Positions 1-64,000 of a DNA stretch of 64,000 nt are shown here, one piece after another. How positions within the stretch are numbered: the first letter of the stretch is position 1; each line of letters begins with the position of its first letter. Below the pieces are notes generated by a model. That model searched no databases. It was not told the origin of the DNA and saw only the letters and a list, made by a program, of their open reading frames with translations. The DNA is from Lachnospiraceae bacterium (GTDB lineage Bacteria; Bacillota; Clostridia; Lachnospirales; Lachnospiraceae), in contig SVEY01000006.1 in NCBI GenBank assembly GCA_015057165.1, positions 1-64,000 of the forward strand, in the 5' to 3' direction. The position numbers and the translations under genes were made by a program.

Positions 1-221
1 ATAGGTTATGCTTTATTTCACTATTTAGTTTTCAATGTAGTTATGCTGCGTTGACACGCAACTCTGATATAATATCATTTGCAAATTGCCTTGTCAACAA
101 CTTTTTGATAGATTTTTACAATTTATCAGCATGTTTTTTGTACAATATTATTAAGATGGTTAGATATGAAATCATCTTCTTACAATCATCAACCTAGCGT
201 TCAATCTTAGATGTTATAAAA
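1..221. other. AT-rich non-coding left edge
   Basis: No supported gene. The stretch around 20-75 (TTTTCAATGT, then a TTGACA-like and a TATAAT-like hexamer only about 11 bp apart) loosely resembles sequence that often flanks stable-RNA operons in Firmicutes, but no RNA gene can be recognised. It probably lies downstream of whatever precedes the window. Confidence 0.3.
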
Positions 222-249
222 AACACGTCAGCATTTGCCAACGTGTGTT
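222..249 (-). terminator. Terminator of the Rpn-like gene
   Basis: ACACGT and ACGTGT arms with a loop of about 13 nt are followed on the minus strand by a run of six T. It sits just past the stop of the minus-strand gene at 258. Confidence 0.55.
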
Positions 250-257
250 TCAAGAAA

Positions 258-1148
258 CTATTTATCCTCTATCTCATTTACTAGGTCCTTAATAGCATCT
301 TCACTCTCTTCTAATTCATCTGCTATCTGGGAAATGGATTTCCCTTTAGAAAGCTTTTTTGATATTTTATCTAATAGCAACTTTCTTTCACCCCTAGCAA
401 TTCCATCTTTTATTCCATCTTCTTTACCTTCATTATAATTAAGAATCATTCTACGTTCATATGTATAATCTACTGCTGTCATATCTAACACCTCCGTCCT
501 TCTTTCCTTTAAGAACTCTTTAAGAATGTTATTCTTTATACAATAATCAATGGCTTTTTCTATATCCTGATGTAATTCCTCGTCGTCATGATTCTTATGA
601 TATTCTCTCACCTTGTCTATAAATATCATATAGTCCGATAGCCATTTACACTTATCTAATAATTCCTTATTATGTCCTTCGTTTATATTATACACCCTGC
701 AGACAAGTTCTAACATATCTTTTTCATTATCTTCATCACTTTTAATAAAACAATCAGACAGTCGCATCTCCTGGTAGTCAGGTTGTGTCTCCACACCATT
801 GTAAAAAACAACAAACTTAGGACACGGTATCTTGACAAGTCTTCTACTGAAAATGTCTCTATCCATATAATTCTTCTTAACTAGAGTTGTAAAATAAATC
901 AAACTTCTTAGGGGCATGTTAGGACAATAAGTAGATTGATGCTCATATATAGACAACACATTATCAAATATAAATGATGCATCATTTTGAACTGACAACT
1001 CAAAGCCTCCTTCGATAGTATTAATAACAATCTGCTCAGGATCATCATAATCAGAATCATTTACTGCATTATATAGTTCTAGCGCTCTATCCTTTTTTTC
1101 TAACAGCATTACAAATACATTACTCTTATAGTTCCTCTCATTGGACAT
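258..1148 (-). CDS. Rpn/PD-(D/E)XK nuclease family protein
   Basis: This 296-residue protein has the layout of the Rpn family of recombination-promoting nucleases, sometimes annotated as PD-(D/E)XK family transposases and very numerous in Lachnospiraceae. The nuclease core is seen around residues 55-85: D62, then E69-H70-Q71, then the MPLRSLIY stretch. The C-terminus carries the family's EGKEDGIKDGIARGERK-type Gly/Lys-rich segment and an SISQIADEL helix. The ATG at 1148 is chosen because AAAGGAG lies just upstream; an in-frame start at 1217 has no such site. The family is thought to cut DNA and promote RecA-independent recombination (E. coli RpnA). No transposon ends are seen, but a 45-bp hairpin repeat lies about 140 bp upstream. 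Confidence 0.75.
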   Translation of the reverse strand: MSNERNYKSNVFVMLLEKKDRALELYNAVNDSDYDDPEQIVINTIEGGFELSVQNDASFIFDNVLSIYEHQSTYCPNMPLRSLIYFTTLVKKNYMDRDIFSRRLVKIPCPKFVVFYNGVETQPDYQEMRLSDCFIKSDEDNEKDMLELVCRVYNINEGHNKELLDKCKWLSDYMIFIDKVREYHKNHDDEELHQDIEKAIDYCIKNNILKEFLKERRTEVLDMTAVDYTYERRMILNYNEGKEDGIKDGIARGERKLLLDKISKKLSKGKSISQIADELEESEDAIKDLVNEIEDK

Positions 1149-1488
1149 AGTTTCTCCTTTCCGCGAGAATATGATTCCAATGAAAAAATGTAAAAATATC
1201 ATAATCTCGCTTAACAAATTTTAATACTGGATTTTGCAAGAATCACGAAATCTTGACATATAATTAGAAATTAAGATTATAGAATTTACCCGTCTTAAAT
1301 ATGTGCATAGCACAGGATTCTTGCTTTGAATCGTAGAGATATAATATCATTATGAAAAACCGTTTTCAATACATAATCTATCATTGAATTATCTTTACAT
1401 CAAAATATCCCCCTTCTCATGACCATATATTTCGTTAATAAGATGAAAATGCTCAGTCTCTAATTCAAATGGTACTTTCTCAAATAAA
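1149..1488. other. Intergenic region with repeat and small ORF remnant
   Basis: This gap holds the 45-bp dispersed repeat (1289-1333). On the minus strand there is a 34-codon frame from a GTG at 1499 to a stop at 1395. It encodes VSANLFEKVPFELETEHFHL and 14 more residues. That reads like protein sequence, but its start lies inside the CIRCE operator and no ribosome site is convincing, so it is probably a gene remnant. No product is recognised. Confidence 0.35.
1289..1333 (+). repeat. 45-bp dispersed hairpin repeat, copy 1
   Basis: This segment matches, in inverted orientation, 60858-60902 with about five mismatches over 45 bp. It contains two small hairpins, TGTGC/GCACA around a TA-rich centre and a GATTC/GAATC pair. 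Similarity continues weakly outward on both sides. It looks like an intergenic palindromic element. No coding sense is seen. Confidence 0.7.
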
Positions 1489-1515
1489 TTAGCACTCACC
1501 TCTTGACAGTGCTAA
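1489..1515 (+). promoter_or_regulatory. CIRCE operator (HrcA site)
   Basis: TTAGCACTC, nine bases, then CAGTGCTAA. This matches the CIRCE consensus TTAGCACTC-N9-GAGTGCTAA with one mismatch. It overlaps the -35 hexamer of the hsp20 promoter, as expected for repression by HrcA. Confidence 0.93.
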
Positions 1516-1531
1516 CAACGAGGTGTATAAT
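1503..1531 (+). promoter_or_regulatory. Consensus sigma-A promoter of hsp20
   Basis: TTGACA (1503-1508), a 17-bp spacer and TATAAT (1526-1531). Both hexamers are perfect consensus. The -35 lies within the CIRCE operator. Confidence 0.92.
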
Positions 1532-1589
1532 AATCTCAGAACAAAGGAAAAGTGTTCTAAATAAATTTACAAAAAAGGAGGAATGACCT

Positions 1590-2036
1590 ATGTTATTACC
1601 AAGTATTTTTGAAGAGAATTTATTAAACGATTGGATGGATTTCCCAAGAATGGATTTTCCTGATATTGACAAGAAGCTTTATGGCAAGAATGCCTCTCAT
1701 ATAATGAAGACAGATGTACATGAAAATGAAGATGGATATGAATTAGATATCGATCTTCCAGGCTTTAAGAAAGATGACATTAAGCTTTCTCTTGAAAATG
1801 GATATCTATTTGTAAGTGCTAATAAAGAGCATGAGAATGATGAAAAGAATGAGAAAGGTAAAGTAATTAGAAAAGAACGTTATTCTGGCTCAATGCAAAG
1901 AAGCTTCTATGTAGGTGATTCAATTGAAGAAGAAGATGTTAAAGCCAAATTTGAAGACGGTGTTCTAAAGCTTTCTGTCCCTAAGGAAGACACAGCTAAT
2001 GTTCCTGAGAAAAAATACATCTCAATCGAAGGATAA
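1590..2036 (+). CDS. hsp20: Hsp20/alpha-crystallin small heat shock protein
   Basis: A 148-residue cytoplasmic holdase of the Hsp20 family that binds unfolding proteins during heat stress. The alpha-crystallin domain covers about residues 38-140, with the typical ELDIDLPGFKKDDIKLSLENG strands and the GVLKLSVPK motif near the end. The N-terminal arm (LLNDWMDFP) is typical of clostridial members. AAGGAGG at 1575-1581 sets the start. It is a single-gene unit with a perfect sigma-A promoter and a CIRCE operator, so it should be HrcA-repressed and heat-induced. Confidence 0.95.
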   Translation: MLLPSIFEENLLNDWMDFPRMDFPDIDKKLYGKNASHIMKTDVHENEDGYELDIDLPGFKKDDIKLSLENGYLFVSANKEHENDEKNEKGKVIRKERYSGSMQRSFYVGDSIEEEDVKAKFEDGVLKLSVPKEDTANVPEKKYISIEG

Positions 2037-2053
2037 ATTCATACGAACAAAAA

Positions 2054-2092
2054 AGTGGAGTGCAATTTTGATATGCACTCCACTATTTTTAT
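2054..2092. terminator. Bidirectional terminator between hsp20 and nudC
   Basis: An 11-bp perfect stem (2054-2064 with 2074-2084) and a 9-nt loop, with A-rich sequence on the left and T-rich on the right. It lies between convergent genes and can serve both. Confidence 0.9.
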
Positions 2093-2155
2093 TCTAGACT
2101 ATATAATTAATTTTTCAAATAGTTCACCGATCTTCACTAATACTTTCATCGAATC

Positions 2156-2977
2156 TTATCCTTCTTTAAATAGCTGCATCATCTCGTTGGTAAGACTTAG
2201 ATTATTAGGCTGCAGCTCTACATCTTCTCTATTAACCCACTCAGCATATCTAAGTTCATTCTTATCCATATGAATTGTATCATCACCATCAACTTCACAA
2301 TAGAATCCCATAAGAATATCCTGGGCCATGCCCCATGGCTGCGACTTATAATATGTAATATTCTTAACCTTGATACCAGCCTCTTCCATAACTTCTCTTG
2401 CTACTGTCTCTTCAAGAGTCTCACCAATCTCTGTAAAGCCAGCAATTAACGCGCTATGTGCATAGCCTGTTCGATACTTAGTAATAAGAATCCTATCCCC
2501 ATTAGTCACACCAACAATTACGGCTGGGTTAATTCTCGGAAATACCATATTGCCACAGGAGTCACACTTAAGAGCCCGCTCCTTATCATGAAGGTGGAGC
2601 TCACTTCCACATTTACCACAGAACTGATTATCAACATACCATTTCCACAAATGGAATGCTGTAAATGCTGCGTATACATCGGCACCAGTCACCTTATCTC
2701 TTACATCCTTGATGGAATAATAAGTATAATTATCTAAGACAATTTCCTTTGGGGTGTCCCAATTATTGTACAGGAAATATCTCTTATCATCTACGGAGAA
2801 TAAATATATTGAATCCCCCTTATTTATATCCCTGCCTTGAGGGAATGTGGACATTGATGAGTTATCCCCAATTAATGCCTCTCCTTTATCATTAAAGATA
2901 AGAAGATAGTCGTCTCCGGTTATAGTATTATTATGATATTCATTATGTAATTTGCTAGGATAAATGTCTTGTATCAT
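2156..2977 (-). CDS. nudC: NAD(+) diphosphatase, Nudix family
   Basis: This 273-residue protein matches NudC, which hydrolyses NADH/NAD(+) to NMN(H) and AMP and can remove NAD caps from RNA. Visible features are a zinc ribbon (C120, C123, C138, C141), a complete Nudix box from G180 to I202 (G-x5-E-x7-RE-V-x-EE-x-G-I) and the NudC-specific SQPW motif at 212-215. Length agrees with E. coli NudC (257 residues). The ribosome site AAGGAG lies directly after the left copy of the 26-bp direct repeat, so this gene's leader abuts the junction of the ATPase cassette upstream. Confidence 0.93.
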   Translation of the reverse strand: MIQDIYPSKLHNEYHNNTITGDDYLLIFNDKGEALIGDNSSMSTFPQGRDINKGDSIYLFSVDDKRYFLYNNWDTPKEIVLDNYTYYSIKDVRDKVTGADVYAAFTAFHLWKWYVDNQFCGKCGSELHLHDKERALKCDSCGNMVFPRINPAVIVGVTNGDRILITKYRTGYAHSALIAGFTEIGETLEETVAREVMEEAGIKVKNITYYKSQPWGMAQDILMGFYCEVDGDDTIHMDKNELRYAEWVNREDVELQPNNLSLTNEMMQLFKEG

Positions 2978-2988
2978 TGTTATAACTC

Positions 2989-3014
2989 CTTAGATTAGTT
3001 AGTGGATTAGGCTT
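2989..3014. repeat. 26-bp direct repeat, left copy
   Basis: Identical over 26 bp to 4540-4565 (begins CTTAGATTAG, ends GGATTAGGCTT) in the same orientation. This copy spans the stop codon of the ATPase gene and the nudC ribosome site. The other copy encodes the KPNPLTNL stretch near the end of the 2H phosphoesterase. The pair brackets the ATPase gene. Confidence 0.92.
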
Positions 3015-4407
3015 TAGGAACAGTCAATTTACTAACATCAACCACATCAATGATTTGACTTTTTCTATCACCTTCAATAAAACCTATTGCATATAATGGC
3101 AATGTAATAAATCCTTCACCTTTTCCAACATTGGTATCTGCAAATTTAATTGCAGGATGGACTCCATACTTCTTCTGATTCTTAATAACATACTTCATAC
3201 TAGTCGCTCTATTATTGGTCGACTTACACTCTACAATGTTAATTTCTCCATTCTTTTCCAATAGAAAATCCAATTCTGGCGATCCACTTGGTGCATGATA
3301 GTAATATAGTTTTATGTTATTAGATACAAATGCTGCAGCAACCATATTCTCTGCAATAGCACCTTTGTAAGCACTAATATCACCTTCAAGAATCTTCTTT
3401 GGCACATCCTCTCCCAATTGGGATACTAATAGGCCAGTATCAACAAAGAATACTTTAAACTCAGAAGATTTCTTGACACCTTCAAGGGGGTATGACAATT
3501 CCGATGTATTATATGCCTTAATCACAAGTCCTACATCTACCAGATACTGTAAACCATCAGCTTTTTCAGGGGAATGCCCTCTTACATTAACTAGACTGTA
3601 CTGAAACTTCTTATACTTCTTAGACAACTGTGCAGGCAAAGAATCCAGACATGCCTCTGCTCTAAGCTTAAGCACCTCATTGATTGCATCTTCACCTTCC
3701 TTATTCTTATATCTACCAAAATCATCTCGAATTGAATAGAGGATTTGTTGCTGTTTTTTCCTTACAGCATTAAGATCATGTGACGCCAAGAATTCATTAA
3801 CGGCCTCAGGCATACCACCAACAATTAAATATTGATAATACAATGCGCGAAAACTTTCATGAATTGTTTTCTCAATAACTGTCTTATCCTCAATTGATTT
3901 ACATACATAATCTATTATGTCTGGTTGCATCCCCACATTAATAATAAACTCTCTAAAAGATAAAGGATACATTGTAAGGCGTTCCTCATATCCAACAGGT
4001 ATCCCCCTCTTATATGGTTTTCTAAAACCTTTTACCCCCAAAAAGCTTCCTGTGGCAATCACATCATATCTACCATCCATATCCCAGTATTTAAGGGAAC
4101 TTCTGGCATTAGGACAATCTTGTATCTCATCCATTATTATAAGTGTCTTCCCAGGAGCAAAGTGAGCACTTGTAATAACAGCAGAAATCGACATAACCAT
4201 CCTATCAACATCAAAATCCCCTTCAAAGGCTGAAGACAATGACTTATCAGCGCGAAGATCCAAGTATACACAATTATCATAGTATTCTTTTCCGAACTTT
4301 TTTACTATGTACGTCTTGCCAATTTGTCTAAGACCGCTGATTACAAGCGGATGATGCTCTGATTCTTTCCATTCAATTAAATCATTCCATATATCTCTTT
4401 TAAGCAT
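3007..4407 (-). CDS. AAA_14/DUF4143 ATP-binding protein
   Basis: A 466-residue member of the widespread AAA_14 plus DUF4143 family, whose function is not established. The P-loop is at residues 25-32 (GLRQIGKT) and Walker B near 88-97 (TLIIMDEIQD). The C-terminal half has the DUF4143 pattern ending in DFLLEKNGEINIVECKS, which looks like a PD-(D/E)XK-type nuclease fold (inference). A GGAGG site precedes the ATG. The gene lies exactly between two 26-bp direct repeats and has a 33-bp-spaced repeat array upstream, which suggests it arrived as a 1.5-kb unit. Confidence 0.88.
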   Translation of the reverse strand: MLKRDIWNDLIEWKESEHHPLVISGLRQIGKTYIVKKFGKEYYDNCVYLDLRADKSLSSAFEGDFDVDRMVMSISAVITSAHFAPGKTLIIMDEIQDCPNARSSLKYWDMDGRYDVIATGSFLGVKGFRKPYKRGIPVGYEERLTMYPLSFREFIINVGMQPDIIDYVCKSIEDKTVIEKTIHESFRALYYQYLIVGGMPEAVNEFLASHDLNAVRKKQQQILYSIRDDFGRYKNKEGEDAINEVLKLRAEACLDSLPAQLSKKYKKFQYSLVNVRGHSPEKADGLQYLVDVGLVIKAYNTSELSYPLEGVKKSSEFKVFFVDTGLLVSQLGEDVPKKILEGDISAYKGAIAENMVAAAFVSNNIKLYYYHAPSGSPELDFLLEKNGEINIVECKSTNNRATSMKYVIKNQKKYGVHPAIKFADTNVGKGEGFITLPLYAIGFIEGDRKSQIIDVVDVSKLTVPKA

Positions 4408-4442
4408 AGGAAACCTCCAATATGCGTATATTATATCATCAC

Positions 4443-4525
4443 TTTGTCATTTTTAAAAGGCTAAATATACACATTTTTGTCATTTTTAAAAGGTTTTCAT
4501 GGCTAATTTTTGTCATTTTTAAAGG
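4443..4525. repeat. Three 33-bp-spaced repeats upstream of the ATPase gene
   Basis: TTTGTCATTTTTAAAAGG occurs at 4443-4460 and 4476-4493, and a one-base-shorter copy at 4509-4525. The spacing is 33 bp, about three helical turns, so the copies face the same side of DNA. They lie directly upstream of the minus-strand ATPase gene. The third copy overlaps the end of the 2H phosphoesterase gene. They may be operator sites. Confidence 0.85.
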
Positions 4526-5045
4526 ATTTTCCAATCGTTCTTAGATTAGTTAGTGGATTAGGCTTCGATAAACCAAAGGAAGTAATGTGTGCATTTATAG
4601 GCTGAAAGCTATTCTGCACCACCTTAAATGCCTGTTGCAGTTCTTCACTACCAAGCTTCTTGCCAAGTGTAATATGGGGAATCCAATCTGGTGGAATATA
4701 ATATCGATTAACTCTTGTATCATGTCCCTTACTTAGGACATCATATATATCATCACTTAGTTTAGTAAGATACTTATTCTTGGTAGGCTGCGCATATATG
4801 ACATAGGGCAAGAATACACCTACTGACGGAATTAGAATTTCATCGTAATGCAATTTATCTTCTATCTTATCAAATAATTCTAGCGCTTTTTCACTGCTTT
4901 TTTCATCAAAAGCGCTAATCGTAAGATGAGGAACAACACTATTCTTAATCATGAAATCATTGCCGCTTACTGTGGCAATTTCATCTATAATATGTTGTAG
5001 CTCTTTCATAGTATTGTCATCAAAATATGCTGTAATTAGGTACAT
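4503..5045 (-). CDS. 2H phosphoesterase superfamily protein
   Basis: A 180-residue protein with the two H-x-T/S-type motifs of the 2H superfamily (LigT, ThpR, YjcG): PHLTIS near residue 45 and PHITLG near 140. Members hydrolyse cyclic or 2',5'-linked nucleotide phosphodiesters; the substrate here is unknown. It is the last gene of the run DUF4230-GNAT-2H, one base after the GNAT gene, with its ribosome site inside that gene. The last six or so residues (SFKNDKN) are encoded by the repeat array of the downstream ATPase unit, so the original C-terminus was probably replaced. Confidence 0.85.
   Translation of the reverse strand: MYLITAYFDDNTMKELQHIIDEIATVSGNDFMIKNSVVPHLTISAFDEKSSEKALELFDKIEDKLHYDEILIPSVGVFLPYVIYAQPTKNKYLTKLSDDIYDVLSKGHDTRVNRYYIPPDWIPHITLGKKLGSEELQQAFKVVQNSFQPINAHITSFGLSKPNPLTNLRTIGKSFKNDKN
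4540..4565. repeat. 26-bp direct repeat, right copy
   Basis: Identical to 2989-3014. Here it lies in frame within the 3' end of the 2H phosphoesterase gene. The distance between the two copies is 1551 bp and encloses the AAA_14/DUF4143 gene and its upstream repeats. Confidence 0.92.
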
Positions 5046-5046
5046 G

Positions 5047-5649
5047 TTAGCTCCTTTTGTCTACATTATAGCATAAGCAATATCTAGTGACACCATTATC
5101 TGCAGTTACCTCGTTATATAGCCTGCAGCCAAGGTGTTTATACATTTCGGCATATGATGGCATATCAGTGTGGAATAAAAGTGGTATTTTATTTATTTTA
5201 GCTTTTCTCTTGGCAAACTCTACCAGTTCAGTGGCAATTCCCTGCCCCTGATGGTCCTTCTTAACACATACCATGAGAGTATCTATATGCCTTTTATTGA
5301 CAAACAGATTATCAGCCTTATCAATCTGCTTTACAAAACTAATAAGGCTTCTGATTCTTGAGAACGGAAGCCTTATTATCATTCCAAATAGCATCTTAAG
5401 CCTTAATAAAATTGGCTTTCTGGCAGTATCCTCAAGGCCAATAAAACCAGTCATATCTTCATTGGAATACAGCTCACCTGCGTGATAGACATAGTCCACA
5501 TATATGGACATATATGTAATCACATCATCACGTCTTTCTTCTATTGTCCCCCAGTTATGGAACATTTCGTTGGTAACGAAAGCTTCGCCGATTGATTTTG
5601 AAATGTTATTTAGTTGTTTAGGTGTGATGTTCTTTAATTTACTTATCAT
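5047..5649 (-). CDS. GNAT family N-acetyltransferase
   Basis: A 200-residue acetyl-CoA-dependent acyltransferase. The acetyl-CoA-binding motif A is seen as VCVKKDHQGQGIATELVEFA near residues 130-150, preceded by a typical beta-strand (IDTLMV). The acceptor substrate cannot be read from the sequence. Its start overlaps the stop of the upstream DUF4230 gene (ATGA), and the 2H gene follows one base later, so the three are translationally coupled. Confidence 0.87.
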   Translation of the reverse strand: MISKLKNITPKQLNNISKSIGEAFVTNEMFHNWGTIEERRDDVITYMSIYVDYVYHAGELYSNEDMTGFIGLEDTARKPILLRLKMLFGMIIRLPFSRIRSLISFVKQIDKADNLFVNKRHIDTLMVCVKKDHQGQGIATELVEFAKRKAKINKIPLLFHTDMPSYAEMYKHLGCRLYNEVTADNGVTRYCLCYNVDKRS

Positions 5650-6419
5650 TCAAATGCAACCTCTAACTTATAATTTGAAGAAACGCTAGAAATCATTGGT
5701 TGGAATATATCCCATACAGACATTTTAGCAAATTTATCTGCTTTTTCTTGTTCATTTAATTCAACTAGTTTATGCTCCATACGTTCTCTTGCGCCACTTT
5801 CAAGTTTTGCATTTTCTTCTGGCGACAAAGATACTTCTCCAAACGCCAACCATCCATGCTCTGTATCACCGAATTCCATCTCTGAACTAGGTATATTAAT
5901 CTCTTCTCTTTCAGCATGTGGTATAACCAATTTAACTGTTTTATGAGTCTTATCTACGGTAATGCTATCTTTATTAATTTTCGACAAATCAACAGTATAT
6001 TTAGCTGTTCCATTAAATGTAACTAGCTGAGTCTTTGTAAAAATAGCAAGATTGCCTAACCCCGTATTAGTTATCTTTGTCGCATCTGAAATCTTCGCTT
6101 CATATACTTCTAACTTCTTTAATTGATTTGTATCTCCAAGAATTGCATCATAGAAATCAGCAGCCTTATACCCCAGAAATCCTGAGTTCTCTAGAACCAA
6201 ATCATGTGATTCAGCACCACTTCCGGCTGTAAGCTGTTCTTTAAAATCATTGAGTCCGCTCCTAAAAGTATATCTTACATAAAAAGCTGCACCAACAGCA
6301 ATCAGAACAATTAAGACAATTGGTATTATTTTCCAGATTATAGAAGCCTTCCCACCCTGTTTTGCTCCTTTTTTTGCTGCTTCCTCAATCTCTTTTAACA
6401 TTTCTTCCTTACTCTCCAT
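5646..6419 (-). CDS. DUF4230 membrane-anchored protein
   Basis: A 257-residue protein with a charged cytoplasmic N-terminus, one membrane segment at about 26-48 (IIWKIIPIVLIVLIAVGAAF) and a DUF4230 domain outside (about 85-257). Members of this family are widespread in Firmicutes and Bacteroidetes but have no defined role. GGGAGGAG precedes the ATG. It heads the DUF4230-GNAT-2H operon. Confidence 0.8.
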   Translation of the reverse strand: MESKEEMLKEIEEAAKKGAKQGGKASIIWKIIPIVLIVLIAVGAAFYVRYTFRSGLNDFKEQLTAGSGAESHDLVLENSGFLGYKAADFYDAILGDTNQLKKLEVYEAKISDATKITNTGLGNLAIFTKTQLVTFNGTAKYTVDLSKINKDSITVDKTHKTVKLVIPHAEREEINIPSSEMEFGDTEHGWLAFGEVSLSPEENAKLESGARERMEHKLVELNEQEKADKFAKMSVWDIFQPMISSVSSNYKLEVAFE

Positions 6420-6537
6420 ATCAATTCTCCTCCCTTAATAATAGGCTATATAGAATAAATTATTGCATAATACTCGTTTTGCTTCAATCTTTAATTCTTC
6501 TTTTTTTAATATCTACATTTAATAATGGAGCATAGTG

Positions 6538-6684
6538 TCAACAGACAACTATACTCCATACTATCAAAAACTCATTTTTATCTTTTGCTTCCCATGTTTT
6601 ATTTGAATTGTAGGCCAATTGTAATTCATCCGGCTCCATTAAATCAAATTCTTTAATATCAAGTTTTTTCTGCAATGCAACACG
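6538..6684 (-). pseudogene. Short gene remnant
   Basis: A 48-codon minus-strand frame begins right after a TAG codon and runs to a TGA. It includes QKKLDIKEFDLMEPDELQLA, a coding-like composition, but has no ribosome site or upstream continuation. It sits in the 288-bp gap between DUF4230 and the zinc-ribbon gene. It is probably the 3' remnant of a lost gene. The product is not recognised. Confidence 0.3.
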
Positions 6685-6707
6685 CTAATCAAACTTATCA
6701 CCGCATG

Positions 6708-7286
6708 TCACACAGGCGCTCCACATCCAATACAATACTTTTGTCCGTCGGATATTTCTACACCGCAATACTCACACCGTCTTACAGGTCTTTTATGCAT
6801 ATATTCGCCCCTTCTTATCCTCTCAAGTTCCGGCATTGCAAGATAGTCACCTTTTTGGTGCACAATTGCATCTACGACCACATGGGCATCTTTGGGAAAT
6901 ACCGACACTTCATCAAAACAAGGTGCGCCATTAATACTAACCTTTGTCACAATACCTGCACGCTCTTTTCCAAATAAACCTTTCTTCACAACTACAGAAT
7001 TGAGATTAATATCATAGAACCCCATACTCGCAAGGTTTCTTATAACCTCCATATAATTATGGTTGTTAAATGCCGTATAACTAGTTCTCATTTGAATATA
7101 ATCATTAGGATGTTGAGAAAGCAAATTCGCATTTAACTCCATTCTTTTCATATGCGCATCTGCAGCTTTAAGTTCTTTTTGCCCATCCATATATGTAGAA
7201 ATGCCTCCCACGACACCAACAGCCGCACTTTCTGCAACACTTGACAAACTTGATGCTACAACTGCTCCAACAATTGAATCTAGCAT
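6708..7286 (-). CDS. Zinc-ribbon protein with PASTA-like segment
   Basis: A 192-residue protein of unknown function. The N-terminus (1-30) is Ala/Gly/Val/Ser-rich and may be a membrane-associated hairpin. Residues about 75-130 (YMEVIRNLASMGFYDINLNSV) resemble a PASTA-like or related alpha/beta repeat. The C-terminus is a zinc ribbon (CEYCG...CIGCGAPV) covering the last 20 residues. A GAAGG-type site precedes the ATG. It follows the TerB-like, TM2 and lipoprotein genes in the same direction and is likely part of that group. Confidence 0.65.
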   Translation of the reverse strand: MLDSIVGAVVASSLSSVAESAAVGVVGGISTYMDGQKELKAADAHMKRMELNANLLSQHPNDYIQMRTSYTAFNNHNYMEVIRNLASMGFYDINLNSVVVKKGLFGKERAGIVTKVSINGAPCFDEVSVFPKDAHVVVDAIVHQKGDYLAMPELERIRRGEYMHKRPVRRCEYCGVEISDGQKYCIGCGAPV

Positions 7287-7332
7287 ATCAAGACACCTTC
7301 TTTCCCATATAACTTATACTATACAATTACGA

Positions 7333-7731
7333 TTAAACATCAACAAGTGTATGCATCGACTTATATAGATTCAACAATTGCGTAACTAAATCAAACAACT
7401 TATTCCTGGTATCCTCATCAATTAAAAAGTCATTAGCAATTCTGTCAAGATACTTCCTCTCATCATCATGAAGATATTCATCACATAATGTGACACCTAT
7501 CAACTCTATATATATTTTTCTTCGAGTGGACGGAGAAGAGAAAGTAAGCATCTCTATAGCATCCTCAGGCTTAATATGAGATATCTGACTCTCGTTAAGT
7601 TCCATCTCCTGCAAAAATCCATTCATTAGATTCTGTTCTTCAGCAGAATATTCCCCATCTATCGACACTAAATATTTAGCTATTGAATAAAACGCAAATT
7701 TTTCTCCTTGCATCAAACTTTTCAGAAACAT
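7333..7731 (-). CDS. TerB-like protein
   Basis: A 132-residue all-helical protein resembling the TerB (tellurite-resistance B) fold. The acidic IDGEYSAEEQ segment near residues 25-34 and its partner CDEYLHDDERKYLDRIA near 85-100 match the two metal-coordinating acidic clusters of TerB proteins. TerB domains are linked to stress and membrane-associated sensing, but no Ter genes are nearby. AGGAG lies before the ATG. It starts 9 bp before the TM2 gene ends, which indicates co-transcription. Confidence 0.65.
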   Translation of the reverse strand: MFLKSLMQGEKFAFYSIAKYLVSIDGEYSAEEQNLMNGFLQEMELNESQISHIKPEDAIEMLTFSSPSTRRKIYIELIGVTLCDEYLHDDERKYLDRIANDFLIDEDTRNKLFDLVTQLLNLYKSMHTLVDV

Positions 7732-7740
7732 ATTACTCTC

Positions 7741-8142
7741 CTATTCAAGCCTTACGTGATGTTTTAACTGGAAGTTTTCATCATTAGAACAAAGATATAC
7801 AATACCTTCAATTAATCCTATTACTGCCGGAATGAATGTCCAGCAAAATAATATATATACAATTCCCTGTCCTATTTTTCCAAGATAAAACTTGTGAATC
7901 CCTAATCCTCCAAGAAATATTCCAAGAATACCAGCAACAATCTTACTTTTAACAGGCCATGCAGGACTTACGCCTGTTACGTACACCTGTTGAGGCATTG
8001 GCTGCCCCTGAACAATCACTTGTTGAGTTGGAATCTGTTGTTGATTCCCTTCTTGTTGTGAGTAAGTCTGACTAGGTGGTGTATGTTGTATTATTACATC
8101 CGACTTATGTTGCTCATATTGAACATTATTATTTTCATCCAT
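7741..8142 (-). CDS. TM2 domain protein
   Basis: A 133-residue protein. The first 60 residues are Gln/Pro/Val-rich and probably disordered. Residues about 65-125 form a TM2 domain: two membrane helices with the GGLGIHKFYLGKIGQGIVYI signature between them. TM2 proteins are common in Firmicutes and have no settled function. It sits between a TerB-like gene and a polytopic membrane protein, all minus-strand and closely spaced. Confidence 0.85.
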   Translation of the reverse strand: MDENNNVQYEQHKSDVIIQHTPPSQTYSQQEGNQQQIPTQQVIVQGQPMPQQVYVTGVSPAWPVKSKIVAGILGIFLGGLGIHKFYLGKIGQGIVYILFCWTFIPAVIGLIEGIVYLCSNDENFQLKHHVRLE

Positions 8143-8205
8143 ATATTACTCCTTTCATATTTACAAATTATTATCATACAATATTTAGAAAAATTATTTG
8201 TACTG

Positions 8206-8769
8206 CTATTTTGCATTTATATTGTTTTGTGCTTTTAACTTTTTAATTCTTGTATTCGCTACAATCATGAGAATATCCATTATAAAAGATATTACAAAGC
8301 ATACAATATATATGTATACTGCAGCACCGATTGAATAACCTGTACCTTCTAACAATCCTGTTATTGAATAAAATCCAAACTCAGCAATTGCAAATATAAA
8401 TATAAGAATACTAAATACCATGGATAAAACAGGTTTCTTACATAAAGCTGCAATTAAATTGATTAAAGAAAACAAAGCAATAATTCCAACAAAGACAGCA
8501 ATTGCAATATAGACTCCGCTTAAAGAACCTAAAGCTTTCCCAAAACTATTAACAATTTTAATACATGCTACTGCAAAGCCCACCAGTGATATTCCATTTG
8601 AATATAGTCCGAATATTTCATTATTTCCAATCTTAAGCATATCTACTAAACTTGACAAATCCCCTGAAAAAATGGGAATAAACAGATTTCCTACAGTAAG
8701 CAATGCACTTAGAATTCCAAATAGTGCAAATATCTTCTTTTTTGTTTCCCAGCTTTTTAATTGTTCCAT
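8206..8769 (-). CDS. Polytopic membrane protein, unknown
   Basis: A 187-residue protein with about four or five hydrophobic helices (near 13-33, 55-75, 85-110, 115-135 and 145-170) and a short basic C-terminus. AAGGAG precedes the ATG. No family is recognised. It lies between a lipoprotein gene and the TM2 gene and is likely in the same transcript. Confidence 0.6.
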   Translation of the reverse strand: MEQLKSWETKKKIFALFGILSALLTVGNLFIPIFSGDLSSLVDMLKIGNNEIFGLYSNGISLVGFAVACIKIVNSFGKALGSLSGVYIAIAVFVGIIALFSLINLIAALCKKPVLSMVFSILIFIFAIAEFGFYSITGLLEGTGYSIGAAVYIYIVCFVISFIMDILMIVANTRIKKLKAQNNINAK

Positions 8770-8794
8770 AACGCTTTCTCCTTAAACACTATAA

Positions 8795-9469
8795 TTATTG
8801 AAACTTAGATACTTGATCTAAGAGATTTGAATATGAATCAACAAGCTCTTTAGACTGTCGAACTGTATCGTTATAGTTCTGTATTGCATCATTTGCCTGT
8901 TGCATAGCATTATTAGATTGCTGTTGGTTGGCTTGCTCTGCTTTAGCAGCTTCTTCAGCTTGTTGTTTTGCCTGCTCTGCTTTAGCTGCCTCTTCAGCTT
9001 GTTTTTTTGCTTCTTGTTCTGCTTTCATTTGCTCTTGTTTTGCAACGTCTTCAGCAATCTTTTGTGCTGATTCAACTTTAACTACTAACTCTTTATCATT
9101 ACTATAATCACGATATTCAATACTCAACAGATTACCTTTTGCATCCTTAGCCATATACGAATCATTCTTTTTTTCAAAATCAACAGATAATCCTTTGGAT
9201 TTACAAGAATCTACATAAGAATCAAAATCTTTCTGTTCAACATCATAGAATTCAATTTCAAATTCATTAGCACTCTCTTTAGTTATTTTACCGTATTTGA
9301 ATTCAGGCTCAGGTAGAAGTGTTGCAAGACCTGTTGTTGGCCATGAATATGCAACCTTCTTATCACTTCCACTACATCCACATCCACCTAGCATCAATAC
9401 ACTTGATAACAACAGTGTCATAACTAAGCTCACTATTAACATCCTTCTCTTCATTAATCGTTTTTTCAT
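8795..9469 (-). CDS. Lipoprotein with Ala/Gln/Glu coiled coil
   Basis: A 224-residue secreted lipoprotein. The basic n-region and hydrophobic core (8-26) end at LGGC, giving a lipidated Cys near residue 30. Residues about 40-135 form a globular domain like one often annotated DUF6591 in Lachnospiraceae (SWPTTGLATLLPEP near its start; assignment by resemblance). Residues about 140-190 are a coiled coil with an imperfect tandem repeat of QAEEAAKAEQA. The Xre regulator gene lies directly upstream. Confidence 0.75.
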   Translation of the reverse strand: MKKRLMKRRMLIVSLVMTLLLSSVLMLGGCGCSGSDKKVAYSWPTTGLATLLPEPEFKYGKITKESANEFEIEFYDVEQKDFDSYVDSCKSKGLSVDFEKKNDSYMAKDAKGNLLSIEYRDYSNDKELVVKVESAQKIAEDVAKQEQMKAEQEAKKQAEEAAKAEQAKQQAEEAAKAEQANQQQSNNAMQQANDAIQNYNDTVRQSKELVDSYSNLLDQVSKFQ

Positions 9470-9498
9470 AATACAATTCTCCTCTCTAAATTTAGTAT

Positions 9499-9810
9499 TT
9501 ATTTTCCAGGTCTTATTACTTTATAGCCATAAGACTCTAGCGTCGATATAACATCACCAGTTATATTAACTTGAAAATCTTCCTCTAGTTGATTAGGCTT
9601 TTCAATCAGTCTATGCAGATCATCAACAGATACATTTATCACCTCAGATAGACTTTTAAGATTATCCCTATCAGGCAAGCCTCTATTTGTCTCCCACTTT
9701 GCTATGGCAGACTTTGATACCCCCACCTTTTCAGCCATCTCTTCTTGTGTCAAGCCCATGAATTTTCTTCTGTTTGCAATATAAAGTCCAAGATTATCTT
9801 TTTCTTCCAT
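9499..9810 (-). CDS. Xre-family HTH regulator
   Basis: A 103-residue DNA-binding protein. The helix-turn-helix covers about residues 8-62 (MGLTQEEMAEKVGVSKSAIA then WETNRGLPD). The C-terminal 40 residues are short and of unknown role. GAGGTG precedes the ATG. It lies immediately upstream of the lipoprotein/TM2/TerB run and may control that run or itself. Confidence 0.85.
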   Translation of the reverse strand: MEEKDNLGLYIANRRKFMGLTQEEMAEKVGVSKSAIAKWETNRGLPDRDNLKSLSEVINVSVDDLHRLIEKPNQLEEDFQVNITGDVISTLESYGYKVIRPGK

Positions 9811-9920
9811 TTTTCACCTCACTTCTATTTTAATTATTGGACTTTCATATATCCAATTACTTTTTGTTTACGCCACGTAACCATTAGAATATTCTGCCTA
9901 TATTGTATATTTGTTTACAC

Positions 9921-9949
9921 AAAAAAATCCCCACCGATTAAGTGGGGAT
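9921..9949 (-). terminator. Terminator of the kinase/HTH operon
   Basis: An 8-bp stem (ATCCCCAC with GTGGGGAT, 9927-9934 and 9942-9949) is followed on the minus strand by seven T. It lies 10 bp past the gene ending at 9961. Confidence 0.88.
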
Positions 9950-9960
9950 AATTACATTTC

Positions 9961-10410
9961 TTATTCTTCGTACAACTTGTCAAGGTTTTGCTCTTCTAAC
10001 ATGTCATTAATCTTAGAAAAATCAAATATTCTATTTTTTATTGCAATAATAATACATGCATCTCTTGAATTCTTAGAATACAACTCATTATATCCATATA
10101 ACTTAAGAGCCCTATTAATTTCATCCCATGAGAAATGTCCTGCAATACATAGTTTAATAATTGTATCTCGATTGGCGCAGTGCTTTTCCATTCTTATAAC
10201 CTGTCCGCCATATGATTCAGTCATTCCTGCAAATGAATATACATCTTTTAGCTTAAGATTTTTATCATCAATTACATCTTTGAAATAATAATAGAATGCC
10301 TTCTTTTCATTAGCCATATAGTCTTTATTATCTTTAAGATATTTCCCTAGTTCTTTAGGATTAGTACTATCCAACAATTCATCTAACTCATTAGTAGGTT
10401 TTTCTTTCAT
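9961..10410 (-). CDS. Kinase-coupled small HTH-like protein
   Basis: A 149-residue helical protein. The middle (about 50-110) resembles a Cro/C1-type HTH: LKLKDVYSFAGMTESYGGQV then a typical second half. It overlaps the kinase gene by four bases (ATGA), so the two are translationally coupled. Small proteins of this type next to a Ser/Thr kinase recur in Lachnospiraceae. It could be a kinase substrate that binds DNA (inference). Confidence 0.6.
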   Translation of the reverse strand: MKEKPTNELDELLDSTNPKELGKYLKDNKDYMANEKKAFYYYFKDVIDDKNLKLKDVYSFAGMTESYGGQVIRMEKHCANRDTIIKLCIAGHFSWDEINRALKLYGYNELYSKNSRDACIIIAIKNRIFDFSKINDMLEEQNLDKLYEE

Positions 10411-11447
10411 TCGAAATGTTCAATCTCCTCTAAGGTATTTAATAATTCCATAGCAGTATATCTTTTATCCGCTTCTAAACTCATACACTTTTCTATAACA
10501 GGCCATAATGCTCCTTCTGCTCTTTTTTCTTTCGGAAATGCGCCAGTTATCAAAACATTCATAAGAACTCCCAAAGCATATATATCAGATTTTTCAAAAG
10601 AAGATGTAAATCCATAACCAACCTGTTCAGGCGCCGCGAAATTCATTGTGCCAAGATATCTTGTGTCATTACATTTATCCGACTCATACCATTTAGCAAC
10701 ATTAACATCTAATAGATATACATCACCATTCTCACATAGAATTACATTGGATGGCTTGATATCACGATGAATGATTGGTCTATTAAGATTGTGCAATACA
10801 TTAAGAATAACGCACAACTTTTTTGCCACATCTAGCGCCAATTCCATAGACATACAACCATCTTCTATATTTTCTTCTAAGGTCTTTCCAAGAATGTATT
10901 CTTCAATAACAATCAAACAATTATTGCTTTCATATAAAGAAATAATTCTAGGCATTCCCTTAATAGGATTATTCATAAGATACTCATAGATGCTTCTATC
11001 ATAGGTCTCTAAGAATTTTTTAATATAAAGATGACCTTTTTCTATATCTTCTATTAGGACAACATTACCTTTATCAGAAATAACTCTTATGTCCTTATAT
11101 TGGGACAGTTCTAGAATAGCATCATCACTTAGACCTTTATATGGATTATTGCTATCCATTATTCTTTCATCTTCAGATTCATAGAGATTAGATTCATCTA
11201 GTTTATTTTCAAAGCCACATTTCCTACATACAAATACTTCCGACTCCTCATTAAAGCCTTCCTGTATATTAAGAAGTGAATTACACTTGTCACATCTCCA
11301 TATAATATCTGAATCATTATCCATATCAGGATTAATTAGCATCTGTCCGCAGCCTAGACATACCCAATATGGTAGATTATTATCGTATCCCCTTTGTAAT
11401 GTCAGATTAGCATCGCAATTAGGGCAAAACTCATAATAATCACTCAA
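10407..11447 (-). CDS. Ser/Thr protein kinase with two zinc ribbons
   Basis: A 346-residue cytoplasmic kinase. Two N-terminal zinc ribbons (C8, C11, C30, C33 and C52, C55, C74, C77) precede a Hanks-type kinase domain (about 112-346). The catalytic loop is HRDIKPSN (H227, D229, K231, N234), the ATP-lysine is probably K143 or K144, and the activation segment ends in FAAPEQ (270-275). The usual DFG is DVN (247-249) and the glycine-rich loop is not canonical, so activity may be atypical. There is no transmembrane or PASTA sensor. The start is TTG at 11447, supported by GGAGG nine bases upstream. It is followed by the HTH-like gene. Confidence 0.85.
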   Translation of the reverse strand: MSDYYEFCPNCDANLTLQRGYDNNLPYWVCLGCGQMLINPDMDNDSDIIWRCDKCNSLLNIQEGFNEESEVFVCRKCGFENKLDESNLYESEDERIMDSNNPYKGLSDDAILELSQYKDIRVISDKGNVVLIEDIEKGHLYIKKFLETYDRSIYEYLMNNPIKGMPRIISLYESNNCLIVIEEYILGKTLEENIEDGCMSMELALDVAKKLCVILNVLHNLNRPIIHRDIKPSNVILCENGDVYLLDVNVAKWYESDKCNDTRYLGTMNFAAPEQVGYGFTSSFEKSDIYALGVLMNVLITGAFPKEKRAEGALWPVIEKCMSLEADKRYTAMELLNTLEEIEHFE

Positions 11448-11449
11448 TA

Positions 11450-12115
11450 CTATCTACCTCCACGAATCTTCTTAAGTGTTTCTCTTTCCATAACAATTAA
11501 TAGATTCATATCTTCCTCAAGAATAACATCAGGTTCAACAAAATGCCATAAGCCACCCTTCTTTCTCATGGCAACAACATTAATATTCATTGTTTTTCTT
11601 AAATCTAATTCATTTAAACTATGGCCAACCCACTCAGACATAGGAACCATCTCTAGAAGATTCAGGTTCTCATCTAGTTTAAAGCATTCATTAAGGTATG
11701 AAGACACTAAAATTCTTGCAGAGCGAGCGCCTCCTTCTTCTTCTGGATCAATTATCCGATCAGCACCAACCTTCTTAAGAATAGATGCCATTCTATTAGA
11801 ATCTGATTTGGCAATAACAAGTGGTACACCTTGTTCCTTTGCAACAGATACACACATAATACTAGCAGCAAGATTACTACCCATAGCTGTAACTACAATA
11901 TCCATATTCTTTAACCCTAATGCTAGAACTTCGTCCTCATTATTAAGATTTGCCTTAATAGATGAAGTTGAATTAGCTGTAAATTCTGCTACCACATCAG
12001 GATCACTATCTACTGCTAATACATCTGCTCCCAAATTATAAAGGTTTCGAGCGAGACTTCTACCATATTTTCCAAGACCTAAAACCGCTATTGATTTTTC
12101 TGTTGTATTATTCAT
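11450..12115 (-). CDS. ktrA: KtrA/TrkA-type potassium channel regulator
   Basis: A 221-residue RCK protein. The Rossmann NAD/ATP-binding RCK-N domain (about 8-130) shows GLGKYGRSLARNLYNLGADV, then D37 in VDSD. The RCK-C domain follows (about 140-220). Cytoplasmic rings of KtrA gate the KtrB channel, and RCK-C commonly binds c-di-AMP. It starts 9 bp after the ktrB-like gene, with its AGGAGG overlapping that gene's end. Confidence 0.9.
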   Translation of the reverse strand: MNNTTEKSIAVLGLGKYGRSLARNLYNLGADVLAVDSDPDVVAEFTANSTSSIKANLNNEDEVLALGLKNMDIVVTAMGSNLAASIMCVSVAKEQGVPLVIAKSDSNRMASILKKVGADRIIDPEEEGGARSARILVSSYLNECFKLDENLNLLEMVPMSEWVGHSLNELDLRKTMNINVVAMRKKGGLWHFVEPDVILEEDMNLLIVMERETLKKIRGGR

Positions 12116-12124
12116 ATAATCCTC

Positions 12125-13492
12125 CTATCCAACATAGAAATTACCTTCACCATGTCTAATCCTATTAGATGTATCATTTCCCTTAGAGAAAAAGATTGCC
12201 ATAGAAATTGGACCAACCCTTCCGAGGAACATGGTTAATATGATTACTAGTCGTGCAAAAACATTAAGGTTTGGTGTAAGACCTCTCGATACGCCTACCG
12301 TACCTATGGCACTAAACACTTCATATAATGCATCAGTTAGCGATATTTCTCCACTTAATAACACAAGAAGTGTCATCACAAGAGCTATAGACATATTGAC
12401 AAACACGATAGCAGATGCCTTTCTCATGCCTTCTTCTGATACCCTTTTTTTCAAAACAACATTCTCTGGTTTACCAACAACATAAGAATAAGCATTTAGG
12501 AAAAAAAGAAATGCTGTTACTGTCTTAACTCCACCTGCAGTTCCGACAGGAGAACCACCTATAAACATAAGGATACATCCAACTACACAAGATACATCTG
12601 TAAGACCATCCTGTGGAACAGATACAAATCCTGCAGTACGAAGCGTAACTGACTGGAAGAAACTATTAAGTATTTTATCTCCAAAATCCATTTCACCAAG
12701 AGTATTGGGGTTATCGTATTCCACGAAGAAGAATATTGCTGCACCAATCAAAATCAATGAAAGTGTTAATAATACAACCAATTTGCTATGTTCTGAAAAA
12801 CGCCTAACAATTGTCTTAACACTAAAACGTTTCTTGATTCCTTCTCTAATCCCATCAATTATATCATACCAGACAACAAATCCAATACCACCTACTACAA
12901 TCAAAACCATTGTAACTATCATAAGAATCGGAGAATCATTAAAATCAATCATACTATTAGGTCCAACAACATCCATCCCCGCGTTACAAAAAGCAGAGAC
13001 GGATTGAAAAATAGCTGCCCAGATTCCTTTAAAAAATCCAAGACGAGGTATGAATTCTATTGCATATATCAATGCACCTATTTCTTCCACCGCAAATACT
13101 CCAGCAACTACCCTTACAATAAAAGAGCCTACCTCTCTTCTTCTGTCAAGATTAAGAGAATCTTCTAAAAGAACTCGGTGTCCTAATGTAAATTTTTTCT
13201 TTGCAACATGCATTACAATAGCACCAACTGTCACTACACCAAGTCCACCTATCTGAATAAGTGCTACGATAATTAACTGTCCAAAAAAGCTCCAATAAGA
13301 AAAAGTATCTACAACTACAAGACCGGTAACACATACAGATGTTGTAGATGTAAACAGTGCAGTAACCAAATCCGTCCACTCTCCATTAGCACTAGAAAAT
13401 GGCATCATAAGTAGCACTGCCCCAATAATTATTACTGCCATGAAACTAAGCGGTATTAAATGTATTGGTTTCATTCTGTTATTCTTAATCAA
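12125..13492 (-). CDS. ktrB: KtrB/TrkH-type potassium uptake channel
   Basis: A 455-residue membrane protein of the TrkH/KtrB superfamily that carries K+ (with Na+ coupling in KtrB). The four pore loops with selectivity glycines are seen as TSVCVTGL, SAFCNAGMD, VTLRTAGF and GTVGVSRGL. About eight or more membrane helices surround them. The start is probably TTG at 13492, nine bases after AGGAGG; an ATG at 13474 is the alternative. It forms a two-gene operon with ktrA. Confidence 0.92.
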   Translation of the reverse strand: MIKNNRMKPIHLIPLSFMAVIIIGAVLLMMPFSSANGEWTDLVTALFTSTTSVCVTGLVVVDTFSYWSFFGQLIIVALIQIGGLGVVTVGAIVMHVAKKKFTLGHRVLLEDSLNLDRRREVGSFIVRVVAGVFAVEEIGALIYAIEFIPRLGFFKGIWAAIFQSVSAFCNAGMDVVGPNSMIDFNDSPILMIVTMVLIVVGGIGFVVWYDIIDGIREGIKKRFSVKTIVRRFSEHSKLVVLLTLSLILIGAAIFFFVEYDNPNTLGEMDFGDKILNSFFQSVTLRTAGFVSVPQDGLTDVSCVVGCILMFIGGSPVGTAGGVKTVTAFLFFLNAYSYVVGKPENVVLKKRVSEEGMRKASAIVFVNMSIALVMTLLVLLSGEISLTDALYEVFSAIGTVGVSRGLTPNLNVFARLVIILTMFLGRVGPISMAIFFSKGNDTSNRIRHGEGNFYVG

Positions 13493-13525
13493 ATAAACCT
13501 GCCTCCTTTTTTCATAATTTATTAA

Positions 13526-14191
13526 TTAACAAAACTCTTTTTTCTCACCAAAATATTTTTTCATATGAATCAAATATCTAATGTAATAAATGTATGCCAC
13601 AATTTGAATAATCGTTATAACGGACATCAAAATAATTATTCCTATAAAAAACGAAGGATTAGATATTATATATTCAAATACAATACTGCAAAAGATTTTT
13701 ATTGAAAGAAATGTAATTGCTTTCTTAAGTACCTTTAACCCTTCATCCGACAACTCATAATCATTCAAATCATCAGTAATATTAACAAATCCCTGTATAA
13801 TAGCAACAGCTATCCACAAATCTGATATTTCAGAAATAATACTTATAATACTACCCAAGGAGTCCGGAACTACATCTCTTATAATTGTACAAATGAAAAT
13901 AATTACAATCATTATTATAGCTTCATTAAATTTTTTATCTAATTTTCTGATTTTCACAAGACCAATGAACTGAATTATACCTGAAACTATTGTTGTTATA
14001 CCCGAAATAAAAGTCAAGGCTGCTACCACACTGAGTAAACTATTTACTATATTATTTTTTTCATATTGAAATGCGTAATCAATAATTGATGCGAGAAAAG
14101 AATTAAGAAAGTATACGATTATGGAAACCATACCTAGTACTTCACCAAACATCAGTTTCTTAATACTACTATATGCATTAGAATAATTCAT
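13526..14191 (-). CDS. Polytopic membrane protein, unknown
   Basis: A 221-residue protein with about six hydrophobic segments (near 18-38, 50-75, 88-108, 115-140, 160-180 and 185-210). The C-terminus is basic (HMKKYFGEKKEFC). No family is recognised. It is divergent from the STAS-SpoIIE-HATPase operon and upstream of ktrB on the same strand. Confidence 0.55.
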   Translation of the reverse strand: MNYSNAYSSIKKLMFGEVLGMVSIIVYFLNSFLASIIDYAFQYEKNNIVNSLLSVVAALTFISGITTIVSGIIQFIGLVKIRKLDKKFNEAIIMIVIIFICTIIRDVVPDSLGSIISIISEISDLWIAVAIIQGFVNITDDLNDYELSDEGLKVLKKAITFLSIKIFCSIVFEYIISNPSFFIGIIILMSVITIIQIVAYIYYIRYLIHMKKYFGEKKEFC

Positions 14192-14284
14192 ACTATTACC
14201 TTTCTACTTTAATAATCTTCTTTATTATAACAAAAAAACCCAACTTTTTTTTATTAAATTACAATTCCTATATTTAATTCATTA

Positions 14285-14313
14285 TTGAGATATTTACAAT
14301 CACATTGTATAAT
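14285..14313 (+). promoter_or_regulatory. Promoter of the STAS-SpoIIE-HATPase operon
   Basis: TTGAGA (14285-14290), a 17-bp spacer and TATAAT (14308-14313). The start codon lies 34 bp after the -10, with AAAGGAG before it. Confidence 0.85.
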
Positions 14314-14346
14314 AATTCTAAATAAACAAACAAAGGAGAATATTTT

Positions 14347-14646
14347 ATGTTAAATGTAGTAAAACACTCAGAAAATGGAGTTGGTGTAATTGAACTATCA
14401 GGAGAACTTGATACAACTTCTTCAGTTGATTTCCAAAAGGAACTCGAAGGCTTTCTTGATGATTTACATGAACTTACAATTGATATGAAAGAATTAGAAT
14501 ATATTACTTCTGCCGGACTTCGTGTTCTTCTATTTATCGACCAGACAATGGAGGATCAAGGCAGTCTTAAAGTCATTAACGTATGTGAAGATGTTATGGA
14601 TGTCTTTGAAGTGAGTGGCTTTTCGGAGGTTCTTGACATACAATGA
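14347..14646 (+). CDS. STAS anti-sigma factor antagonist
   Basis: A 99-residue single STAS domain like SpoIIAA/RsbV. The phosphorylatable serine sits in YITSAGLRVL near residue 58. In partner switching, the dephosphorylated form binds the HATPase kinase and frees its other partner. The gene overlaps the SpoIIE phosphatase by ATGA and is followed by a HATPase gene, so all three components are in one operon. Confidence 0.93.
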   Translation: MLNVVKHSENGVGVIELSGELDTTSSVDFQKELEGFLDDLHELTIDMKELEYITSAGLRVLLFIDQTMEDQGSLKVINVCEDVMDVFEVSGFSEVLDIQ

Positions 14647-16319
14647 AAAAAAATTCATTAGTCACAAAATCTATACGCAGAATATTAATACTTGGAGTAG
14701 CTCTTCTTATTGGAATAACAATTGTTTCAGCACTTCAATTCTACAACAAAGTACAACAAACATACGAAAGTGTTAGCAATGCATATATTGCAATGATAGA
14801 TTCACAATACAGTACAGAGGAAATCACCTCCATTATTAACAATAAGGAAGAGTTAGCTAAGATTCAATCCTTATCTGACAATACGGGAAACAGCGAATAT
14901 GATTCAACAATTTATAAGACATGGGAAAGAGTTAACCAATTCATTGATAGCACTTTTTATTACTTTGACTTTACCAGATTCCAAATACTAATTCCTTCAG
15001 AAGATGGTTTTGTTAGTATATGGCATATATCTAAAGATAATGAAGGCAGTCGTGACCCTATGTCTAAGCAGACATTAACCAAGATGGAATCAGCTGTAAT
15101 CAAATCTTTATATAATGCTAGTGATATAATATATGCAGATAATCTATTAATACACTGGAAAAACAACAAGATTATAGGAACAACAATAGAAACTATAGGA
15201 GATAATGATGGCAAAACTATTGCTATCGCTGAGCTTGATATAGATATAACACAAATTGGATATTCAATTATTCAACTTGCTTTAGTAATATCATTATTCA
15301 TTATCTTCGTATTGGCATTTGCCTTAAACCTTTATTTCTATTATACAAAACGAGAAGTTCTAAAGCCTATTCTTCAATTAGATGGTGCCACTAAGAATCT
15401 TGTTGATAAATTAAAGCGAAATGAAAAGACACAGCATCTCAACATTCGCACTAATGATGAAATCGAATCTCTCTCTCACTCATTTGAGTCCATGGAAGAG
15501 AATCTAAGAAACTATATAATAGAGAATAATGCTATTACAGCAGAAAGGGAACAAATTAAAGCACAATTAAGCTTGGCGACAGGTATTCAATCTGACATGC
15601 TTATTAAGGAATTTCCTCCGTTCCCTGAGCGAAATGAATTCCATATATATGCATCTATGAATCCGGCTAAAGAAGTTGGTGGTGATTTCTATGATTTCTT
15701 CTTAATAGATGACAACCAATTAGCTCTTGTAATAGCTGATGTGTCGGGCAAGGGTTTTCCTGCAGCTCTATTTATGATGAGAACAATGCTAATGATTCAA
15801 AGTCTTGCCACTAACACAGATAATCCTGCCTTGATTCTTGAGAAACTCAACAAATTAATATGTAAGAATAATGATAGTAAAATGTTTGTCACTGTCTGGC
15901 TTGGAATTCTTGATTTAAATACTGGAGTTCTTAAGGCATCCAACGCAGGTCATGAATTCCCGATTATTAAAGAGCCTGGCAAACAATTTGAACTTTACAA
16001 AGACAAACATAGTTTTGTTATTGGCGGAAAGAAAAAGACAAAATACAAAGAATATGAATTGGTTTTACGCCCCGGCACTACTCTATTTCTATATACAGAT
16101 GGTGTTCCAGAAGCAACAAACAGCGACGGTATCAGATTTCAAATCGACAACACATTAGACGCTCTAAATATGAATCCAAATGCATCAGTTGACCAGCTTA
16201 TTAATACTGTTGCAACTAGCGTATCTGATTTTGTATTAGATGCAGAGCAATTTGATGATCTGACAATGCTTTGTATTGAATATACGGGTCAAAAAGATAA
16301 CAATAATAGTGAGGGATAA
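14643..16319 (+). CDS. Membrane SpoIIE-type PP2C phosphatase
   Basis: A 558-residue sensor phosphatase. TM1 is at about 13-31, an extracytoplasmic sensor domain at about 32-198, TM2 at about 199-222, a HAMP-like linker at about 223-285, a coiled coil, then the SpoIIE PP2C domain (about 330-552). Metal-binding acidic motifs are visible: GGDFYDF, DVSGKG, GTTLFLYTDG and QFDDLTML. It should dephosphorylate the STAS protein encoded just upstream in response to an external signal that is unknown. Confidence 0.92.
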   Translation: MKKNSLVTKSIRRILILGVALLIGITIVSALQFYNKVQQTYESVSNAYIAMIDSQYSTEEITSIINNKEELAKIQSLSDNTGNSEYDSTIYKTWERVNQFIDSTFYYFDFTRFQILIPSEDGFVSIWHISKDNEGSRDPMSKQTLTKMESAVIKSLYNASDIIYADNLLIHWKNNKIIGTTIETIGDNDGKTIAIAELDIDITQIGYSIIQLALVISLFIIFVLAFALNLYFYYTKREVLKPILQLDGATKNLVDKLKRNEKTQHLNIRTNDEIESLSHSFESMEENLRNYIIENNAITAEREQIKAQLSLATGIQSDMLIKEFPPFPERNEFHIYASMNPAKEVGGDFYDFFLIDDNQLALVIADVSGKGFPAALFMMRTMLMIQSLATNTDNPALILEKLNKLICKNNDSKMFVTVWLGILDLNTGVLKASNAGHEFPIIKEPGKQFELYKDKHSFVIGGKKKTKYKEYELVLRPGTTLFLYTDGVPEATNSDGIRFQIDNTLDALNMNPNASVDQLINTVATSVSDFVLDAEQFDDLTMLCIEYTGQKDNNNSEG

Positions 16320-16320
16320 T

Positions 16321-16749
16321 ATGAAAGAGATAATAGTAGATGCTACAATGGATAATGTAGAAAAAGTAATTCAATTTGTATGTAATCCTTTAAAAGAACT
16401 TGAATTTAGCAAAAAATCTATTATGCATGTTCGTCTAGCCTGTGAAGAAATACTTGTTAATATCGTAAGTTATGCATATTCGGATGCTTCACAAAATACT
16501 AATAAAACAATGAAAGTAAAATATGAAATCATTGAAGATGAAAAAGAAGTACAAATTGTATTTGAAGATTCAGGAATTCCATTTAACCCATTAGAAAATA
16601 AAGATCCTGATATTACATTAAAAGGTTCAGAAAGAACTCCTGGTGGACTTGGGATATATATGACCAAAAAATTTATGGATGACATTCAATATGAATATAA
16701 AGAGAACAAGAATATTCTTACAGTCAGAAAAAAGCCTATTACTAAATAG
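16321..16749 (+). CDS. RsbW-like HATPase (anti-sigma kinase type)
   Basis: A 142-residue GHKL ATPase. The N box (CEEILVNIVSYAY), G1 box (EDSGIPFNP) and G2 box (GGLGIYMTKK) are all present. It should phosphorylate the STAS serine and bind an unknown effector; no sigma factor gene is nearby. The ATG at 16321 is chosen because GAGGG lies just upstream, next to the SpoIIE stop. A frame extending to 16276 lies inside the phosphatase gene. Confidence 0.9.
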   Translation: MKEIIVDATMDNVEKVIQFVCNPLKELEFSKKSIMHVRLACEEILVNIVSYAYSDASQNTNKTMKVKYEIIEDEKEVQIVFEDSGIPFNPLENKDPDITLKGSERTPGGLGIYMTKKFMDDIQYEYKENKNILTVRKKPITK

Positions 16750-16760
16750 GCTTTTCATAT
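16730..16760 (+). terminator. Terminator of the partner-switching operon
   Basis: AAAAGCCTATT (16730-16740) pairs with AATAGGCTTTT (16745-16755) around a 4-nt loop. The stop codon lies inside the stem. The T run is short. Confidence 0.7.
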
Positions 16761-16770
16761 TATACATGAA

Positions 16771-17898
16771 TCAACTATTATTATTCGATGACTTTTTATA
16801 AAGCACCAAAAATATACATCCAACATATACTACTGTTATTATAATATTAATATACATATACTCACGAAGCAATATCATCAATATGGCAAAAACAATTGTA
16901 ACACCTATCATTTTTGCTATAAATTTAAAATTAAATCCACAACGCTTCTTAGAGTATCTACCAAGAACAAATATACAGATAAAATAAATTATAATCGAAG
17001 CAGTTAAGAATATAATCTTTGGAAGTAAACTAACTTCCTCTTCTTTCATGAATTCTAATGCAATAGAAATATTATTAAGTGACAATATAAGAAATACATG
17101 TACAAGTATATATGTAAGTCCATTTGTTGTCATATCTCTGTCAACAATTCTATTATAGATCATTTCATAACTCAGGAACAATCCCACAACAATTAGAAAT
17201 CCGACAATAGAGAAAAATAATGTATTAAGATTAAATCCCCCTTCAAAGTACGAAGCAATTACAATAATCATTTCCCCAAAAGTAAATACAACATAAAGCA
17301 TTGCTCTCTCACTCAAGTGTGAGAAATCAACTGGAAACATTGTAAATATATTACCAGTGACAAAAGATATAATTATTCCAAAAAGAACCGGTACATATGC
17401 TATGGACACACCAGATAAGTAATACACTAATATGTGTACTATTATTAAGACAACCTCTGCAAGTATAATATAACCTTGTTGTTTTAAAACTATTACGGCC
17501 CACTCTTTTCCCTTCTGATTTCTTATTTCAAGAAAGTATTGGATAGCTATATTAATAAGAATTAGAGCCCATGCAATACTAAATTCATAGAAATTCTCTC
17601 TCCAATTATGCCCAATTCCATTAGCCATATGATATAGAAGATACATATTGATAAATAGGAAAATATGATCTCTTATACTATTTCTTCCATGAATGTTAAT
17701 ATATATAGTACTAAAACTCCATATTTGAATAACAGCAAGTGTACAAAAAATATACAATAAGAAAGCTTCGATTGTCACGAAACCTCCTTCAACATGGTGA
17801 AGAATAGAATTATTCCTACCAACAATATACACGAATATCAAATCATATATTAATTCAAGATATTCAACTTTCTTTTCCTGTTCGTTATTTTCTGGCAA
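16771..17898 (-). CDS. Low temperature requirement A (LtrA) family protein
   Basis: A 375-residue membrane protein with about ten helices. The N-terminal VEYLELIYDLIFVYIVGR motif is the hallmark of the LtrA family, named for a Listeria gene needed at low temperature; the biochemical role is unknown. The start is TTG at 17898 because an in-frame stop lies a few codons upstream and AGGGG is about 11 bases away. It is convergent with the partner-switching operon. Confidence 0.8.
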   Translation of the reverse strand: MPENNEQEKKVEYLELIYDLIFVYIVGRNNSILHHVEGGFVTIEAFLLYIFCTLAVIQIWSFSTIYINIHGRNSIRDHIFLFINMYLLYHMANGIGHNWRENFYEFSIAWALILINIAIQYFLEIRNQKGKEWAVIVLKQQGYIILAEVVLIIVHILVYYLSGVSIAYVPVLFGIIISFVTGNIFTMFPVDFSHLSERAMLYVVFTFGEMIIVIASYFEGGFNLNTLFFSIVGFLIVVGLFLSYEMIYNRIVDRDMTTNGLTYILVHVFLILSLNNISIALEFMKEEEVSLLPKIIFLTASIIIYFICIFVLGRYSKKRCGFNFKFIAKMIGVTIVFAILMILLREYMYINIIITVVYVGCIFLVLYKKSSNNNS

Positions 17899-17935
17899 AT
17901 CAATTCATCCCCTGTCTTAGGTTATTTTCTTTACT

Positions 17936-18568
17936 CTACTCTTTAAGATGAACTTTCCATCCTGTATCTATTTTCTTTTTTACTACATTCATTGTTTCTG
18001 GATCTAATTGGGGCCAATCACTAACTTTAGAAGCTTTATTAGATACAAAATGTGCTTTCTCGGCTAATAGTGCTATAGGTGTATCTGCAAGGGAATCAGA
18101 ATAGAAATTATCAATCATTGGAAATCCCTGGTCTATTATATATCTGGCTTTTTCTTTTGCATACATAAGGTTATTGGTAAACACACCGTATTTTATATCA
18201 AATTCAGAAGCCACAAATCTAACGCCTAGTCTATTAGCAATAGGCTCAATAATTGCAGTTGGAGAAGCACTTATAATAAGATCATCATCCTTTTTCTGTG
18301 CAAGATACCAGGGAGCAATTTTCTTTTCATTTTTATCCCAATACTTTTCAATTTGTACATCAAAATCGTCTACCAAAGTAAGATAACTAAATAACCTGCG
18401 CTGCATTAAGTATTCAGGTATTTTATCCATTTTATATAAAATAAGTGTTTTTATCATTTTAGGAAAAAATGTAAACCACATCTTTGGATGACGATTCATA
18501 CACCAAAATCCAAAACCAACAGTACAATCAGTTGGATATATTGTTCCATCAAAATCATATACATTCAT
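17936..18568 (-). CDS. HAD-IB-like phosphatase, downstream paralogue
   Basis: A 210-residue HAD hydrolase resembling the SerB/HAD-IB group. Motif I is YDFDGTIY (residues 3-10), motif II LIISASP, the motif III Lys lies in AKEKARY, and motif IV is DNFYSDSLADTP. The substrate is unknown; the long helical cap suggests a small phospho-compound. The ATG at 18568 is set by AAGGAG; an upstream frame is ignored. It is a tandem duplicate of the next gene, about 60 percent identical by eye. Confidence 0.85.
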   Translation of the reverse strand: MNVYDFDGTIYPTDCTVGFGFWCMNRHPKMWFTFFPKMIKTLILYKMDKIPEYLMQRRLFSYLTLVDDFDVQIEKYWDKNEKKIAPWYLAQKKDDDLIISASPTAIIEPIANRLGVRFVASEFDIKYGVFTNNLMYAKEKARYIIDQGFPMIDNFYSDSLADTPIALLAEKAHFVSNKASKVSDWPQLDPETMNVVKKKIDTGWKVHLKE

Positions 18569-18590
18569 GAAATTCTCTCCTTTTTTATTA

Positions 18591-19217
18591 TTACAGGTGA
18601 TATTTCCATCCTGTATCAATTCTCTCTTTTACTTTCTTCATTGTTTTAGAATCAAGTTTGGGCCAATCTGATACTTTAGTCGCTCTATTTGATACAAAAT
18701 GCGCTTTCTCTGAGCATAAGGCAATAGGCGTATCCGAAAGGGAATCTGAGTAAAAATTATCAATAACAGGGAAATTATGATCTATCATGTAACGAGACTT
18801 TTCTTTAGCATACATAAAATTATCAATAAACACCCCATATTCTATATTATATTCAGTAGCTACACATTTGACACCAAGCCTTTTTGCTATAGGATTAACA
18901 ATACAAGATGGTGAAGCACTTATTATTAAATCATCTTCTTTTTTCTGTGCAAGATACCAGGATGCAATTCTCTTTTCATTTTTGTCCCAATAGCATTCAA
19001 TCTGTTTCTCAACATCATCAATCATTCCAAGAAAGCACAAAAACTTACGGTAAAATAAGCATTCTGGCATTTTCCCAATTCTATTAAGAAAAAAATACTT
19101 CGTTGCCTTCGGTATAAATGTAAACAAAAGCTTGGGATGTCGACTCACACACCATAGACAAAATTCTATTGTACAATTTGATGGATATATAGTTCCATCG
19201 AAATCATATACATTCAT
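18591..19217 (-). CDS. HAD-IB-like phosphatase, upstream paralogue
   Basis: A 208-residue paralogue of the downstream gene with the same HAD motifs (YDFDGTIY, LIISASP, DNFYSDSLSDTP) and the same C-terminal ending DTGWKYHL. Differences concentrate in the cap region (about 20-80), where substrate choice is usually set, so the pair may act on different compounds. The spacing is 22 bp and the two are co-transcribed. Confidence 0.85.
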   Translation of the reverse strand: MNVYDFDGTIYPSNCTIEFCLWCVSRHPKLLFTFIPKATKYFFLNRIGKMPECLFYRKFLCFLGMIDDVEKQIECYWDKNEKRIASWYLAQKKEDDLIISASPSCIVNPIAKRLGVKCVATEYNIEYGVFIDNFMYAKEKSRYMIDHNFPVIDNFYSDSLSDTPIALCSEKAHFVSNRATKVSDWPKLDSKTMKKVKERIDTGWKYHL

Positions 19218-19301
19218 ATTATTCTCTCCTAAAACCCCTTCTTCATAATTATATTGAATAATTTAATTAAGTGCAATACAACTACTATAATCCAACAAAA
19301 A

Positions 19302-19324
19302 TCGGCGACCAGTCTGATCGCCGA
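19302..19324 (-). terminator. Terminator of the first Nif11-leader pair
   Basis: TCGGCGA (19302-19308) pairs with TCGCCGA (19318-19324). The minus strand then reads ATTTTTG. It ends the unit encoding the two Nif11-leader proteins. Confidence 0.85.
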
Positions 19325-19354
19325 AAAATACTTACTGCTTCAAGTTGCTTATCG

Positions 19355-19636
19355 TTAATCCCTGAATTGCCATTCAGCGCCACAAGAATTACATCTCCAT
19401 TTGTAATAACCACCTGATCTCTCATACTTCTCACAATTCTTTTCGCCACAAGTAGGACATTTTACAGTGGGTGCTTTCCTTGTGAAACAGCCACCACCTG
19501 ATACAGCTTCAAGCTGCTCATCGCTAAGCTCAACTCCCTCTGCCTTAGCAAGGTCAAGTAATTCTTTTGTGCTCTTGCAATTATCAATCTTCTTGATTTG
19601 CTCCTCTGTTAATCCCTTTAATAATTCTTCTCTCAT
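19355..19636 (-). CDS. Nif11-leader zinc-ribbon protein 1
   Basis: A 93-residue protein with a 48-residue Nif11-type leader (begins MREELLKGLTEEQIKK, ends EAVSGG) and a Cys-rich tail. The tail starts G-C, then has CPTC and CNSC about 18 residues apart, with aromatic residues between. The leader family (TIGR03798) normally precedes RiPP core peptides cut at Gly-Gly. The tail looks like a zinc ribbon instead. The leader has a Cys near position 20, as in all seven copies here. It follows Nif11-leader protein 2 by 18 bp in the same transcript. No lanthionine synthetase or peptidase-exporter is in the window. Confidence 0.85.
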   Translation of the reverse strand: MREELLKGLTEEQIKKIDNCKSTKELLDLAKAEGVELSDEQLEAVSGGGCFTRKAPTVKCPTCGEKNCEKYERSGGYYKWRCNSCGAEWQFRD

Positions 19637-19654
19637 AGTTATTACCCCCCTAGA

Positions 19655-19954
19655 TTAATTAGTTATATTAAGTTTAGGTGTGCCATCCTCATACCACTGA
19701 TAGCCACAGCTTCGACACCAATTATAGTACATCTTTTTCTTCCTATCATAACCACCAGCGCCAGGTTTTCCACCACATTGTGCACACTTTTCTGAATTCA
19801 ACAAACAAGCTCCACCAGATATTGCACTAAGCTGTTCATCAGTAAGTTGTATTCCCTCTGCTTTAGCTAGAGCAAGTATCTCATCTGCATTCTTACACTC
19901 ATGAACCTTCTTAATTTGCTCTTCTGTTAATCCCTTTAATAATTCTTCTCTCAT
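19655..19954 (-). CDS. Nif11-leader zinc-ribbon protein 2
   Basis: A 99-residue member of the same family. The leader ends SAISGG at residue 48 and is followed by A-C. The tail carries CAQC and CRSC around a Gly/Lys-rich loop and an aromatic stretch (MYYNW), then a polar C-terminus (GTPKLNITN). Its promoter-type element lies at 20025-20054, 71 bp upstream of the ATG and within the gap after the clostripain-like gene. Confidence 0.85.
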   Translation of the reverse strand: MREELLKGLTEEQIKKVHECKNADEILALAKAEGIQLTDEQLSAISGGACLLNSEKCAQCGGKPGAGGYDRKKKMYYNWCRSCGYQWYEDGTPKLNITN

Positions 19955-20024
19955 AGTAAGTACCTCCTTAAATTAGCCTTTCTATTCTTTCTCACTTTAA
20001 TAAATTCTTTATCTTACATCTATA

Positions 20025-20054
20025 TATACACATTTATTATATAAAATGCGACAT
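20025..20054 (-). promoter_or_regulatory. Shared Nif11-regulon element A
   Basis: On the minus strand: ATGTCGC, 15 bases, TGTGTATA. On the plus strand TATACACA starts at 20025 and GCGACAT at 20048, 23 bp apart. The same two boxes with the same spacing occur at five other places in the window. It is read as a promoter or activator site 71 bp before Nif11-leader gene 2. Confidence 0.85.
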
Positions 20055-20072
20055 TTTTCCAAAATTCTTATT

Positions 20073-21866
20073 CTATTTATCCATCGCAAAAATATCAGAC
20101 TTAAATTCTTTACCAAACATATCAACAGCAACAACTTGAACAAAGTATTTAGACACATTAATATCTCTACTATTAAGCGTCAATCCATTTCTATCAATTG
20201 TAAATCTCTTACCATTTACTTCTATCTCATCTCCTGGTTTTAGTGGAAACACATCCCTGCTTGCAGTTCCTACGTCATTATCAAATAACACTACCCCTAC
20301 TTGCTGAAGCTTATTAGAGAACAAACCATTTAACACTGCAAATCTAAAGGATTCAGGGACTCCATTTCTTGTGACTTTACTCATATATATTTCAGCGTCA
20401 GTAGAATCATCTACTTGAGTAGCCATAACAGGATGTCCTTCAATCTCGAAGCATTTCCCATCATAATCAACCGTAAAATCAAGATTATTCCAGTCTGCAT
20501 CCTTGTCATTAACATACTTACTTATTATAGGATTACCTAAAGAACCGTCTTGATTCTGTTCGTAAATTGTATATGTTACATTGAGAAGATAACGACCACT
20601 TTCAGGTGTTAATGTAACATGGAACTTATTATCATCCCCCATATAACCTGCATTCTTATAGCTTATAGTAGTCTCTGGAATATTATTGAATATATCTCTT
20701 ATAAGTTTACTATATGATTCACTAGGACATATCTTAAGATACTCTTGTATCTCATCCATATAATAATGACTAGGATAATATACAGACAGCCCTGTTGCAT
20801 TAGATTTGATATCTCCGTTTACTTTATATAGAATAGCATTCTTAACAGCGCTATCAACAGCATTGGCCTTCTCATTATTAATCTCACGGGAACTAAGATT
20901 ATATATATCGTAACCTGAAAGCTCATGTGCAGCTCCTGCAAGATCAACAAAATTGTCCATGTGACCATTTGAATTGGCTCCAAAGGAAGCTGAATTCTTA
21001 ATAGCAATTCTAAGAGCTAATCGCCCATCACTACTATCCATCTCATCATCAATATCTGTCATCATTTCATCGAAGGCTTTAGATATTGTCTCAAAGTTCG
21101 TAAGGTCTACAGCAGATAAAGTTGCTGTAGATGCCTTGTCTACCTTAGTACATTTATCCATATATCCATCACATATATCCTTGGCTAAATCTTTACCTGC
21201 CTTCTTAGATAAGGACTTTCCAATAGTACTATAATCCCATCCCAAGCCAACTTCATAATTCTGAGAAGCAATAAGCATATCAGAAAACTTAGATAGAGCA
21301 TTTGCAACTTCGTAATCTGCCATAAGACATGCATCAAAGCCAACTACTGATAATCTCTTACCATTAAGTCCTTTATCTAACGCTTCTTCCATCTCTGGAA
21401 TAGTAAGGGTATCGTTACTATACTTCTCATCAAAGCATGCACCCTTAACAGTTCCACCACCATGATCCCACAGAAGTAGCATTGTATTATCAGATGGATA
21501 TGTAGTAGTACCAAATTCCACAAAATCACGTAAAGTATTAGAATCTCCCATATTAGCATCATCAAGACGTGCAAGTTCTTGTAACTTATGATCTTTCACA
21601 AGGTAACGCACTATCTTGTCATTAGGGATGTCATTCTCTTGCCACTTGTTAGCACCACCTGTCTGAATAACAACATTTACATTATTAGGGATATTAGAAT
21701 CTAACAGTTCCTTAATATTCTCACTGGCAATTCCCGTCTTAGACTCAAGGTCTGAGCCACACATGTAGATAAGAAGGGTTACGGAGGAAGGCGCTTTGCT
21801 ACAAGAACAAAGTGCCATAACAAGAACAAGTATCATAATTGGAAGTACAATTTTCTTATGTCGCAT
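20073..21866 (-). CDS. Clostripain-like (C11) peptidase lipoprotein
   Basis: A 597-residue exported cysteine peptidase of the C11/clostripain family. A signal peptide (1-21) ends in a LCSC lipobox, so it should be anchored outside the membrane. The catalytic His is H135 in LWDHGGG and the Cys is C180 in GFDACLM, which is the family signature. The N-terminal 200 residues form the caspase-like fold; the C-terminal 200 (about 385-597) look like beta-sandwich repeats. Clostripain cuts after Arg/Lys. The ATG at 21866 is set by GGAG; it lies 17 bp after the SpoIIE gene. The two Nif11-leader genes follow it. Confidence 0.88.
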   Translation of the reverse strand: MRHKKIVLPIMILVLVMALCSCSKAPSSVTLLIYMCGSDLESKTGIASENIKELLDSNIPNNVNVVIQTGGANKWQENDIPNDKIVRYLVKDHKLQELARLDDANMGDSNTLRDFVEFGTTTYPSDNTMLLLWDHGGGTVKGACFDEKYSNDTLTIPEMEEALDKGLNGKRLSVVGFDACLMADYEVANALSKFSDMLIASQNYEVGLGWDYSTIGKSLSKKAGKDLAKDICDGYMDKCTKVDKASTATLSAVDLTNFETISKAFDEMMTDIDDEMDSSDGRLALRIAIKNSASFGANSNGHMDNFVDLAGAAHELSGYDIYNLSSREINNEKANAVDSAVKNAILYKVNGDIKSNATGLSVYYPSHYYMDEIQEYLKICPSESYSKLIRDIFNNIPETTISYKNAGYMGDDNKFHVTLTPESGRYLLNVTYTIYEQNQDGSLGNPIISKYVNDKDADWNNLDFTVDYDGKCFEIEGHPVMATQVDDSTDAEIYMSKVTRNGVPESFRFAVLNGLFSNKLQQVGVVLFDNDVGTASRDVFPLKPGDEIEVNGKRFTIDRNGLTLNSRDINVSKYFVQVVAVDMFGKEFKSDIFAMDK

Positions 21867-21882
21867 AGTTTTATCTCCAACT

Positions 21883-23628
21883 TTATTTGCTTTTATATTC
21901 CACACAAAGCATTGTTAAATCATCAAATTGAGTAGTATCCTTTGAAAATTCATCTACATCTTCTCTAATGCCTCTAAGAATTCCTTCTGGAGACTGATCT
22001 TCTATATCATTTATTCTACTCTCTAATCGCTCCATTCCATACATTTCTCCAGAGGAATTAACTGCTTCAGGAATACCATCAGTATATACAAATATAGCAT
22101 CACCTTTATTAAGTGATAACTCGTAGTCTTCATAATTTGTACCTGGAAGCACGCCTACCATCTTTTCTCGCTTATCCTCATAGATTTTAAAGCCTTCATC
22201 CTTTGTCCTAATAAATGGATATTCATGTCCCGCATTAGTACATTTTAAATTACCAGTTCTAAGATTAAGAATTCCCATCCATACAGTAACAAACATCATC
22301 TCATCATTATCAATACTAATCTGATTATTAACATCTGTAAGAATTTCCCCAGGACTACCACCATTCTTAGCACGATAGTTAATAAGTATCTTAGTAGACA
22401 TCATAAATAGTGCTGCCGGAATACCCTTGTCTGATACATCAGCAATAAGAATAAACAGGTTATCATCATCTATCATGAAAAAGTCATAGAAATCTCCACC
22501 GACTTCTTTTGCCGGAGACATACTGGCATACAAATCAAATTCTTCTCTATCAGGGAATGCAGGAAATATATTAGGAAGCATAGATGCCTGTATTCTCTTT
22601 GCCATATCAAGCTCTGTATTAACCCTCTCTCTTTCAGCAGTTATCTTCGTTAGCTTATTAGTCCCTTCTATAATACGTCGTTGCATTGAGCGAATCTCGT
22701 TATACAAATCTCCAATCTCGTCATTGGACTTTATAGGAAGATTAATTACATCTTCCATAGAAAAACCCTCATCCTCATTCTTGGCAAATCCTGTAGCGCC
22801 CTGAGATAACTGCTTAAGTGGTTTTGTCGCAAACTTCCTGGTTAGTAAAAGGCTTATAAGAATTACCACAAAAGTTAATACGATAACAAAGACAGCACTA
22901 TTGATTAAAAACCAGTTTCTATCCTCAGTTACATTACTCAAATCAAAATCCACACATACATGTGCAACCAGTTCATTACCATTTATATCAGTATCTGATA
23001 TAACCTCTGAGGCAGTACAAATCCACTCTCCCTTGTATTCGTAAACAGTTGCATCAATTGGCTCATCATCTTTATATGTTGCGAATTCTTCTACCGGATC
23101 ATCTACGCTTCCAATGAATGTGAGCTTTTCCGTTGGGTCCATCAGGTTATATGTAACACCGTTCTTCACATACTGCAAATATACACTCTTAAGATTGAAT
23201 ATTTCCTGTTGTTTTTTCAAATAATTACTGAAGGACATATACTCTTCATAGAATGTATTATTTCGCTTTACTTCATTTCCATTTTCATCCACATCTTCTT
23301 CAAAGGAATAAATGGATGGACGTGCTTTCATCCAGTCGATAATATATTTGTCATCATTAGATTCAATTGCCTGTCTTTTCGCCTCCTTAAAACTTTCGTC
23401 ATTAATCATATCCACGTAAGCGGATACAGGTACTGCTCCAGCAAATCCCTCAGTTATTGAATCTGCCACCTGATTGGCACGTTGATAATATATTTCGTTA
23501 ATCTTCTGCTCATAGAATATATCTGTAACTAGTAAAAGAACTATCGCGAGTACAACCATACCAATAATGGTCATAATATTCAATTTAAATCCTAAATCAA
23601 ATCTATGTTTTATTTTCTCTTTCTTCAC
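21883..23628 (-). CDS. Membrane SpoIIE-type PP2C phosphatase, second copy
   Basis: A 581-residue sensor phosphatase with the same plan as the one at 14643. TM1 is at about 18-38, an extracytoplasmic sensor at about 39-230, TM2 at about 232-256, HAMP at about 257-312 and SpoIIE PP2C at about 345-578 (GGDFYDF, DVSDKG, GDAIFVYTDG, QFDDLTML). The sensor domain differs from the first copy. It is divergent from a STAS gene and upstream of the clostripain-like gene. No HATPase partner is adjacent. Confidence 0.92.
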   Translation of the reverse strand: MKKEKIKHRFDLGFKLNIMTIIGMVVLAIVLLLVTDIFYEQKINEIYYQRANQVADSITEGFAGAVPVSAYVDMINDESFKEAKRQAIESNDDKYIIDWMKARPSIYSFEEDVDENGNEVKRNNTFYEEYMSFSNYLKKQQEIFNLKSVYLQYVKNGVTYNLMDPTEKLTFIGSVDDPVEEFATYKDDEPIDATVYEYKGEWICTASEVISDTDINGNELVAHVCVDFDLSNVTEDRNWFLINSAVFVIVLTFVVILISLLLTRKFATKPLKQLSQGATGFAKNEDEGFSMEDVINLPIKSNDEIGDLYNEIRSMQRRIIEGTNKLTKITAERERVNTELDMAKRIQASMLPNIFPAFPDREEFDLYASMSPAKEVGGDFYDFFMIDDDNLFILIADVSDKGIPAALFMMSTKILINYRAKNGGSPGEILTDVNNQISIDNDEMMFVTVWMGILNLRTGNLKCTNAGHEYPFIRTKDEGFKIYEDKREKMVGVLPGTNYEDYELSLNKGDAIFVYTDGIPEAVNSSGEMYGMERLESRINDIEDQSPEGILRGIREDVDEFSKDTTQFDDLTMLCVEYKSK

Positions 23629-23667
23629 ACTTGTCTCCTATGGTAAAAAATACGACATTACTGGTCG

Positions 23668-23696
23668 TTGAATTTTGAATATTTCTATTATATAAT
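23668..23696 (+). promoter_or_regulatory. Promoter of the second STAS gene
   Basis: TTGAAT (23668-23673), a 17-bp spacer and TATAAT (23691-23696). A strong ribosome site (AAGGAGG) lies before the ATG at 23757. Confidence 0.8.
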
Positions 23697-23756
23697 AACA
23701 GATGCATCAAACATTAACATATTTATAAAAAAATCACTTATATAAGGAGGGCAACA

Positions 23757-24056
23757 ATGGCAACTACATTTGAACAATCCGGTAGCATTCTTACCGTCAA
23801 ACCTGAAGGAAGAATTGACACCAAAACATCTCCCATTCTAGAAAGCGATATTCAAAAGTACATAGATTCCACTGACAACATGATCCTAGATTTCACAAAT
23901 GTAGATTACATTTCGTCTGCTGGAATGCGCGTATTACTTGCACTCCACAAAAGATTAAACAAAAAAGGTGGAACTTTTAAAGTAATTAATGTCAAAGACT
24001 CCATCTTAGATATTTTTAATCTGGTTGGTTTTTCCAATATGGTGGAAGTCAATTAG
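23757..24056 (+). CDS. STAS anti-sigma factor antagonist, second copy
   Basis: A 99-residue STAS domain with the phosphorylatable Ser in YISSAGMRVL near residue 58. It is divergently transcribed from the second SpoIIE phosphatase, its likely partner. Its last 8 bp overlap the 3' end of the convergent NRPS gene. The kinase partner is not adjacent; candidates in the window are the HATPase at 16321 and the MATE-HATPase fusion at 42288. Confidence 0.92.
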   Translation: MATTFEQSGSILTVKPEGRIDTKTSPILESDIQKYIDSTDNMILDFTNVDYISSAGMRVLLALHKRLNKKGGTFKVINVKDSILDIFNLVGFSNMVEVN

Positions 24057-27000
24057 TATTAGCTTCAAAAAATCCAAATGTACTCAGCATATCCATTGAT
24101 GTTTCAATATAATCTGTCGAAGTAATGGACCATTTAAATCCCAGACGATATAATGCTTTGACTGTAAAACTGTTGTCAAAATCGTTCTCTGCTCTAATAT
24201 CATCATCATCCATATTATAATTAATTAGTGGTGATACGTACTGGTTCATATTCTCATCTGATATCATTTCTCTAAGCCTGTCATTAAATTCCGACTCGTC
24301 AACAATATCAATGTTATATCCCATGTCCTTTAAAGCATAAATGATATCACCCATTTCTACACTATGTGAATTATATACATGGAATACATTAAATTCCTTA
24401 CCTGTGCCAGACAAAGTAACGATTGCCTTGGCAACTTCGTCAATAGGCGAGAATTCATCTACTTCATCAAGGTCCTGCACAGGGAAGCATCCAAGTGCTA
24501 CATAAGCTTTAATTGTATTCATAAAGTTATTAGTATGGAAGTTAACCTGGAACTCACCATCACTGAATCTGCTCATAAGGTTACCCACTCTCATAATCTT
24601 AGCATCCAAGCCTTCTTTTTCCATAGCTTCTACCAGGTACTTTTCCGCAAGGTATTTTGTATAAACATATGCATTAGATTCAACTTCCTGACCTATATCA
24701 AGATTGCTTTCATAAAGCGTTACTCTATCTGCGTCTTCACCTATGCTATCTCCACCAACAGACACGGTAGAGACATGGATTAATCTGCTATTAGTTGCGA
24801 GACATAATTGGGCAAGGTTAATAACACCATCTGTATTAACCTTCTTAAGTACATTAACATCACCAAAATGCTTTACAATAGCAGCACAGTTAATAACAGT
24901 ACTAAAGTCGTACTCTTTAACCACATCTAGGCTATCTGGATTAGAGATATCTACTTCTAATACTTCTATACGATTATCCCACTCATCATCATAAGCTTTA
25001 TCAAAATAATAGAAGTAAATCTGCTTTAATCGCTCCATGGATGACTTACCATTATTATGCATTAGACAATAAATCTTATTATCACCATTCTCCAATAATT
25101 CATCAAGAATATGAATACCTAGAAATCCTGAGGCACCAACAAGAAGTACATTGCCTATATCTTCTCTTGTAATCTCATCCACATACTCAATAGTATTATG
25201 TGATAGAACTTTCTCCGATTCCACCTGTGTCTCTGGCTCATCTGTCGTATCTGATATAGAAGCATCTGTTGCAGCACCAAACTGTATCTCATTCTTCTCA
25301 TCAACAAGTATCGCAAGTTCTCTTGGTGTTGGGTGATCGAAGATATCCTTGTAAAGCACAGGAAGATCCTGGGACATTGCCGCCATCATAACCTTTGCTG
25401 CAGAAAGGGATGTTCCACCAATTTCGAAGAAATTATCATCAGGTCCCACACTACTTGAACCAAGAATCTTCTTAAATATCTCTACAAAAGTATCGACATA
25501 AGCCTTATTAGCCTCTCCTGATACATGACTTGCCTTACCAGCAGCCTTATCTTCCTTAGCAGATGAAGTCTTGACACTTTCCTTAGTAAGCTTCTTAACA
25601 GCTTCAATATTCATAACCTCTGCCATAGAGTTTTTACTAATAAAGCCATCTACAATTGCATCTAACAATTCAGAGAATCTGTCTATTGTAAATGTACCAT
25701 ACTTACTTCCATCACACTCGAAGCCATATTCAATATCATCTCCTTGAATAGATATATCAAGACCAAATGGCGACTTCTCCTGATCTAAATCTACAGATAC
25801 TTCTGTTGCCTTACTGCCACCGAGGACTACATCGTCATCCCCTTCTCCCTGATAAGCAAATAGTATGTCAGAATCAAGTCCATAACTACTGCTAAGCTCT
25901 GAGAAGCTTACAATATCATTAGCCATTGCATTAATTAAATAGTTCTGGCATTCAGTGATATATTTTACAACAGCATCATTTGTGTGCGCCTCTAGGAGTA
26001 CAGGAAGTGTCTTAACAAGCATTGTTACACTACGACTTGTTCTAGAATCACTTCGACCATTATAAATTGTTGCAAATAAAGCCTTGTCAGTACCTGTATA
26101 TGACTTAAGAGCCATGCCGAATACGGCTGTAAAGAAAGCATTAAGGGACAATTGCTTCTCTTCACAATAATCCTTAACCTTCTTAGCCGCAACCTTACTT
26201 ATTACACTGCTATAGTCTTCTCTTGAGGTGTCAGGATTCTTCTCTTCATCAGGAAGAATAACAGGGTCTACATTATTAAAGATACCGTCATAGAAACTTT
26301 TAGCCTTATTGAATCTAGAGGATGCTCTAAAGGCCTGTTCAGTTAGTCCAACCTCGTATCCGCTGAATTCTTCTGATTCTATTTCTTCGCCCTCATAGGC
26401 ACGATTAATATCTTCTAATAGAATATCAAATGACTCGCCGTCAGCAATGATATGATGAAGGTCTATAAATAAATATTTGCCATCACTTGTATCATACAGA
26501 CTTACTCTGTATAATTCCTCTCCTGATAATAAGTCAAATGGTTGAATGATCTCTTCTACACTTGGAAGAACATCACCTATCTTAACATCAATTGGATGAA
26601 CTTCATTTCTTAAGGCAACTGCATCATCATCCACATTCTTAATAGTCATGTAAATGTATGGATGAGCCATGAAAGCAGTACTTATTGCATCCTTGAGCTT
26701 ATCCATATCAATATCATCAGATAACTTATATAGGAACGGAATATTATATACAGTAGTTCCAATAAATCTCATACTCTCAACAAAGATACCCATCTGAGTC
26801 ATTGTAAGAGGATACTCATCTCTAAGCTCAAGATCAATCTCATCAACTGTTTCTTCTAGAAGGGCCTCAATCTCAACAATAGTCCTGTTATCGAATACAT
26901 CAGAGATTCGTATATCCTTATCAAACTCATTAGATAAAAGTGAGCATAACTTAATACATCCAATTGAAGAAAGACCAGCAGAGAATAAATCAGTCTTAAT

Positions 27001-30000
27001 TCCTATGCTATCCTTACCTAGTACTGATGACACAATATCTAATATTCTTTGCTGTGTCTCATTTTCAGGAGGAACAATTTCCTCTTGCTCCATAGATGGC
27101 TTAGGCAGCTTCTTCTTATCAATCTTACCGTTGGCAGTAAGAGGCATCTTATCAAGCTGAATCAGAACCTGAGGCACCATATATTCAGTTAGCTTAGAAC
27201 TTAGATGCTCCTTAAGAGACTCAGTATCAATCTTCTCATCTGCTGTAAAATATGCTGCCAGATATTCAGTATCCTGTTTAACAACAATAACGATACTTGT
27301 ACCGATTCCAGGATATGAATTGATATTACTCTCTATCTCTCCAAGCTCTACACGAAGTCCACGAAGCTTAACCTGGTTATCAATTCTTCCATGGAACTCA
27401 ATGTTACCATCCTCGCGAATTCTAACAAGGTCACCACTTCTATATGCATTTCGTCCAAACAAAGATATGAAGTTCTTCTTATTAAGGTCTTCACGTCCTA
27501 TATATCCACGACCAATACCATCGCCGATAATAATCATTTCACCCATTGCACCAAGTGGCTGAAGTCTGCCTTCTCTATCCATTGTTGCAACATTAACATT
27601 ACCGTTAGGGATACCAATAGTGATATCATCTGGGTTATCAATTACCTGCATTGTACAACTTACTGTGGCTTCAGTAGGTCCATATCCATTCATAATTAGG
27701 ATATCAGGACTAACTGCTTTAAGCTTGGTATATAGAACCGGTGGAAATGCTTCAGCACCCATGTCAATTGCCTTAACATTACTAATTGCCTTATTAAGCT
27801 TGTCCGTATATTCACCCATGTCAAGCAGGTTAATAAGATAGCTTGGTGTAGCGCACATACAATCTACCTTATTCTCTGTCATTACATCAGCAAGCTGCAG
27901 CGGATTCATAATATCGTCATTAGTTGCAAGAACTGCGCTCATACCATTGGCAAGGGGAACGAATTCCTCCATAATAGCAAAGTCAAATGTTAATGCAGCA
28001 ATGGCAAGCACTGCACTGCAGCCATTAACCATTCCATGAATCTCAGCATTTCTTACATCATCATATACGAAGTTAACCAGGTTGTGGTTAGTCAGCATAA
28101 CACCCTTAGGTTTACCTGTTGAGCCTGATGTGTAGATAACATAGGCTAGCGCATCATAAGGTACATCTACGTTAGGGTTAGATGAATCCTTATTCTGCAA
28201 TGCCTCCTCCACTGCAACAACTTCTATGCCTTCACTACCAAGAGCGTCAAATAAATCTTTTCTTCTAGTAAGAATATCACTTGTAGTAAGGATAAGCTTA
28301 GCCTTGGAATCCTCTAAGATAAAGCGAATTCTGTCCTCTGGATATTCAGGGTCTATTGGAAGGAATGCGCCTCCGCTCTTAAGTACACCCTGACGCATTA
28401 CATAGGCATAGCTATTCCTGTCAGCAAGAACTGCCACAATTGTATCTGGCTTAACGCCCCTACTAATAAGACTATGACCTACCTTGTTAGCTTCTTCGTT
28501 GAACGCTTTATATGTAAGCTTTCTGTCACATGCAGCAACAGCAGTTCTTTCTGGGAATTTCTCAGCGCTGTCCTGCATTAGCCTGTAGGCTGGCTTTGCT
28601 GGAACATTTACAATAGTATCATGAACATTCTTAATAGCCTCAATATCATTGTCACTAACGAGAGAAATGTCGCTTATCTTATCCTTAGACATGAACTCCT
28701 GTGATACAACATCTAAGAGATTCGCAATACCCTGCATTGTGAATTCAGAATACATAGATGGGTCGTATTCCACCTCGTACATAACCTTATCACCATCAAG
28801 TGATATATCAAATCCAATAGGCGCCTTGGCATATGAGAGATCAAAGTCAGTAAATGTTGCCTCATATCCACCTAAGGTAGTTACATCTTCTCCATCACCC
28901 TGATAAGCAAATAGAACATCTCCATTGATATCATATTCATTCTTGATTTCTGCAAAGCTATATATATCATGAGACATTGCACTAAGAAGATATGTCTGAA
29001 TATCATGTATAACTGATACAATTGAACTGTCATTCTTAGGATTAAAATATACCGGAAATGTCTTAACCAGCATTGTTACACTGTTTTCTAACTTAGAATC
29101 ATTTCTACCATTATAAATTGTTGAGAATATTGCTCCATCCTCTGAGGCTGTATATGATTGCATGGTCATTCCAAATGCAGCTGTGAAAAATGCATTAGCT
29201 GTAAGGTGATTCTTCTCACAGAATGCACGAACATCTTCAGCACTCACCTTCAGATGACTATGAAGCATGGCAACATGCTTATCACCCTTACCATCTGTAA
29301 CAGGCATAGTCTCACCAGAGCAGCCTGCGAAAACGCTATCATACCACTCTTTTGCCTTGTTTAATTTATCAGAGCCTCGTCGGCGCTCTTCATCAAGGGC
29401 ATACTCAAAACCGGTGTACGTTTCTTCGGACACCTCTTCGCCCTTATATGCCTTGTCTATATCCTCCACCAGTATATCTATAGAGGCACCATCAGATACG
29501 ATATGATGTGTATCTAAGAAGAAATACTTTCCATCCTTAGTATCATAGATTTCAGCGCGAATGAGCACTTCTTTAGATGCAAGGTCATATGGTCTGACAA
29601 GTTCATCCTCTGCTGGAACCTTATCACATGTCTCGCATTTCACCTCTAATTCATAATTGTCACGGCGCTTAACAACAACCTTGTCACCCACCTTCTCTAG
29701 CATCATAAATAGGTATGGATGGGCGCTTGTAGCCTTAATTATAGCTTCCTTAAGCTTACCTAAGTCTACTCTGTCATCAAGCTTATATAGAGACGGAATA
29801 TTATATATGGTTGTATCCTGATGCAGTTCTGACTCTATATAGATACCCATCTGATTCATACTTAATGGATACTCATCTCTTGCTTCGAAGCCAGTTACTT
29901 CGTCAGTTTCATTAAGAAGCTTCTCAATATCAACTACTGTTTTGTTAGCAGATACATCAGCAAGACGAACTCCCTTATGGAACCTTGAAGAAAGCAATGC

Positions 30001-33000
30001 ACAGAACTTAATGCAGGTAATAGATGACATTCCTGCAGCGAATAAATCAGTTGTAATACCTATCCTATCAGTACCTAGAAGTTCAGCTGCAATATCAATA
30101 ATATCCTGCTGTGTCTGATTCTTAGCAGGCTCAATCACCGCCTCAGTCATTGTAGGACTTGGAAGCTTCTTCTTATCAATTTTGCCATTAGCAGTAAGTG
30201 GCATCTTATCAAGCTGAATCAGAACCTGAGGCACCATATATTCAGTTAGCTTAGAGCTTAGATGTGCCTTCAGAGACTCAGTATCAATCTTCTCATCTGC
30301 TGTAAAATATGCTGCCAGATACTCAGTATCCTGCTTAACAACAATAACGGTACTTGTACCAATTCCCGGATATGAATTGATGTTACTCTCTATCTCTCCA
30401 AGTTCCACACGAAGTCCACGAAGCTTAACCTGGTTATCAATTCTTCCATGGAACTCAATGTTGCGATCCTCGCGAATTCTAACAAGGTCACCACTTCTAT
30501 AGGCTTTCTTACCAAATAATGTAATGAAGTTCTTCTTGTTAAGGTCGTCGCGTCCAATATATCCTCTACCAATACCGTCGCCGATGATAACCATTTCACC
30601 CATTGCACCAAGTGGCTGAAGTCTGCCTTCTCTATCCATTGTTGCAACATTGACATTACCATTAGGGATACCAATAGTGATATCATCTGGGTTATCAATT
30701 ACCTGCATAGTACAGCTTACAGTAGCTTCAGTTGGTCCATATCCATTCATAATAAGGATGTCAGGACTAACTGCCTTAAGCTTGGTATATAGAACCGGTG
30801 GAAATGCTTCAGCACCCATGTCAATTGCTTTAACGTGGCTTAACGCAATATTAAGCTTGTCCGTATATTCACCCATATCTAGCAGATTAAGAAGGTAGCT
30901 TGGTGTAGCACACATACAATCTACCTTATTCTCTGTCATTACATCAGCCAGCTGAAGCGGATTCATAATATCATCGCCTGTGGCAAGTACCGCTGTCATA
31001 CCGTTTGCAAGAGGAACGAATTCCTCCATAATAGCAAAGTCAAATGTTAATGCAGCAATGGCAAGTACTGCACTGCAGCCATTAACCATTCCATGAATCT
31101 CAGCATTTCTTACATCATCATATACGAAGTTAACCAGATTATGGTTCGTAAGCATAACACCCTTAGGTTTACCTGTTGAACCTGATGTATAGATTACATA
31201 AGCTAATGAATCGTATGGCACATCTACATTAGGATTAGATGAATCACTATTAAGTAGAGCATCTTCAACTGCAATTGTTTCTATTCCTTCGCTACTAAGA
31301 TCGTTGAATAAATCCTTTCTTCTAGCTAGAATATCACTTGTAGTAAGAATAAGCTTAGCCTTGGAATCCTCTAAGATAAAGCGAATTCTATCCTCAGGAT
31401 ATTCAGGGTCAATTGGAAGGAATGCGCCTCCACTCTTAAGTACACCCTGACGCATTACATAGGCATAGCTATTCCTGTCAGCAAGAACTGCCACAATTGT
31501 ATCTGGCTTAACGCCCTTACTAATTAAGGTACGACCTACCCTATTAGCTTCCTCATTGAACTCCTTATAAGTAAGCTTTCTGTCACATGCCGAAACAGCT
31601 ATTTTTTTCGGGAATTTCTCAGCGCTGTCCTGCATTAGCCTGTAGGCTGGCTTGGCTGGAACATTTACAATAGTATCATGAACATTCTTAATAGCCTCTA
31701 TATCATTATCACTAACAAGAGAAATATCGCATAACTTCTCCTTAGATACGAACTCCTGTGATACAACATCTAAGAGATTAATTATACCTTGAATAGTATA
31801 TTCTGAATAAAGGGATGGGGCGTATTCTGATTCATAAATAACCTTGTCACCACTTAAGAACACATCAATTCCAATAGGCATTCTAGAGCGTGAAAGATTA
31901 AGAACCTTATAGTTAGACTCGTATCCACCTATGATAGCTATATCATCTATATCACCCTGATAAGCAAATATCATATCTCCATTAATGCCATATTCATTCT
32001 TCACCTCTGCAAAGCTGTATATGTCATTAGACATTGCATTAAGAAGATACGACTGAGTGTCCCTAATAACTGACACAATTGAACTGTCGTTCTTAGGATT
32101 AAAATATACCGGAAATGTCTTAACAAGCATTGATACGCTGTTCTCTAATCTGGCGTCACTTCTTCCATTATATATTGTGGAGAATATGGTCTCTTCTGCG
32201 GCACTAAATGACTTAACTGCCATTCCAAATGCAGCCGTAAAGAAAGCATTAACTGTTATATTGTTTTTCTTACAAAATGCACGAATATCATCAGCCTTTA
32301 CATTAAGCTGATCCTTAAGAATACCAAGCTGCTCACTATCATTACCATCTGTTACAGGCATAGTCTCCCCTGAGCAGCCTGCAAAAATACTATCATACCA
32401 CTCTTTAGCCTTGTTATATTTATCAGAACTTCTAAGGCGCTCTTCATCAAGAGCATACTCAAAACCGGTGTACGTTTCTTCGGACACCTCTTCGCCTCTA
32501 TATATCTTGTCGATATCCTCCACAAGTATATCAATAGAGGCACCATCAGATACAATATGATGGGTATCTAAGAAGAAGTATTTTCCATCCTTAGTATCAA
32601 AAAGCTTTGCACGTATTAAAACCTCATTGGATGCAAGGTCAAATGGTCTGACAAGTTCCTCTTCTGATGGAACCTTATCACATGTTGTGCAAGGTACCTC
32701 TAGTTCATAATTGTCACGACGCTTAACAACAATTCTGTCATCAAGCTTCTCTATCATCATAAATAGATAAGGATGGCAGCTTGAAGCCTTAACAATGGCT
32801 TTCTGAAGCTTACCTAAATCTACTCTGTCATCAAGCTTATATAGAGACGGAATATTATATATGGTTGTATCCTGATGCAGTTCTGACTCTATATAGATAC
32901 CCATCTGATTCATACTTAGTGGGTACTCATCTCTAAGCTCGTAATTAATTAATTCTTCACTATCATCAAGGAGCTTCTCGATATCAACTACTGTGCTGTT

Positions 33001-34770
33001 GTCAGCTATATCAGCAATACGAATATCTTTATTATATTTTGCAGAAAGAATGGCACAGAATTTCATTCCAGAAATTGATGACATTCCAGCTGTAAATAAA
33101 TCTGTTGTAACACCTATTCTATCGTTTCCAATAACCTCTATGGCAATATCTAAGATATCCTGCTGCGTCTGATTCTGGGCAGGCTCTATTACAACCTCCT
33201 GCATAGTAGGACTAGGAAGCTTCTTCTTATCAATCTTACCATTGGCAGTAAGAGGCATCTTGTCAAGCTGAATGAACACCTGTGGCACCATGTATTCTGT
33301 CAGCTTAGAAGACAAATGCTCCTTAAGTGCTTCAACTTCAATCTCTTCACTTGCAGTATAATAAGCAGCTAAATATTCTGTGTCCTGCTTAACTACAACG
33401 ACAATACTTGTGTTTACCCCTGGGAATGAATTGATATTGCTTTCTATCTCTCCCAGTTCCACACGTAGTCCTCGAAGCTTAACCTGATTATCAATTCTTC
33501 CGCGGAATTCAATGTTGCCATCCTCACGAATTCGTGCAAGGTCACCACTCTTATACGCTTTCTTGCCATCTACAGTTATGAATTTCTCCTTAGTAAGATC
33601 ATCTCGTCCTATATATCCGCGACCAACACCATCGCCGATTATAACCAGTTCACCTATCTCTCCAAGTGGCTGTACTTTTCCATCCTTATCCATAGTTACA
33701 ACATTAACATTTCCGTTAGGAATACCAATAGTGATATCATCCGGATTATCAATTATCTGCATGGTACAGCTTACTGTTGCTTCAGTAGGTCCATATCCAT
33801 TCATAATAAGGATATCAGGATTTACTGCCTTAAGCTTGTTATATAGTTCTGGTGGAAATGCTTCAGCACCCATGTCGATTGCTTTCACATGACTAATTGC
33901 AATATCAAGCTTATCTGTAAACTCACTCATGTCTAACAGATTAAGGAGATAGCTAGGTGTTGCGCACATACAATCCACCTTGTTATTCGTCATCAAATCT
34001 GCCAGCAGCAACGGATTCATAATCTCATCATTAGTTGCAAGAACTGCTGTCATACCATTTGCAATAGGAACAAATTCCTCCATAATGGCGAAGTCAAATG
34101 TTAATGCAGCAATGGCAAGTACAGCACTGCAGCCTGTAACCATTCCATGAATCTCGGCGTTCTTCTCGTCATCATATACGAAGTTAACCAGGTTATGGTT
34201 GGTAATCATAACACCCTTAGGCTTACCTGTGGAGCCTGAGGTATAGATTACATAAGCTAAGGATTCGTACGGAACATCTATATCTAGATTAGAGGCATCA
34301 GACTCTCCTAGCGCCTTTTCAACAGATATAACATCTATGCCGTCTTTTAAATAACTGTCAAATAAATCTTTTCTACGGGAAATAATATCGTCTGTAGTAA
34401 TAAGATATTTAGCATTAGAATCTTCTAAGATAAAACGAATTCTATCCTCTGGATATTCAGGATCAATTGGGAGAAAAGCGCCACCACTCTTAAGTACACC
34501 TTGACGCATAACGTAAGCGTAGCTATTCCTGTCAGCAAGAACAGCTACTATTGAATCACATTTTACACCTGCCGTAATAAGGGTTCTTCCCACCTTGTTA
34601 GCCTCTTCGTTAAGCTCAGAATAGGTAAGCTTTCTATCTGTTGCAACAAGTGCCGTCCTGTCAGGATAGCGCTTCGCACTATCCTGCAACAGTCTATAGG
34701 CAGGTCTAATTGGAACATCGACCTTAGTATCATGAAGCTTAATCGAAACACTTATATTATCCTTACTCAT
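24049..34770 (-). CDS. Nonribosomal peptide synthetase with terminal reductase
   Basis: About 3573 residues arranged A1(25-520)-T1(530-605)-C1(620-1030)-A2(1045-1540)-T2(1550-1620)-C2(1635-2050)-A3(2063-2560)-T3(2570-2640)-C3(2650-3043)-T4(3090-3165)-R(3216-3573). The A domains show YTSGSTGKPKGV and YGPTEATVSC, the C domains HHIVSDG or HHIIADG, T1-T3 G-M/L-S-S and T4 GGTSL. The reductase has the NAD(P)H motif VGASGFLG and Y-x3-K. A thioester reductase releases an aldehyde, as in gut clostridial peptide-aldehyde synthetases. All three A domains give the same code read by eye, D-F-M-C-I-M-G-V-S-K. C3-T4 lacks an A domain. The ATG at 34770 follows AAAGGTG; GTG at 34779 is the alternative. Confidence 0.95.
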   Translation of the reverse strand: MSKDNISVSIKLHDTKVDVPIRPAYRLLQDSAKRYPDRTALVATDRKLTYSELNEEANKVGRTLITAGVKCDSIVAVLADRNSYAYVMRQGVLKSGGAFLPIDPEYPEDRIRFILEDSNAKYLITTDDIISRRKDLFDSYLKDGIDVISVEKALGESDASNLDIDVPYESLAYVIYTSGSTGKPKGVMITNHNLVNFVYDDEKNAEIHGMVTGCSAVLAIAALTFDFAIMEEFVPIANGMTAVLATNDEIMNPLLLADLMTNNKVDCMCATPSYLLNLLDMSEFTDKLDIAISHVKAIDMGAEAFPPELYNKLKAVNPDILIMNGYGPTEATVSCTMQIIDNPDDITIGIPNGNVNVVTMDKDGKVQPLGEIGELVIIGDGVGRGYIGRDDLTKEKFITVDGKKAYKSGDLARIREDGNIEFRGRIDNQVKLRGLRVELGEIESNINSFPGVNTSIVVVVKQDTEYLAAYYTASEEIEVEALKEHLSSKLTEYMVPQVFIQLDKMPLTANGKIDKKKLPSPTMQEVVIEPAQNQTQQDILDIAIEVIGNDRIGVTTDLFTAGMSSISGMKFCAILSAKYNKDIRIADIADNSTVVDIEKLLDDSEELINYELRDEYPLSMNQMGIYIESELHQDTTIYNIPSLYKLDDRVDLGKLQKAIVKASSCHPYLFMMIEKLDDRIVVKRRDNYELEVPCTTCDKVPSEEELVRPFDLASNEVLIRAKLFDTKDGKYFFLDTHHIVSDGASIDILVEDIDKIYRGEEVSEETYTGFEYALDEERLRSSDKYNKAKEWYDSIFAGCSGETMPVTDGNDSEQLGILKDQLNVKADDIRAFCKKNNITVNAFFTAAFGMAVKSFSAAEETIFSTIYNGRSDARLENSVSMLVKTFPVYFNPKNDSSIVSVIRDTQSYLLNAMSNDIYSFAEVKNEYGINGDMIFAYQGDIDDIAIIGGYESNYKVLNLSRSRMPIGIDVFLSGDKVIYESEYAPSLYSEYTIQGIINLLDVVSQEFVSKEKLCDISLVSDNDIEAIKNVHDTIVNVPAKPAYRLMQDSAEKFPKKIAVSACDRKLTYKEFNEEANRVGRTLISKGVKPDTIVAVLADRNSYAYVMRQGVLKSGGAFLPIDPEYPEDRIRFILEDSKAKLILTTSDILARRKDLFNDLSSEGIETIAVEDALLNSDSSNPNVDVPYDSLAYVIYTSGSTGKPKGVMLTNHNLVNFVYDDVRNAEIHGMVNGCSAVLAIAALTFDFAIMEEFVPLANGMTAVLATGDDIMNPLQLADVMTENKVDCMCATPSYLLNLLDMGEYTDKLNIALSHVKAIDMGAEAFPPVLYTKLKAVSPDILIMNGYGPTEATVSCTMQVIDNPDDITIGIPNGNVNVATMDREGRLQPLGAMGEMVIIGDGIGRGYIGRDDLNKKNFITLFGKKAYRSGDLVRIREDRNIEFHGRIDNQVKLRGLRVELGEIESNINSYPGIGTSTVIVVKQDTEYLAAYFTADEKIDTESLKAHLSSKLTEYMVPQVLIQLDKMPLTANGKIDKKKLPSPTMTEAVIEPAKNQTQQDIIDIAAELLGTDRIGITTDLFAAGMSSITCIKFCALLSSRFHKGVRLADVSANKTVVDIEKLLNETDEVTGFEARDEYPLSMNQMGIYIESELHQDTTIYNIPSLYKLDDRVDLGKLKEAIIKATSAHPYLFMMLEKVGDKVVVKRRDNYELEVKCETCDKVPAEDELVRPYDLASKEVLIRAEIYDTKDGKYFFLDTHHIVSDGASIDILVEDIDKAYKGEEVSEETYTGFEYALDEERRRGSDKLNKAKEWYDSVFAGCSGETMPVTDGKGDKHVAMLHSHLKVSAEDVRAFCEKNHLTANAFFTAAFGMTMQSYTASEDGAIFSTIYNGRNDSKLENSVTMLVKTFPVYFNPKNDSSIVSVIHDIQTYLLSAMSHDIYSFAEIKNEYDINGDVLFAYQGDGEDVTTLGGYEATFTDFDLSYAKAPIGFDISLDGDKVMYEVEYDPSMYSEFTMQGIANLLDVVSQEFMSKDKISDISLVSDNDIEAIKNVHDTIVNVPAKPAYRLMQDSAEKFPERTAVAACDRKLTYKAFNEEANKVGHSLISRGVKPDTIVAVLADRNSYAYVMRQGVLKSGGAFLPIDPEYPEDRIRFILEDSKAKLILTTSDILTRRKDLFDALGSEGIEVVAVEEALQNKDSSNPNVDVPYDALAYVIYTSGSTGKPKGVMLTNHNLVNFVYDDVRNAEIHGMVNGCSAVLAIAALTFDFAIMEEFVPLANGMSAVLATNDDIMNPLQLADVMTENKVDCMCATPSYLINLLDMGEYTDKLNKAISNVKAIDMGAEAFPPVLYTKLKAVSPDILIMNGYGPTEATVSCTMQVIDNPDDITIGIPNGNVNVATMDREGRLQPLGAMGEMIIIGDGIGRGYIGREDLNKKNFISLFGRNAYRSGDLVRIREDGNIEFHGRIDNQVKLRGLRVELGEIESNINSYPGIGTSIVIVVKQDTEYLAAYFTADEKIDTESLKEHLSSKLTEYMVPQVLIQLDKMPLTANGKIDKKKLPKPSMEQEEIVPPENETQQRILDIVSSVLGKDSIGIKTDLFSAGLSSIGCIKLCSLLSNEFDKDIRISDVFDNRTIVEIEALLEETVDEIDLELRDEYPLTMTQMGIFVESMRFIGTTVYNIPFLYKLSDDIDMDKLKDAISTAFMAHPYIYMTIKNVDDDAVALRNEVHPIDVKIGDVLPSVEEIIQPFDLLSGEELYRVSLYDTSDGKYLFIDLHHIIADGESFDILLEDINRAYEGEEIESEEFSGYEVGLTEQAFRASSRFNKAKSFYDGIFNNVDPVILPDEEKNPDTSREDYSSVISKVAAKKVKDYCEEKQLSLNAFFTAVFGMALKSYTGTDKALFATIYNGRSDSRTSRSVTMLVKTLPVLLEAHTNDAVVKYITECQNYLINAMANDIVSFSELSSSYGLDSDILFAYQGEGDDDVVLGGSKATEVSVDLDQEKSPFGLDISIQGDDIEYGFECDGSKYGTFTIDRFSELLDAIVDGFISKNSMAEVMNIEAVKKLTKESVKTSSAKEDKAAGKASHVSGEANKAYVDTFVEIFKKILGSSSVGPDDNFFEIGGTSLSAAKVMMAAMSQDLPVLYKDIFDHPTPRELAILVDEKNEIQFGAATDASISDTTDEPETQVESEKVLSHNTIEYVDEITREDIGNVLLVGASGFLGIHILDELLENGDNKIYCLMHNNGKSSMERLKQIYFYYFDKAYDDEWDNRIEVLEVDISNPDSLDVVKEYDFSTVINCAAIVKHFGDVNVLKKVNTDGVINLAQLCLATNSRLIHVSTVSVGGDSIGEDADRVTLYESNLDIGQEVESNAYVYTKYLAEKYLVEAMEKEGLDAKIMRVGNLMSRFSDGEFQVNFHTNNFMNTIKAYVALGCFPVQDLDEVDEFSPIDEVAKAIVTLSGTGKEFNVFHVYNSHSVEMGDIIYALKDMGYNIDIVDESEFNDRLREMISDENMNQYVSPLINYNMDDDDIRAENDFDNSFTVKALYRLGFKWSITSTDYIETSMDMLSTFGFFEANTN

Positions 34771-34829
34771 AGTTTTCACCTTTCCCCTATTACCTCAACA
34801 TTATCATTATATTAATAAATTATTTATGC

Positions 34830-36536
34830 TTAGTTTCTGAATTTTATCATCATTCTTCTAAGCGAATTAAACTCATTAACAACAACTACACCATAATCAA
34901 TATCTTCTTCACCTATTTCTTCTTCATGACCATGGGCTTCCTTCTTCCTAAGTCGTCTAAGTTTACTGCTCTCATCATATCGTAATATAACTGACTTGCC
35001 TTCTTCTCCAAGGTCAAGTATGGTAAATGAGCTAAGTGGCGTAATATCCTTCTCAATACTACTGATAAAAGGATTAATCATATCTTCTTCAATCTGTTCG
35101 CTTTGTTCTTTACTCAAGAAATCTCTTGCCTTATTCTTCCAGTCTTCTATGACATCCGTTGTAGCAACACCACCTGTAATCATAAGAAGATTCTCAGGAT
35201 GGAACTTAACTAATCCCTTAGTACCTCGACATATAAATAGTACATAGATACATGCACAAAAAGCACCTGCAAGACTACCATACCAAGGTGCGTCCATAGG
35301 AGTAACATTCTTAAGTGCAATAGTTACGATTATTGATACTACACCCTCAATACCAAATGCAATATCACCTCTTATCTCTTTCTCAATAGAAGCAAAATAA
35401 TTAGCCATATATGTGAGTATAAATATAAAGAATTGTGATATACACATAATCCTTATGGCAAATGGTAATGTCTCTAGCATTCTCTCATCTGTCACAGAAA
35501 ATACTCTCATAAATGCTTCTGGGAAAATAGCAAGTAATATAAGAATAATAGGTATTACAATTAGTCCAATTCTAAATAACATACGCTTTGCTAAGAGCTG
35601 ACAGCTTGTATTCTTCTCACCAAAATATGCAGAGGCAAGTGGCATAATAGACTCACATTGTCCTAGTATGAAAATAGCAAGGAACACTACAAGATTATCC
35701 ATAACAGCAGAGTCTCCAAGACCACTTGTACCACCTTCATCACTAAGAACGAAGTTTTGAATAAACATTTGCAATATTGCAAGAATATATGTAAGGGCAA
35801 GTGGGAAACCTGGCTTAAGGATTTCTCCTGGCTTAATTCCACTATTCTTAGGATTCACGAACCGGCACAGGGTATCCTTCTTCTTGAAATGGAAGAAGAA
35901 TATTACAAGGGCAACAAAATTGCCAAATACAGTACCAAAGGCTGCTACCCATATTCCAAAATGAAATACATTAAGACCAACCAAATCAATTATGACATTA
36001 ACTACTGCCGCTACAATAGTTCCTACCATAACAAGATTAGGGTTGTTATCATCAACGAAAATATACATCCAGGCGAATACCATTGTCGTAACAACAAAAC
36101 CAATTAATGTTACAATAAGATATTCCTTGGCATATGCCACATTTTCTGGAGTTGTCCATAGAAATTTAAGAAGGGGATCAATAAAAAGAAGCGCTAATGC
36201 ACTAACAATTATTGAAAGTATTGTAAGAACAATAGTCGTAATAGTAAAAGCTTTAGCTGCTTTCTCCTTCTCTCCTGAACCAGAGCATTTAGATACCAGG
36301 ATTCCACAACCTACACCGCCAAGGGAACCTAGAACACTTGTAACCATTACTAATGGCTCTACATTACTCAAAGCAGATAGGGCTACATTCCCCAAAGATG
36401 CTGATACACAAGCAGCATCCACTAGTGGCGCCGTCTGCGAAAACACAAGTGTTATTATGGAAGGAATAATGTACCTTAGCGCACTCTTACTAATTAATTT
36501 CTCTTCATACTTATAGTTAATAACTTCACTATTCAC
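34830..36536 (-). CDS. MATE family efflux pump with C-terminal extension
   Basis: A 568-residue protein. Residues about 15-450 form the twelve-helix MATE core. The last 110 residues are cytoplasmic and charged; segments such as EEDMINPFISSI, GKSVILRYDE and DYGVVVVNEFNSLRRMMIKF recall a degenerate HATPase domain like the one fused to the MATE at 42288 (inference, by eye). The start is GTG at 36536 after GGTGG. The NRPS follows after about 60 bp, so this pump is the likely exporter of its product. Confidence 0.85.
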   Translation of the reverse strand: MNSEVINYKYEEKLISKSALRYIIPSIITLVFSQTAPLVDAACVSASLGNVALSALSNVEPLVMVTSVLGSLGGVGCGILVSKCSGSGEKEKAAKAFTITTIVLTILSIIVSALALLFIDPLLKFLWTTPENVAYAKEYLIVTLIGFVVTTMVFAWMYIFVDDNNPNLVMVGTIVAAVVNVIIDLVGLNVFHFGIWVAAFGTVFGNFVALVIFFFHFKKKDTLCRFVNPKNSGIKPGEILKPGFPLALTYILAILQMFIQNFVLSDEGGTSGLGDSAVMDNLVVFLAIFILGQCESIMPLASAYFGEKNTSCQLLAKRMLFRIGLIVIPIILILLAIFPEAFMRVFSVTDERMLETLPFAIRIMCISQFFIFILTYMANYFASIEKEIRGDIAFGIEGVVSIIVTIALKNVTPMDAPWYGSLAGAFCACIYVLFICRGTKGLVKFHPENLLMITGGVATTDVIEDWKNKARDFLSKEQSEQIEEDMINPFISSIEKDITPLSSFTILDLGEEGKSVILRYDESSKLRRLRKKEAHGHEEEIGEEDIDYGVVVVNEFNSLRRMMIKFRN

Positions 36537-36592
36537 TACTCAAACCACCTCTTAAAATAATTGCTTATTTTTCGTAAATAAATCGCAATATT

Positions 36593-36621
36593 ATTGTATA
36601 TTTACGTCACAATTATGTCAA
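36593..36621 (-). promoter_or_regulatory. Promoter of the MATE-NRPS operon
   Basis: On the minus strand: TTGACA (36621-36616), a 17-bp spacer and TACAAT (36598-36593). It overlaps the stop region of the acetyltransferase gene and lies 57 bp before the MATE start. Confidence 0.82.
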
Positions 36622-37184
36622 TTAATACTTTTTATTTTCTTAGCTGGGACGCCTCCCACTATACAATTGGCTGGAACATCTTTTGTTACAACTGCTCCTG
36701 CGGCGATTACTGCATTATCACCAATTGTAACTCCCTTTGTCACAACAGCATTTGCACCAATCCATACATTCTTGCCAACTCTAATAGGTGCTGGATGAAG
36801 CTGCTGCCTCTTCTCTGGGGCCAGGTCGTGGTCCAGTGTCGCAAGCACAACACCGTGGCCTATTAGCGCCCCATCATCAATAAAGATACCTCCCTGGTCT
36901 TGGAACTTACAACCAGCGTTAATAAAGACGTTTTTGCCAATAGTTATATTCTTGCCAAAGTCAGTATAGAAAGGTGGAAACAGCCCAAACCCTTCTCCTA
37001 CTGGCTTTCCTATTACCTCCGAAAACAGCTTTGATAACTCTTCCGGTTCATGATACTTAGTATTAATCTCCATGGTAAGCTTCTGGGACTCTCGGCTATA
37101 ATACCTCATTTGTTCTATATACTCTCTATTGGTCCCCAGGGTCTTTCCGCTATTAAAATGTTCTAACAATTCTTCCAAATCCAT
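36618..37184 (-). CDS. Maltose/galactoside-type O-acetyltransferase
   Basis: A 188-residue left-handed beta-helix acetyltransferase (Maa/LacA group), probably a trimer using acetyl-CoA. The N-terminal helical part (1-60) and the hexapeptide repeats (65-185: [43 protein letters not shown]) are clear, with the catalytic His in TLDHD. It lies just upstream of the MATE-NRPS operon promoter. It could modify the peptide product, but such enzymes are common housekeeping genes. Confidence 0.92.
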
Positions 37185-37198
37185 TGTTTATTCTCCTC

Positions 37199-37708
37199 TC
37201 ACCTGGTAAATGTTATTGTAACATCTCCATTTCCCAGTAATTCCCTCATCTGAGATGCAGACTTATCTGTTATCTTGCCCAGTCTTGTATATGCCCATGA
37301 ATTAGAGCCATAGAAGACAACAATCTGATTGCCTGAATAAAGAACAATGTCCCCTGCGCTAGTTGTAGTCTGCACATCGTTTTTAGGGAGATTTTGTCCA
37401 ATGGAGCCCACCTGTTCAAAGCCTCCATACATTGACATATTAATCGTAAGAGGTTTCTCAGCGGTAAGTTGTTTTAAGGCTTCAACTGACTCATTTTGCT
37501 CCCATGCAACATTTACCATAGTACCATTGATAGACATCTTCATATCCTCAGATACTTGTCCGTTGTCACTAACTGACACTTCCTGAGTTGTATTATCATT
37601 GACTACATTAGAAGTGGCATTGTTTGTCGACTCACTTTGGCAGCTGCAGGCAGTTATGGCAATAGCTGTTATTACAAGTGCTACAAGTAAACTTCCTTTC
37701 TTCATCAT
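37199..37708 (-). CDS. Lipoprotein with cyclophilin-like domain
   Basis: A 169-residue lipoprotein. The signal peptide ends in AITACSC (lipidated Cys near residue 21), then a Ser/Asn/Thr-rich linker (23-53). Residues about 55-169 match the cyclophilin-like beta-barrel family, with GDIVLYSGNQIVVFYGSNSW and YTRLGKI motifs. True prolyl isomerase residues are not evident. AGGAG-type site GGAGGTG precedes the ATG. It is 14 bp upstream of the acetyltransferase gene. Confidence 0.82.
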   Translation of the reverse strand: MMKKGSLLVALVITAIAITACSCQSESTNNATSNVVNDNTTQEVSVSDNGQVSEDMKMSINGTMVNVAWEQNESVEALKQLTAEKPLTINMSMYGGFEQVGSIGQNLPKNDVQTTTSAGDIVLYSGNQIVVFYGSNSWAYTRLGKITDKSASQMRELLGNGDVTITFTR

Positions 37709-37828
37709 TTTGACACCTCCATTATTATGTCTTTGCTTTATGGTTTAATTATAGTTGCAACATTTCATATAATCAAATACTTAATAACTATGGCTTCCTA
37801 TGTCCAAAATGAATAGGAATCACTGCAC

Positions 37829-37860
37829 AAAAAACTCCGAAACATTTCTGCTTCGGAGTT
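37829..37860 (-). terminator. Terminator of the hydrolase/membrane operon
   Basis: AACTCCGAA (37833-37841) pairs with TTCGGAGTT (37852-37860), followed on the minus strand by a run of T. Confidence 0.9.
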
Positions 37861-37882
37861 GTGTCAAGTATATACGTCTTAA

Positions 37883-38806
37883 TTATAATCTATCCTTCAT
37901 AAATCTTGTAGATGCTTTCTCAGCCTGTTCAAGCTGCTCGTCAAAGAATCCATGCTCCCCATCTTTAATTACAACCAGCTCTGCTGATGGGAAGAACTGC
38001 ATGAAATAATTAGTAGAATCAAGGGTTACATCTTCATCAATATCACCCTGAAGCACGATTACATCTTTGTTAAGAGCTCTTATTTTATCCCTGATACCAA
38101 TCTGGCTTAACTCAGTCAGATACTTCTCGCTAACAAGCAAATTATCCCAGTCATATAACTGCCCGTTATCATAGGAAATGTCATTTGGACCACTGTTCCT
38201 AATATTCTCTGTAGGCCCCTGCTTCAACACTTCAGCAGCATAATCTGCCATATAGAAAGCAGGATAAAAGAGAACTACTCCCTTAATCTCATCCTTATGC
38301 TTCTCCGCCACAACAGTTGCAATAAGACCGCCGAAGCTCTGACCACTTATGAAAATGTTGTTATTGTCATAGGCGTCATTCTTCTCAACGTAGTCTAATA
38401 CAATCTCATAGTCAGTTATCTCTGTAAATGCTGTCATCTCCGAGGAGTGTACAGAAGTTGAGCTATTGCGAGAGCCTCCAACAAAGTCGAATACTATTAC
38501 CGCAAATCCTTTGTTGCCGTAATACTCCGCTACATCCTCACAATTCTCCATTGTACTGTTATAACCATGAGATACAATAATTACAGGATGGGTTGGCATC
38601 CCATCTCTTGGTGTGAAAATCCTAGCGTTGAAATCATAATCACTTCCGTTCGTTGAGGACTTTGGAGTCTGAAAAACCATATCAGTAATTATTGGTTTGC
38701 TAAATGAAATACCACAATAGACGGCTATGCCCAAAGTTGCCGCAAGCACGATACTAATAAATGTAATTACAATGACTGATGTAATTTTATAAGCTTTTTT
38801 ATTCAT
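37883..38806 (-). CDS. Membrane-anchored alpha/beta hydrolase
   Basis: A 307-residue serine hydrolase. An N-terminal hydrophobic segment (about 8-32) anchors or exports it. The fold is alpha/beta hydrolase: oxyanion region VIIVSHGYNST, nucleophile elbow ISGQSFGG, the Asp in GDIDEDVT and the catalytic His in DGEHGFF near the end. Substrate unknown; it resembles dipeptidyl-peptidase or dienelactone hydrolase types. The ATG at 38806 follows GAGGAGAGG and overlaps the upstream gene by 8 bp. Confidence 0.85.
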   Translation of the reverse strand: MNKKAYKITSVIVITFISIVLAATLGIAVYCGISFSKPIITDMVFQTPKSSTNGSDYDFNARIFTPRDGMPTHPVIIVSHGYNSTMENCEDVAEYYGNKGFAVIVFDFVGGSRNSSTSVHSSEMTAFTEITDYEIVLDYVEKNDAYDNNNIFISGQSFGGLIATVVAEKHKDEIKGVVLFYPAFYMADYAAEVLKQGPTENIRNSGPNDISYDNGQLYDWDNLLVSEKYLTELSQIGIRDKIRALNKDVIVLQGDIDEDVTLDSTNYFMQFFPSAELVVIKDGEHGFFDEQLEQAEKASTRFMKDRL

Positions 38807-39533
38807 AATCCTCTCCTCTCTTGGCCACGTTCTTGAACCAGAGCCAGTAGGCCTTGCGGTTCCATACAGACATGAAATGGGCAAGCACCCCGGCGCCAAT
38901 ATATGCAAGAACAAATAGTCCTATCATGGCGAACTTGCCACCCATATTCTCAAAATTCAGGAAATCATAAGGTATATATTCCTTCGTCAACACACCTGTT
39001 CCTATCATTGTTACTATTATTATAAGATATATAATTACAAAGCTTGTGCCAAATGATAATTCCAACAAGCTAAGCTTCCTTATGGGAGAATCATTATTAA
39101 TAAATGAAAGGATTGTAAGAACCGGAATACATATATGCATAAAAAACATATCTATTCTTGCAATATGCATGTGTGTAGGGAAGAAAGGAAGCTGACTAAT
39201 AAGTACAACTATAATTATTATTCCTTCCGTAACAGCAGAGGACAGTCTAAGCAGATACACTACCTTCCTTGACACCTCTGTCTTCCTAATCAATTCATAC
39301 ACATTACAGGCAACAACAATTATCGTAAGAATTGTTGTATAAATCGTTCCGTCAACTGTCATCCAGCGAAATGTCATGATACCATCATTATCAAATTCAT
39401 AGGTATAGATAACAGAGAATACTCCCATAAATATAATGATAATACTGCATATCATATTGGCAATCTTCTTCGCTCTGTATCGGTTGACAAAATCCTTCAT
39501 TCTATTTTCAAGCTCACGAACCGAATCACTCAT
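38799..39533 (-). CDS. Pr6Pr family six-helix membrane protein
   Basis: A 244-residue protein with six membrane helices. The pattern, with a conserved aromatic-rich helix 2 and a His in the helix 3-4 loop (FMHICIPVL), matches the Pr6Pr (FAR-17a/AIG1-like) family, which includes eukaryotic lipid hydrolases. Bacterial function is not established. It overlaps the alpha/beta hydrolase gene by 8 bp. Confidence 0.7.
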   Translation of the reverse strand: MSDSVRELENRMKDFVNRYRAKKIANMICSIIIIFMGVFSVIYTYEFDNDGIMTFRWMTVDGTIYTTILTIIVVACNVYELIRKTEVSRKVVYLLRLSSAVTEGIIIIVVLISQLPFFPTHMHIARIDMFFMHICIPVLTILSFINNDSPIRKLSLLELSFGTSFVIIYLIIIVTMIGTGVLTKEYIPYDFLNFENMGGKFAMIGLFVLAYIGAGVLAHFMSVWNRKAYWLWFKNVAKRGEDYE

Positions 39534-39566
39534 ATATTTAATCCTTTCGCCTTATACGAAATAATT

Positions 39567-40640
39567 CTAGAAGTATCTCTTAAGTGGTGTCTTAGAGAAT
39601 AATAATATTATAAGCCATGTAATGAATACAATCAAAACTAAATATATCATCATTAATCCTATCATCATTGGATAATCCATTAAGTTATAATTGCTATCTC
39701 CTACAATATGTGATAGTGACGGTATGTTAAGCATTGGTAAAATAACCAGGTTAAGAAAATATATCACTCCCTGATGAAGTATAAAATAAATAAGGGAATG
39801 CCTTCCAAAGAATTCCACAAACCGAGACCTCAGAATAATTGACATAATCATAAATGCAAATATCCCCATAAAAGCACTTATATAAGTAAACGGCAGAAAT
39901 CCATATTGACAAAAATACATATCAAGATTTTCTCCACTTATATAATGTGTAAGAAGGTTGAAAAAAATATTGCCAAGAAGTAAAAAAGCAAATAATAATA
40001 TAGCCCTACTCTTCTTCATGTTGGTAATCCAAGATACACATTTTCCATTATCCGAAAGCAGATGGCCCACATAGAAGAAAGGCAGTGCCATAAGAACTGT
40101 ATCAATATTCCATATCAGGGGCTTGCCGCCGAAGTGATAATATATGGCGCCGGTGATAAGTAGAAGTAATATTATGGCAACCTGCACCCACCTATGCTTC
40201 TCTTTCAATATAAAGTACATAACAACATTTACAAGGAAAATCATGGCAAGATACCATATGACCTGATACCTTATCTGGATTATGTAATTATATAATTCCT
40301 GTAGCAGGGCATAGAAATAATCTGCCAGCGAAAATGGGCTATATGAGCCACCAGCGAAGGTGGCGTTATAGAATGCTATTACTATAGGAAATGGTAGTCC
40401 GAACATAAGATAAGGAATTAGAAGGGATTTAAATCTGTGTGTTATAAATTCCTTAAATGAGTTATAGCTTTTGAATAGATAACCAGATACGAATATAAAT
40501 AGCGGAATACTAAAGGAATATACAAAATCCCCTATGTAGGTATAGGGCACGAGATGCCCTATCATAACGGCAAGGATGGCAACACCTTTAAGCATATCTA
40601 CCCATACTATTCTATTGTCAGAAGAATAGGCCTTATTCAA
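39567..40640 (-). CDS. Acyltransferase 3 family membrane protein
   Basis: A 357-residue integral membrane protein with about ten helices, of the acyltransferase-3 family that O-acetylates cell-envelope polysaccharides. The start (RIVWVDMLKGVAILAVMIGH) contains the family's conserved D and H, and IPLFIFVSGYLF follows. Most likely it modifies an exopolysaccharide or cell-wall sugar. It is in the same run as the YwaF-like and Pr6Pr genes. Confidence 0.88.
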   Translation of the reverse strand: MNKAYSSDNRIVWVDMLKGVAILAVMIGHLVPYTYIGDFVYSFSIPLFIFVSGYLFKSYNSFKEFITHRFKSLLIPYLMFGLPFPIVIAFYNATFAGGSYSPFSLADYFYALLQELYNYIIQIRYQVIWYLAMIFLVNVVMYFILKEKHRWVQVAIILLLLITGAIYYHFGGKPLIWNIDTVLMALPFFYVGHLLSDNGKCVSWITNMKKSRAILLFAFLLLGNIFFNLLTHYISGENLDMYFCQYGFLPFTYISAFMGIFAFMIMSIILRSRFVEFFGRHSLIYFILHQGVIYFLNLVILPMLNIPSLSHIVGDSNYNLMDYPMMIGLMMIYLVLIVFITWLIILLFSKTPLKRYF

Positions 40641-40670
40641 ACTACTAATCCCCTTTTCTAAATTGAATTA

Positions 40671-41480
40671 CTAATATTTCTTCTTAATAATCTTACAGAA
40701 AATCACAAACATTATAGTCATAAGTCCCACAAGTATAACATCCCTTATGGCAATATATGCAATCCATTGCCACTTCTCCGTTAGTACGAGTCCCACCGGG
40801 TTGACATAAGACGAGAAGAAATTAATCTTATGTGTTACGCCCACAAGCTGATCATTAACATATACCTTCTCTGAAAGAACACTGTTAAGGTAAAATGTTG
40901 GTATATCAAAGGCAAATGCTCCTATGATTGCTGTCTTAAGGTCTGAAAAAGCAATGTTAGTTTCTTTGCTTAATCCTATGTAAATACTTAAGACGCTAAT
41001 CATTGAGTGATACAGGAAGAATTGCCATACTCTTGGGGACAACATATAGTCAGCAAAGTCTGTATAATATACCGAAAGTGATGCAAGAGGAATTGCAATT
41101 ACTCCGCCGATTCCAGTGGCAAACATCATAACATATAAGAAATGTTTAACCTTCTCGCTAGATGCCAGAAGACAAATGGCCATAAAGAAAAGTTGCAAAC
41201 TACACATTTCAAAAGGTAAATGCTCCACTCCCAGAATAGGAGTATAGGCTCCGCTATAATTATAGCCTAATGTACCATCTTCCTTAACAAATGTATCATT
41301 AATAAATGGGACAATCTCACTTACAGAAAAGAATTTGATAACCTCAGATACTATACCAATACACAGGCAAACCTTAAGCATGCGGTTCATTGAAGGGCGA
41401 AGATACCTGCACAGTATTACCCCAACAACTATTAAAATTAAAGAAATAATTATCCAAACTATATGCGCTGTCTGAAACAT
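40671..41480 (-). CDS. YwaF-like membrane protein
   Basis: A 269-residue protein with about seven membrane helices. The motif HLPFEMCSLQLFFMAICLL and the late NFFSSYVNPVGL segment resemble the YwaF/TIGR02206 family of unknown function. The ATG at 41480 is chosen because GGGAGGGG lies directly upstream; an in-frame start at 41516 falls inside the preceding terminator. It begins the run of five genes to 37883. Confidence 0.7.
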   Translation of the reverse strand: MFQTAHIVWIIISLILIVVGVILCRYLRPSMNRMLKVCLCIGIVSEVIKFFSVSEIVPFINDTFVKEDGTLGYNYSGAYTPILGVEHLPFEMCSLQLFFMAICLLASSEKVKHFLYVMMFATGIGGVIAIPLASLSVYYTDFADYMLSPRVWQFFLYHSMISVLSIYIGLSKETNIAFSDLKTAIIGAFAFDIPTFYLNSVLSEKVYVNDQLVGVTHKINFFSSYVNPVGLVLTEKWQWIAYIAIRDVILVGLMTIMFVIFCKIIKKKY

Positions 41481-41507
41481 AAGCCCCTCCCAAACATTTA
41501 CAGAGAA

Positions 41508-41530
41508 AAGCCACACATTGCGTGTGGCTT
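41508..41530 (-). terminator. Terminator of the AIM24 gene
   Basis: AAGCCACAC (41508-41516) pairs with GTGTGGCTT (41522-41530), followed on the minus strand by TTTTCTC. Confidence 0.78.
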
Positions 41531-41541
41531 AAAGAACTATT

Positions 41542-42240
41542 CTAGTAACTTGATTTATCTGGTAGATATGTTCCAATAGCATCAGCTAGCGAATGAAGAT
41601 TTCTAGTCTGAATTAGAACTTTACCTGAGCCATGGAATTTATTAACAATTCCTTCACCTGTCTTAAATCCAAATGTTCCTGAAGCAATCTCCATATGATA
41701 ATCAAGATTTCTATCCCAGGCAACTACATGCTCGTTATCAATTGTAAGCGGTTTATCTGGTGTTACTTCAAGTTCAACAAGATCACCAAATGCTGTAGCA
41801 AGCAAATCTCCTTGACCTTCTGTCTCCATAACGAATAAACCACCAGTGTTAGCAAGTAATGCCTTACCAAGATCCTGCTTTTTCATATTGTAGAACACAC
41901 TGCTTTCACAAGCTAAGAATGCACCATTATTAAGTCTATATTGAGTAGTACCAACTTCCAACTTAACAATCTTACCAGGACATGCAGGTGCAACTGCAAT
42001 TACAGCATCATTAGAAGATCCTGTAGCTTCTGTAATGAACATACTTTCACCACTTGTCATACTTCTTCCAATAGCTCCAAGTACACCACCAAGACCTGAT
42101 TTCTTAGAATTCATCTTACCCTCAAGGGAAACATCCTGCATGTAAACCATACAGCCTCGATCCATTCTAATCATTTCCCCTTGATTAAGCTTTACTTCAG
42201 CGATAGGATTATCGCTATCCCCAATAATTGTGTAATTCAT
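41542..42240 (-). CDS. AIM24 family protein (TIGR00266)
   Basis: A 232-residue beta-rich protein of the AIM24/TIGR00266 family. Typical segments are GEMIRMDRGCMVYMQDVSLE near the start, then SGLGGVLGAIGRSMTSGES and GFKTGEGIVNKFHGSGKVLI near the end. The family probably forms double-stranded beta-helix barrels; the role is unknown. AGGAGG precedes the ATG. It follows the MATE-HATPase gene by about 47 bp. Confidence 0.88.
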   Translation of the reverse strand: MNYTIIGDSDNPIAEVKLNQGEMIRMDRGCMVYMQDVSLEGKMNSKKSGLGGVLGAIGRSMTSGESMFITEATGSSNDAVIAVAPACPGKIVKLEVGTTQYRLNNGAFLACESSVFYNMKKQDLGKALLANTGGLFVMETEGQGDLLATAFGDLVELEVTPDKPLTIDNEHVVAWDRNLDYHMEIASGTFGFKTGEGIVNKFHGSGKVLIQTRNLHSLADAIGTYLPDKSSY

Positions 42241-42287
42241 ACGTCTCCTCCTTTAATAATCTTAATAACGTGATTATAACATAATCA

Positions 42288-44072
42288 TTAGATTTCTACT
42301 ATGAGATTATTCATATCAAAACTATTAGTATATGCAACATTCTTTGCTAATTGCATAACAATATGAAGTCCCATGCTATTAGTCTTATCACCTTCTCTAC
42401 TTACAATATCATAGTAAGCCTTAGGGTCAAATTGACTGCAGTTGTCTTTTACACTTATTGTAATGGTATCATCGCAAAATATTACTCTTACGATTATTAT
42501 ATTATCTTTCTTTTCATCAAATCCATGTTCTATTACATTAAGAGATACTTCTTCTATAATAAGTCTTGCATAATGTTTTCTTTTATCATCTATACCCCTC
42601 TCACCGCAGATTCTCTCAACCTCTTTAGAAGCTAACACACATTCTTCAACAGTATTAGCCGAAGTTGAATAGATGTCCTTATCAGCAATATCATCATTAT
42701 CTGGAAGAAACAGCATTATATCGAAACCCCGACGATGGGTCTTAAGAGAGATTATCTTGGCATATATGAGATGAGTAATAAGAATAAGTACATAGCATAT
42801 GGTATAAGACATGAACAATCCATCCGTCCCAAATAATCTGACTAGTAAGAATGAGAATAATCCCGTATATATTATATTTCCTAATATATTAGTTATAGAT
42901 GCATATTGTCGTCGTCCTACAGCCTGAGTATGCTTCTTAATTACGCAGGTTATTCCATTGATTACAAAACTAAATGAAACAATCGCTATTGCTCTTGATG
43001 CTTCTTCAAGAAATACTACGTCGTTATTATCTGAAAACATCATAGCTATCTGAGGAGATAGAATAATTGTAAGAACAGTTACAACAAATAATATAATTAC
43101 AGTTGATATCAAAGCCAATTTCAGAAGATATCGCATGCCTTTAATGTCTTTCTCACCATATAGTATCCCTTCGAATAACAAGGTTACATCTCCGCATCCA
43201 CCCATAATCGCATCAGTTATATTCGTGTAACTATTAACTACTACAATCACAGCAAGTATAACAGGATCAAGATAATTAATTGTAATATAATTTATTATTA
43301 ATACTTTCAATACCAAGCTTCCATAATAGGAAAAAGAAGGCAGACCGTCTCTAATAATCATTGATAATTCATTAAAGCGAAATCCCAAGATAGAGAACTT
43401 GAACATTTTAGAAAAACGCAAAAAATAAACGATAGCAATAATACATACTGCGATATTGGCAACAGATGTGGCAATTGCTACCCCAAACAATCCTGCATCA
43501 ATCACATATATACTAATAATATCACCTAATACGTTGATTATAAGATTAACTATGGACAATAGGATAATTAATTTCTTCTTTCCCTCAATTTGAAGAAGAG
43601 ACATCATAACTCCCGTTAGAAAAATAAATGGCACTCCAATCACGTATCCACGTATATATGAAGAGGTACCTTGAATCTGACCATTTATTTCACTACTTGC
43701 CCCAAGTAATGTGGCAATCTGAGTTGAAAAGACCATAAGAACCACTGAGAGAACAATAGAAAAAATAATAGCTGAAAAAAAGGCTGTCTGTGTTAAAGGC
43801 TTAACCCTTCTCGTATCTCCCCATCCAAGCATATGGGAACAATTAATCTGTGTTCCAATAGAAAAAACCATACTAATTGCCACAACAAAGGCACTTATAG
43901 GAAGAAACAGTGCATATGCTTCTAGCGCACCAATTCCAATGCCTGCTCCTATAAACATGCTATCAATTAAGTTATTAATTGGTTGCACAAGACTATTAAT
44001 TATATTAACTGCCATAAGTTGCAAGAATAGCTTTTTTAAAAACAAATTCCATGTAGGATTATTTCTTTTCAT
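42288..44072 (-). CDS. MATE transporter fused to a HATPase domain
   Basis: A 594-residue fusion. Residues about 15-445 are a twelve-helix MATE transporter. Residues about 460-594 are a GHKL ATPase of the RsbW/SpoIIAB-like type with an intact N box (EEVSLNVIEHGF), G1 box (DNCSQFDP) and G2 box (SMGLHIVMQLA). A partner-switch kinase attached to a pump suggests that transport is controlled by STAS binding or that the domain senses ATP (inference). Two STAS proteins and two SpoIIE phosphatases are encoded in the window. It is the third gene of an operon with two redox genes. Confidence 0.92.
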   Translation of the reverse strand: MKRNNPTWNLFLKKLFLQLMAVNIINSLVQPINNLIDSMFIGAGIGIGALEAYALFLPISAFVVAISMVFSIGTQINCSHMLGWGDTRRVKPLTQTAFFSAIIFSIVLSVVLMVFSTQIATLLGASSEINGQIQGTSSYIRGYVIGVPFIFLTGVMMSLLQIEGKKKLIILLSIVNLIINVLGDIISIYVIDAGLFGVAIATSVANIAVCIIAIVYFLRFSKMFKFSILGFRFNELSMIIRDGLPSFSYYGSLVLKVLIINYITINYLDPVILAVIVVVNSYTNITDAIMGGCGDVTLLFEGILYGEKDIKGMRYLLKLALISTVIILFVVTVLTIILSPQIAMMFSDNNDVVFLEEASRAIAIVSFSFVINGITCVIKKHTQAVGRRQYASITNILGNIIYTGLFSFLLVRLFGTDGLFMSYTICYVLILITHLIYAKIISLKTHRRGFDIMLFLPDNDDIADKDIYSTSANTVEECVLASKEVERICGERGIDDKRKHYARLIIEEVSLNVIEHGFDEKKDNIIIVRVIFCDDTITISVKDNCSQFDPKAYYDIVSREGDKTNSMGLHIVMQLAKNVAYTNSFDMNNLIVEI

Positions 44073-44083
44073 TAATTGTAAAC

Positions 44084-45361
44084 TTATACCTTTCCGTTGA
44101 ACACATTAGTAAGTCCTAACCTTTCAACCCTGTCTCTAATCTTATCCTTGTCTGTCTCATACAAAGATCTATCTTGCATCAATGTAAAAAATGTTCCACC
44201 AGAAAATGTATAACGCTCATCATACTTTCCTTGTTCCACAAAATTCTTATGCGAATGTGATATGATAAGTCCTACAGCTAAAGAATCTGGAATTGTCAAA
44301 AGTTCACTATCATTTATATATTGTACTGCATTATATCCTGCAACAGCGCCTGTTACAATAGCTTCAGTATGTCCGATTAATGGTGCACCCTTTTCTCCAG
44401 CACCAAACAGATTATTAACTCCTTTAACCTGCATTGTATCAACACAAGGTGCAACCGCCATATAACGTATAGAATTACCTCGTCCTGCAGAATAGGGATC
44501 AATATAATGCGCTTTCTCAAGCCCTTCTATTCTGTGTAACTTATCAATAGGATAATAGCTTGTCATAAGCTTTGCTGTACCAGTATCTAATAGAATAATA
44601 TTCTCACTGTATTCTTTGAGCGCATACTGCTTACAAGCCTTTCTCTTAAGCTTGTCATAGTCAATATCCTCCTCAGGAATACTTAATACTACTACACCAT
44701 CCTTCTCTAATGTCTCTCTTACTGAATCACTTAGGCTACTTTTACTTATCTTGCACGCACCGGAGAATACACCATAAGTACCATCTGCTCTTCTTCCCAC
44801 CAAGTCTTTGACGCCACATTTCGCACTAAGACTAACGCGAGGTCCATAAGTAGGACATCTCTGTATACACATAGAACAACCATTACCATATCTAAGGCAA
44901 TTACCCATAGGACCAGATGAACCTGTAGCATCTATGAACACGTCACCTTCTACATGACTTGCATCATTAAGCACAACCGCTGATATCCTACTATCCTTAC
45001 ATATAACATCGCATACATGAGTCGTTAATCTAACGTCAATCCCGAAGTCTAGAACTAAATGTCTAACAACCGGTTCTATTCTATCAACATTGTATAATGA
45101 GGCATGTCTATGTCCTGGAAATTCAATTCCAACATGCTCTGCACAACTATCCATGGCTTGGAACAATTCCCCTGCTCCAAGAGCTATCATTTCTTCTGCG
45201 GCAGTAAATCTTCCATTATTTCTGTATATTCCACCAACATTTCCTGCGCCCAATAATAGATCAGTCTTCTCAATTAAAATAACATCAGCTCCTGCTTTCT
45301 TAGCGCATATGGCTGCAGAAACACCTGACCATCCTCCGCCAACTACTATTACTCTTTTCAT
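44084..45361 (-). CDS. FAD-dependent oxidoreductase, Cys-rich
   Basis: A 425-residue flavoprotein. The FAD-binding Rossmann motif is VGGGWSGVSAAICAKKAGAD (5-24), followed by E32 and a GGIYRNNG loop. A Cys-rich insert (CSMCIQRCPTYGPR, then AKCGV) near 155-190 may bind an Fe-S cluster or act in redox. It resembles the FAD_oxidored family that reduces unsaturated or disulfide substrates; the substrate is unknown. It sits between the FNR-like reductase (22 bp upstream) and the MATE-HATPase gene (11 bp downstream). Confidence 0.85.
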   Translation of the reverse strand: MKRVIVVGGGWSGVSAAICAKKAGADVILIEKTDLLLGAGNVGGIYRNNGRFTAAEEMIALGAGELFQAMDSCAEHVGIEFPGHRHASLYNVDRIEPVVRHLVLDFGIDVRLTTHVCDVICKDSRISAVVLNDASHVEGDVFIDATGSSGPMGNCLRYGNGCSMCIQRCPTYGPRVSLSAKCGVKDLVGRRADGTYGVFSGACKISKSSLSDSVRETLEKDGVVVLSIPEEDIDYDKLKRKACKQYALKEYSENIILLDTGTAKLMTSYYPIDKLHRIEGLEKAHYIDPYSAGRGNSIRYMAVAPCVDTMQVKGVNNLFGAGEKGAPLIGHTEAIVTGAVAGYNAVQYINDSELLTIPDSLAVGLIISHSHKNFVEQGKYDERYTFSGGTFFTLMQDRSLYETDKDKIRDRVERLGLTNVFNGKV

Positions 45362-45382
45362 TATCCCTATCTCCTATATCTA

Positions 45383-46366
45383 TTACTCTAAGACTATTTT
45401 TTTAATTTCATCAATCTCAAGTTGCTTCTTACATAGATGCACCGAATGATTAGCACCTATATCCTTAGTACATGCACCACATACGCCTTCGCCACAACAT
45501 AATTTCGCATTATTTATAAATGTAATACGAGAATTATATCCTATTCTTTCAAGTTCTCTTATACTCTTTTTTATCAAATAGTCAGATAGTCCCATATGAA
45601 TAAGCTTACACCCATTACTTAACATTTCACCAAGAATACCACGATACTCTTCTGTTAAATCTCCCGATTCATCACATGCTTTAAATTCGTTAACTTCCAT
45701 ATCATATAATTTCTTTATTAAGAATATAAGCCTGTTATCAAAATCCCCCGTATCTATATAAATCTTAACTTCGTTGTTATTCCTTCTTAAGTCTTCAATT
45801 ACATGTATAGAGGGCATGAATCCAATACCTTTGCAAAATACATAAGCCTTACTATTATTAAACCCTTCAATCTCTCTTCTCCCCATTACACCATTATAAT
45901 ATGGGCCACGCAAGGTTATGCAATCGCCTACTTTCAAATCTTTGAATTTCGAAGTTTTAACTCCTCTAATCTTAATTAAAACTGCTAAAGTATTAACATT
46001 AATGTCATCATACATAACCGACAAAGGAACATCATAAAATGTGCTGCTATTAAGACGCATAAAAACATATGTCCCAACATCCCTATTCATAAATGGGGTT
46101 ATATCCGGAACTACAAATCTTATAAACTTAAGTTCATCTCTGAATTCTCTGACATATGTAATCTTTCCTTCTATATCAGGTCGGTGTGCTTTAGCTTTGC
46201 CCCCATTATTGATTAGTTCCTGCTCTATACAATATGACACTGTATCCGTACAATCACATGTTGCCTCACCCCTATTCATGGAGCATACTATACATTTTCC
46301 TTCTTCTGCCAATTCACATGGACATGTGTCAGATGCGTAATTAGAACACTTTGTATAATACTTCAT
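45383..46366 (-). CDS. PyrK-like ferredoxin reductase with [2Fe-2S] site
   Basis: A 327-residue FAD/NAD(P)-binding reductase related to dihydroorotate dehydrogenase electron-transfer subunit PyrK and sulfide dehydrogenase-like proteins. The first 45 residues are Cys-rich (CSNYASDTCPC...CIVCSM...CDC). Residues about 65-165 form an FNR-type FAD domain and 165-285 an NAD domain. The C-terminal CGEGVCGACTKDI...C motif binds [2Fe-2S]. It should pass electrons to the flavoprotein encoded next, in one operon. Confidence 0.85.
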   Translation of the reverse strand: MKYYTKCSNYASDTCPCELAEEGKCIVCSMNRGEATCDCTDTVSYCIEQELINNGGKAKAHRPDIEGKITYVREFRDELKFIRFVVPDITPFMNRDVGTYVFMRLNSSTFYDVPLSVMYDDINVNTLAVLIKIRGVKTSKFKDLKVGDCITLRGPYYNGVMGRREIEGFNNSKAYVFCKGIGFMPSIHVIEDLRRNNNEVKIYIDTGDFDNRLIFLIKKLYDMEVNEFKACDESGDLTEEYRGILGEMLSNGCKLIHMGLSDYLIKKSIRELERIGYNSRITFINNAKLCCGEGVCGACTKDIGANHSVHLCKKQLEIDEIKKIVLE

Positions 46367-46639
46367 ATAATTTATCCTTCCAGGTTTAATATCGAATCAA
46401 ATCCAGTTTGTTCTAGATATTCTACATGATAGCATTATTATAGCACATTATTTTGTAATTGTGACTTTTCAATATAGTATACAATTTTGTACCATAGTTA
46501 TTTATTTCTTCAGGGCTGATCTGCCATATCGATTCTAATCGCTTGTCAAATGCGACTTTTTTTATATATATTATTCTTTTTTTAAATATAAATCTTTTTT
46601 TGTGAAAAATAACCTATAAAGAATTATTATAATAACAAT

Positions 46640-47251
46640 ATGGAATTAGTAATCACAAAAGAAAAAGAATACAGAAAAATAGATTGGTGCTGGATGATTA
46701 TCCTCATATCCTTTGTAGGATTTCTTGTTGAAAACATCTGGAATCTTCTTACAAGTGGACAAATTGATAATCGCAATATGCATCTACCATTCATTCTCGG
46801 ATATGGACTTGCAATACTTGGAGTATATTTGTTATTCGGATTACCAACAGACAACAAAGGATTGATTTCTCTCACTAATAGCTCAAATACCATTTTTCAA
46901 TATACGACATACGTTCTATTAGTAACCGTGTTTATTTGCATAAGCGAAATAATAATAGGATATGGAGTGCAGTATTTTAGTGGTGTATATTACTGGGATT
47001 TTAGCGATGTCCCATTACATATTACAAGATATACTTCTATACTAACTTCAGTTGCATATTCAATTACAATTACATTATTTATGAATTATCTCTTTGATAG
47101 TATAATGACCTGGTTTAGCCGCTTTGACGATAAAGCATATAAGTACGTAGGAATCATACTAATCACACTTCTTACTATTGATTTAATTGTCAGCTTTGGA
47201 GCGATGATTGCGAATAACAACCATAACTTAATATGGTGTATATATATGTAG
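46640..47251 (+). CDS. CmpB-like membrane protein (putative ABC-transporter type IV)
   Basis: A 203-residue protein with about five membrane helices. Segments FVGFLVENIWNLLTSGQIDNR and ISEIIIGYGVQYFSGVYYWDF fit the CmpB family annotated as a putative type IV ABC permease; its function is undefined. No Shine-Dalgarno is seen before the ATG, and a TATAAT lies only 7 bp upstream (46628-46633). It is divergent from the redox operon, with a 273-bp gap that holds nothing else recognisable. Confidence 0.7.
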   Translation: MELVITKEKEYRKIDWCWMIILISFVGFLVENIWNLLTSGQIDNRNMHLPFILGYGLAILGVYLLFGLPTDNKGLISLTNSSNTIFQYTTYVLLVTVFICISEIIIGYGVQYFSGVYYWDFSDVPLHITRYTSILTSVAYSITITLFMNYLFDSIMTWFSRFDDKAYKYVGIILITLLTIDLIVSFGAMIANNNHNLIWCIYM

Positions 47252-47255
47252 AATG

Positions 47256-47288
47256 AAACGAGGGCTCGAATTCGAGCCCTCGTTTTTA
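47256..47288. terminator. Strong bidirectional terminator
   Basis: A 30-bp perfect palindrome centred on GAATTC (47256-47285), with AAA at the left and TTTTT at the right. It separates two convergent genes. Confidence 0.93.
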
Positions 47289-47302
47289 TGGAAACAAATT
47301 GA

Positions 47303-48490
47303 TTATACACAAGCAATTTCATTCAGATATTTCTTCTGCTCATTATAAACCTCAATAATATTATCAATCAAATCAGGTGTATAGAAGTCTGATTTGGATA
47401 AATACTCTCTAATCTCATCCTCAAATCCAATTAAGCTATCAGGATTGTACCAGGAATAATCCCAATCCTTCTCAAGCCCACGATATAGAAAATATACTAT
47501 CATAAGGGTCGCTTGATTAACTGTAGATAGAAAGTCACGTGCGCCCTGGCTGCTTGCAAACGCTCCAGCCAAATCATATATAGGTGCCATCCTGATATTA
47601 CCCGTAGGAATATGTCTTATAACAGATATATTATCAAAATGTAAATCTGATACAAAGCACAGACTTCTTAAGCAGAAGAGCTTAACAAATCGTTCTTTCA
47701 TATCAGGAATTCCAAATTCCGATACACGTCTAAAAAACTCTGCTCCCTTAGACTTGTCCCGGTCCTTCCCAAAATACAACTCCCATACGTCAATAGGCAA
47801 GATATCTGATAAAGGAACCATCTCCTCATCAAGCCCCAGCATAGACGCAGATACCGAAGCATACTGTCCTCCTATTGTGGCAAGCTCGTATTTAAGTACT
47901 TCGCTTTCATCAAACATCCTACATGCCAGACGAGATGATAATACTTCAGCTATGGAATCCTCCGAATGTCCCTTAGTGATTCCAAGCTTATAGAGCTTAG
48001 GCACATCCTCACACAGCCAACCCTTAACCGCCCATCCATCTGTTACAATATCAGGCACATTTAAGTCACATTTACTCAAAGCATCATAATCTTCTGTTAA
48101 GACAGCTCTGGCAAAAGTATCATCCCACTTATTAGTGAAGAAATTAATGTCCTTGTACTTAAGATTCTCATTTTCTCTTCTATACCAATAATGATTAGAA
48201 AGAGACAAGCCATGCCCCTTAAATGATAGCTCGAAGGAATCCTTACAGCCAATAGCTTTACTTATATTGTCATAATCGTGTCTGGTTTCCGCCATAGTTC
48301 TACCATTGAAGAACTTATATAGGATTCGATTAAGCTCTCCTTCGTCTTCTTCACCTACCATACCATAGGGAGCCTTGTCAAAGCCTTCTAACTTGTCTAA
48401 CATCTTAATCTTATTATTATCTAAGTCCAGTAAAAAGGATAGCACTTCTTCATCCTGATACATTAGAATCAATTCCTGTTTCTTACTCAT
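47303..48490 (-). CDS. HipA-like kinase domain protein
   Basis: A 395-residue protein. The C-terminal part has the HipA/CtkA kinase signature: SDLHFDNISVIRH near 285-297 and RMAPIYDLAGAF near 305-316 (metal-binding D in YDLAG). The P-loop region (VKGWLCEDVPKLYKL) is around 150. There is no HipB antitoxin beside it, so a standard toxin-antitoxin pair is not evident. The substrate is unknown. AGGAAGGTGG precedes the ATG. Confidence 0.75.
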   Translation of the reverse strand: MSKKQELILMYQDEEVLSFLLDLDNNKIKMLDKLEGFDKAPYGMVGEEDEGELNRILYKFFNGRTMAETRHDYDNISKAIGCKDSFELSFKGHGLSLSNHYWYRRENENLKYKDINFFTNKWDDTFARAVLTEDYDALSKCDLNVPDIVTDGWAVKGWLCEDVPKLYKLGITKGHSEDSIAEVLSSRLACRMFDESEVLKYELATIGGQYASVSASMLGLDEEMVPLSDILPIDVWELYFGKDRDKSKGAEFFRRVSEFGIPDMKERFVKLFCLRSLCFVSDLHFDNISVIRHIPTGNIRMAPIYDLAGAFASSQGARDFLSTVNQATLMIVYFLYRGLEKDWDYSWYNPDSLIGFEDEIREYLSKSDFYTPDLIDNIIEVYNEQKKYLNEIACV

Positions 48491-48520
48491 AAGCCACCTT
48501 CCTCAAAAAACATCTTATAA

Positions 48521-48541
48521 AGGGACTATCCCTTTTATTTT
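48521..48541 (-). terminator. Short hairpin after the second DUF4143 ATPase
   Basis: AAAGGGA (48521-48527) pairs with TCCCTTT (48531-48537) around a 3-nt loop. The following minus-strand sequence is only moderately T-rich. Confidence 0.5.
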
Positions 48542-48543
48542 TG

Positions 48544-49869
48544 TCAATCTAACAAAAAATCAAAGAGATCAATTGTCTTTACTCCGTATTCATCATGTGT
48601 TGGATTCAAACCAGTTTTTGCCACTACAATTTTTTCAAAAGAATCGTCTATGCAATATAGACTTCTTTTCTCTTGATGCTTTTTTTCAGTTGAGTCCATT
48701 GATAAAGCCGATTGAATGTACAACTTCAAATCACCTTTTGAAGCTACAAAATCAACTTCTAGTGCCTTCTGTGCATATATCGGTTTACCATTTTTATCAA
48801 GCCTGTCTGTCTTCTCACTAACATTTAACTCGCCAACATCAACATTAAACCCTCTAAACCTCAGCTCATTGTACAGAATATTCTCCATAATATGAGATTC
48901 TTCAATCTGTCTAAAATTAAGTCTGGCATTTCTCACCCCAATATCTTCGAAGTATATTTTAAAAGGTGACCCAATATATTTTCTGCCCTTAATACTATAT
49001 TTTTTGGCCTTTGAAACCACAAATGCATCTTGGAAATAATCAATATATTTTCCAACTGTGTCAGTAGTAATGTTCTTATCCAAAACGCTTTTAAATGTAT
49101 CAGTGACTTTTCGCACATTTACCAGACTGCCAATCATAGAAGCAAGTATATCAAATGTATCACTCAATTCAATTGTTTTCTTTATATTGTTATGGGCGAT
49201 TATATCCTTTAAATATGTTTCTTCACAAAGACTTTTTAAATATGAAAACTTCTCTTCTTCACTCTTCATTTGCGCCACAAGAGGTATGCCTCCTGTTACC
49301 ACGTACTCCCTCCAGGCTTTTTCCGGAGGCATGTCGGTTCCTTGCATATATTCCGAAAAAGCCAGCGGCAATATATGAACAATTGTGCCTCTCCCCTTGA
49401 ATTCAGTTGCAATATCAGAAGACAGAAACTTTGAATTAGAGCCTGTAACGTAGATATCATAATTAATATGCCTTAATAATCCATTAAGGGTCCCCACAAA
49501 ATTGTCAAGCAGCTGTACCTCATCCAACAACAAATAGTATTTGTCAGTGTCATTCGTTCTATCCTTGATGTAAGCTCGGAATTTCTTCGCGTTTACATAG
49601 AATACATCTGGTCGCTTTTCAATCTTAGTCGGTTCATCTATAAAATATGATTCAAGCAAATCTATGTCTTCGTCTGAATCAAATGCAAAGCGCAGGATAT
49701 TGTTACTTGAAACACCTGAATTAAGCAAATATTTGTAATAAAGCTCATTCATTAGATATGACTTACCAGCACGTCTTGAACCAGTTATTACTTTAATCAG
49801 TCCATTCTCTTTACGTTCAATGAGTCGCTTCACATATACTTCTCTAGAATATTCCATATATAACCTCAT
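48544..49869 (-). CDS. AAA_14/DUF4143 ATP-binding protein, second copy
   Basis: A 441-residue member of the same broad family as the gene at 3007 but only distantly alike. The P-loop is GSRRAGKS (30-37) and Walker B is YYLLLDEVQLL (about 112-122). The C-terminus has the DUF4143 pattern KALEVDFVASKGDLKLYIQS. ATG at 49869 (after AAGGGA) or 49857 (after GAGG) are both possible. No flanking direct repeat was found for this copy. Confidence 0.87.
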   Translation of the reverse strand: MRLYMEYSREVYVKRLIERKENGLIKVITGSRRAGKSYLMNELYYKYLLNSGVSSNNILRFAFDSDEDIDLLESYFIDEPTKIEKRPDVFYVNAKKFRAYIKDRTNDTDKYYLLLDEVQLLDNFVGTLNGLLRHINYDIYVTGSNSKFLSSDIATEFKGRGTIVHILPLAFSEYMQGTDMPPEKAWREYVVTGGIPLVAQMKSEEEKFSYLKSLCEETYLKDIIAHNNIKKTIELSDTFDILASMIGSLVNVRKVTDTFKSVLDKNITTDTVGKYIDYFQDAFVVSKAKKYSIKGRKYIGSPFKIYFEDIGVRNARLNFRQIEESHIMENILYNELRFRGFNVDVGELNVSEKTDRLDKNGKPIYAQKALEVDFVASKGDLKLYIQSALSMDSTEKKHQEKRSLYCIDDSFEKIVVAKTGLNPTHDEYGVKTIDLFDFLLD

Positions 49870-49971
49870 TTTCCCTTGGAACTTTGAATTCTGACGATTA
49901 TATTATACAATACTTTACTACAATATTCAATTCCTACTCGTTTTTATCCAAAGTTCTTTGGATTTTGCCGA

Positions 49972-50010
49972 AAAAGTTGACAGAAGAACCCCGTCCCCCT
50001 GTCAACTTTT
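49972..50010 (-). terminator. Terminator of Nif11-leader gene 3
   Basis: AAAAGTTGACAG (49972-49983) pairs with CTGTCAACTTTT (49999-50010), a perfect 12-bp stem ending in T on the minus strand. A second hairpin, ATCCAAAG/CTTTGGAT, lies just beyond at 49947-49964. Confidence 0.87.
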
Positions 50011-50026
50011 ATAATTATTCTCATTC

Positions 50027-50299
50027 TTACCAAGATGTACCACAGTCTTGACATGTCCAAATATGGACTTCAGCATTATTTGGTAGCTGTTTCACCTTAT
50101 GCTTAATATTCTTAGAACCACAGCTTGAACATCTGCAAGTGCTGTTACCACAATATCCACCTGTAACAGCTTCAAGCTGATCATCAGAAAGTTCAATTCC
50201 TTCAGACTTAGCAAGTGCTAGAATTTCCTCTGAACTCTCACAAGATTCAACCTTCTTAATCTGCTCCTCTGATAATCCCTGTAATAATTCTTTTCTCAT
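50027..50299 (-). CDS. Nif11-leader zinc-ribbon protein 3
   Basis: A 90-residue family member. The leader ends EAVTGG at residue 48 and is followed by Y-C. The tail has extra cysteines (CGNSTCRCSSC) and CQDC, ending TSW. The ATG at 50299 is set by GGGGGTAA; an in-frame start at 50341 falls in the conserved leader-RNA hairpin. The regulon element is 84 bp upstream. It is its own transcription unit, ended by a strong terminator. Confidence 0.85.
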   Translation of the reverse strand: MRKELLQGLSEEQIKKVESCESSEEILALAKSEGIELSDDQLEAVTGGYCGNSTCRCSSCGSKNIKHKVKQLPNNAEVHIWTCQDCGTSW

Positions 50300-50334
50300 T
50301 GTAGTTACCCCCTTACTATTCTTATAAATAATAT

Positions 50335-50364
50335 ACCACATTTTAATTAGATTTGCTTATGTGG
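50335..50364 (-). promoter_or_regulatory. Conserved 5' UTR hairpin of Nif11-leader gene 3
   Basis: CCACAT (50335-50340) and ATGTGG (50359-50364) can pair in the transcript. The surrounding block is nearly identical to 52700-52745. It lies between the regulon element and the ribosome site. Confidence 0.6.
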
Positions 50365-50382
50365 ATTTACCTGTCACATATA

Positions 50383-50412
50383 TATACACATTTAAAATGT
50401 AAAATGCGACAT
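50383..50412 (-). promoter_or_regulatory. Shared Nif11-regulon element B
   Basis: TATACACA at 50383 and GCGACAT at 50406 on the plus strand, 23 bp apart; the intervening bases match elements C and D. It lies 84 bp upstream of Nif11-leader gene 3. Confidence 0.87.
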
Positions 50413-50553
50413 ATTTTATGAGATTTTTAATAAAACCAAGCATTACACCATCATTACTACTATTTGTTCATATCAATTATTATAGCATACTAAAAGAACT
50501 GTGACACTTATTGTGCCACAGCCCCTTGTCACTATTATCTTGACCATTGAATG

Positions 50554-52221
50554 CTACCTCAGATCATAAACCCCTTCAGAAACATACTGGGCACCATTTT
50601 CCATGTTTATGTACTGGCTACCCAAAGGACTTTTTTCAATAATATTATCATTATATGATTCTGTTATTACTGCATCCTTAAGAAGATTTCCATCCCATGT
50701 AACCAAATCACATGTCACTTTGGTTTTGCTTTTTGTTGAAATATCAAACATCACGCCCATTTCTGACTGAGTGTAATCGCCCAAATCGCCAATACCTGCC
50801 AAGGCCAAATCTTCAAGTAATGTTTTTCCATGAAATTTTGATACATATTTTTCAACAATTCCTGTCGAAACATTAACTCCATTCTTTGTCTCTTCTCCGG
50901 CCCATTGTGCAGCACTTATATAAATTGCATGTAGCCTTTTATCAAATGTGCCACTGTAAAGACCATTTTCAAGATCTAATGAATATCCATATGCACCTTT
51001 CTCAATTTTATGCCAATTATCTGATACAACTTTCGGACTCACACCGGGACCATTCTGTTCTATCTGTGTAAGAGAATCGTTCAAGAGTTGACCATACTTT
51101 TGATATACCACAGCCGTATTTCCTGTACCTATATTATAATATAATGATATTAAAGCATAGGCTCTTTTCACTTGGTATTCTGCGTTACCACGATAAGCTA
51201 CACGAAGTGAATAACCTTGGCTTTCCCAATTAAAATACGTATTCCAATAATTATCATAGGCTGTAAGAGGACTAAAGTCTTTCGTCTTACTTAGTTCTCC
51301 TGTTACAAGTGTATAATTATTAATGAGGTCATTCATTATACTATCAAAGTTCTTAAGATTAGGATTAGTGTTTTGTTGCTCTTCAATAGTAGCAATTAAC
51401 TTGCCTATATATTCTTGTCTTTCGGCATCTGTTGCATTCTCCGCCGGTGCATTTACTCCCTGTTGTTGTAAAATCACAGCTCCTTCTGTTAACATTTGTT
51501 GTAATATCTCTGCATCAGTATCAAGAGCAACCATTGCATTATCAAATGGCTGTAATCCATTTCGATAAGCCTGCAAAGTTGTTTCATCAAGTTGCATACT
51601 CATTGCTGATGTGAGACCTTGAAGATCCTTAACATCTAATGCCACATCCTGAACTGCACTATACACTTTCTGAACTTCCATAAGAATCTGTTCATTAGAT
51701 GCTCCGGAACTTCCGCCGTCATATATACCGAACATATTTAGGAATCCACTTACTCCAGATATTGCTGCACCTACATCACCTGTATAATATGCTCTTACGA
51801 TGTTAAATGTATTTATTCCAAACTCAGTAACCTTACCAAAGGTTGGGTCAACCTGATTGACTGTTTCAGCAGTATAATCAGCAACAGCATTGTAGTTATT
51901 CCATCTAAGCTTCTTGGCGTTAGTTTCCTGCATATACTGTAGTTCAGGACTTGGCTGTTCTCCGTCACGAGCTATTATTGCAGGTAGCTGCTTCTCGATA
52001 TCTAATACATTCTTAACTGTTGCATCCGCTTTGTCTGTAACTTCAAGTCCATTGTCTGTAAGATTCGTTCCCTCCGGAATTGCAATGTCCTTATTCTTGA
52101 AATCACATTTATACCCAGTAGTTGTTGTGTTGTTAGTAGTAGAGTTCGAACATGAGCATCCTGCTAGTGTGGATACTAGTAGAATTGCTATTAACCCTAT
52201 TGCTACGATACGTTTTTTCAT
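50554..52221 (-). CDS. Large lipoprotein of the Nif11 regulon
   Basis: A 555-residue lipoprotein of unknown function. The signal peptide (1-21) ends in LAGC, followed by a Ser/Asn/Thr spacer (23-36). Residues about 110-190 hold a Gly/Ala-rich hydrophobic segment (GDVGAAISGVSGFLNMFGIY), then long helices to about 300, a central region with aromatics and a mixed C-terminus. The helical layout recalls alpha-helical pore-forming or delta-endotoxin-like proteins, but this is only a resemblance. Its promoter element (52276-52305) matches those of the Nif11-leader genes, so it belongs to their regulon. Confidence 0.7.
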   Translation of the reverse strand: MKKRIVAIGLIAILLVSTLAGCSCSNSTTNNTTTTGYKCDFKNKDIAIPEGTNLTDNGLEVTDKADATVKNVLDIEKQLPAIIARDGEQPSPELQYMQETNAKKLRWNNYNAVADYTAETVNQVDPTFGKVTEFGINTFNIVRAYYTGDVGAAISGVSGFLNMFGIYDGGSSGASNEQILMEVQKVYSAVQDVALDVKDLQGLTSAMSMQLDETTLQAYRNGLQPFDNAMVALDTDAEILQQMLTEGAVILQQQGVNAPAENATDAERQEYIGKLIATIEEQQNTNPNLKNFDSIMNDLINNYTLVTGELSKTKDFSPLTAYDNYWNTYFNWESQGYSLRVAYRGNAEYQVKRAYALISLYYNIGTGNTAVVYQKYGQLLNDSLTQIEQNGPGVSPKVVSDNWHKIEKGAYGYSLDLENGLYSGTFDKRLHAIYISAAQWAGEETKNGVNVSTGIVEKYVSKFHGKTLLEDLALAGIGDLGDYTQSEMGVMFDISTKSKTKVTCDLVTWDGNLLKDAVITESYNDNIIEKSPLGSQYINMENGAQYVSEGVYDLR

Positions 52222-52275
52222 AGTAATATACCTCCTACCCCTTTAAGAAAATGCTTTTCCTCTCTTTACTATTAA

Positions 52276-52305
52276 TATACACGAGGGACATTAAAAATGC
52301 GACAT
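52276..52305 (-). promoter_or_regulatory. Shared Nif11-regulon element F
   Basis: TATACACG at 52276 and GCGACAT at 52299 on the plus strand, again 23 bp apart, though the middle bases differ. It lies 55 bp before the lipoprotein start. It is the only copy not in front of a Nif11-leader gene. Confidence 0.82.
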
Positions 52306-52337
52306 TTTTTCTATGTTCTAAAGGAAAAGTTACAAAG

Positions 52338-52365
52338 AACGGCTTCATCTCACAATGAAGCCGTT
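52338..52365 (-). terminator. Terminator of Nif11-leader gene 4
   Basis: AACGGCTTCAT (52338-52348) pairs with ATGAAGCCGTT (52355-52365) with a 6-nt loop. The T tract on the minus strand is weak. Confidence 0.75.
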
Positions 52366-52402
52366 ACCACTAAATAATATACCACATTTTATACCAGAAG
52401 GG

Positions 52403-52675
52403 TTAAAAGAGTTTTTTTATGTATACATTTCCACACTCCAAGCATTCATATTTACTTCTTTCAACATCTTTTACGCGCTTTACTTTCTTAGAGCCACACT
52501 CAGGACATTTATCGGTGGCAATGCTGCATCCTCCACCTGAAACTGCCTCAAGCTGCTCATCAGTTAATGTAACTCCTTCTTCTTTCGCGAGCGCTAAGAT
52601 TTCCTCTGAATCCTTGCAATTCTCTAACTTCTTAATCTGCTCGTCTGTTAATCCCTTTAATAATTCTTTTCTCAT
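52403..52675 (-). CDS. Nif11-leader zinc-ribbon protein 4
   Basis: A 90-residue family member. The leader ends EAVSGG at residue 48 and is followed by G-C. The tail has CPEC and CLEC separated by a Lys/Arg-rich stretch (KKVKRVKDVERSKY), ending KKLF. The ATG at 52675 follows GAGGTAA. Its upstream region from the ribosome site to the regulon element is almost the same as that of gene 3, which suggests duplication of the whole unit. Confidence 0.85.
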   Translation of the reverse strand: MRKELLKGLTDEQIKKLENCKDSEEILALAKEEGVTLTDEQLEAVSGGGCSIATDKCPECGSKKVKRVKDVERSKYECLECGNVYIKKLF

Positions 52676-52711
52676 AGTAGTTACCTCCTCGTTAGTCTTA
52701 TAAATAATATA

Positions 52712-52740
52712 CCACATTTTAATTAGATTTGTTTATGTGG
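52712..52740 (-). promoter_or_regulatory. Conserved 5' UTR hairpin of Nif11-leader gene 4
   Basis: CCACAT (52712-52717) and ATGTGG (52735-52740) can pair. The block is nearly identical to that before gene 3. Half of it also recurs between genes 5 and 6 (54062-54090) and after gene 4 (52372-52391). Confidence 0.6.
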
Positions 52741-52758
52741 ATTTGCCTTTCACTTATA

Positions 52759-52788
52759 TATACACATTTAAAATGTAAAATGCGACAT
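52759..52788 (-). promoter_or_regulatory. Shared Nif11-regulon element C
   Basis: TATACACA at 52759 and GCGACAT at 52782 on the plus strand, 23 bp apart, with the same middle bases as B and D. It lies 84 bp before Nif11-leader gene 4. Confidence 0.87.
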
Positions 52789-52835
52789 TTTTTTGTATTC
52801 TCAATAAGATTAAGTATCTGAATTTGTCCTCCTAA

Positions 52836-53570
52836 TTAATGATGACATTTGCCATGACTATGACCACATACATGGCCGTCTCCATGTTCATGCTCATGAT
52901 GGTCGCAATTAGCTTCTCCACTTGCATCAAGTGTGCCTGCTATAAATTCATTTATCACATCGTCTGTATTTCCACTTGCACCTGCATATAAATCAATTCC
53001 TGCTTCTACAAGAGCCCTCTGGGCTCCGCCACCAATTCCACCACAAATAAGCGCATCTACATCAGCAATATTCAAGATGCCTGCAAGAGCTCCACAACCT
53101 TCACCATTTGTATCTAGAATTTGAGAATTAATAACCTTTCCATCCTCAATATCATATACTTTGAATTGCTCCGTCCTTCCAAAATGTCCAAATACATTTC
53201 CATTATCATATGTTACTGCTACTCTCATTACTCTCTCTCCTTTGTCATTAATACTTACATTTAGATTGCTTCTTTCCCTGTCAAGCTCAATGTTTCCACC
53301 TGCAATAAGAAGCCTTTTTCCTTCAATAATCGCACTTACTAACTTCCTTCTTGCGCTTTCATACATGGCTGTCACAGTCGTCCTGGCAACACCCATTCTA
53401 TTTGCACATTCCGCCTGATTAAGACCATCATAATCAAGAAGTCTTATGGTCTCATATTCATCAAGGGATAGCATTATCGAATCAATACGCTTGGACTTTG
53501 CATCCTCAGGAATAAAACTATAATAATCAGGAAAACTACATATTTTTCTACATTTAGGGGTTCTGGCCAT
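52836..53570 (-). CDS. DUF134 HTH fused to NifX/NifB-type domain
   Basis: A 244-residue protein. Residues about 1-95 are a DUF134 DNA-binding domain (RTPKCRKICSFPDYYSFIPE, then SLDEYETIRLLDYDGLNQAE and a sigma-70-like HTH). Residues about 120-225 form a dinitrogenase FeMo-cofactor biosynthesis-type domain (FGHFGRTEQFKVYDI, GEGCGALAGIL, CGGIGGGA), then a His/Cys metal-binding tail (HHEHEHGDGHVCGHSHGKCHH region). Such fusions occur in non-diazotrophs and may sense metal or Fe-S status. The ATG at 53570 follows GGAGGG. Paired palindromes upstream suggest autoregulation. Confidence 0.88.
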   Translation of the reverse strand: MARTPKCRKICSFPDYYSFIPEDAKSKRIDSIMLSLDEYETIRLLDYDGLNQAECANRMGVARTTVTAMYESARRKLVSAIIEGKRLLIAGGNIELDRERSNLNVSINDKGERVMRVAVTYDNGNVFGHFGRTEQFKVYDIEDGKVINSQILDTNGEGCGALAGILNIADVDALICGGIGGGAQRALVEAGIDLYAGASGNTDDVINEFIAGTLDASGEANCDHHEHEHGDGHVCGHSHGKCHH

Positions 53571-53590
53571 ATTTCCCTCCAAAAATAATA

Positions 53591-53638
53591 TTGACATATG
53601 TCAGAATAAGCATAACGCTTTTTATGACATATGTCAAT
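53591..53638 (-). promoter_or_regulatory. Paired palindromic operators and promoter of the DUF134-NifX gene
   Basis: The 12-bp palindrome TGACATATGTCA occurs at 53592-53603 and 53625-53636, 33 bp apart. The minus-strand TTGACA of the right copy (53637-53632) is followed after 17 bp by TATGCT (53614-53609), so one operator covers the -35 and the other lies just downstream of the start site. Confidence 0.88.
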
Positions 53639-53688
53639 ATAATTTTAAGGCTAGGTTCATTCTTTGCTACTTATTTTGACAGAAGTTA

Positions 53689-53719
53689 TAAAAAAGCGCT
53701 GGCTATAATTAGCCGGCGC
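53689..53719 (-). terminator. Terminator of Nif11-leader pair 6-5
   Basis: GCGCTGGCT (53696-53704) pairs with AGCCGGCGC (53711-53719) with one G-T pair. The minus strand then has six or more T. Confidence 0.88.
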
Positions 53720-53747
53720 CTTGCGATTCCTTTTGGAATTAATCTGT

Positions 53748-54044
53748 CTAAAAGTCAGCACCTCTAGTAGACCACCTATGTAAGCAGTCTTGGCATACAT
53801 AGTCATATCTCATCCTACCATCTTCCAAATCCTCACCAATCTTCATAATATTAGTTGAACTACATTTTGGGCATACTTTTTTCTTTTGTCCACCACAGCT
53901 TCCACCAGTAACAGCCTCAAGCTGCTCATCATTCAACGCAACTCCCTCAGACTTAGCAAGTTCTAAGATTTCCTCTGGGCTCTTACAAGCTTCAACCTTC
54001 TTGATTTGCTCTTCTGATAATCCTTTTAATAATTCTTTTCTCAT
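53748..54044 (-). CDS. Nif11-leader zinc-ribbon protein 5
   Basis: A 98-residue family member. The leader ends EAVTGG at residue 48 and is followed by S-C. The tail has CPKC and CQDC with an acidic loop between (GEDLEDGRMRYDY) and ends RGADF. It is 53 bp downstream of gene 6 with no regulon element of its own, so it is probably co-transcribed with it. The gap still carries half of the conserved UTR block. Confidence 0.85.
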   Translation of the reverse strand: MRKELLKGLSEEQIKKVEACKSPEEILELAKSEGVALNDEQLEAVTGGSCGGQKKKVCPKCSSTNIMKIGEDLEDGRMRYDYVCQDCLHRWSTRGADF

Positions 54045-54097
54045 AATAGTTACCTCCTATTTATTCTTATAAATAATATATCACATTTTAATTAGAT

Positions 54098-54400
54098 TTA
54101 AAGTAAACGACCATTTTCACCTTCTCTAAATGTAGCACCGCAACTCTTGCACTTTATCTGAGTATATTCATTTCCATTTTCATCTATTTGTTTAGATTTT
54201 TTCTTTCCATCTGTATGTCCACAGAAAGGACATAGCCAATCAGGATCAAAGCAGCCACCACCGCTTACAGCCGCAAGCTGCTCTTCGTTAAGTTCAACAC
54301 CTTCTGCCTTGGCAAGTGCTAAGATTTCCTCTGAACTCTTGCAAGCTTCAACCTTCTTGATTTGCTCTTCTGATAAACCCTTTAATAATTCTTTTCTCAT
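54098..54400 (-). CDS. Nif11-leader zinc-ribbon protein 6
   Basis: A 100-residue family member. The leader ends AAVSGG at residue 48 and is followed by G-C. The tail has CPFC and CKSC with a Lys/Asp/Glu-rich middle. The leader is nearly identical to that of gene 5, while the tails differ. The regulon element lies 82 bp upstream. Gene 5 follows. Confidence 0.85.
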   Translation of the reverse strand: MRKELLKGLSEEQIKKVEACKSSEEILALAKAEGVELNEEQLAAVSGGGCFDPDWLCPFCGHTDGKKKSKQIDENGNEYTQIKCKSCGATFREGENGRLL

Positions 54401-54481
54401 AGCGGTTACCCCCTTATTACTATATTAATATTATAAAACATTTTTCCTATAATGCTTATATAAATTAGCCTTACACTATTA

Positions 54482-54511
54482 TATACACATTTAAAATGTA
54501 AAATGCGACAT
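54482..54511 (-). promoter_or_regulatory. Shared Nif11-regulon element D
   Basis: TATACACA at 54482 and GCGACAT at 54505 on the plus strand, 23 bp apart, identical to B and C across the middle. It lies 82 bp upstream of Nif11-leader gene 6. Confidence 0.87.
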
Positions 54512-54531
54512 TTTTCCTCCATAGGTTACCA

Positions 54532-54879
54532 TTACTCCATCGTTCGCATTCTCTGCATAATTTCTTCACCGTATGTATTAAGCCATTTGCGTTTTTCTTT
54601 ATAATCAGGAATTATTATCTCCACTTCCTTCCAGAAGTTCTTGGAATGATTCATATGCATTCTGTGTGCCAACTCATGTATTATCACGTAGTCTCTTACG
54701 TCGCTAGGGGCAAGCATCAGAAGACAGTTAAGCTTCCTTATCGAGTCCTGCTTATTCTCTATAAATGCTTTAACGGCTACATTAGGCATCCTATAAGGTG
54801 CTCTAACTGTAACCGTCCCTTCTCTGTCTATCTCTATGGCAATAGATTTGCGTTTGCTTCTGATTAGTTTATAATCCAT
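54532..54879 (-). CDS. Internally deleted YgjP-like metallopeptidase
   Basis: A 115-residue version of the YgjP/DUF45 zinc metallopeptidase encoded at 55681. The first 48 and last 65 residues align closely, but about 71 residues in the middle are gone, in frame. The zinc motif HELAH (68-72) remains. The missing part includes the conserved QKTCWGSCSSKGNLNFN segment, so the protein is unlikely to fold or act normally. It is probably a decaying duplicate or a truncated regulator. Confidence 0.75.
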   Translation of the reverse strand: MDYKLIRSKRKSIAIEIDREGTVTVRAPYRMPNVAVKAFIENKQDSIRKLNCLLMLAPSDVRDYVIIHELAHRMHMNHSKNFWKEVEIIIPDYKEKRKWLNTYGEEIMQRMRTME

Positions 54880-54945
54880 TCAATGCACCTATTATTATCA
54901 AAAATGTAATCATGTGTTCTCACCTGCCTTATTATAATATCATTA

Positions 54946-55188
54946 TCATGAATCTTCATATTTAGATAAACAGTCTTTTAATTCCTGAACCGATTCCTTA
55001 CCATCTAGCTTTAATAATTCAGTTAATTCAGAATCCGTCTCTCCGCTTCTCTCTTTCAAGATATACTTGCAGATAAAAATGGCTTCATCGGATAGGAATT
55101 TTTCTTCATTATTTGCTATCTTTTCTAATGCTTTATCATCATCTTCCTGATGTAGCTTATACAATCTTCTTACATACTTTGCATCCAT
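54946..55188 (-). CDS. Small acidic protein, unknown
   Basis: An 80-residue, highly charged helical protein (MDAKYVRRLYKLHQEDDDKA onward). No family is recognised. AGGAGG precedes the ATG. It lies between the two YgjP-like genes and the arsenate-reductase-like gene, all on the minus strand. Confidence 0.55.
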   Translation of the reverse strand: MDAKYVRRLYKLHQEDDDKALEKIANNEEKFLSDEAIFICKYILKERSGETDSELTELLKLDGKESVQELKDCLSKYEDS

Positions 55189-55259
55189 GTTGTGCCCTCC
55201 TGTATAACTCTGTCTTTTCTTATAATCTATGAAATGTGCGTTAGAATTCCCTTGTCATA

Positions 55260-55613
55260 TTACAACACTTCTTCACTCCACAACTCTTCCTTAAAGCCAG
55301 GAACAGCCTTACTATCTGTAACAAGTAGCGGTCTCTTAACTAACATTCCATCAGAAGCTAAGATCTTGAACATCTCGTCTTCGCTCATATCAGGCAATTT
55401 CTTCGACAATTCCATCTCACGATACAACATACCACTTGTGTTGAAAAACCTTCTAAGCGGAAGGTCACTTTTCTTATAGATTTTTCGAAGCGTCTCTTCA
55501 TCAGGATGCTCACCCTTGATGTCAATTGACTCATATTCAACACCTTTCTCGTCTAGCCATTTTAAAGCTTTCTTACATGTTGTGCACTTTGCGTAGCAAT
55601 ATACTTGTACCAT
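55260..55613 (-). CDS. ArsC/Spx family thioredoxin-fold protein
   Basis: A 117-residue protein of the ArsC/Spx/MgsR family. The N-terminal redox site is CTTC (about 10-13) in a thioredoxin-like fold, with the family motif KRPLLVTDS near 92-100. Spx-type proteins bind RNA polymerase; ArsC-types reduce arsenate. Without ars genes nearby, a YffB/Spx-like role is more likely, but the two cannot be separated here. Confidence 0.85.
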   Translation of the reverse strand: MVQVYCYAKCTTCKKALKWLDEKGVEYESIDIKGEHPDEETLRKIYKKSDLPLRRFFNTSGMLYREMELSKKLPDMSEDEMFKILASDGMLVKRPLLVTDSKAVPGFKEELWSEEVL

Positions 55614-55680
55614 AACTGCCTCTCCTTAGATTTAATCACTTACCTTTTCTAATAATCCATCAGAATTTATAATTACCATA

Positions 55681-56241
55681 TTACTCCATTGCTCGCTTTC
55701 TCTGCATAATCTCTTCACCGTAAGTATTAAGCCACTTGCGTTTTTCTTTATAACCAGGAATCATTATCTCGACTTCCTTCCAGAAATTCTTGGAATGATT
55801 CATAAACTTTCTATGAGCAAGTTCATGTATGACCACATAATCTATGATATCACTTGGTGCAAGCATCAGAAGACAGTTAAAATTAAGATTTCCCTTTGAA
55901 CTACAACTTCCCCAACATGTCTTCTGACAGCGGATTGTGACTCTTCCGTAGTCTACTCCCATAAGTTCTGCATAATATCTTACTCTCTTAGGAATGACTT
56001 CCTTTGCTTCGTCATATAGTTTGTCAAGTTCTTCTTCTGTTAGTGGTTCTATATCTGCCGCCTCTAAAGACATTTCCTGCGCCTTCTTAATATGTTCCCT
56101 TATCCAGTCCTGCTTATCCTCTATAAATGCCTTAACGGCTACATTAGGAATCCTATAGGGTGCTCTAACCGTAACCGCCCCTGCTCTGTCTATCTCTATG
56201 GCAATAGATTTGCGTTTGCTTCTGATTAGTTTATATTTCAT
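55681..56241 (-). CDS. YgjP-like (DUF45/M48) zinc metallopeptidase
   Basis: A 186-residue protein of the YgjP/DUF45 family, a WLM-type zinc metallopeptidase often next to restriction systems. It has a beta-rich N-terminus (KYKLIRSKRKSIAIEI), the QKTCWGSCSSKGNLNFN motif near 106-122 and HELAH at 139-143 with a downstream H149. Its deleted copy lies about 0.8 kb further on. Type I restriction debris is found about 1.5 kb upstream, fitting the usual company of this family. Confidence 0.87.
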   Translation of the reverse strand: MKYKLIRSKRKSIAIEIDRAGAVTVRAPYRIPNVAVKAFIEDKQDWIREHIKKAQEMSLEAADIEPLTEEELDKLYDEAKEVIPKRVRYYAELMGVDYGRVTIRCQKTCWGSCSSKGNLNFNCLLMLAPSDIIDYVVIHELAHRKFMNHSKNFWKEVEIMIPGYKEKRKWLNTYGEEIMQRKRAME

Positions 56242-56313
56242 CTAAGACCATCCATGAATTCATCATCTTCGTCGATATATTTCATAAAATTGAAGTCTGT
56301 CTAGTTTGCTCAC

Positions 56314-56784
56314 CTATTCCTTATTTTGATAACCAGATAATATTTTATAAGCCATTGGCTTTATGGACTTCATTATTTCGCACCCAGCAAGAATTTTATT
56401 ATATGCATCTTTTTGCTCTTTATGTCGTACATCGAGTTCCGCCTCATTTTTCCAAAACACGTTTATTGGCGTAAACTCAATTGGAAATTCAATTGGAAAC
56501 GATACGCCACCTGAAACTGTGCTATGTGTCACAAATCCCTTTACATGCTTAATAGAATTATTGACATATTTGAATGCCAATACACTTTCATCATCCTTAA
56601 TATATCTATCAATATAATCTAACATTGCGTGAATTGTAGCCGCCAAATATGCATTTACATATTTTAGTTCGATAGAGTTATGCTTCTCTCCTATACACTC
56701 ACCTACTGCTTTGTTTAAATCTTCATATACTACTTCAAAATTACTTATTAAAGATTCTTTTGCTTCCATATAGTTTATTGCCAT
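56314..56784 (-). CDS. Conserved hypothetical protein
   Basis: A protein of about 156 residues, mostly helical, with a hydrophobic patch (YLAATIHAMLDYIDRYI) and a beta-like GGVSFPIEFPIEF middle. No family is recognised. The ATG at 56784 has GGGAG very close to it; TTG at 56796 or ATG at 56769 are possible. It lies in the accessory region with defence-type debris. Confidence 0.5.
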   Translation of the reverse strand: MAINYMEAKESLISNFEVVYEDLNKAVGECIGEKHNSIELKYVNAYLAATIHAMLDYIDRYIKDDESVLAFKYVNNSIKHVKGFVTHSTVSGGVSFPIEFPIEFTPINVFWKNEAELDVRHKEQKDAYNKILAGCEIMKSIKPMAYKILSGYQNKE

Positions 56785-56848
56785 CTCCCACAACAATGCT
56801 TATATACTATTACTGCAAGCCCTTTAAATGAGCATAAAACTACTCCCT

Positions 56849-57445
56849 TCAACCCAACCTATAATTTGAGTATCCCAAAAACGGATACTTCACATATCCT
56901 GTTGGATAGATAAATCTTACTATGTCCTCAGGAGCGACACAATCTACTGCAATAGAACAAGATGATGTTTTTCCATCTTTTATAGCCTGCTCCAATCCAT
57001 TAGTCCATGTATCTGAAATCTTATTTAAAGGCACATCACAAACAATGATTGTCGGTCTTCCAAGCTCTTTCAATTTATTCCTACACCACAAATGTCCGGC
57101 AACGGCATTCAAAAACTCGCTTCCATAAATCAAATAATGGCAAGCCCCTCCAAGTAATTCAGATTGCTCCAAGGCAAGCCATACACGATGGATGTTATTC
57201 CCATACCTTCTCCAAATTTCTTCGGCTTTCTTTCGAATTCTATCCTCGGTCAATCGCTCGTCTGAAAGCGTCTTTATCGCATATTCAATAGCAGATTGTT
57301 CAACAAGAGGCACAATACCTTCTTTCTTATAGGTTTCAATATCCAGTAACCTACATGCGTGATATGCCCGAAGATGTGTATAGTTAGAAATTGAGATATC
57401 TTTACCTCCGCACTCTTCAGTTATTAGCACATTTTTCGTTCCCAC
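56849..57445 (-). CDS. Hypothetical protein, possible ADP-ribosyltransferase-like fold
   Basis: A 198-residue soluble protein. The N-terminal HLRAYHACRLLDIETYKKEG segment recalls the R/H-x-T-type start of some ADP-ribosyltransferase or PARP-like folds, and YGSEF near 108-112 could supply the glutamate. The match is weak and made by eye. The C-terminal PTGYVKYPFLGYSNYRLG is unusual in its aromatic content. It lies among restriction debris and toxin-type genes. Confidence 0.45.
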   Translation of the reverse strand: MGTKNVLITEECGGKDISISNYTHLRAYHACRLLDIETYKKEGIVPLVEQSAIEYAIKTLSDERLTEDRIRKKAEEIWRRYGNNIHRVWLALEQSELLGGACHYLIYGSEFLNAVAGHLWCRNKLKELGRPTIIVCDVPLNKISDTWTNGLEQAIKDGKTSSCSIAVDCVAPEDIVRFIYPTGYVKYPFLGYSNYRLG

Positions 57446-57480
57446 GATAAGCAGTCTTACCTAACACCCTACAACTACAT

Positions 57481-57765
57481 TTAACTCCAATAGTATGATA
57501 AATCCGCATGTGTAGAAGTTCTTCTGTATTCTCTGTGTCTATTTTTGCATAGATTTACATCAAGTTCAAAAACACCTATAAATTTATATCCCACACCCTC
57601 ATAATATGCAAATGTGTATCGAGGCAATATTTCTATATCGCTTATTGCACCTCTATTATCATTTGGATTCTCTTCAATTAACATCTCTCCATCCGATGCT
57701 AGGACATTAACCCAGCCGTGAGCTCGACTTGAGGCAACATAGCTACCGCCACGCTTTATTGCCAA
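57481..57765 (-). pseudogene. Gene fragment, unknown
   Basis: A 94-codon frame (AIKRGGSYVASSRAHGWVNV, later GVGYKFIGVFELD) reads as protein but begins only at a TTG, without a ribosome site. It directly follows the restriction-subunit remnant in another frame. It is either a damaged 3' part of a gene or a poorly initiated small gene. Confidence 0.35.
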
Positions 57766-57920
57766 TTTAGGAAACCATACTTATCCTCACCGGTTTTAGA
57801 ATCTGATGGCAAACTATTATTACTGATATATTCCTTTCCCTCTGGATTATAAGTAAGATTAAATACCATATCAGATAACCATTTCTTAAAGGATGGATTA
57901 TCTTGAAATTGCTTAAACAA
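57756..57920 (-). pseudogene. 3' remnant of a type I restriction R subunit (hsdR-like)
   Basis: A 54-codon frame begins just after an in-frame stop and reads LFKQFQDNPSFKKWLSDMVF, then NLTYNPEGKEY. This resembles the C-terminal end of type I restriction endonuclease R subunits or DEAD-box restriction helicases. No upstream part is present. It is a relic of a lost restriction system. Confidence 0.5.
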
Positions 57921-58074
57921 TTACATATTATCGGACATTAAAGAGCGCCACGTGGCACACCCGTGGCACCATAATATTGCTACCTAAAACTATCAGCAAG
58001 CGTATTCTCCTCTATCAATTTTTTCATCCAATCGCAATGTCTTTCGTCCAAATCGGATTCTATTTGGACGAAAA

Positions 58075-59136
58075 TTATTTGCTGTCAGAACGAACGTAAA
58101 ATGTACTTCTTCCAGATCCTTCCCGAATGATAAGTCCTTCTTCAGTAAGTCTCTTAAGTGCTGCAAGGGCTGAGGATCTTCCTATGCTTGGACAATGAGC
58201 TACAACATCTGCCCCTGTAAATTTTCCAACTTTTTCCTCGGTATACTTTTTGACAATGTCATATGCCGTACTTCCATTTCCTGTATCGGACATTAAGCCT
58301 ACTCTTTCTTCAAACTCTGTATAACATGCCAGAATAGCCTGAAGCATATATCTTATAAATGGTGTCGGATCGTTTTCCTCTTCATGCCAACCGGCATCTG
58401 ACGCTTCGAGCGTATCATAGTACCGATCCTTTGTTTTCTCTATCTGCTTTTCTATACTGATGTACTTTCCCACACTATATCCGTTTTTATACAGCAGAAG
58501 TAATGTAAGTAGTCTGCTCATTCGTCCATTACCATCGTTAAATGGATGAATACAAAGAAAATCACAGATAAACGTTGGAATAAGAATCAGTGAATCAATC
58601 TTCTCATTTGCGACGGCCTGTTCATAGGCATTGCAAAGATTTTCTACTGCATCCGGAGTATCATAAGGCGCAATCGGAGTGAATCTAGTAACTACGGTTC
58701 CATCTGGCTTTGTCTCATTGATATAGTTCTGCACATTCTTAAAATGCCCTCCGTAAGAAAAGCCTGCTCTTTTTAAAAGATCACGATGCAGCTGAAGTAT
58801 ATAAGAAGGACGAATCGGAATATATTCATTACTCTCGTGAATTGTGTTCAGCACATCCCTGTAACCCATGATCTCATCCTCATCACGATTCTTGGGAGTT
58901 GTCTTTTCTTCAAACAACTGTTTCATACGAGTACTTGTCGTGACAATCCCTTCTATTTTATTGGATGCTTCCGTACTCTGTATTTTGGCAATCTCAACAA
59001 GGCGATCCAGTTCAACAGGCTTCTGCCTAATGAATAAATCTTGTCTTCCTTTGCATTCGTGAATCTTTGCGACAAGATTTAGAATATCTGTATCCCAAGC
59101 TTTTTCATAAAGCCTGCTGTAATCAAAAGATCTCAT
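58075..59136 (-). CDS. Fic family AMPylase-like protein
   Basis: A 353-residue protein. The Fic core motif is HPFNDGNGR (196-204), intact including the catalytic His. The N-terminal inhibitory motif S-x3-E-G is present (S58 to G63), which makes it a class II, self-inhibited Fic protein. A C-terminal winged-helix domain (about 285-345) suggests DNA binding. Such proteins transfer AMP to protein targets. The ATG at 59136 follows AAAGGGG. It has its own promoter and an inverted-repeat operator. Confidence 0.92.
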   Translation of the reverse strand: MRSFDYSRLYEKAWDTDILNLVAKIHECKGRQDLFIRQKPVELDRLVEIAKIQSTEASNKIEGIVTTSTRMKQLFEEKTTPKNRDEDEIMGYRDVLNTIHESNEYIPIRPSYILQLHRDLLKRAGFSYGGHFKNVQNYINETKPDGTVVTRFTPIAPYDTPDAVENLCNAYEQAVANEKIDSLILIPTFICDFLCIHPFNDGNGRMSRLLTLLLLYKNGYSVGKYISIEKQIEKTKDRYYDTLEASDAGWHEEENDPTPFIRYMLQAILACYTEFEERVGLMSDTGNGSTAYDIVKKYTEEKVGKFTGADVVAHCPSIGRSSALAALKRLTEEGLIIREGSGRSTFYVRSDSK

Positions 59137-59174
59137 AAGAACCCCTTTCATCCAGTGTCCCGCGTTTTTATCCA

Positions 59175-59203
59175 ATTATACTTGATTTTGGACGAAAAAT
59201 CAA
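59175..59203 (-). promoter_or_regulatory. Promoter and inverted-repeat operator of fic
   Basis: On the minus strand: TTGATT (59203-59198), a 17-bp spacer and TATAAT (59180-59175). Within it, TTGATTTT and AAAATCAA (59182-59189 and 59196-59203) form an inverted repeat. TTTGGACGAAAA here (59187-59198) recurs just past the gene (58063-58074). Confidence 0.8.
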
Positions 59204-59277
59204 TCTGTTGGACAATGAAAAAGAGATGTTTATAGCACATCTCCTCTTTAATCGCTTTCGCTATTTACCTCTCTCCG

Positions 59278-59697
59278 TCATGTCCTAATCTTATCAATTA
59301 ATGCTTCTTGAAGAGTTTTCGAAAAGTTTATTTTCTTTTCTTGTGCAGCATTGTTCAGCCACTCCGGAATAGATAGTGTCTTTCGAACGGATTTTTCAAA
59401 ATGCTCCTTCGCATATTCCGAAACATCAACAGATACCATATTTATAAATGCATCATCCTTGTTAACATCTAACTCATTTGCTATAGTTACCAGTGATATA
59501 TCGTTCATAGCTGAAGGTTTAGGCACCTTATCTCCACACTTATCTGATGTATAGAGATATCCAGCCAAACAATCTACAGCCATGTTAAGAGCCTCTTCTT
59601 CTGTTCTACCATTTGTAGCTAACCAATTAAGATCTGGGAACACAACAGAATATCCTGTCTCATCTTTGAAAAAACACGCTGGGTATATAGATAACAT
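59278..59697 (-). CDS. hicB: HicB-type antitoxin
   Basis: A 139-residue protein. The N-terminal HicB domain (about 1-60: YPACFFKDETGYSVVFPDLN, GRTEEEALNMAVDCLAGYL) is followed by a C-terminal region with a ribbon-helix-helix/HTH-like end (SIPEWLNNAAQEKKINFSKT). It neutralises HicA and usually represses the operon. The ATG at 59697 follows AAGGAGG. It lies 27 bp after hicA. Confidence 0.9.
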   Translation of the reverse strand: MLSIYPACFFKDETGYSVVFPDLNWLATNGRTEEEALNMAVDCLAGYLYTSDKCGDKVPKPSAMNDISLVTIANELDVNKDDAFINMVSVDVSEYAKEHFEKSVRKTLSIPEWLNNAAQEKKINFSKTLQEALIDKIRT

Positions 59698-59724
59698 AGG
59701 GCAACCTCCTTGCAGTGCCAAGAA

Positions 59725-59916
59725 TTATGTATCAATTCCGGCTTGCTTTCTTATAGATTTTTCAACGATTTTACTTAACTCCTTACTATGAAAAGGAATT
59801 GTAACCTTTCCAGGTTTTGTTGGATGAACATAATGCCTATGCGAACCTTGTTGACCTTTAAATATCCATCCATCGTTTAATACTTCTTTTTCCATTTCTC
59901 TAGGGCGTTTAGGCAT
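59725..59916 (-). CDS. hicA: HicA-type mRNA interferase toxin
   Basis: A 63-residue double-stranded-RNA-binding-fold toxin. The hallmark GSHRHYVHPTKPGKVTIPFH segment contains the catalytic His. Length fits the family (about 60-90). It precedes hicB, as usual. Upstream are three 15-bp repeats that may be its operators. Confidence 0.9.
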   Translation of the reverse strand: MPKRPREMEKEVLNDGWIFKGQQGSHRHYVHPTKPGKVTIPFHSKELSKIVEKSIRKQAGIDT

Positions 59917-59950
59917 AAAATAACCCCTCTCTTATATATTATACGATACT

Positions 59951-59995
59951 ATACGCATTTATTCAATACGCATTATTGTAATACGCATCATCATG
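59951..59995. repeat. Three tandem 15-bp repeats before hicAB
   Basis: ATACGCAT starts at 59951, 59966 and 59981, each 15 bp apart. The reverse form occurs at 60207-60214 (ATGCGTAT) and, with one change, at 60243-60250. The copies lie on both sides of the small HTH gene, so they may be its binding sites and may control hicAB too. Confidence 0.8.
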
Positions 59996-60188
59996 ACTTT
60001 CGCTGTTTCACTAAACCTTCTACCTTAAGCTTATACGCAATCAGGCGTAATAAATAATCCGGCATCTTTCGATTTCCCAATTCCCAATCCTGTAAAGTAC
60101 GATAAGGAATCTCAAAATACTCACAAAATTCTTTCCTACTCATCCCAGATTCGTTTCTTAATTCAATCAAATAATCTCTGCTATTCAT
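59991..60188 (-). CDS. Small HTH regulator
   Basis: A 65-residue Xre-type HTH protein (LRNESGMSRKEFCEYFEIPY, RTLQDWELGNRKMPDYLLRL). It is upstream of hicAB in the same direction. ATACGCAT-type repeats lie on both sides of it. It may repress itself and hicAB. Its size matches single-domain regulators common near toxin-antitoxin genes. Confidence 0.8.
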   Translation of the reverse strand: MNSRDYLIELRNESGMSRKEFCEYFEIPYRTLQDWELGNRKMPDYLLRLIAYKLKVEGLVKQRKS

Positions 60189-60311
60189 ATTTACTCTCCT
60201 ATCGCAATGCGTATATGATATGCAATTATAATATCATACACGTTGCGTATAATCAAGCAATTACATCATCTTTCATAAAGTAAAGAAGTGTCAAACTAAT
60301 TTGAATAAAAA

Positions 60312-60341
60312 AGTTGACAAAAGGCCCGACCCTTGTCAACT
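60312..60341 (-). terminator. Terminator of Nif11-leader gene 7
   Basis: AGTTGACAA (60312-60320) pairs with TTGTCAACT (60333-60341); the minus strand then ends in T-rich sequence. The stem resembles that of the gene 3 terminator. Confidence 0.75.
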
Positions 60342-60369
60342 CTTACAATAAAAACTCTCTTACTTCTTT

Positions 60370-60720
60370 CTATTTGAATAAATCCACACTCCAAGTGTGA
60401 CCACAGTCATTGCATGTGCAATTGACTTTAGAACATTCAATATTGTTTCTATAAGTATCATATTCTTGTGTGTAATTATGAGAACCACAACTATAACAAT
60501 ACGTTTTGATTAAATTGGGATAAACATGATCAAGTGTCTTATCTGTAGCATAGTCAAAGGGATTTTTGAGTCTACAACCACCTGATACTGCTTCTAGTTG
60601 CTCTTCGCTAAGAGTTACCCCTTCTGCCTTGGCAAGTGCTAGAATCTCTTCCGCATTCTTGCAGGCTTCTACTTTCTTTATTTGCTCCTCTGTTAATCCC
60701 TTTAATAATTCCTTTTTCAT
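60370..60720 (-). CDS. Nif11-leader zinc-ribbon protein 7
   Basis: A 116-residue member, the longest of the seven. The leader ends EAVSGG at residue 48 and is followed directly by Cys. The tail begins with a 25-residue segment (CRLKNPFDYATDKTLDHVYP and more), then CYSC, an extra C and CNDC, ending SVDLFK. The ATG at 60720 follows AGGGGTGA-type sequence. Its regulon element is 67 bp upstream. Confidence 0.85.
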   Translation of the reverse strand: MKKELLKGLTEEQIKKVEACKNAEEILALAKAEGVTLSEEQLEAVSGGCRLKNPFDYATDKTLDHVYPNLIKTYCYSCGSHNYTQEYDTYRNNIECSKVNCTCNDCGHTWSVDLFK

Positions 60721-60786
60721 AATAGTCACCCCTCTCATATAAGTCGTTAATTATTTAACAGTCCTTGTTTTTGTGTTTCATTTATA

Positions 60787-60816
60787 TATACACCTCTTTG
60801 ACATGGAATGCGACAT
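60787..60816 (-). promoter_or_regulatory. Shared Nif11-regulon element E
   Basis: TATACACC at 60787 and GCGACAT at 60810 on the plus strand, 23 bp apart. The middle bases differ from B, C and D, which points to the two end boxes as the conserved parts. Confidence 0.83.
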
Positions 60817-60857
60817 ATTTATTGAAAATAACTTTTCATAGTGACATTATGTTCTTA

Positions 60858-60902
60858 CGATTCAATGCAAGAATCGTGTGCTATGCACACATTTAAGATA
60901 GG
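60858..60902 (-). repeat. 45-bp dispersed hairpin repeat, copy 2
   Basis: Inverted copy of 1289-1333. It contains CGATTC/GAATCG and GTGTGC/GCACAC hairpins. It lies between the Nif11-leader gene 7 promoter and a hypothetical gene. Confidence 0.7.
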
Positions 60903-60906
60903 TTAA

Positions 60907-61239
60907 TTATAATGTGTCTTTTACAAATACTACAGTTGTAGGAGACGTCGTTACCATAACGCTCTCCTGATTAAAAAGTACGCAAAATTCCTTGGCAAGC
61001 TCCATAACAGTTTCTTCCGGTACATTCATTAGCTTCAGCATTAAGGTGTTCTCCTCTGTATATCTTCCGTCCTCGTGAAAATAACCGCCACTAACTGTCT
61101 GAACTGCAAAGGCAAGCTTATAGTGTCGACAAGTCTTCTTCAAAATCGAGATATACTTCTTAGAGTCGTATTTCTGAACTCCCGTCTCGGAATCATTAAG
61201 ACCTATATATATTGTTGTCTGTGATATATGATTATCCAT
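60907..61239 (-). CDS. Hypothetical protein
   Basis: A 110-residue protein (MDNHISQTTIYIGLNDSETG onward), alpha/beta in outline, with an AVQTVSGGYFHEDGR loop. It is of a size and pattern seen in small cytosolic proteins of unknown role. The ATG at 61239 is preferred because a likely promoter -10 lies at 61295-61300; a longer frame to 61311 would start upstream of it. The NERD gene ends just upstream. Confidence 0.55.
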   Translation of the reverse strand: MDNHISQTTIYIGLNDSETGVQKYDSKKYISILKKTCRHYKLAFAVQTVSGGYFHEDGRYTEENTLMLKLMNVPEETVMELAKEFCVLFNQESVMVTTSPTTVVFVKDTL

Positions 61240-61294
61240 ATTCTTACTTCTCTCCATATTTCGATAATTATCTGTTGGAATATAGCCGCATTTC

Positions 61295-61324
61295 ATTATA
61301 ACATGTCCCATTAAGTTTTAACAA
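61295..61324 (-). promoter_or_regulatory. Likely promoter for the gene at 61239
   Basis: On the minus strand: TTGTTA (61324-61319), an 18-bp spacer and TATAAT (61300-61295), preceded by TG. It overlaps the end of the NERD gene. Confidence 0.5.
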
Positions 61325-61932
61325 TTACTCTTTTGCTTGCCACAGAGAATTCCCCTGATATTATTTATTACTGTCTCTGAAATATTCCGGTTGCTTCCAT
61401 CATGAATAATCCTATCAATATCCGCCTGTGTATCCACAACATAATCGCTTTGAACAGGACTGTTCCCTTGTACGAAAAACACATATCCTTCTATCCAGAT
61501 ATTAATACCATTATCCTTTAACAGTTTTGATAAAATATATATCTGACGCTTCACCTGCTTTATAGGATTCTTAACCGCCTTCTGATATGCATTCCCGTAC
61601 CCTGCATCCTTTATCTGCAGCCAGTCATATGTATCTTCGTCACCCAAAAGTGTACCTCTTAGATTCTTGACTTCAAAAATAAATATTCCTCTTGAGTTAA
61701 TTATAATATTATCCGCTTCAGCCTGCTTATTATTGGCATACAACTTCACATTGTTTAACAAAATGTCATCATCTCTTAAGATTTCTTGAATTACCTGTCT
61801 TGCAAACAGCTCTCCTCTTCTGCCCGCTTGCTTCTGCTGCGATTCAATAAATCTTCTATCATCAATTCTAACTACAACGATAACAATAAGTACAAAGAGA
61901 ATAATAATTGCTGCAAAGATTATGAAATACAT
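61318..61932 (-). CDS. NERD-domain nuclease-related protein
   Basis: A 204-residue protein. A membrane segment (about 2-22) is followed by a NERD domain (about 40-160): RRGELFARQVIQEILRDDDI, ADNIIINSRGIFIFEVKNLR with the E-x-K catalytic-type pair. NERD domains are thought to be nucleases related to PD-(D/E)XK enzymes. Its start overlaps the end of the ADP-ribosylglycohydrolase gene by 13 bp. Confidence 0.87.
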   Translation of the reverse strand: MYFIIFAAIIILFVLIVIVVVRIDDRRFIESQQKQAGRRGELFARQVIQEILRDDDILLNNVKLYANNKQAEADNIIINSRGIFIFEVKNLRGTLLGDEDTYDWLQIKDAGYGNAYQKAVKNPIKQVKRQIYILSKLLKDNGINIWIEGYVFFVQGNSPVQSDYVVDTQADIDRIIHDGSNRNISETVINNIRGILCGKQKSNC

Positions 61933-62777
61933 TTGTTATCTCTCCACCTTCTTAAAACATCTTTAAGTGGCTCGTCAAGGTAGGAATATGCCTTGTCCTT
62001 AATCCAGTCCGGAATGCCATATGCAGCCTCCGCTATACTTCCTGTAATGGCGGCAAGAGTATCACTGTCTCCTCCAAGAGAAATGGCATTTCTGATAGCA
62101 TCTTCAAAATCAGTGCTTTCCAAAAACGCAATAATAGCCTGGGGAACAGTGCCCTGACACGTCTCGTTGAACTGATATCCGGGTCGAATATCATCCAGCG
62201 TCATAGACAGGTCATAACCGTACACTTTCTCAATATGTTCCTTAATCCTCTTCTTACATTCAGCAGGATTGTCATTAATGGGCTGTTCATAGTCTCCATA
62301 GTAACCGCCAAAATAATATCGACACATGAAGATGGCATCGGCAGTTGCCATAGCGCCTTTGATACCCTCCGGATGGTTATGTGTCACCTCTGCTGACAGC
62401 TTCGCACATTCTCTGCCGTTTGTCGGCCACAGTCCCGTTCTGGCGCAGAAGCCACAATCCATCACCCATGCGCAGGGTGATACACGCATGGCAGAACCAT
62501 TGCCATAACTATTATAAGGCTTACGATCGTCAGACATCACCCAAGTACTAAATCTACCACCATACCCGGCATCGGGATACATACGACCGTATTTCTTCAT
62601 CGCATCAATAAAGTCATCTTTCTCCCCACCATTCATAACCGCCTCTGCCACAGCGCAGGTCATAACAGTATCATCTGTAAAAAAACAGTCATCCCTAAAC
62701 AATGGGAACTCTTTACTTTTTATATTGTTCCATTCGTAGACGGAGCCTACAATATCACCAACTATTGCTCCTAACAT
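61920..62777 (-). CDS. ADP-ribosylglycohydrolase family protein
   Basis: A 285-residue enzyme of the DraG/ARH family, which removes ADP-ribose from proteins or other targets. Metal-binding motifs are FTDDTVM near residues 33-39 and GGDSDTLAAITGSIAEA near 240-256. The GDIVGS motif lies near the start. ATG at 62777 is chosen because AAGGAG lies nine bases upstream; longer frames exist. It overlaps the NERD gene. Confidence 0.92.
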   Translation of the reverse strand: MLGAIVGDIVGSVYEWNNIKSKEFPLFRDDCFFTDDTVMTCAVAEAVMNGGEKDDFIDAMKKYGRMYPDAGYGGRFSTWVMSDDRKPYNSYGNGSAMRVSPCAWVMDCGFCARTGLWPTNGRECAKLSAEVTHNHPEGIKGAMATADAIFMCRYYFGGYYGDYEQPINDNPAECKKRIKEHIEKVYGYDLSMTLDDIRPGYQFNETCQGTVPQAIIAFLESTDFEDAIRNAISLGGDSDTLAAITGSIAEAAYGIPDWIKDKAYSYLDEPLKDVLRRWRDNKCIS

Positions 62778-62858
62778 TTGCTTCATCTCCTTCCTCATAC
62801 AAAAAAACCGCTCTTCGCATCTTCATTATACGACAATAAGAAACCATCCCCTTGTCAA

Positions 62859-62890
62859 TAAAGCTTCCCGGATTCACCGAGAAGCTTTAT
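62859..62890 (-). terminator. Possible terminator after the aconitase X subunits
   Basis: ATAAAGCTTC (62859-62868) pairs with GAAGCTTTAT (62881-62890). The T tract is weak. Confidence 0.4.
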
Positions 62891-62921
62891 ACATTTCCTA
62901 TAGCGTAGCCACATACTTGTT

Positions 62922-63368
62922 CTATCCAACCTGCACTACTCCATCATTTTTTACGGATACCATCATACCGTCCTTAACATAGTCAAGGAACTCGTCTCCT
63001 AAGCAGTCTATTACCGGCATTGATTCGCCCTCAAGCCACACATCCTGCAATATAGCGCCTGCTGCCGCAAGGGAATCTATGGGCTCTGAGAAAAGCATAC
63101 ACGCAGGCTGTCTTCCCATTTCACATGCACAATACAGCACAAGACCACCGGTTGTTGAGCCTATTGTCTGGGGCAGGCACAGAGCCTTCCCTGCCATTGG
63201 TTTGTTATATAAGTCTTTATTGTTCTGGTCGCCACAAGTGGCTTTCTTATCACCGAACTGCAGTGCCTTCTGGAAGGAGGCAAGCGTATTCAATCCCTGA
63301 TGAGAGACAACAGCTTCGGCTTCAATGGTACCACCTGATACAACTCTACCTTTGAATTCTTTCATCAT
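62922..63368 (-). CDS. Aconitase X swivel domain, small subunit (DUF126)
   Basis: A 148-residue small subunit of aconitase X. The PTIGSTTGG-like motif (QTIGSTTGGLVLY, about 66-78) contains the substrate-binding Ser. With the large subunit it forms an enzyme of the cis-3-hydroxy-L-proline dehydratase/mevalonate-5-phosphate dehydratase type. It overlaps the large subunit by ATGA and has AGGAGGG before the ATG. Confidence 0.9.
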   Translation of the reverse strand: MMKEFKGRVVSGGTIEAEAVVSHQGLNTLASFQKALQFGDKKATCGDQNNKDLYNKPMAGKALCLPQTIGSTTGGLVLYCACEMGRQPACMLFSEPIDSLAAAGAILQDVWLEGESMPVIDCLGDEFLDYVKDGMMVSVKNDGVVQVG

Positions 63369-64000
63369 ATTTGCCCTCCTGTAATCTGACTTAATATCTC
63401 CTTATCTGTGTAATAACGAGCGCTGGTGTACGTTCTTAGCTTATTGCTTGAAGTTATTACCGGCATCTTGGTGCTTAAGGGATTATTCATATACATAAGC
63501 GGACAGATGTAAGAAAGCACCACTCCATGCATTTTAAGTACAGATGCTCCTTTAGTCTTCTCGAAACGCTCTATTACATCAGGCGCCGCAGTAAGTACAG
63601 TTGGAATAACTACTTTCTTCCTGCCATTCTTCTTAAGGGCAGTATGAATCCTCTTCGTCCACCCCATAAGCTGTTCATAAGAAAGGTGAGGACAACCGAT
63701 AAAGCATAGCTTAGGCTTAGCGTCTTTATTCTTCCAGATAACAGGATAATCATTATATACGCGCTCAAGCTCTGCATCATCAATGACATAGGTCTTAGCA
63801 TCCGGCAGTATCAGGTCACGACCTGATTCAACCGCTTCCGGCGTTAAGTTGTCTATATGATATAGACCGACAGCACCGTTTGAAGCTGTTGCCGCTCCAA
63901 AGTCCTTAAGATAATCCTTTGTTTTGTCATTAAGCTCATTACCAAGCCACTTGTCAAGTCCAACCACATAAGGTACATCTTCCATAACCTTCATTCCTAT
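63365..64000 (-). CDS. Aconitase X catalytic domain, large subunit (partial)
   Basis: The 3' part of the aconitase X large subunit (DUF521/LhpI-type); the 5' part lies beyond the right edge. The visible 211 residues include KLCFIGCPHLSYEQLMGWT, with a Cys that usually ligates the Fe-S cluster, and VIPTVLTAAPDVIERF. The reading frame continues to the window end. It is followed by the small subunit. Bacterial aconitase X enzymes act on hydroxyproline-derived compounds or in the alternative mevalonate route; the substrate cannot be told here. Confidence 0.88.
   Translation of the reverse strand: MGMKVMEDVPYVVGLDKWLGNELNDKTKDYLKDFGAATASNGAVGLYHIDNLTPEAVESGRDLILPDAKTYVIDDAELERVYNDYPVIWKNKDAKPKLCFIGCPHLSYEQLMGWTKRIHTALKKNGRKKVVIPTVLTAAPDVIERFEKTKGASVLKMHGVVLSYICPLMYMNNPLSTKMPVITSSNKLRTYTSARYYTDKEILSQITGGQI

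Follow-up and report, generated by a model that had tools for sequence, protein, structure and literature searches.

A two-box element upstream of scattered Nif11-like leader genes in a Lachnospiraceae genome is a likely promoter of a dedicated ECF sigma factor

Peptide precursors whose genes are scattered through a genome cannot readily be attributed to a single pathway. An earlier note on the stretch of DNA analyzed here, the first 64,000 nucleotides of contig SVEY01000006.1 of a Lachnospiraceae bacterium (referred to as the window), had described a recurring pair of boxes in front of five Nif11-leader units and one lipoprotein gene, and had suggested that either an alternative sigma factor or an activator might read them. 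Does this element define a regulon, and which protein would recognize it?

Results

A two-box element precedes leader genes in the window and across the genome

Six elements, at the positions first reported for them (Table 1), match TATACAC-N16-GCGACAT exactly; the starts of the two boxes are a constant 23 bp apart at all six sites, with 16 bp between the boxes. When up to two mismatches were allowed, the window still gave six matches, compared with 0.29 expected from 100 dinucleotide shuffles, none of which reached six. The genes served by these elements all lie on the minus strand. As originally described, five of the elements precede leader units and the sixth precedes the lipoprotein gene, and the middle bases vary at 52276 and 60787 while both boxes are retained. 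The 30-bp length proposed for the element proved too short, since conservation on the -10 side extends to GTGTATATAT and is closely followed by a third block, TG-A-AAG.

Table 1. Elements in the window and the genes behind them (distances run from the element end to the ATG unless stated otherwise)
Feature	Position	Strand	Evidence
Element A, ATGTCGCATTTTATATAATAAATGTGTATA on the coding strand (predicted -35 box, 16-bp spacer, -10 box)	20025..20054	-	Exact match; R1 E = 1.4e-12
Nif11-like leader peptide, CxxC..CxxC core, 99 aa, first gene behind element A	19655..19954	-	ATG 70 nt behind element; TIGR03798 21.1 bits, below the 32.3 cut-off
Second Nif11-like leader/zinc-ribbon peptide in tandem behind element A, 93 aa	19355..19636	-	49 nt behind first profile match
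Element B	50383..50412	-	Exact match; R1 E = 2.3e-17
Nif11-like leader/zinc-ribbon peptide behind element B, 90 aa from MRKELL	50027..50299	-	ATG 83 nt behind element; PF07862 17.8 bits, below the 23.8 cut-off
Element C, variant middle	52276..52305	-	Exact match; R1 E = 8.8e-10
Predicted lipoprotein, 555 aa, LAGC lipobox, without Pfam or NCBIfam family match	50554..52221	-	ATG 54 nt behind element C
Element D	52759..52788	-	Exact match; R1 E = 4.8e-19
Nif11-like leader/zinc-ribbon peptide behind element D, 90 aa	52403..52675	-	ATG 83 nt behind element
Element E	54482..54511	-	Exact match; R1 E = 2.9e-15
Nif11-like leader/zinc-ribbon peptide behind element E, 100 aa	54098..54400	-	ATG 81 nt behind element; PF07862 20.4 bits, below the 23.8 cut-off
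Second Nif11-like leader/zinc-ribbon peptide in tandem behind element E, 98 aa	53748..54044	-	75 nt behind previous profile match
Element F, variant middle	60787..60816	-	Exact match; R1 E = 6.2e-12
Nif11-like leader/zinc-ribbon peptide behind element F, 116 aa from MKKELL	60370..60720	-	ATG 66 nt behind element

The genome-wide two-box search that the earlier note had called for returned 28 sites in 2.59 Mb at no more than one mismatch (23 exact and 5 with one mismatch); the same pattern read backwards occurred twice in all. A 69-column profile built from these 28 sites (R1, whose E-values are rough) found 29 sites in this genome at E < 2e-9, with the next site at 0.015. Since R1 was built from the genome's own sites, the out-of-sample evidence consists of 67 sites in four other members of the genus and 3 in G311, a genome of another genus. 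The five genomes of the genus hold 96 elements in total. They were classified with a leader profile from 49 sequences, which a simple rule had picked from those same sites, and 18 sites classed as "other" and one mislabeled "lipobox" site were assigned by reading. Of the 96, 71 precede Nif11-like leader genes and 7 precede remnants of such genes; a single lipoprotein family accounts for another 6, and 3 are found at the head of a radical-SAM peptide cluster, before its cluster peptide. Two more run into contig ends, and the remaining 7, two of them likewise near contig ends (G001:C3:144 and G000:C40:12832), could not be paired with any leader, lipoprotein, or cluster gene. Many random matches genome-wide without gene-family bias, which had been named as the outcome that would speak against a regulon, were looked for and did not appear. 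The counts, the gene-family bias, and the retention of the element in six genomes, five from the genus and one from another, together support a regulon defined by it.

At least 33 leader genes of this genome match the leader profile (43 of 56 candidates scored), 5 of which form an array without any element, and the products mostly carry a CxxC..CxxC core. The leaders reach at best 21.7 of 32.3 bits for TIGR03798 and 20.4 of 23.8 bits for PF07862, and since both values are below the curated cut-offs, we refer to them as Nif11-like. Their double-Gly end is marked by G47-G48, which is invariant in A3, and they combine a hypervariable core with a large paralogous family. The 555-aa lipoprotein has at least 57 homologues among the 7989 candidates sharing most words with it. 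Its comparison with solved structures gave one chance-level match (E = 0.74), and its model (mean pLDDT of 67.8) had no Foldseek match at E ≤ 0.001 in the PDB; weak helical Foldseek matches (14-3-3 and Vip3) were not used.

The boxes are conserved while the spacer drifts

Read on the coding strand, the element consists of two promoter-like 7-base boxes, ATGTCGCAT and GTGTATATAT, separated by 16 bp in 93 of the 96 sites and by 15 bp in 3; the 15-bp spacer is also present in G311. Across 27 representatives that are less than 80% alike, the core bases are near-invariant and spacer positions 13 to 23 drift, and a G occupies position 24 in 93/93 sites and position 26 in 92/93. We rejected a plain sigma-A -35/-10 promoter because the boxes do not fit one and it would leave the near-invariant G24 and G26 unexplained; the earlier note had likewise judged neither box a normal sigma-A -35. 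To our knowledge, sigma factors do not usually contact a block such as TG-A-AAG, situated beyond the -10 box.

Could this conservation stem from recent copying rather than regulation, with the element carried along in a duplicating cassette of leader units or acting as a recombination site? Some flanking sequence is indeed shared, with AATCTAATTAAAATGTGG following the element in 7 of 29 own sites (21 of 96 overall) and GAGCCAGGTTATAG preceding it in 5 of 29 own sites, and unit remnants are common (7/96). However, the boxes are kept while the spacer drifts in the 27 diverged representatives, the element also stands before unrelated genes (6 sites before the lipoprotein family and 3 before the cluster peptide) whose flanks otherwise differ, and it is found in another genus. 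Copying may account for the number of units but not for box-only conservation, and we regard it as a very improbable origin of the pattern.

Less credible still, to the point that we give it almost no weight, is the idea that the element works at the RNA level, or as the operator of a repressor acting on an ordinary promoter beyond it, where TGGTATATT is found ~50 bp behind the element in some units. Within the 100 nt that follow the element, this sequence is present at 29 of the 96 sites, including 10 of the 29 own sites, and it also occurs in units of the elementless array, but it is absent from 67 of the 96 sites, and the element is kept in diverged units where the TGGTATATT stretch is not. 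Moreover, only 52 to 56 nt separate the element from the ATG in the lipoprotein units, and the only TATATT seen there adjoins the ribosome-binding site.

We consider it likely that one dedicated ECF sigma factor uses the element as its promoter and would in this way switch on scattered secreted-peptide genes as a set. With ATGTCGCAT as the putative -35 box and GTGTATATAT as the putative -10 box, transcription would be predicted to start ~6 to 8 nt beyond GTGTATATAT, inside the conserved TG-A-AAG block.

The genome encodes one recognized ECF sigma factor in an element-headed cluster

One ECF sigma gene was recognized in the genome; it encodes 168 aa and lies on contig C4, which is not the window's contig. 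Sigma-70 region 2 has four matches in the genome, namely, one 556-aa frame, one flagellar-type and one SigH-type factor (both labeled by neighbors and sequence), and the ECF factor. The 168-aa protein scores well above the cut-offs for PF04542 (66.7 versus 24 bits), PF08281 (48.7 versus 25.7 bits), and TIGR02937 (104.6 versus 42.9 bits), with the Pfam matches corresponding to regions 2 and 4 and extending to residue 160 of 168. This is the protein that we predict to bind the element.

The sigma gene sits in a cluster with an NHLM-type peptidase/exporter pair, a radical-SAM enzyme, and RsbU/RsbV/RsbW-like genes, and an element heads this sigma/exporter cluster in all five genus genomes that have it, our own included, the other four having been compared by homology to our own genes. 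The two transporters have TIGR03796 (826.3 of 853.3 bits) and TIGR03797 (585.5 of 709.4 bits) as their best NCBIfam matches, and since both fall below the equivalog cut-offs, they are called NHLM-type. The C39-peptidase ABC transporter is predicted to cut the leader peptides after Gly-Gly and export them. A 129-aa protein without a Pfam or NCBIfam match is labeled HlyD-like from its place in the cluster. Direct autoregulation of the sigma gene is at most a possibility: between the cluster element and the sigma gene, a terminator-like hairpin is present in 3/3 clusters scanned, although in one scan the totals do not exceed those of shuffles, and a sigma-A-like promoter (11/12 match) precedes PP2C-STAS-ECF in our own genome. 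Two 271-aa genes adjoining our own sigma cluster were rejected as a candidate regulator, having no Pfam match and, of the four other genus clusters compared, counterparts in that of G001 alone.

Elements and the sigma factor occur in the same genomes

Of 116 genomes, with up to 43 candidates scored in each, the same 5 contain both elements and sigma orthologues of 70% identity or more. Within the genus, both are found in the same 5 of 8 genomes, which would have a probability of ~0.018 under independence, although the genus genomes are in fact related. G311 was picked among 397 family genomes by its sigma factor, a 67% orthologue, and holds three elements (E = 1.5e-13, 9.4e-9, and 1.5e-5), one before a gene for a leader/zinc-ribbon peptide, one before a truncated leader gene, and one before the cluster peptide; the eleven other genomes in that R1 search, five of them with sigma relatives of 39 to 50% identity, gave a best E of 0.0136 or worse. 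Over all 397 family genomes, R1 had clear matches in G000, G007, and G311, and these are also the three genomes whose sigma reaches 67% identity or more; since 12 R1 candidates and at most nine sigma candidates were scored per genome, weak sites or relatives could be missed. Single R1 matches in four other family genomes (E = 2.3e-4 to 6.9e-4) are taken as chance. When the contigs of 84,980 species were scanned with a 19-base pattern, 37 stretches were found in five assemblies, four being G001, G002, G005, and G007 and the fifth carrying a sequence identical to a G311 site; this last assembly had already matched before G311 was picked.

The same motif was also considered for the related sigmas of G131, G424, G292, G430, and G017 (39 to 50% identical) and rejected, with no R1 site at E < 0.0157 in these genomes. 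TGTCGC-N15-18-GTGTA had no match in the stretches read from these five genomes, G019, and G048, and the upstream regions inspected in G131, G424, and G292 held no obvious counterpart of the element.

The exporter, the leader family, and the radical-SAM enzyme have the same genome distribution as the element and the sigma factor (9 or 43 candidates scored per genome, by search), which means that a shared distribution by itself does not point to the sigma factor in particular. Given the ECF-promoter-like spacing and box layout, the one ECF gene, the element-headed sigma cluster, and the matching distribution, the first of the two mechanisms originally offered, an alternative sigma factor, is the better supported. 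The second would make the boxes two direct TGT-containing half-sites for an activator bringing in sigma-A polymerase, and TATATA would serve as a weak -10. In favor of this reading, TGT recurs in TGTCGC and TGTATA at a distance of 23 bp, or roughly two turns of the helix; there is also a TATA-like -10, and an extra conserved block lies downstream of the boxes. Yet the boxes are otherwise unlike each other, G24 and G26 misfit a sigma-A or extended -10, and a 1-bp shift in spacing is tolerated in 3/96 sites, as in ECF41 promoters (16 ± 1). Furthermore, no activator gene was recognized as common to the clusters, compared by homology to our own genes, and in the G311 cluster (ECF, radical-SAM, HlyD-like, and two ABC transporters) with its five neighbors, the sigma factor is the only DNA-binding regulator seen. 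We consider an activator site an unlikely reading.

Rsb-type genes adjoin the sigma gene

The sigma and kinase genes overlap by 4 nt, and the Rsb-type proteins of the cluster score above the Pfam cut-offs as a PF13581 (RsbW-like) kinase (65.3 bits), a PF01740 STAS protein (48.3 bits), and two PF07228 (SpoIIE-type) phosphatases (154.7 and 147.9 bits). By sequence, the STAS protein matches SpoIIAA and SigB-antagonist structures, and its LKYVSSAGL stretch lies at the usual phospho-Ser site. These proteins may hold and release the sigma factor by partner switching, a proposal for which we see about even chances. G311 has kept the sigma factor and elements, yet no STAS, RsbW, or PP2C genes lie beside its sigma gene; no element was found directly upstream of that gene either.

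Discussion

Through the element that they share, 23 or more leader genes and 3 lipoprotein genes of this genome can be linked to a single predicted sigma factor and a single predicted exporter. The element provides a simple DNA pattern for finding further members far from any cluster. It also makes the role of the zinc-ribbon peptides testable, as one sigma deletion should silence the whole set. Our broadest suggestion is more tentative: a new ECF sigma lineage, caught and released by an Rsb-type partner switch (RsbW-like kinase, STAS antagonist, and Cache/HAMP-bearing SpoIIE phosphatases), might command dispersed, fast-duplicating Gly-Gly-leader zinc-ribbon peptides, helical lipoproteins, and their exporter, a combinatorial arsenal or set of secreted signals that one sigma factor would deploy all at once. 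Within the open-licence literature, no description of this regulon was found in the titles and abstract openings listed, no paper was found on Nif11 with zinc ribbon, and Nif11 with sigma factor was not found in titles and abstracts.

Among the closest known systems, ECF41 of Bacillus licheniformis and Rhodobacter has a bipartite promoter, TGTCACA-n16-CGTC (16 ± 1; PMC3426412), whose -35 box shares TGTC-A with the one described here. The element differs in having TGTCGCAT and GTGTATATAT, with no CGTC in the -10 box, the C-terminal regulatory extension of ECF41 is not found in a 168-aa sigma factor whose Pfam matches are regions 2 and 4, and the predicted targets are leader peptides.

Partner switching of ECF factors has been described for the sigma-mimic EcfG type, in which the PhyR-NepR switch of the alphaproteobacterial general stress response frees an ECF sigma, much as proposed here (accessible portions of PMC8103513 and PMC8999054). 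EcfG uses a sigma-mimic response regulator, whereas the neighbors here are RsbW-like, STAS, and SpoIIE-type, and the word STAS does not occur in the portions of those two reviews that were available. The kinase, STAS protein, and phosphatases resemble the RsbU-RsbV-RsbW switching of SigB and SigF, but the sigma factor beside them is of the ECF rather than the SigB/SigF type. If the Rsb-type genes do control it, STAS/RsbW partner switching would extend to ECF sigma factors.

The export machinery recalls NHLM export of NHLP/Nif11 peptides (TIGR03796 and TIGR03797; PMC2887384) and LahT of Lachnospiraceae C6A11 (PMC6363468), where the accessible text likewise describes a C39-peptidase ABC transporter with a second ABC transporter and paralogous families of double-Gly leader peptides; the word sigma is absent from the available part of PMC2887384. 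The transporters and leaders described here differ in scoring below the family cut-offs, and the precursors are spread over the genome.

A two-box element recurs in the window and across the source genome

The six two-box sites that the earlier note had described in the window were all recovered by a search for TATACAC-N16-GCGACAT, which gave 6 exact matches (at 20025, 50383, 52276, 52759, 54482, and 60787). The count was still 6 when up to 2 mismatches were allowed, with 0.29 expected from shuffles. Since the served genes lie on the minus strand, the element reads ATGTCGC-N16-GTGTATA. The genome-wide motif search that the note had proposed as a check was run on the source genome (G000; 2.59 Mb, 40 contigs) and yielded 28 sites with at most 1 mismatch (23 exact, 5 with one), compared with 2 for the pattern read backwards. 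R1, a sequence-only profile made from these 28 sites, found 29 at E<2e-9, the next-best site reaching only 0.015; the additional site has a 15-bp spacer.

The predicted bias toward one gene family was borne out, as 23 of the 29 sites precede genes for peptides with a MRKELLKGLTEEQIKK...SGG-type, Nif11-like leader. The other six precede members of one lipoprotein family (3 sites), a peptide/radical-SAM cluster (1), and a leader-gene remnant (1) or lie near a contig end, where no gene could be assigned (1). Of 56 candidates in the source genome, 43 were scored with a leader profile, and at least 33 genes matched. An element immediately precedes 23 of these, 4 are the second gene of a tandem led by such a gene, 1 sits at a contig edge, and 5 form a tandem array without elements near a contig end. 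This array is the main misfit to the pairing of element and leader gene. Several of its units retain the stretch that normally separates element and gene, without the element itself. Since the contig ends 132 nt upstream of the array, read-through from further up is possible, and the array possibly represents either silent cassettes or a read-through operon.

Features and their coordinates ("window" positions are on contig SVEY01000006.1; L-numbers are DNA stretches)
Feature	Location	Strand	Details
Additional R1 site	C37:36682		15-bp spacer
Elementless array	G000:C6:119692-121480 (L037)		five leader/zinc-ribbon genes
Divergent element group	G000:C4:63409-63519		
Divergent element group	G002:C47:13069-13536		
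Divergent element group	G007:C17:225940-226047		
Lipoprotein	window 50554-52221	-	555 aa
C11 peptidase	window 20073-21905	-	clostripain family
Rsb-type module	window 14347-16749	+	STAS, 99 aa (PF01740, 51.2 bits); SpoIIE phosphatase, 558 aa; RsbW-like kinase, 157 aa (PF13581, 74.7 bits)
SpoIIE phosphatase	window 21883-23628	-	581 aa
Non-ribosomal peptide synthetase	window 24049-34779	-	3576 aa; three adenylation matches
Cluster peptide	L033:14199-14417	-	72 aa; ...DELDMVSAAG...
Cation-efflux genes, G311	L284:9406-10539 and 11362-12249	+	zinc-transporter type

The element and its genes are conserved within one genus

When R1 was applied to 116 genomes, the source genome included, sites were found in 5, all of one genus, for a total of 96 (29, 12, 24, 14, and 17), each of which was read in the DNA itself. 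The boxes are 16 bp apart in 93 of the 96 sites and 15 bp apart in 3. Leader genes follow 71 of the 96 sites and leader remnants 7; genes of the one lipoprotein family follow 6 and cluster peptides 3. A further 2 stop at contig ends, and 7 are unassigned. Among 27 representatives (less than 80% alike, from the 93 sites with a 16-bp spacer), TGTCGCAT and GTGTATATAT are near-invariant, the spacer between the boxes drifts, and TG-A-AAG comes after them. Read on the coding strand, this third conserved block fills element columns 37-42, past the -10 box and at the predicted start site; it shows 1-2 nt shifts and is not explained by sigma contacts.

A 19-base pattern run over a collection of 84,980 species gave 37 stretches in five assemblies (RUG145, 7; RUG191, 9; Sheep_2_mag_58, 15; UBA3626, 5; and SIG280, 1), a scan from which records of the source genome were possibly absent. 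The first four assemblies are genomes of the genus already counted (G001, G005, G002, and G007), UBA3626 being classified as Pseudobutyrivibrio, Lachnospiraceae. The SIG280 stretch is identical in sequence to a site in G311, a genome of another genus.

The leaders are Nif11-like, yet they score under the curated cut-offs. Most terminate in Gly-Gly followed by a CxxC..CxxC core, and at least two CxxC motifs occur in 59 of the 71 leader genes of the five genus genomes. A profile of 11 such peptides matched zinc-finger proteins among solved structures, through the core; the best match was a C2H2 zinc-finger protein (2.3e-7), although we think that the TFIIS/RPB9-type zinc ribbon (0.0011) is the nearer fold despite its weaker score.

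Divergent, facing groups of 2-3 elements are common to three genomes; in such a group one element serves a leader gene that is still intact, and the rest serve worn remnants. The lipoprotein family with a member behind the element at 52276 has at least 57 homologues and lacks a Pfam or NCBIfam match. A structural model of middling confidence suggests a mostly helical protein with a beta-rich C-terminal part, and a structure search with this model gave no significant match. The C11 peptidase gene is the immediate upstream neighbour of the 20025 leader unit.

A single ECF sigma factor is the predicted reader of the element

Sigma-70 region 2 had four matches in the source genome: a 556-aa frame, presumably the primary sigma; a flagellar-type factor of 254 aa, encoded in a chemotaxis region; a SigH-type factor behind cysS-mrnC-rlmB (gene names assigned from sequence); and, on contig C4, a single ECF sigma of 168 aa. 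The ECF sigma gene sits in a cluster headed by an element, in the order 72-aa peptide, radical-SAM/SPASM enzyme, SpoIIE-type phosphatase, STAS protein, ECF sigma, RsbW-like kinase (4-nt overlap with the sigma gene), 129-aa protein (no family match; HlyD-like is our label), C39-peptidase ABC transporter, second ABC transporter, MATE-type protein, and Cache/SpoIIE phosphatase. The best NCBIfam matches of the two transporters, TIGR03796 and TIGR03797, were both under cut-off. An element precedes a cluster with sigma, kinase, STAS protein, radical-SAM enzyme, and C39 transporter in all five element-bearing genomes of the genus. Gene order is rearranged in two of them, the MATE-type gene and phosphatases were not matched in the same form in G007, and the G005 contig stops within the C39 gene.

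The element has the layout of an ECF promoter, and the nearest printed promoter that we found is that of ECF41, TGTCACA-n16-CGTC with 16 +/- 1 bp (PMC3426412). Given this layout, we read ATGTCGCAT as the -35 and GTGTATATAT as the -10 box that the cluster's ECF sigma would recognise. The leaders are predicted to be exported via the cluster C39 transporter and cleaved after Gly-Gly, on the model of LahT150, the protease domain of a Lachnospiraceae transporter, which cleaves Nif11-family leaders in vitro (PMC6363468).

The 72-aa cluster peptide has no family match and is likely the radical-SAM substrate. Its relatives occur in L176, L205, L185, L174, L284, L285, and L287 (the weakest, E 4e-4), where they adjoin the sigma gene even at only 40-50% sigma identity.

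The element tracks the sigma factor

In the same 116 genomes, sigma orthologues at 70-100% identity were found in exactly the five element genomes, the next best being 39% identical. The leader profile had 13-33 matches in each of these five, and G003 and G059 had a single weak match apiece; the C39 transporter occurred at 87% identity or more in the same five, with more distant ones in ten further genomes. Since the whole system co-occurs, co-occurrence alone does not single out the sigma.

A search for the sigma in 397 family genomes gave one further close relative, in G311 (67% identical). The prediction from sigma presence was tested by running R1 on 12 genomes, and clear sites appeared in G311 only (1.5e-13, 9.4e-9, and 1.5e-5). 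The genes behind them encode a leader/zinc-ribbon peptide, a truncated leader (here the spacer is 15 bp), and the cluster peptide. R1 found no sites in five genomes with 39-50% sigma relatives. Across 397 genomes of the family, apparently the same set, and with 12 candidates scored per genome, R1 had clear matches only in G000, G007, and G311 and single matches of 2.3e-4 to 6.9e-4 in four others. The two cation-efflux genes of G311 lie directly upstream of its sigma/exporter cluster; a link to the zinc-ribbon peptides is possible.

Control of the sigma factor

In the source cluster, the stretch that separates the radical-SAM gene from the phosphatase-STAS-sigma genes contains a terminator-like hairpin and a sigma-A-like promoter (11-of-12; TTCACA-17-TATAAT). 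In total, such sites in this cluster did not exceed the shuffles (promoter-like, 22 versus 20.2; terminator-like, 1 versus 1.5). G002 likewise has a hairpin with a U-rich tail ahead of its sigma gene, and in G007 one lies at about the start of the STAS gene that precedes sigma. Since these features lie between element and sigma, the main targets of the element may be the peptides, with sigma made from an ordinary promoter and its activity set after translation.

The predicted role of the RsbW-like, STAS, and SpoIIE-type proteins is to sequester the sigma and set it free. This is the weakest step of the mechanism: such modules can act on other targets (PMC3999984), G311 lacks RsbW-like, STAS, and SpoIIE-type genes beside its sigma, and RsbW-like proteins were matched three more times in the source genome, once inside the window. 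The window also contains a second Rsb-type module, near the unit at 20025, with another SpoIIE phosphatase on the other side of that unit; the module may act on this sigma or on a different one.

Similar exporter clusters in the family, surveyed in 18 stretches (17 with an exporter match) using single sequences, likewise lie near Rsb/ECF-type genes in 5: STAS, kinase, and phosphatase in G065; phosphatase and STAS in a second G001 cluster and a third G005 stretch; STAS and ECF sigma in G048; and ECF sigma in G019. No Rsb-type or ECF sigma genes were matched in the other 13 by this single-sequence search. Outside the 18, phosphatase, ECF sigma, STAS, and kinase genes surround an exporter in G424.

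The ECF sigma, Rsb-type switch, NHLM-type export, and Nif11-like leaders are known kinds, and the regulon was not found described in the open-licence papers searched. What is new is the combination, in which one predicted ECF sigma would serve a scattered, multiplying set of leader-peptide and lipoprotein genes and may itself be controlled by an Rsb-type switch. The window also encodes a large non-ribosomal peptide synthetase, whose best NCBIfam match, aureusimine synthetase, is under its cut-off.
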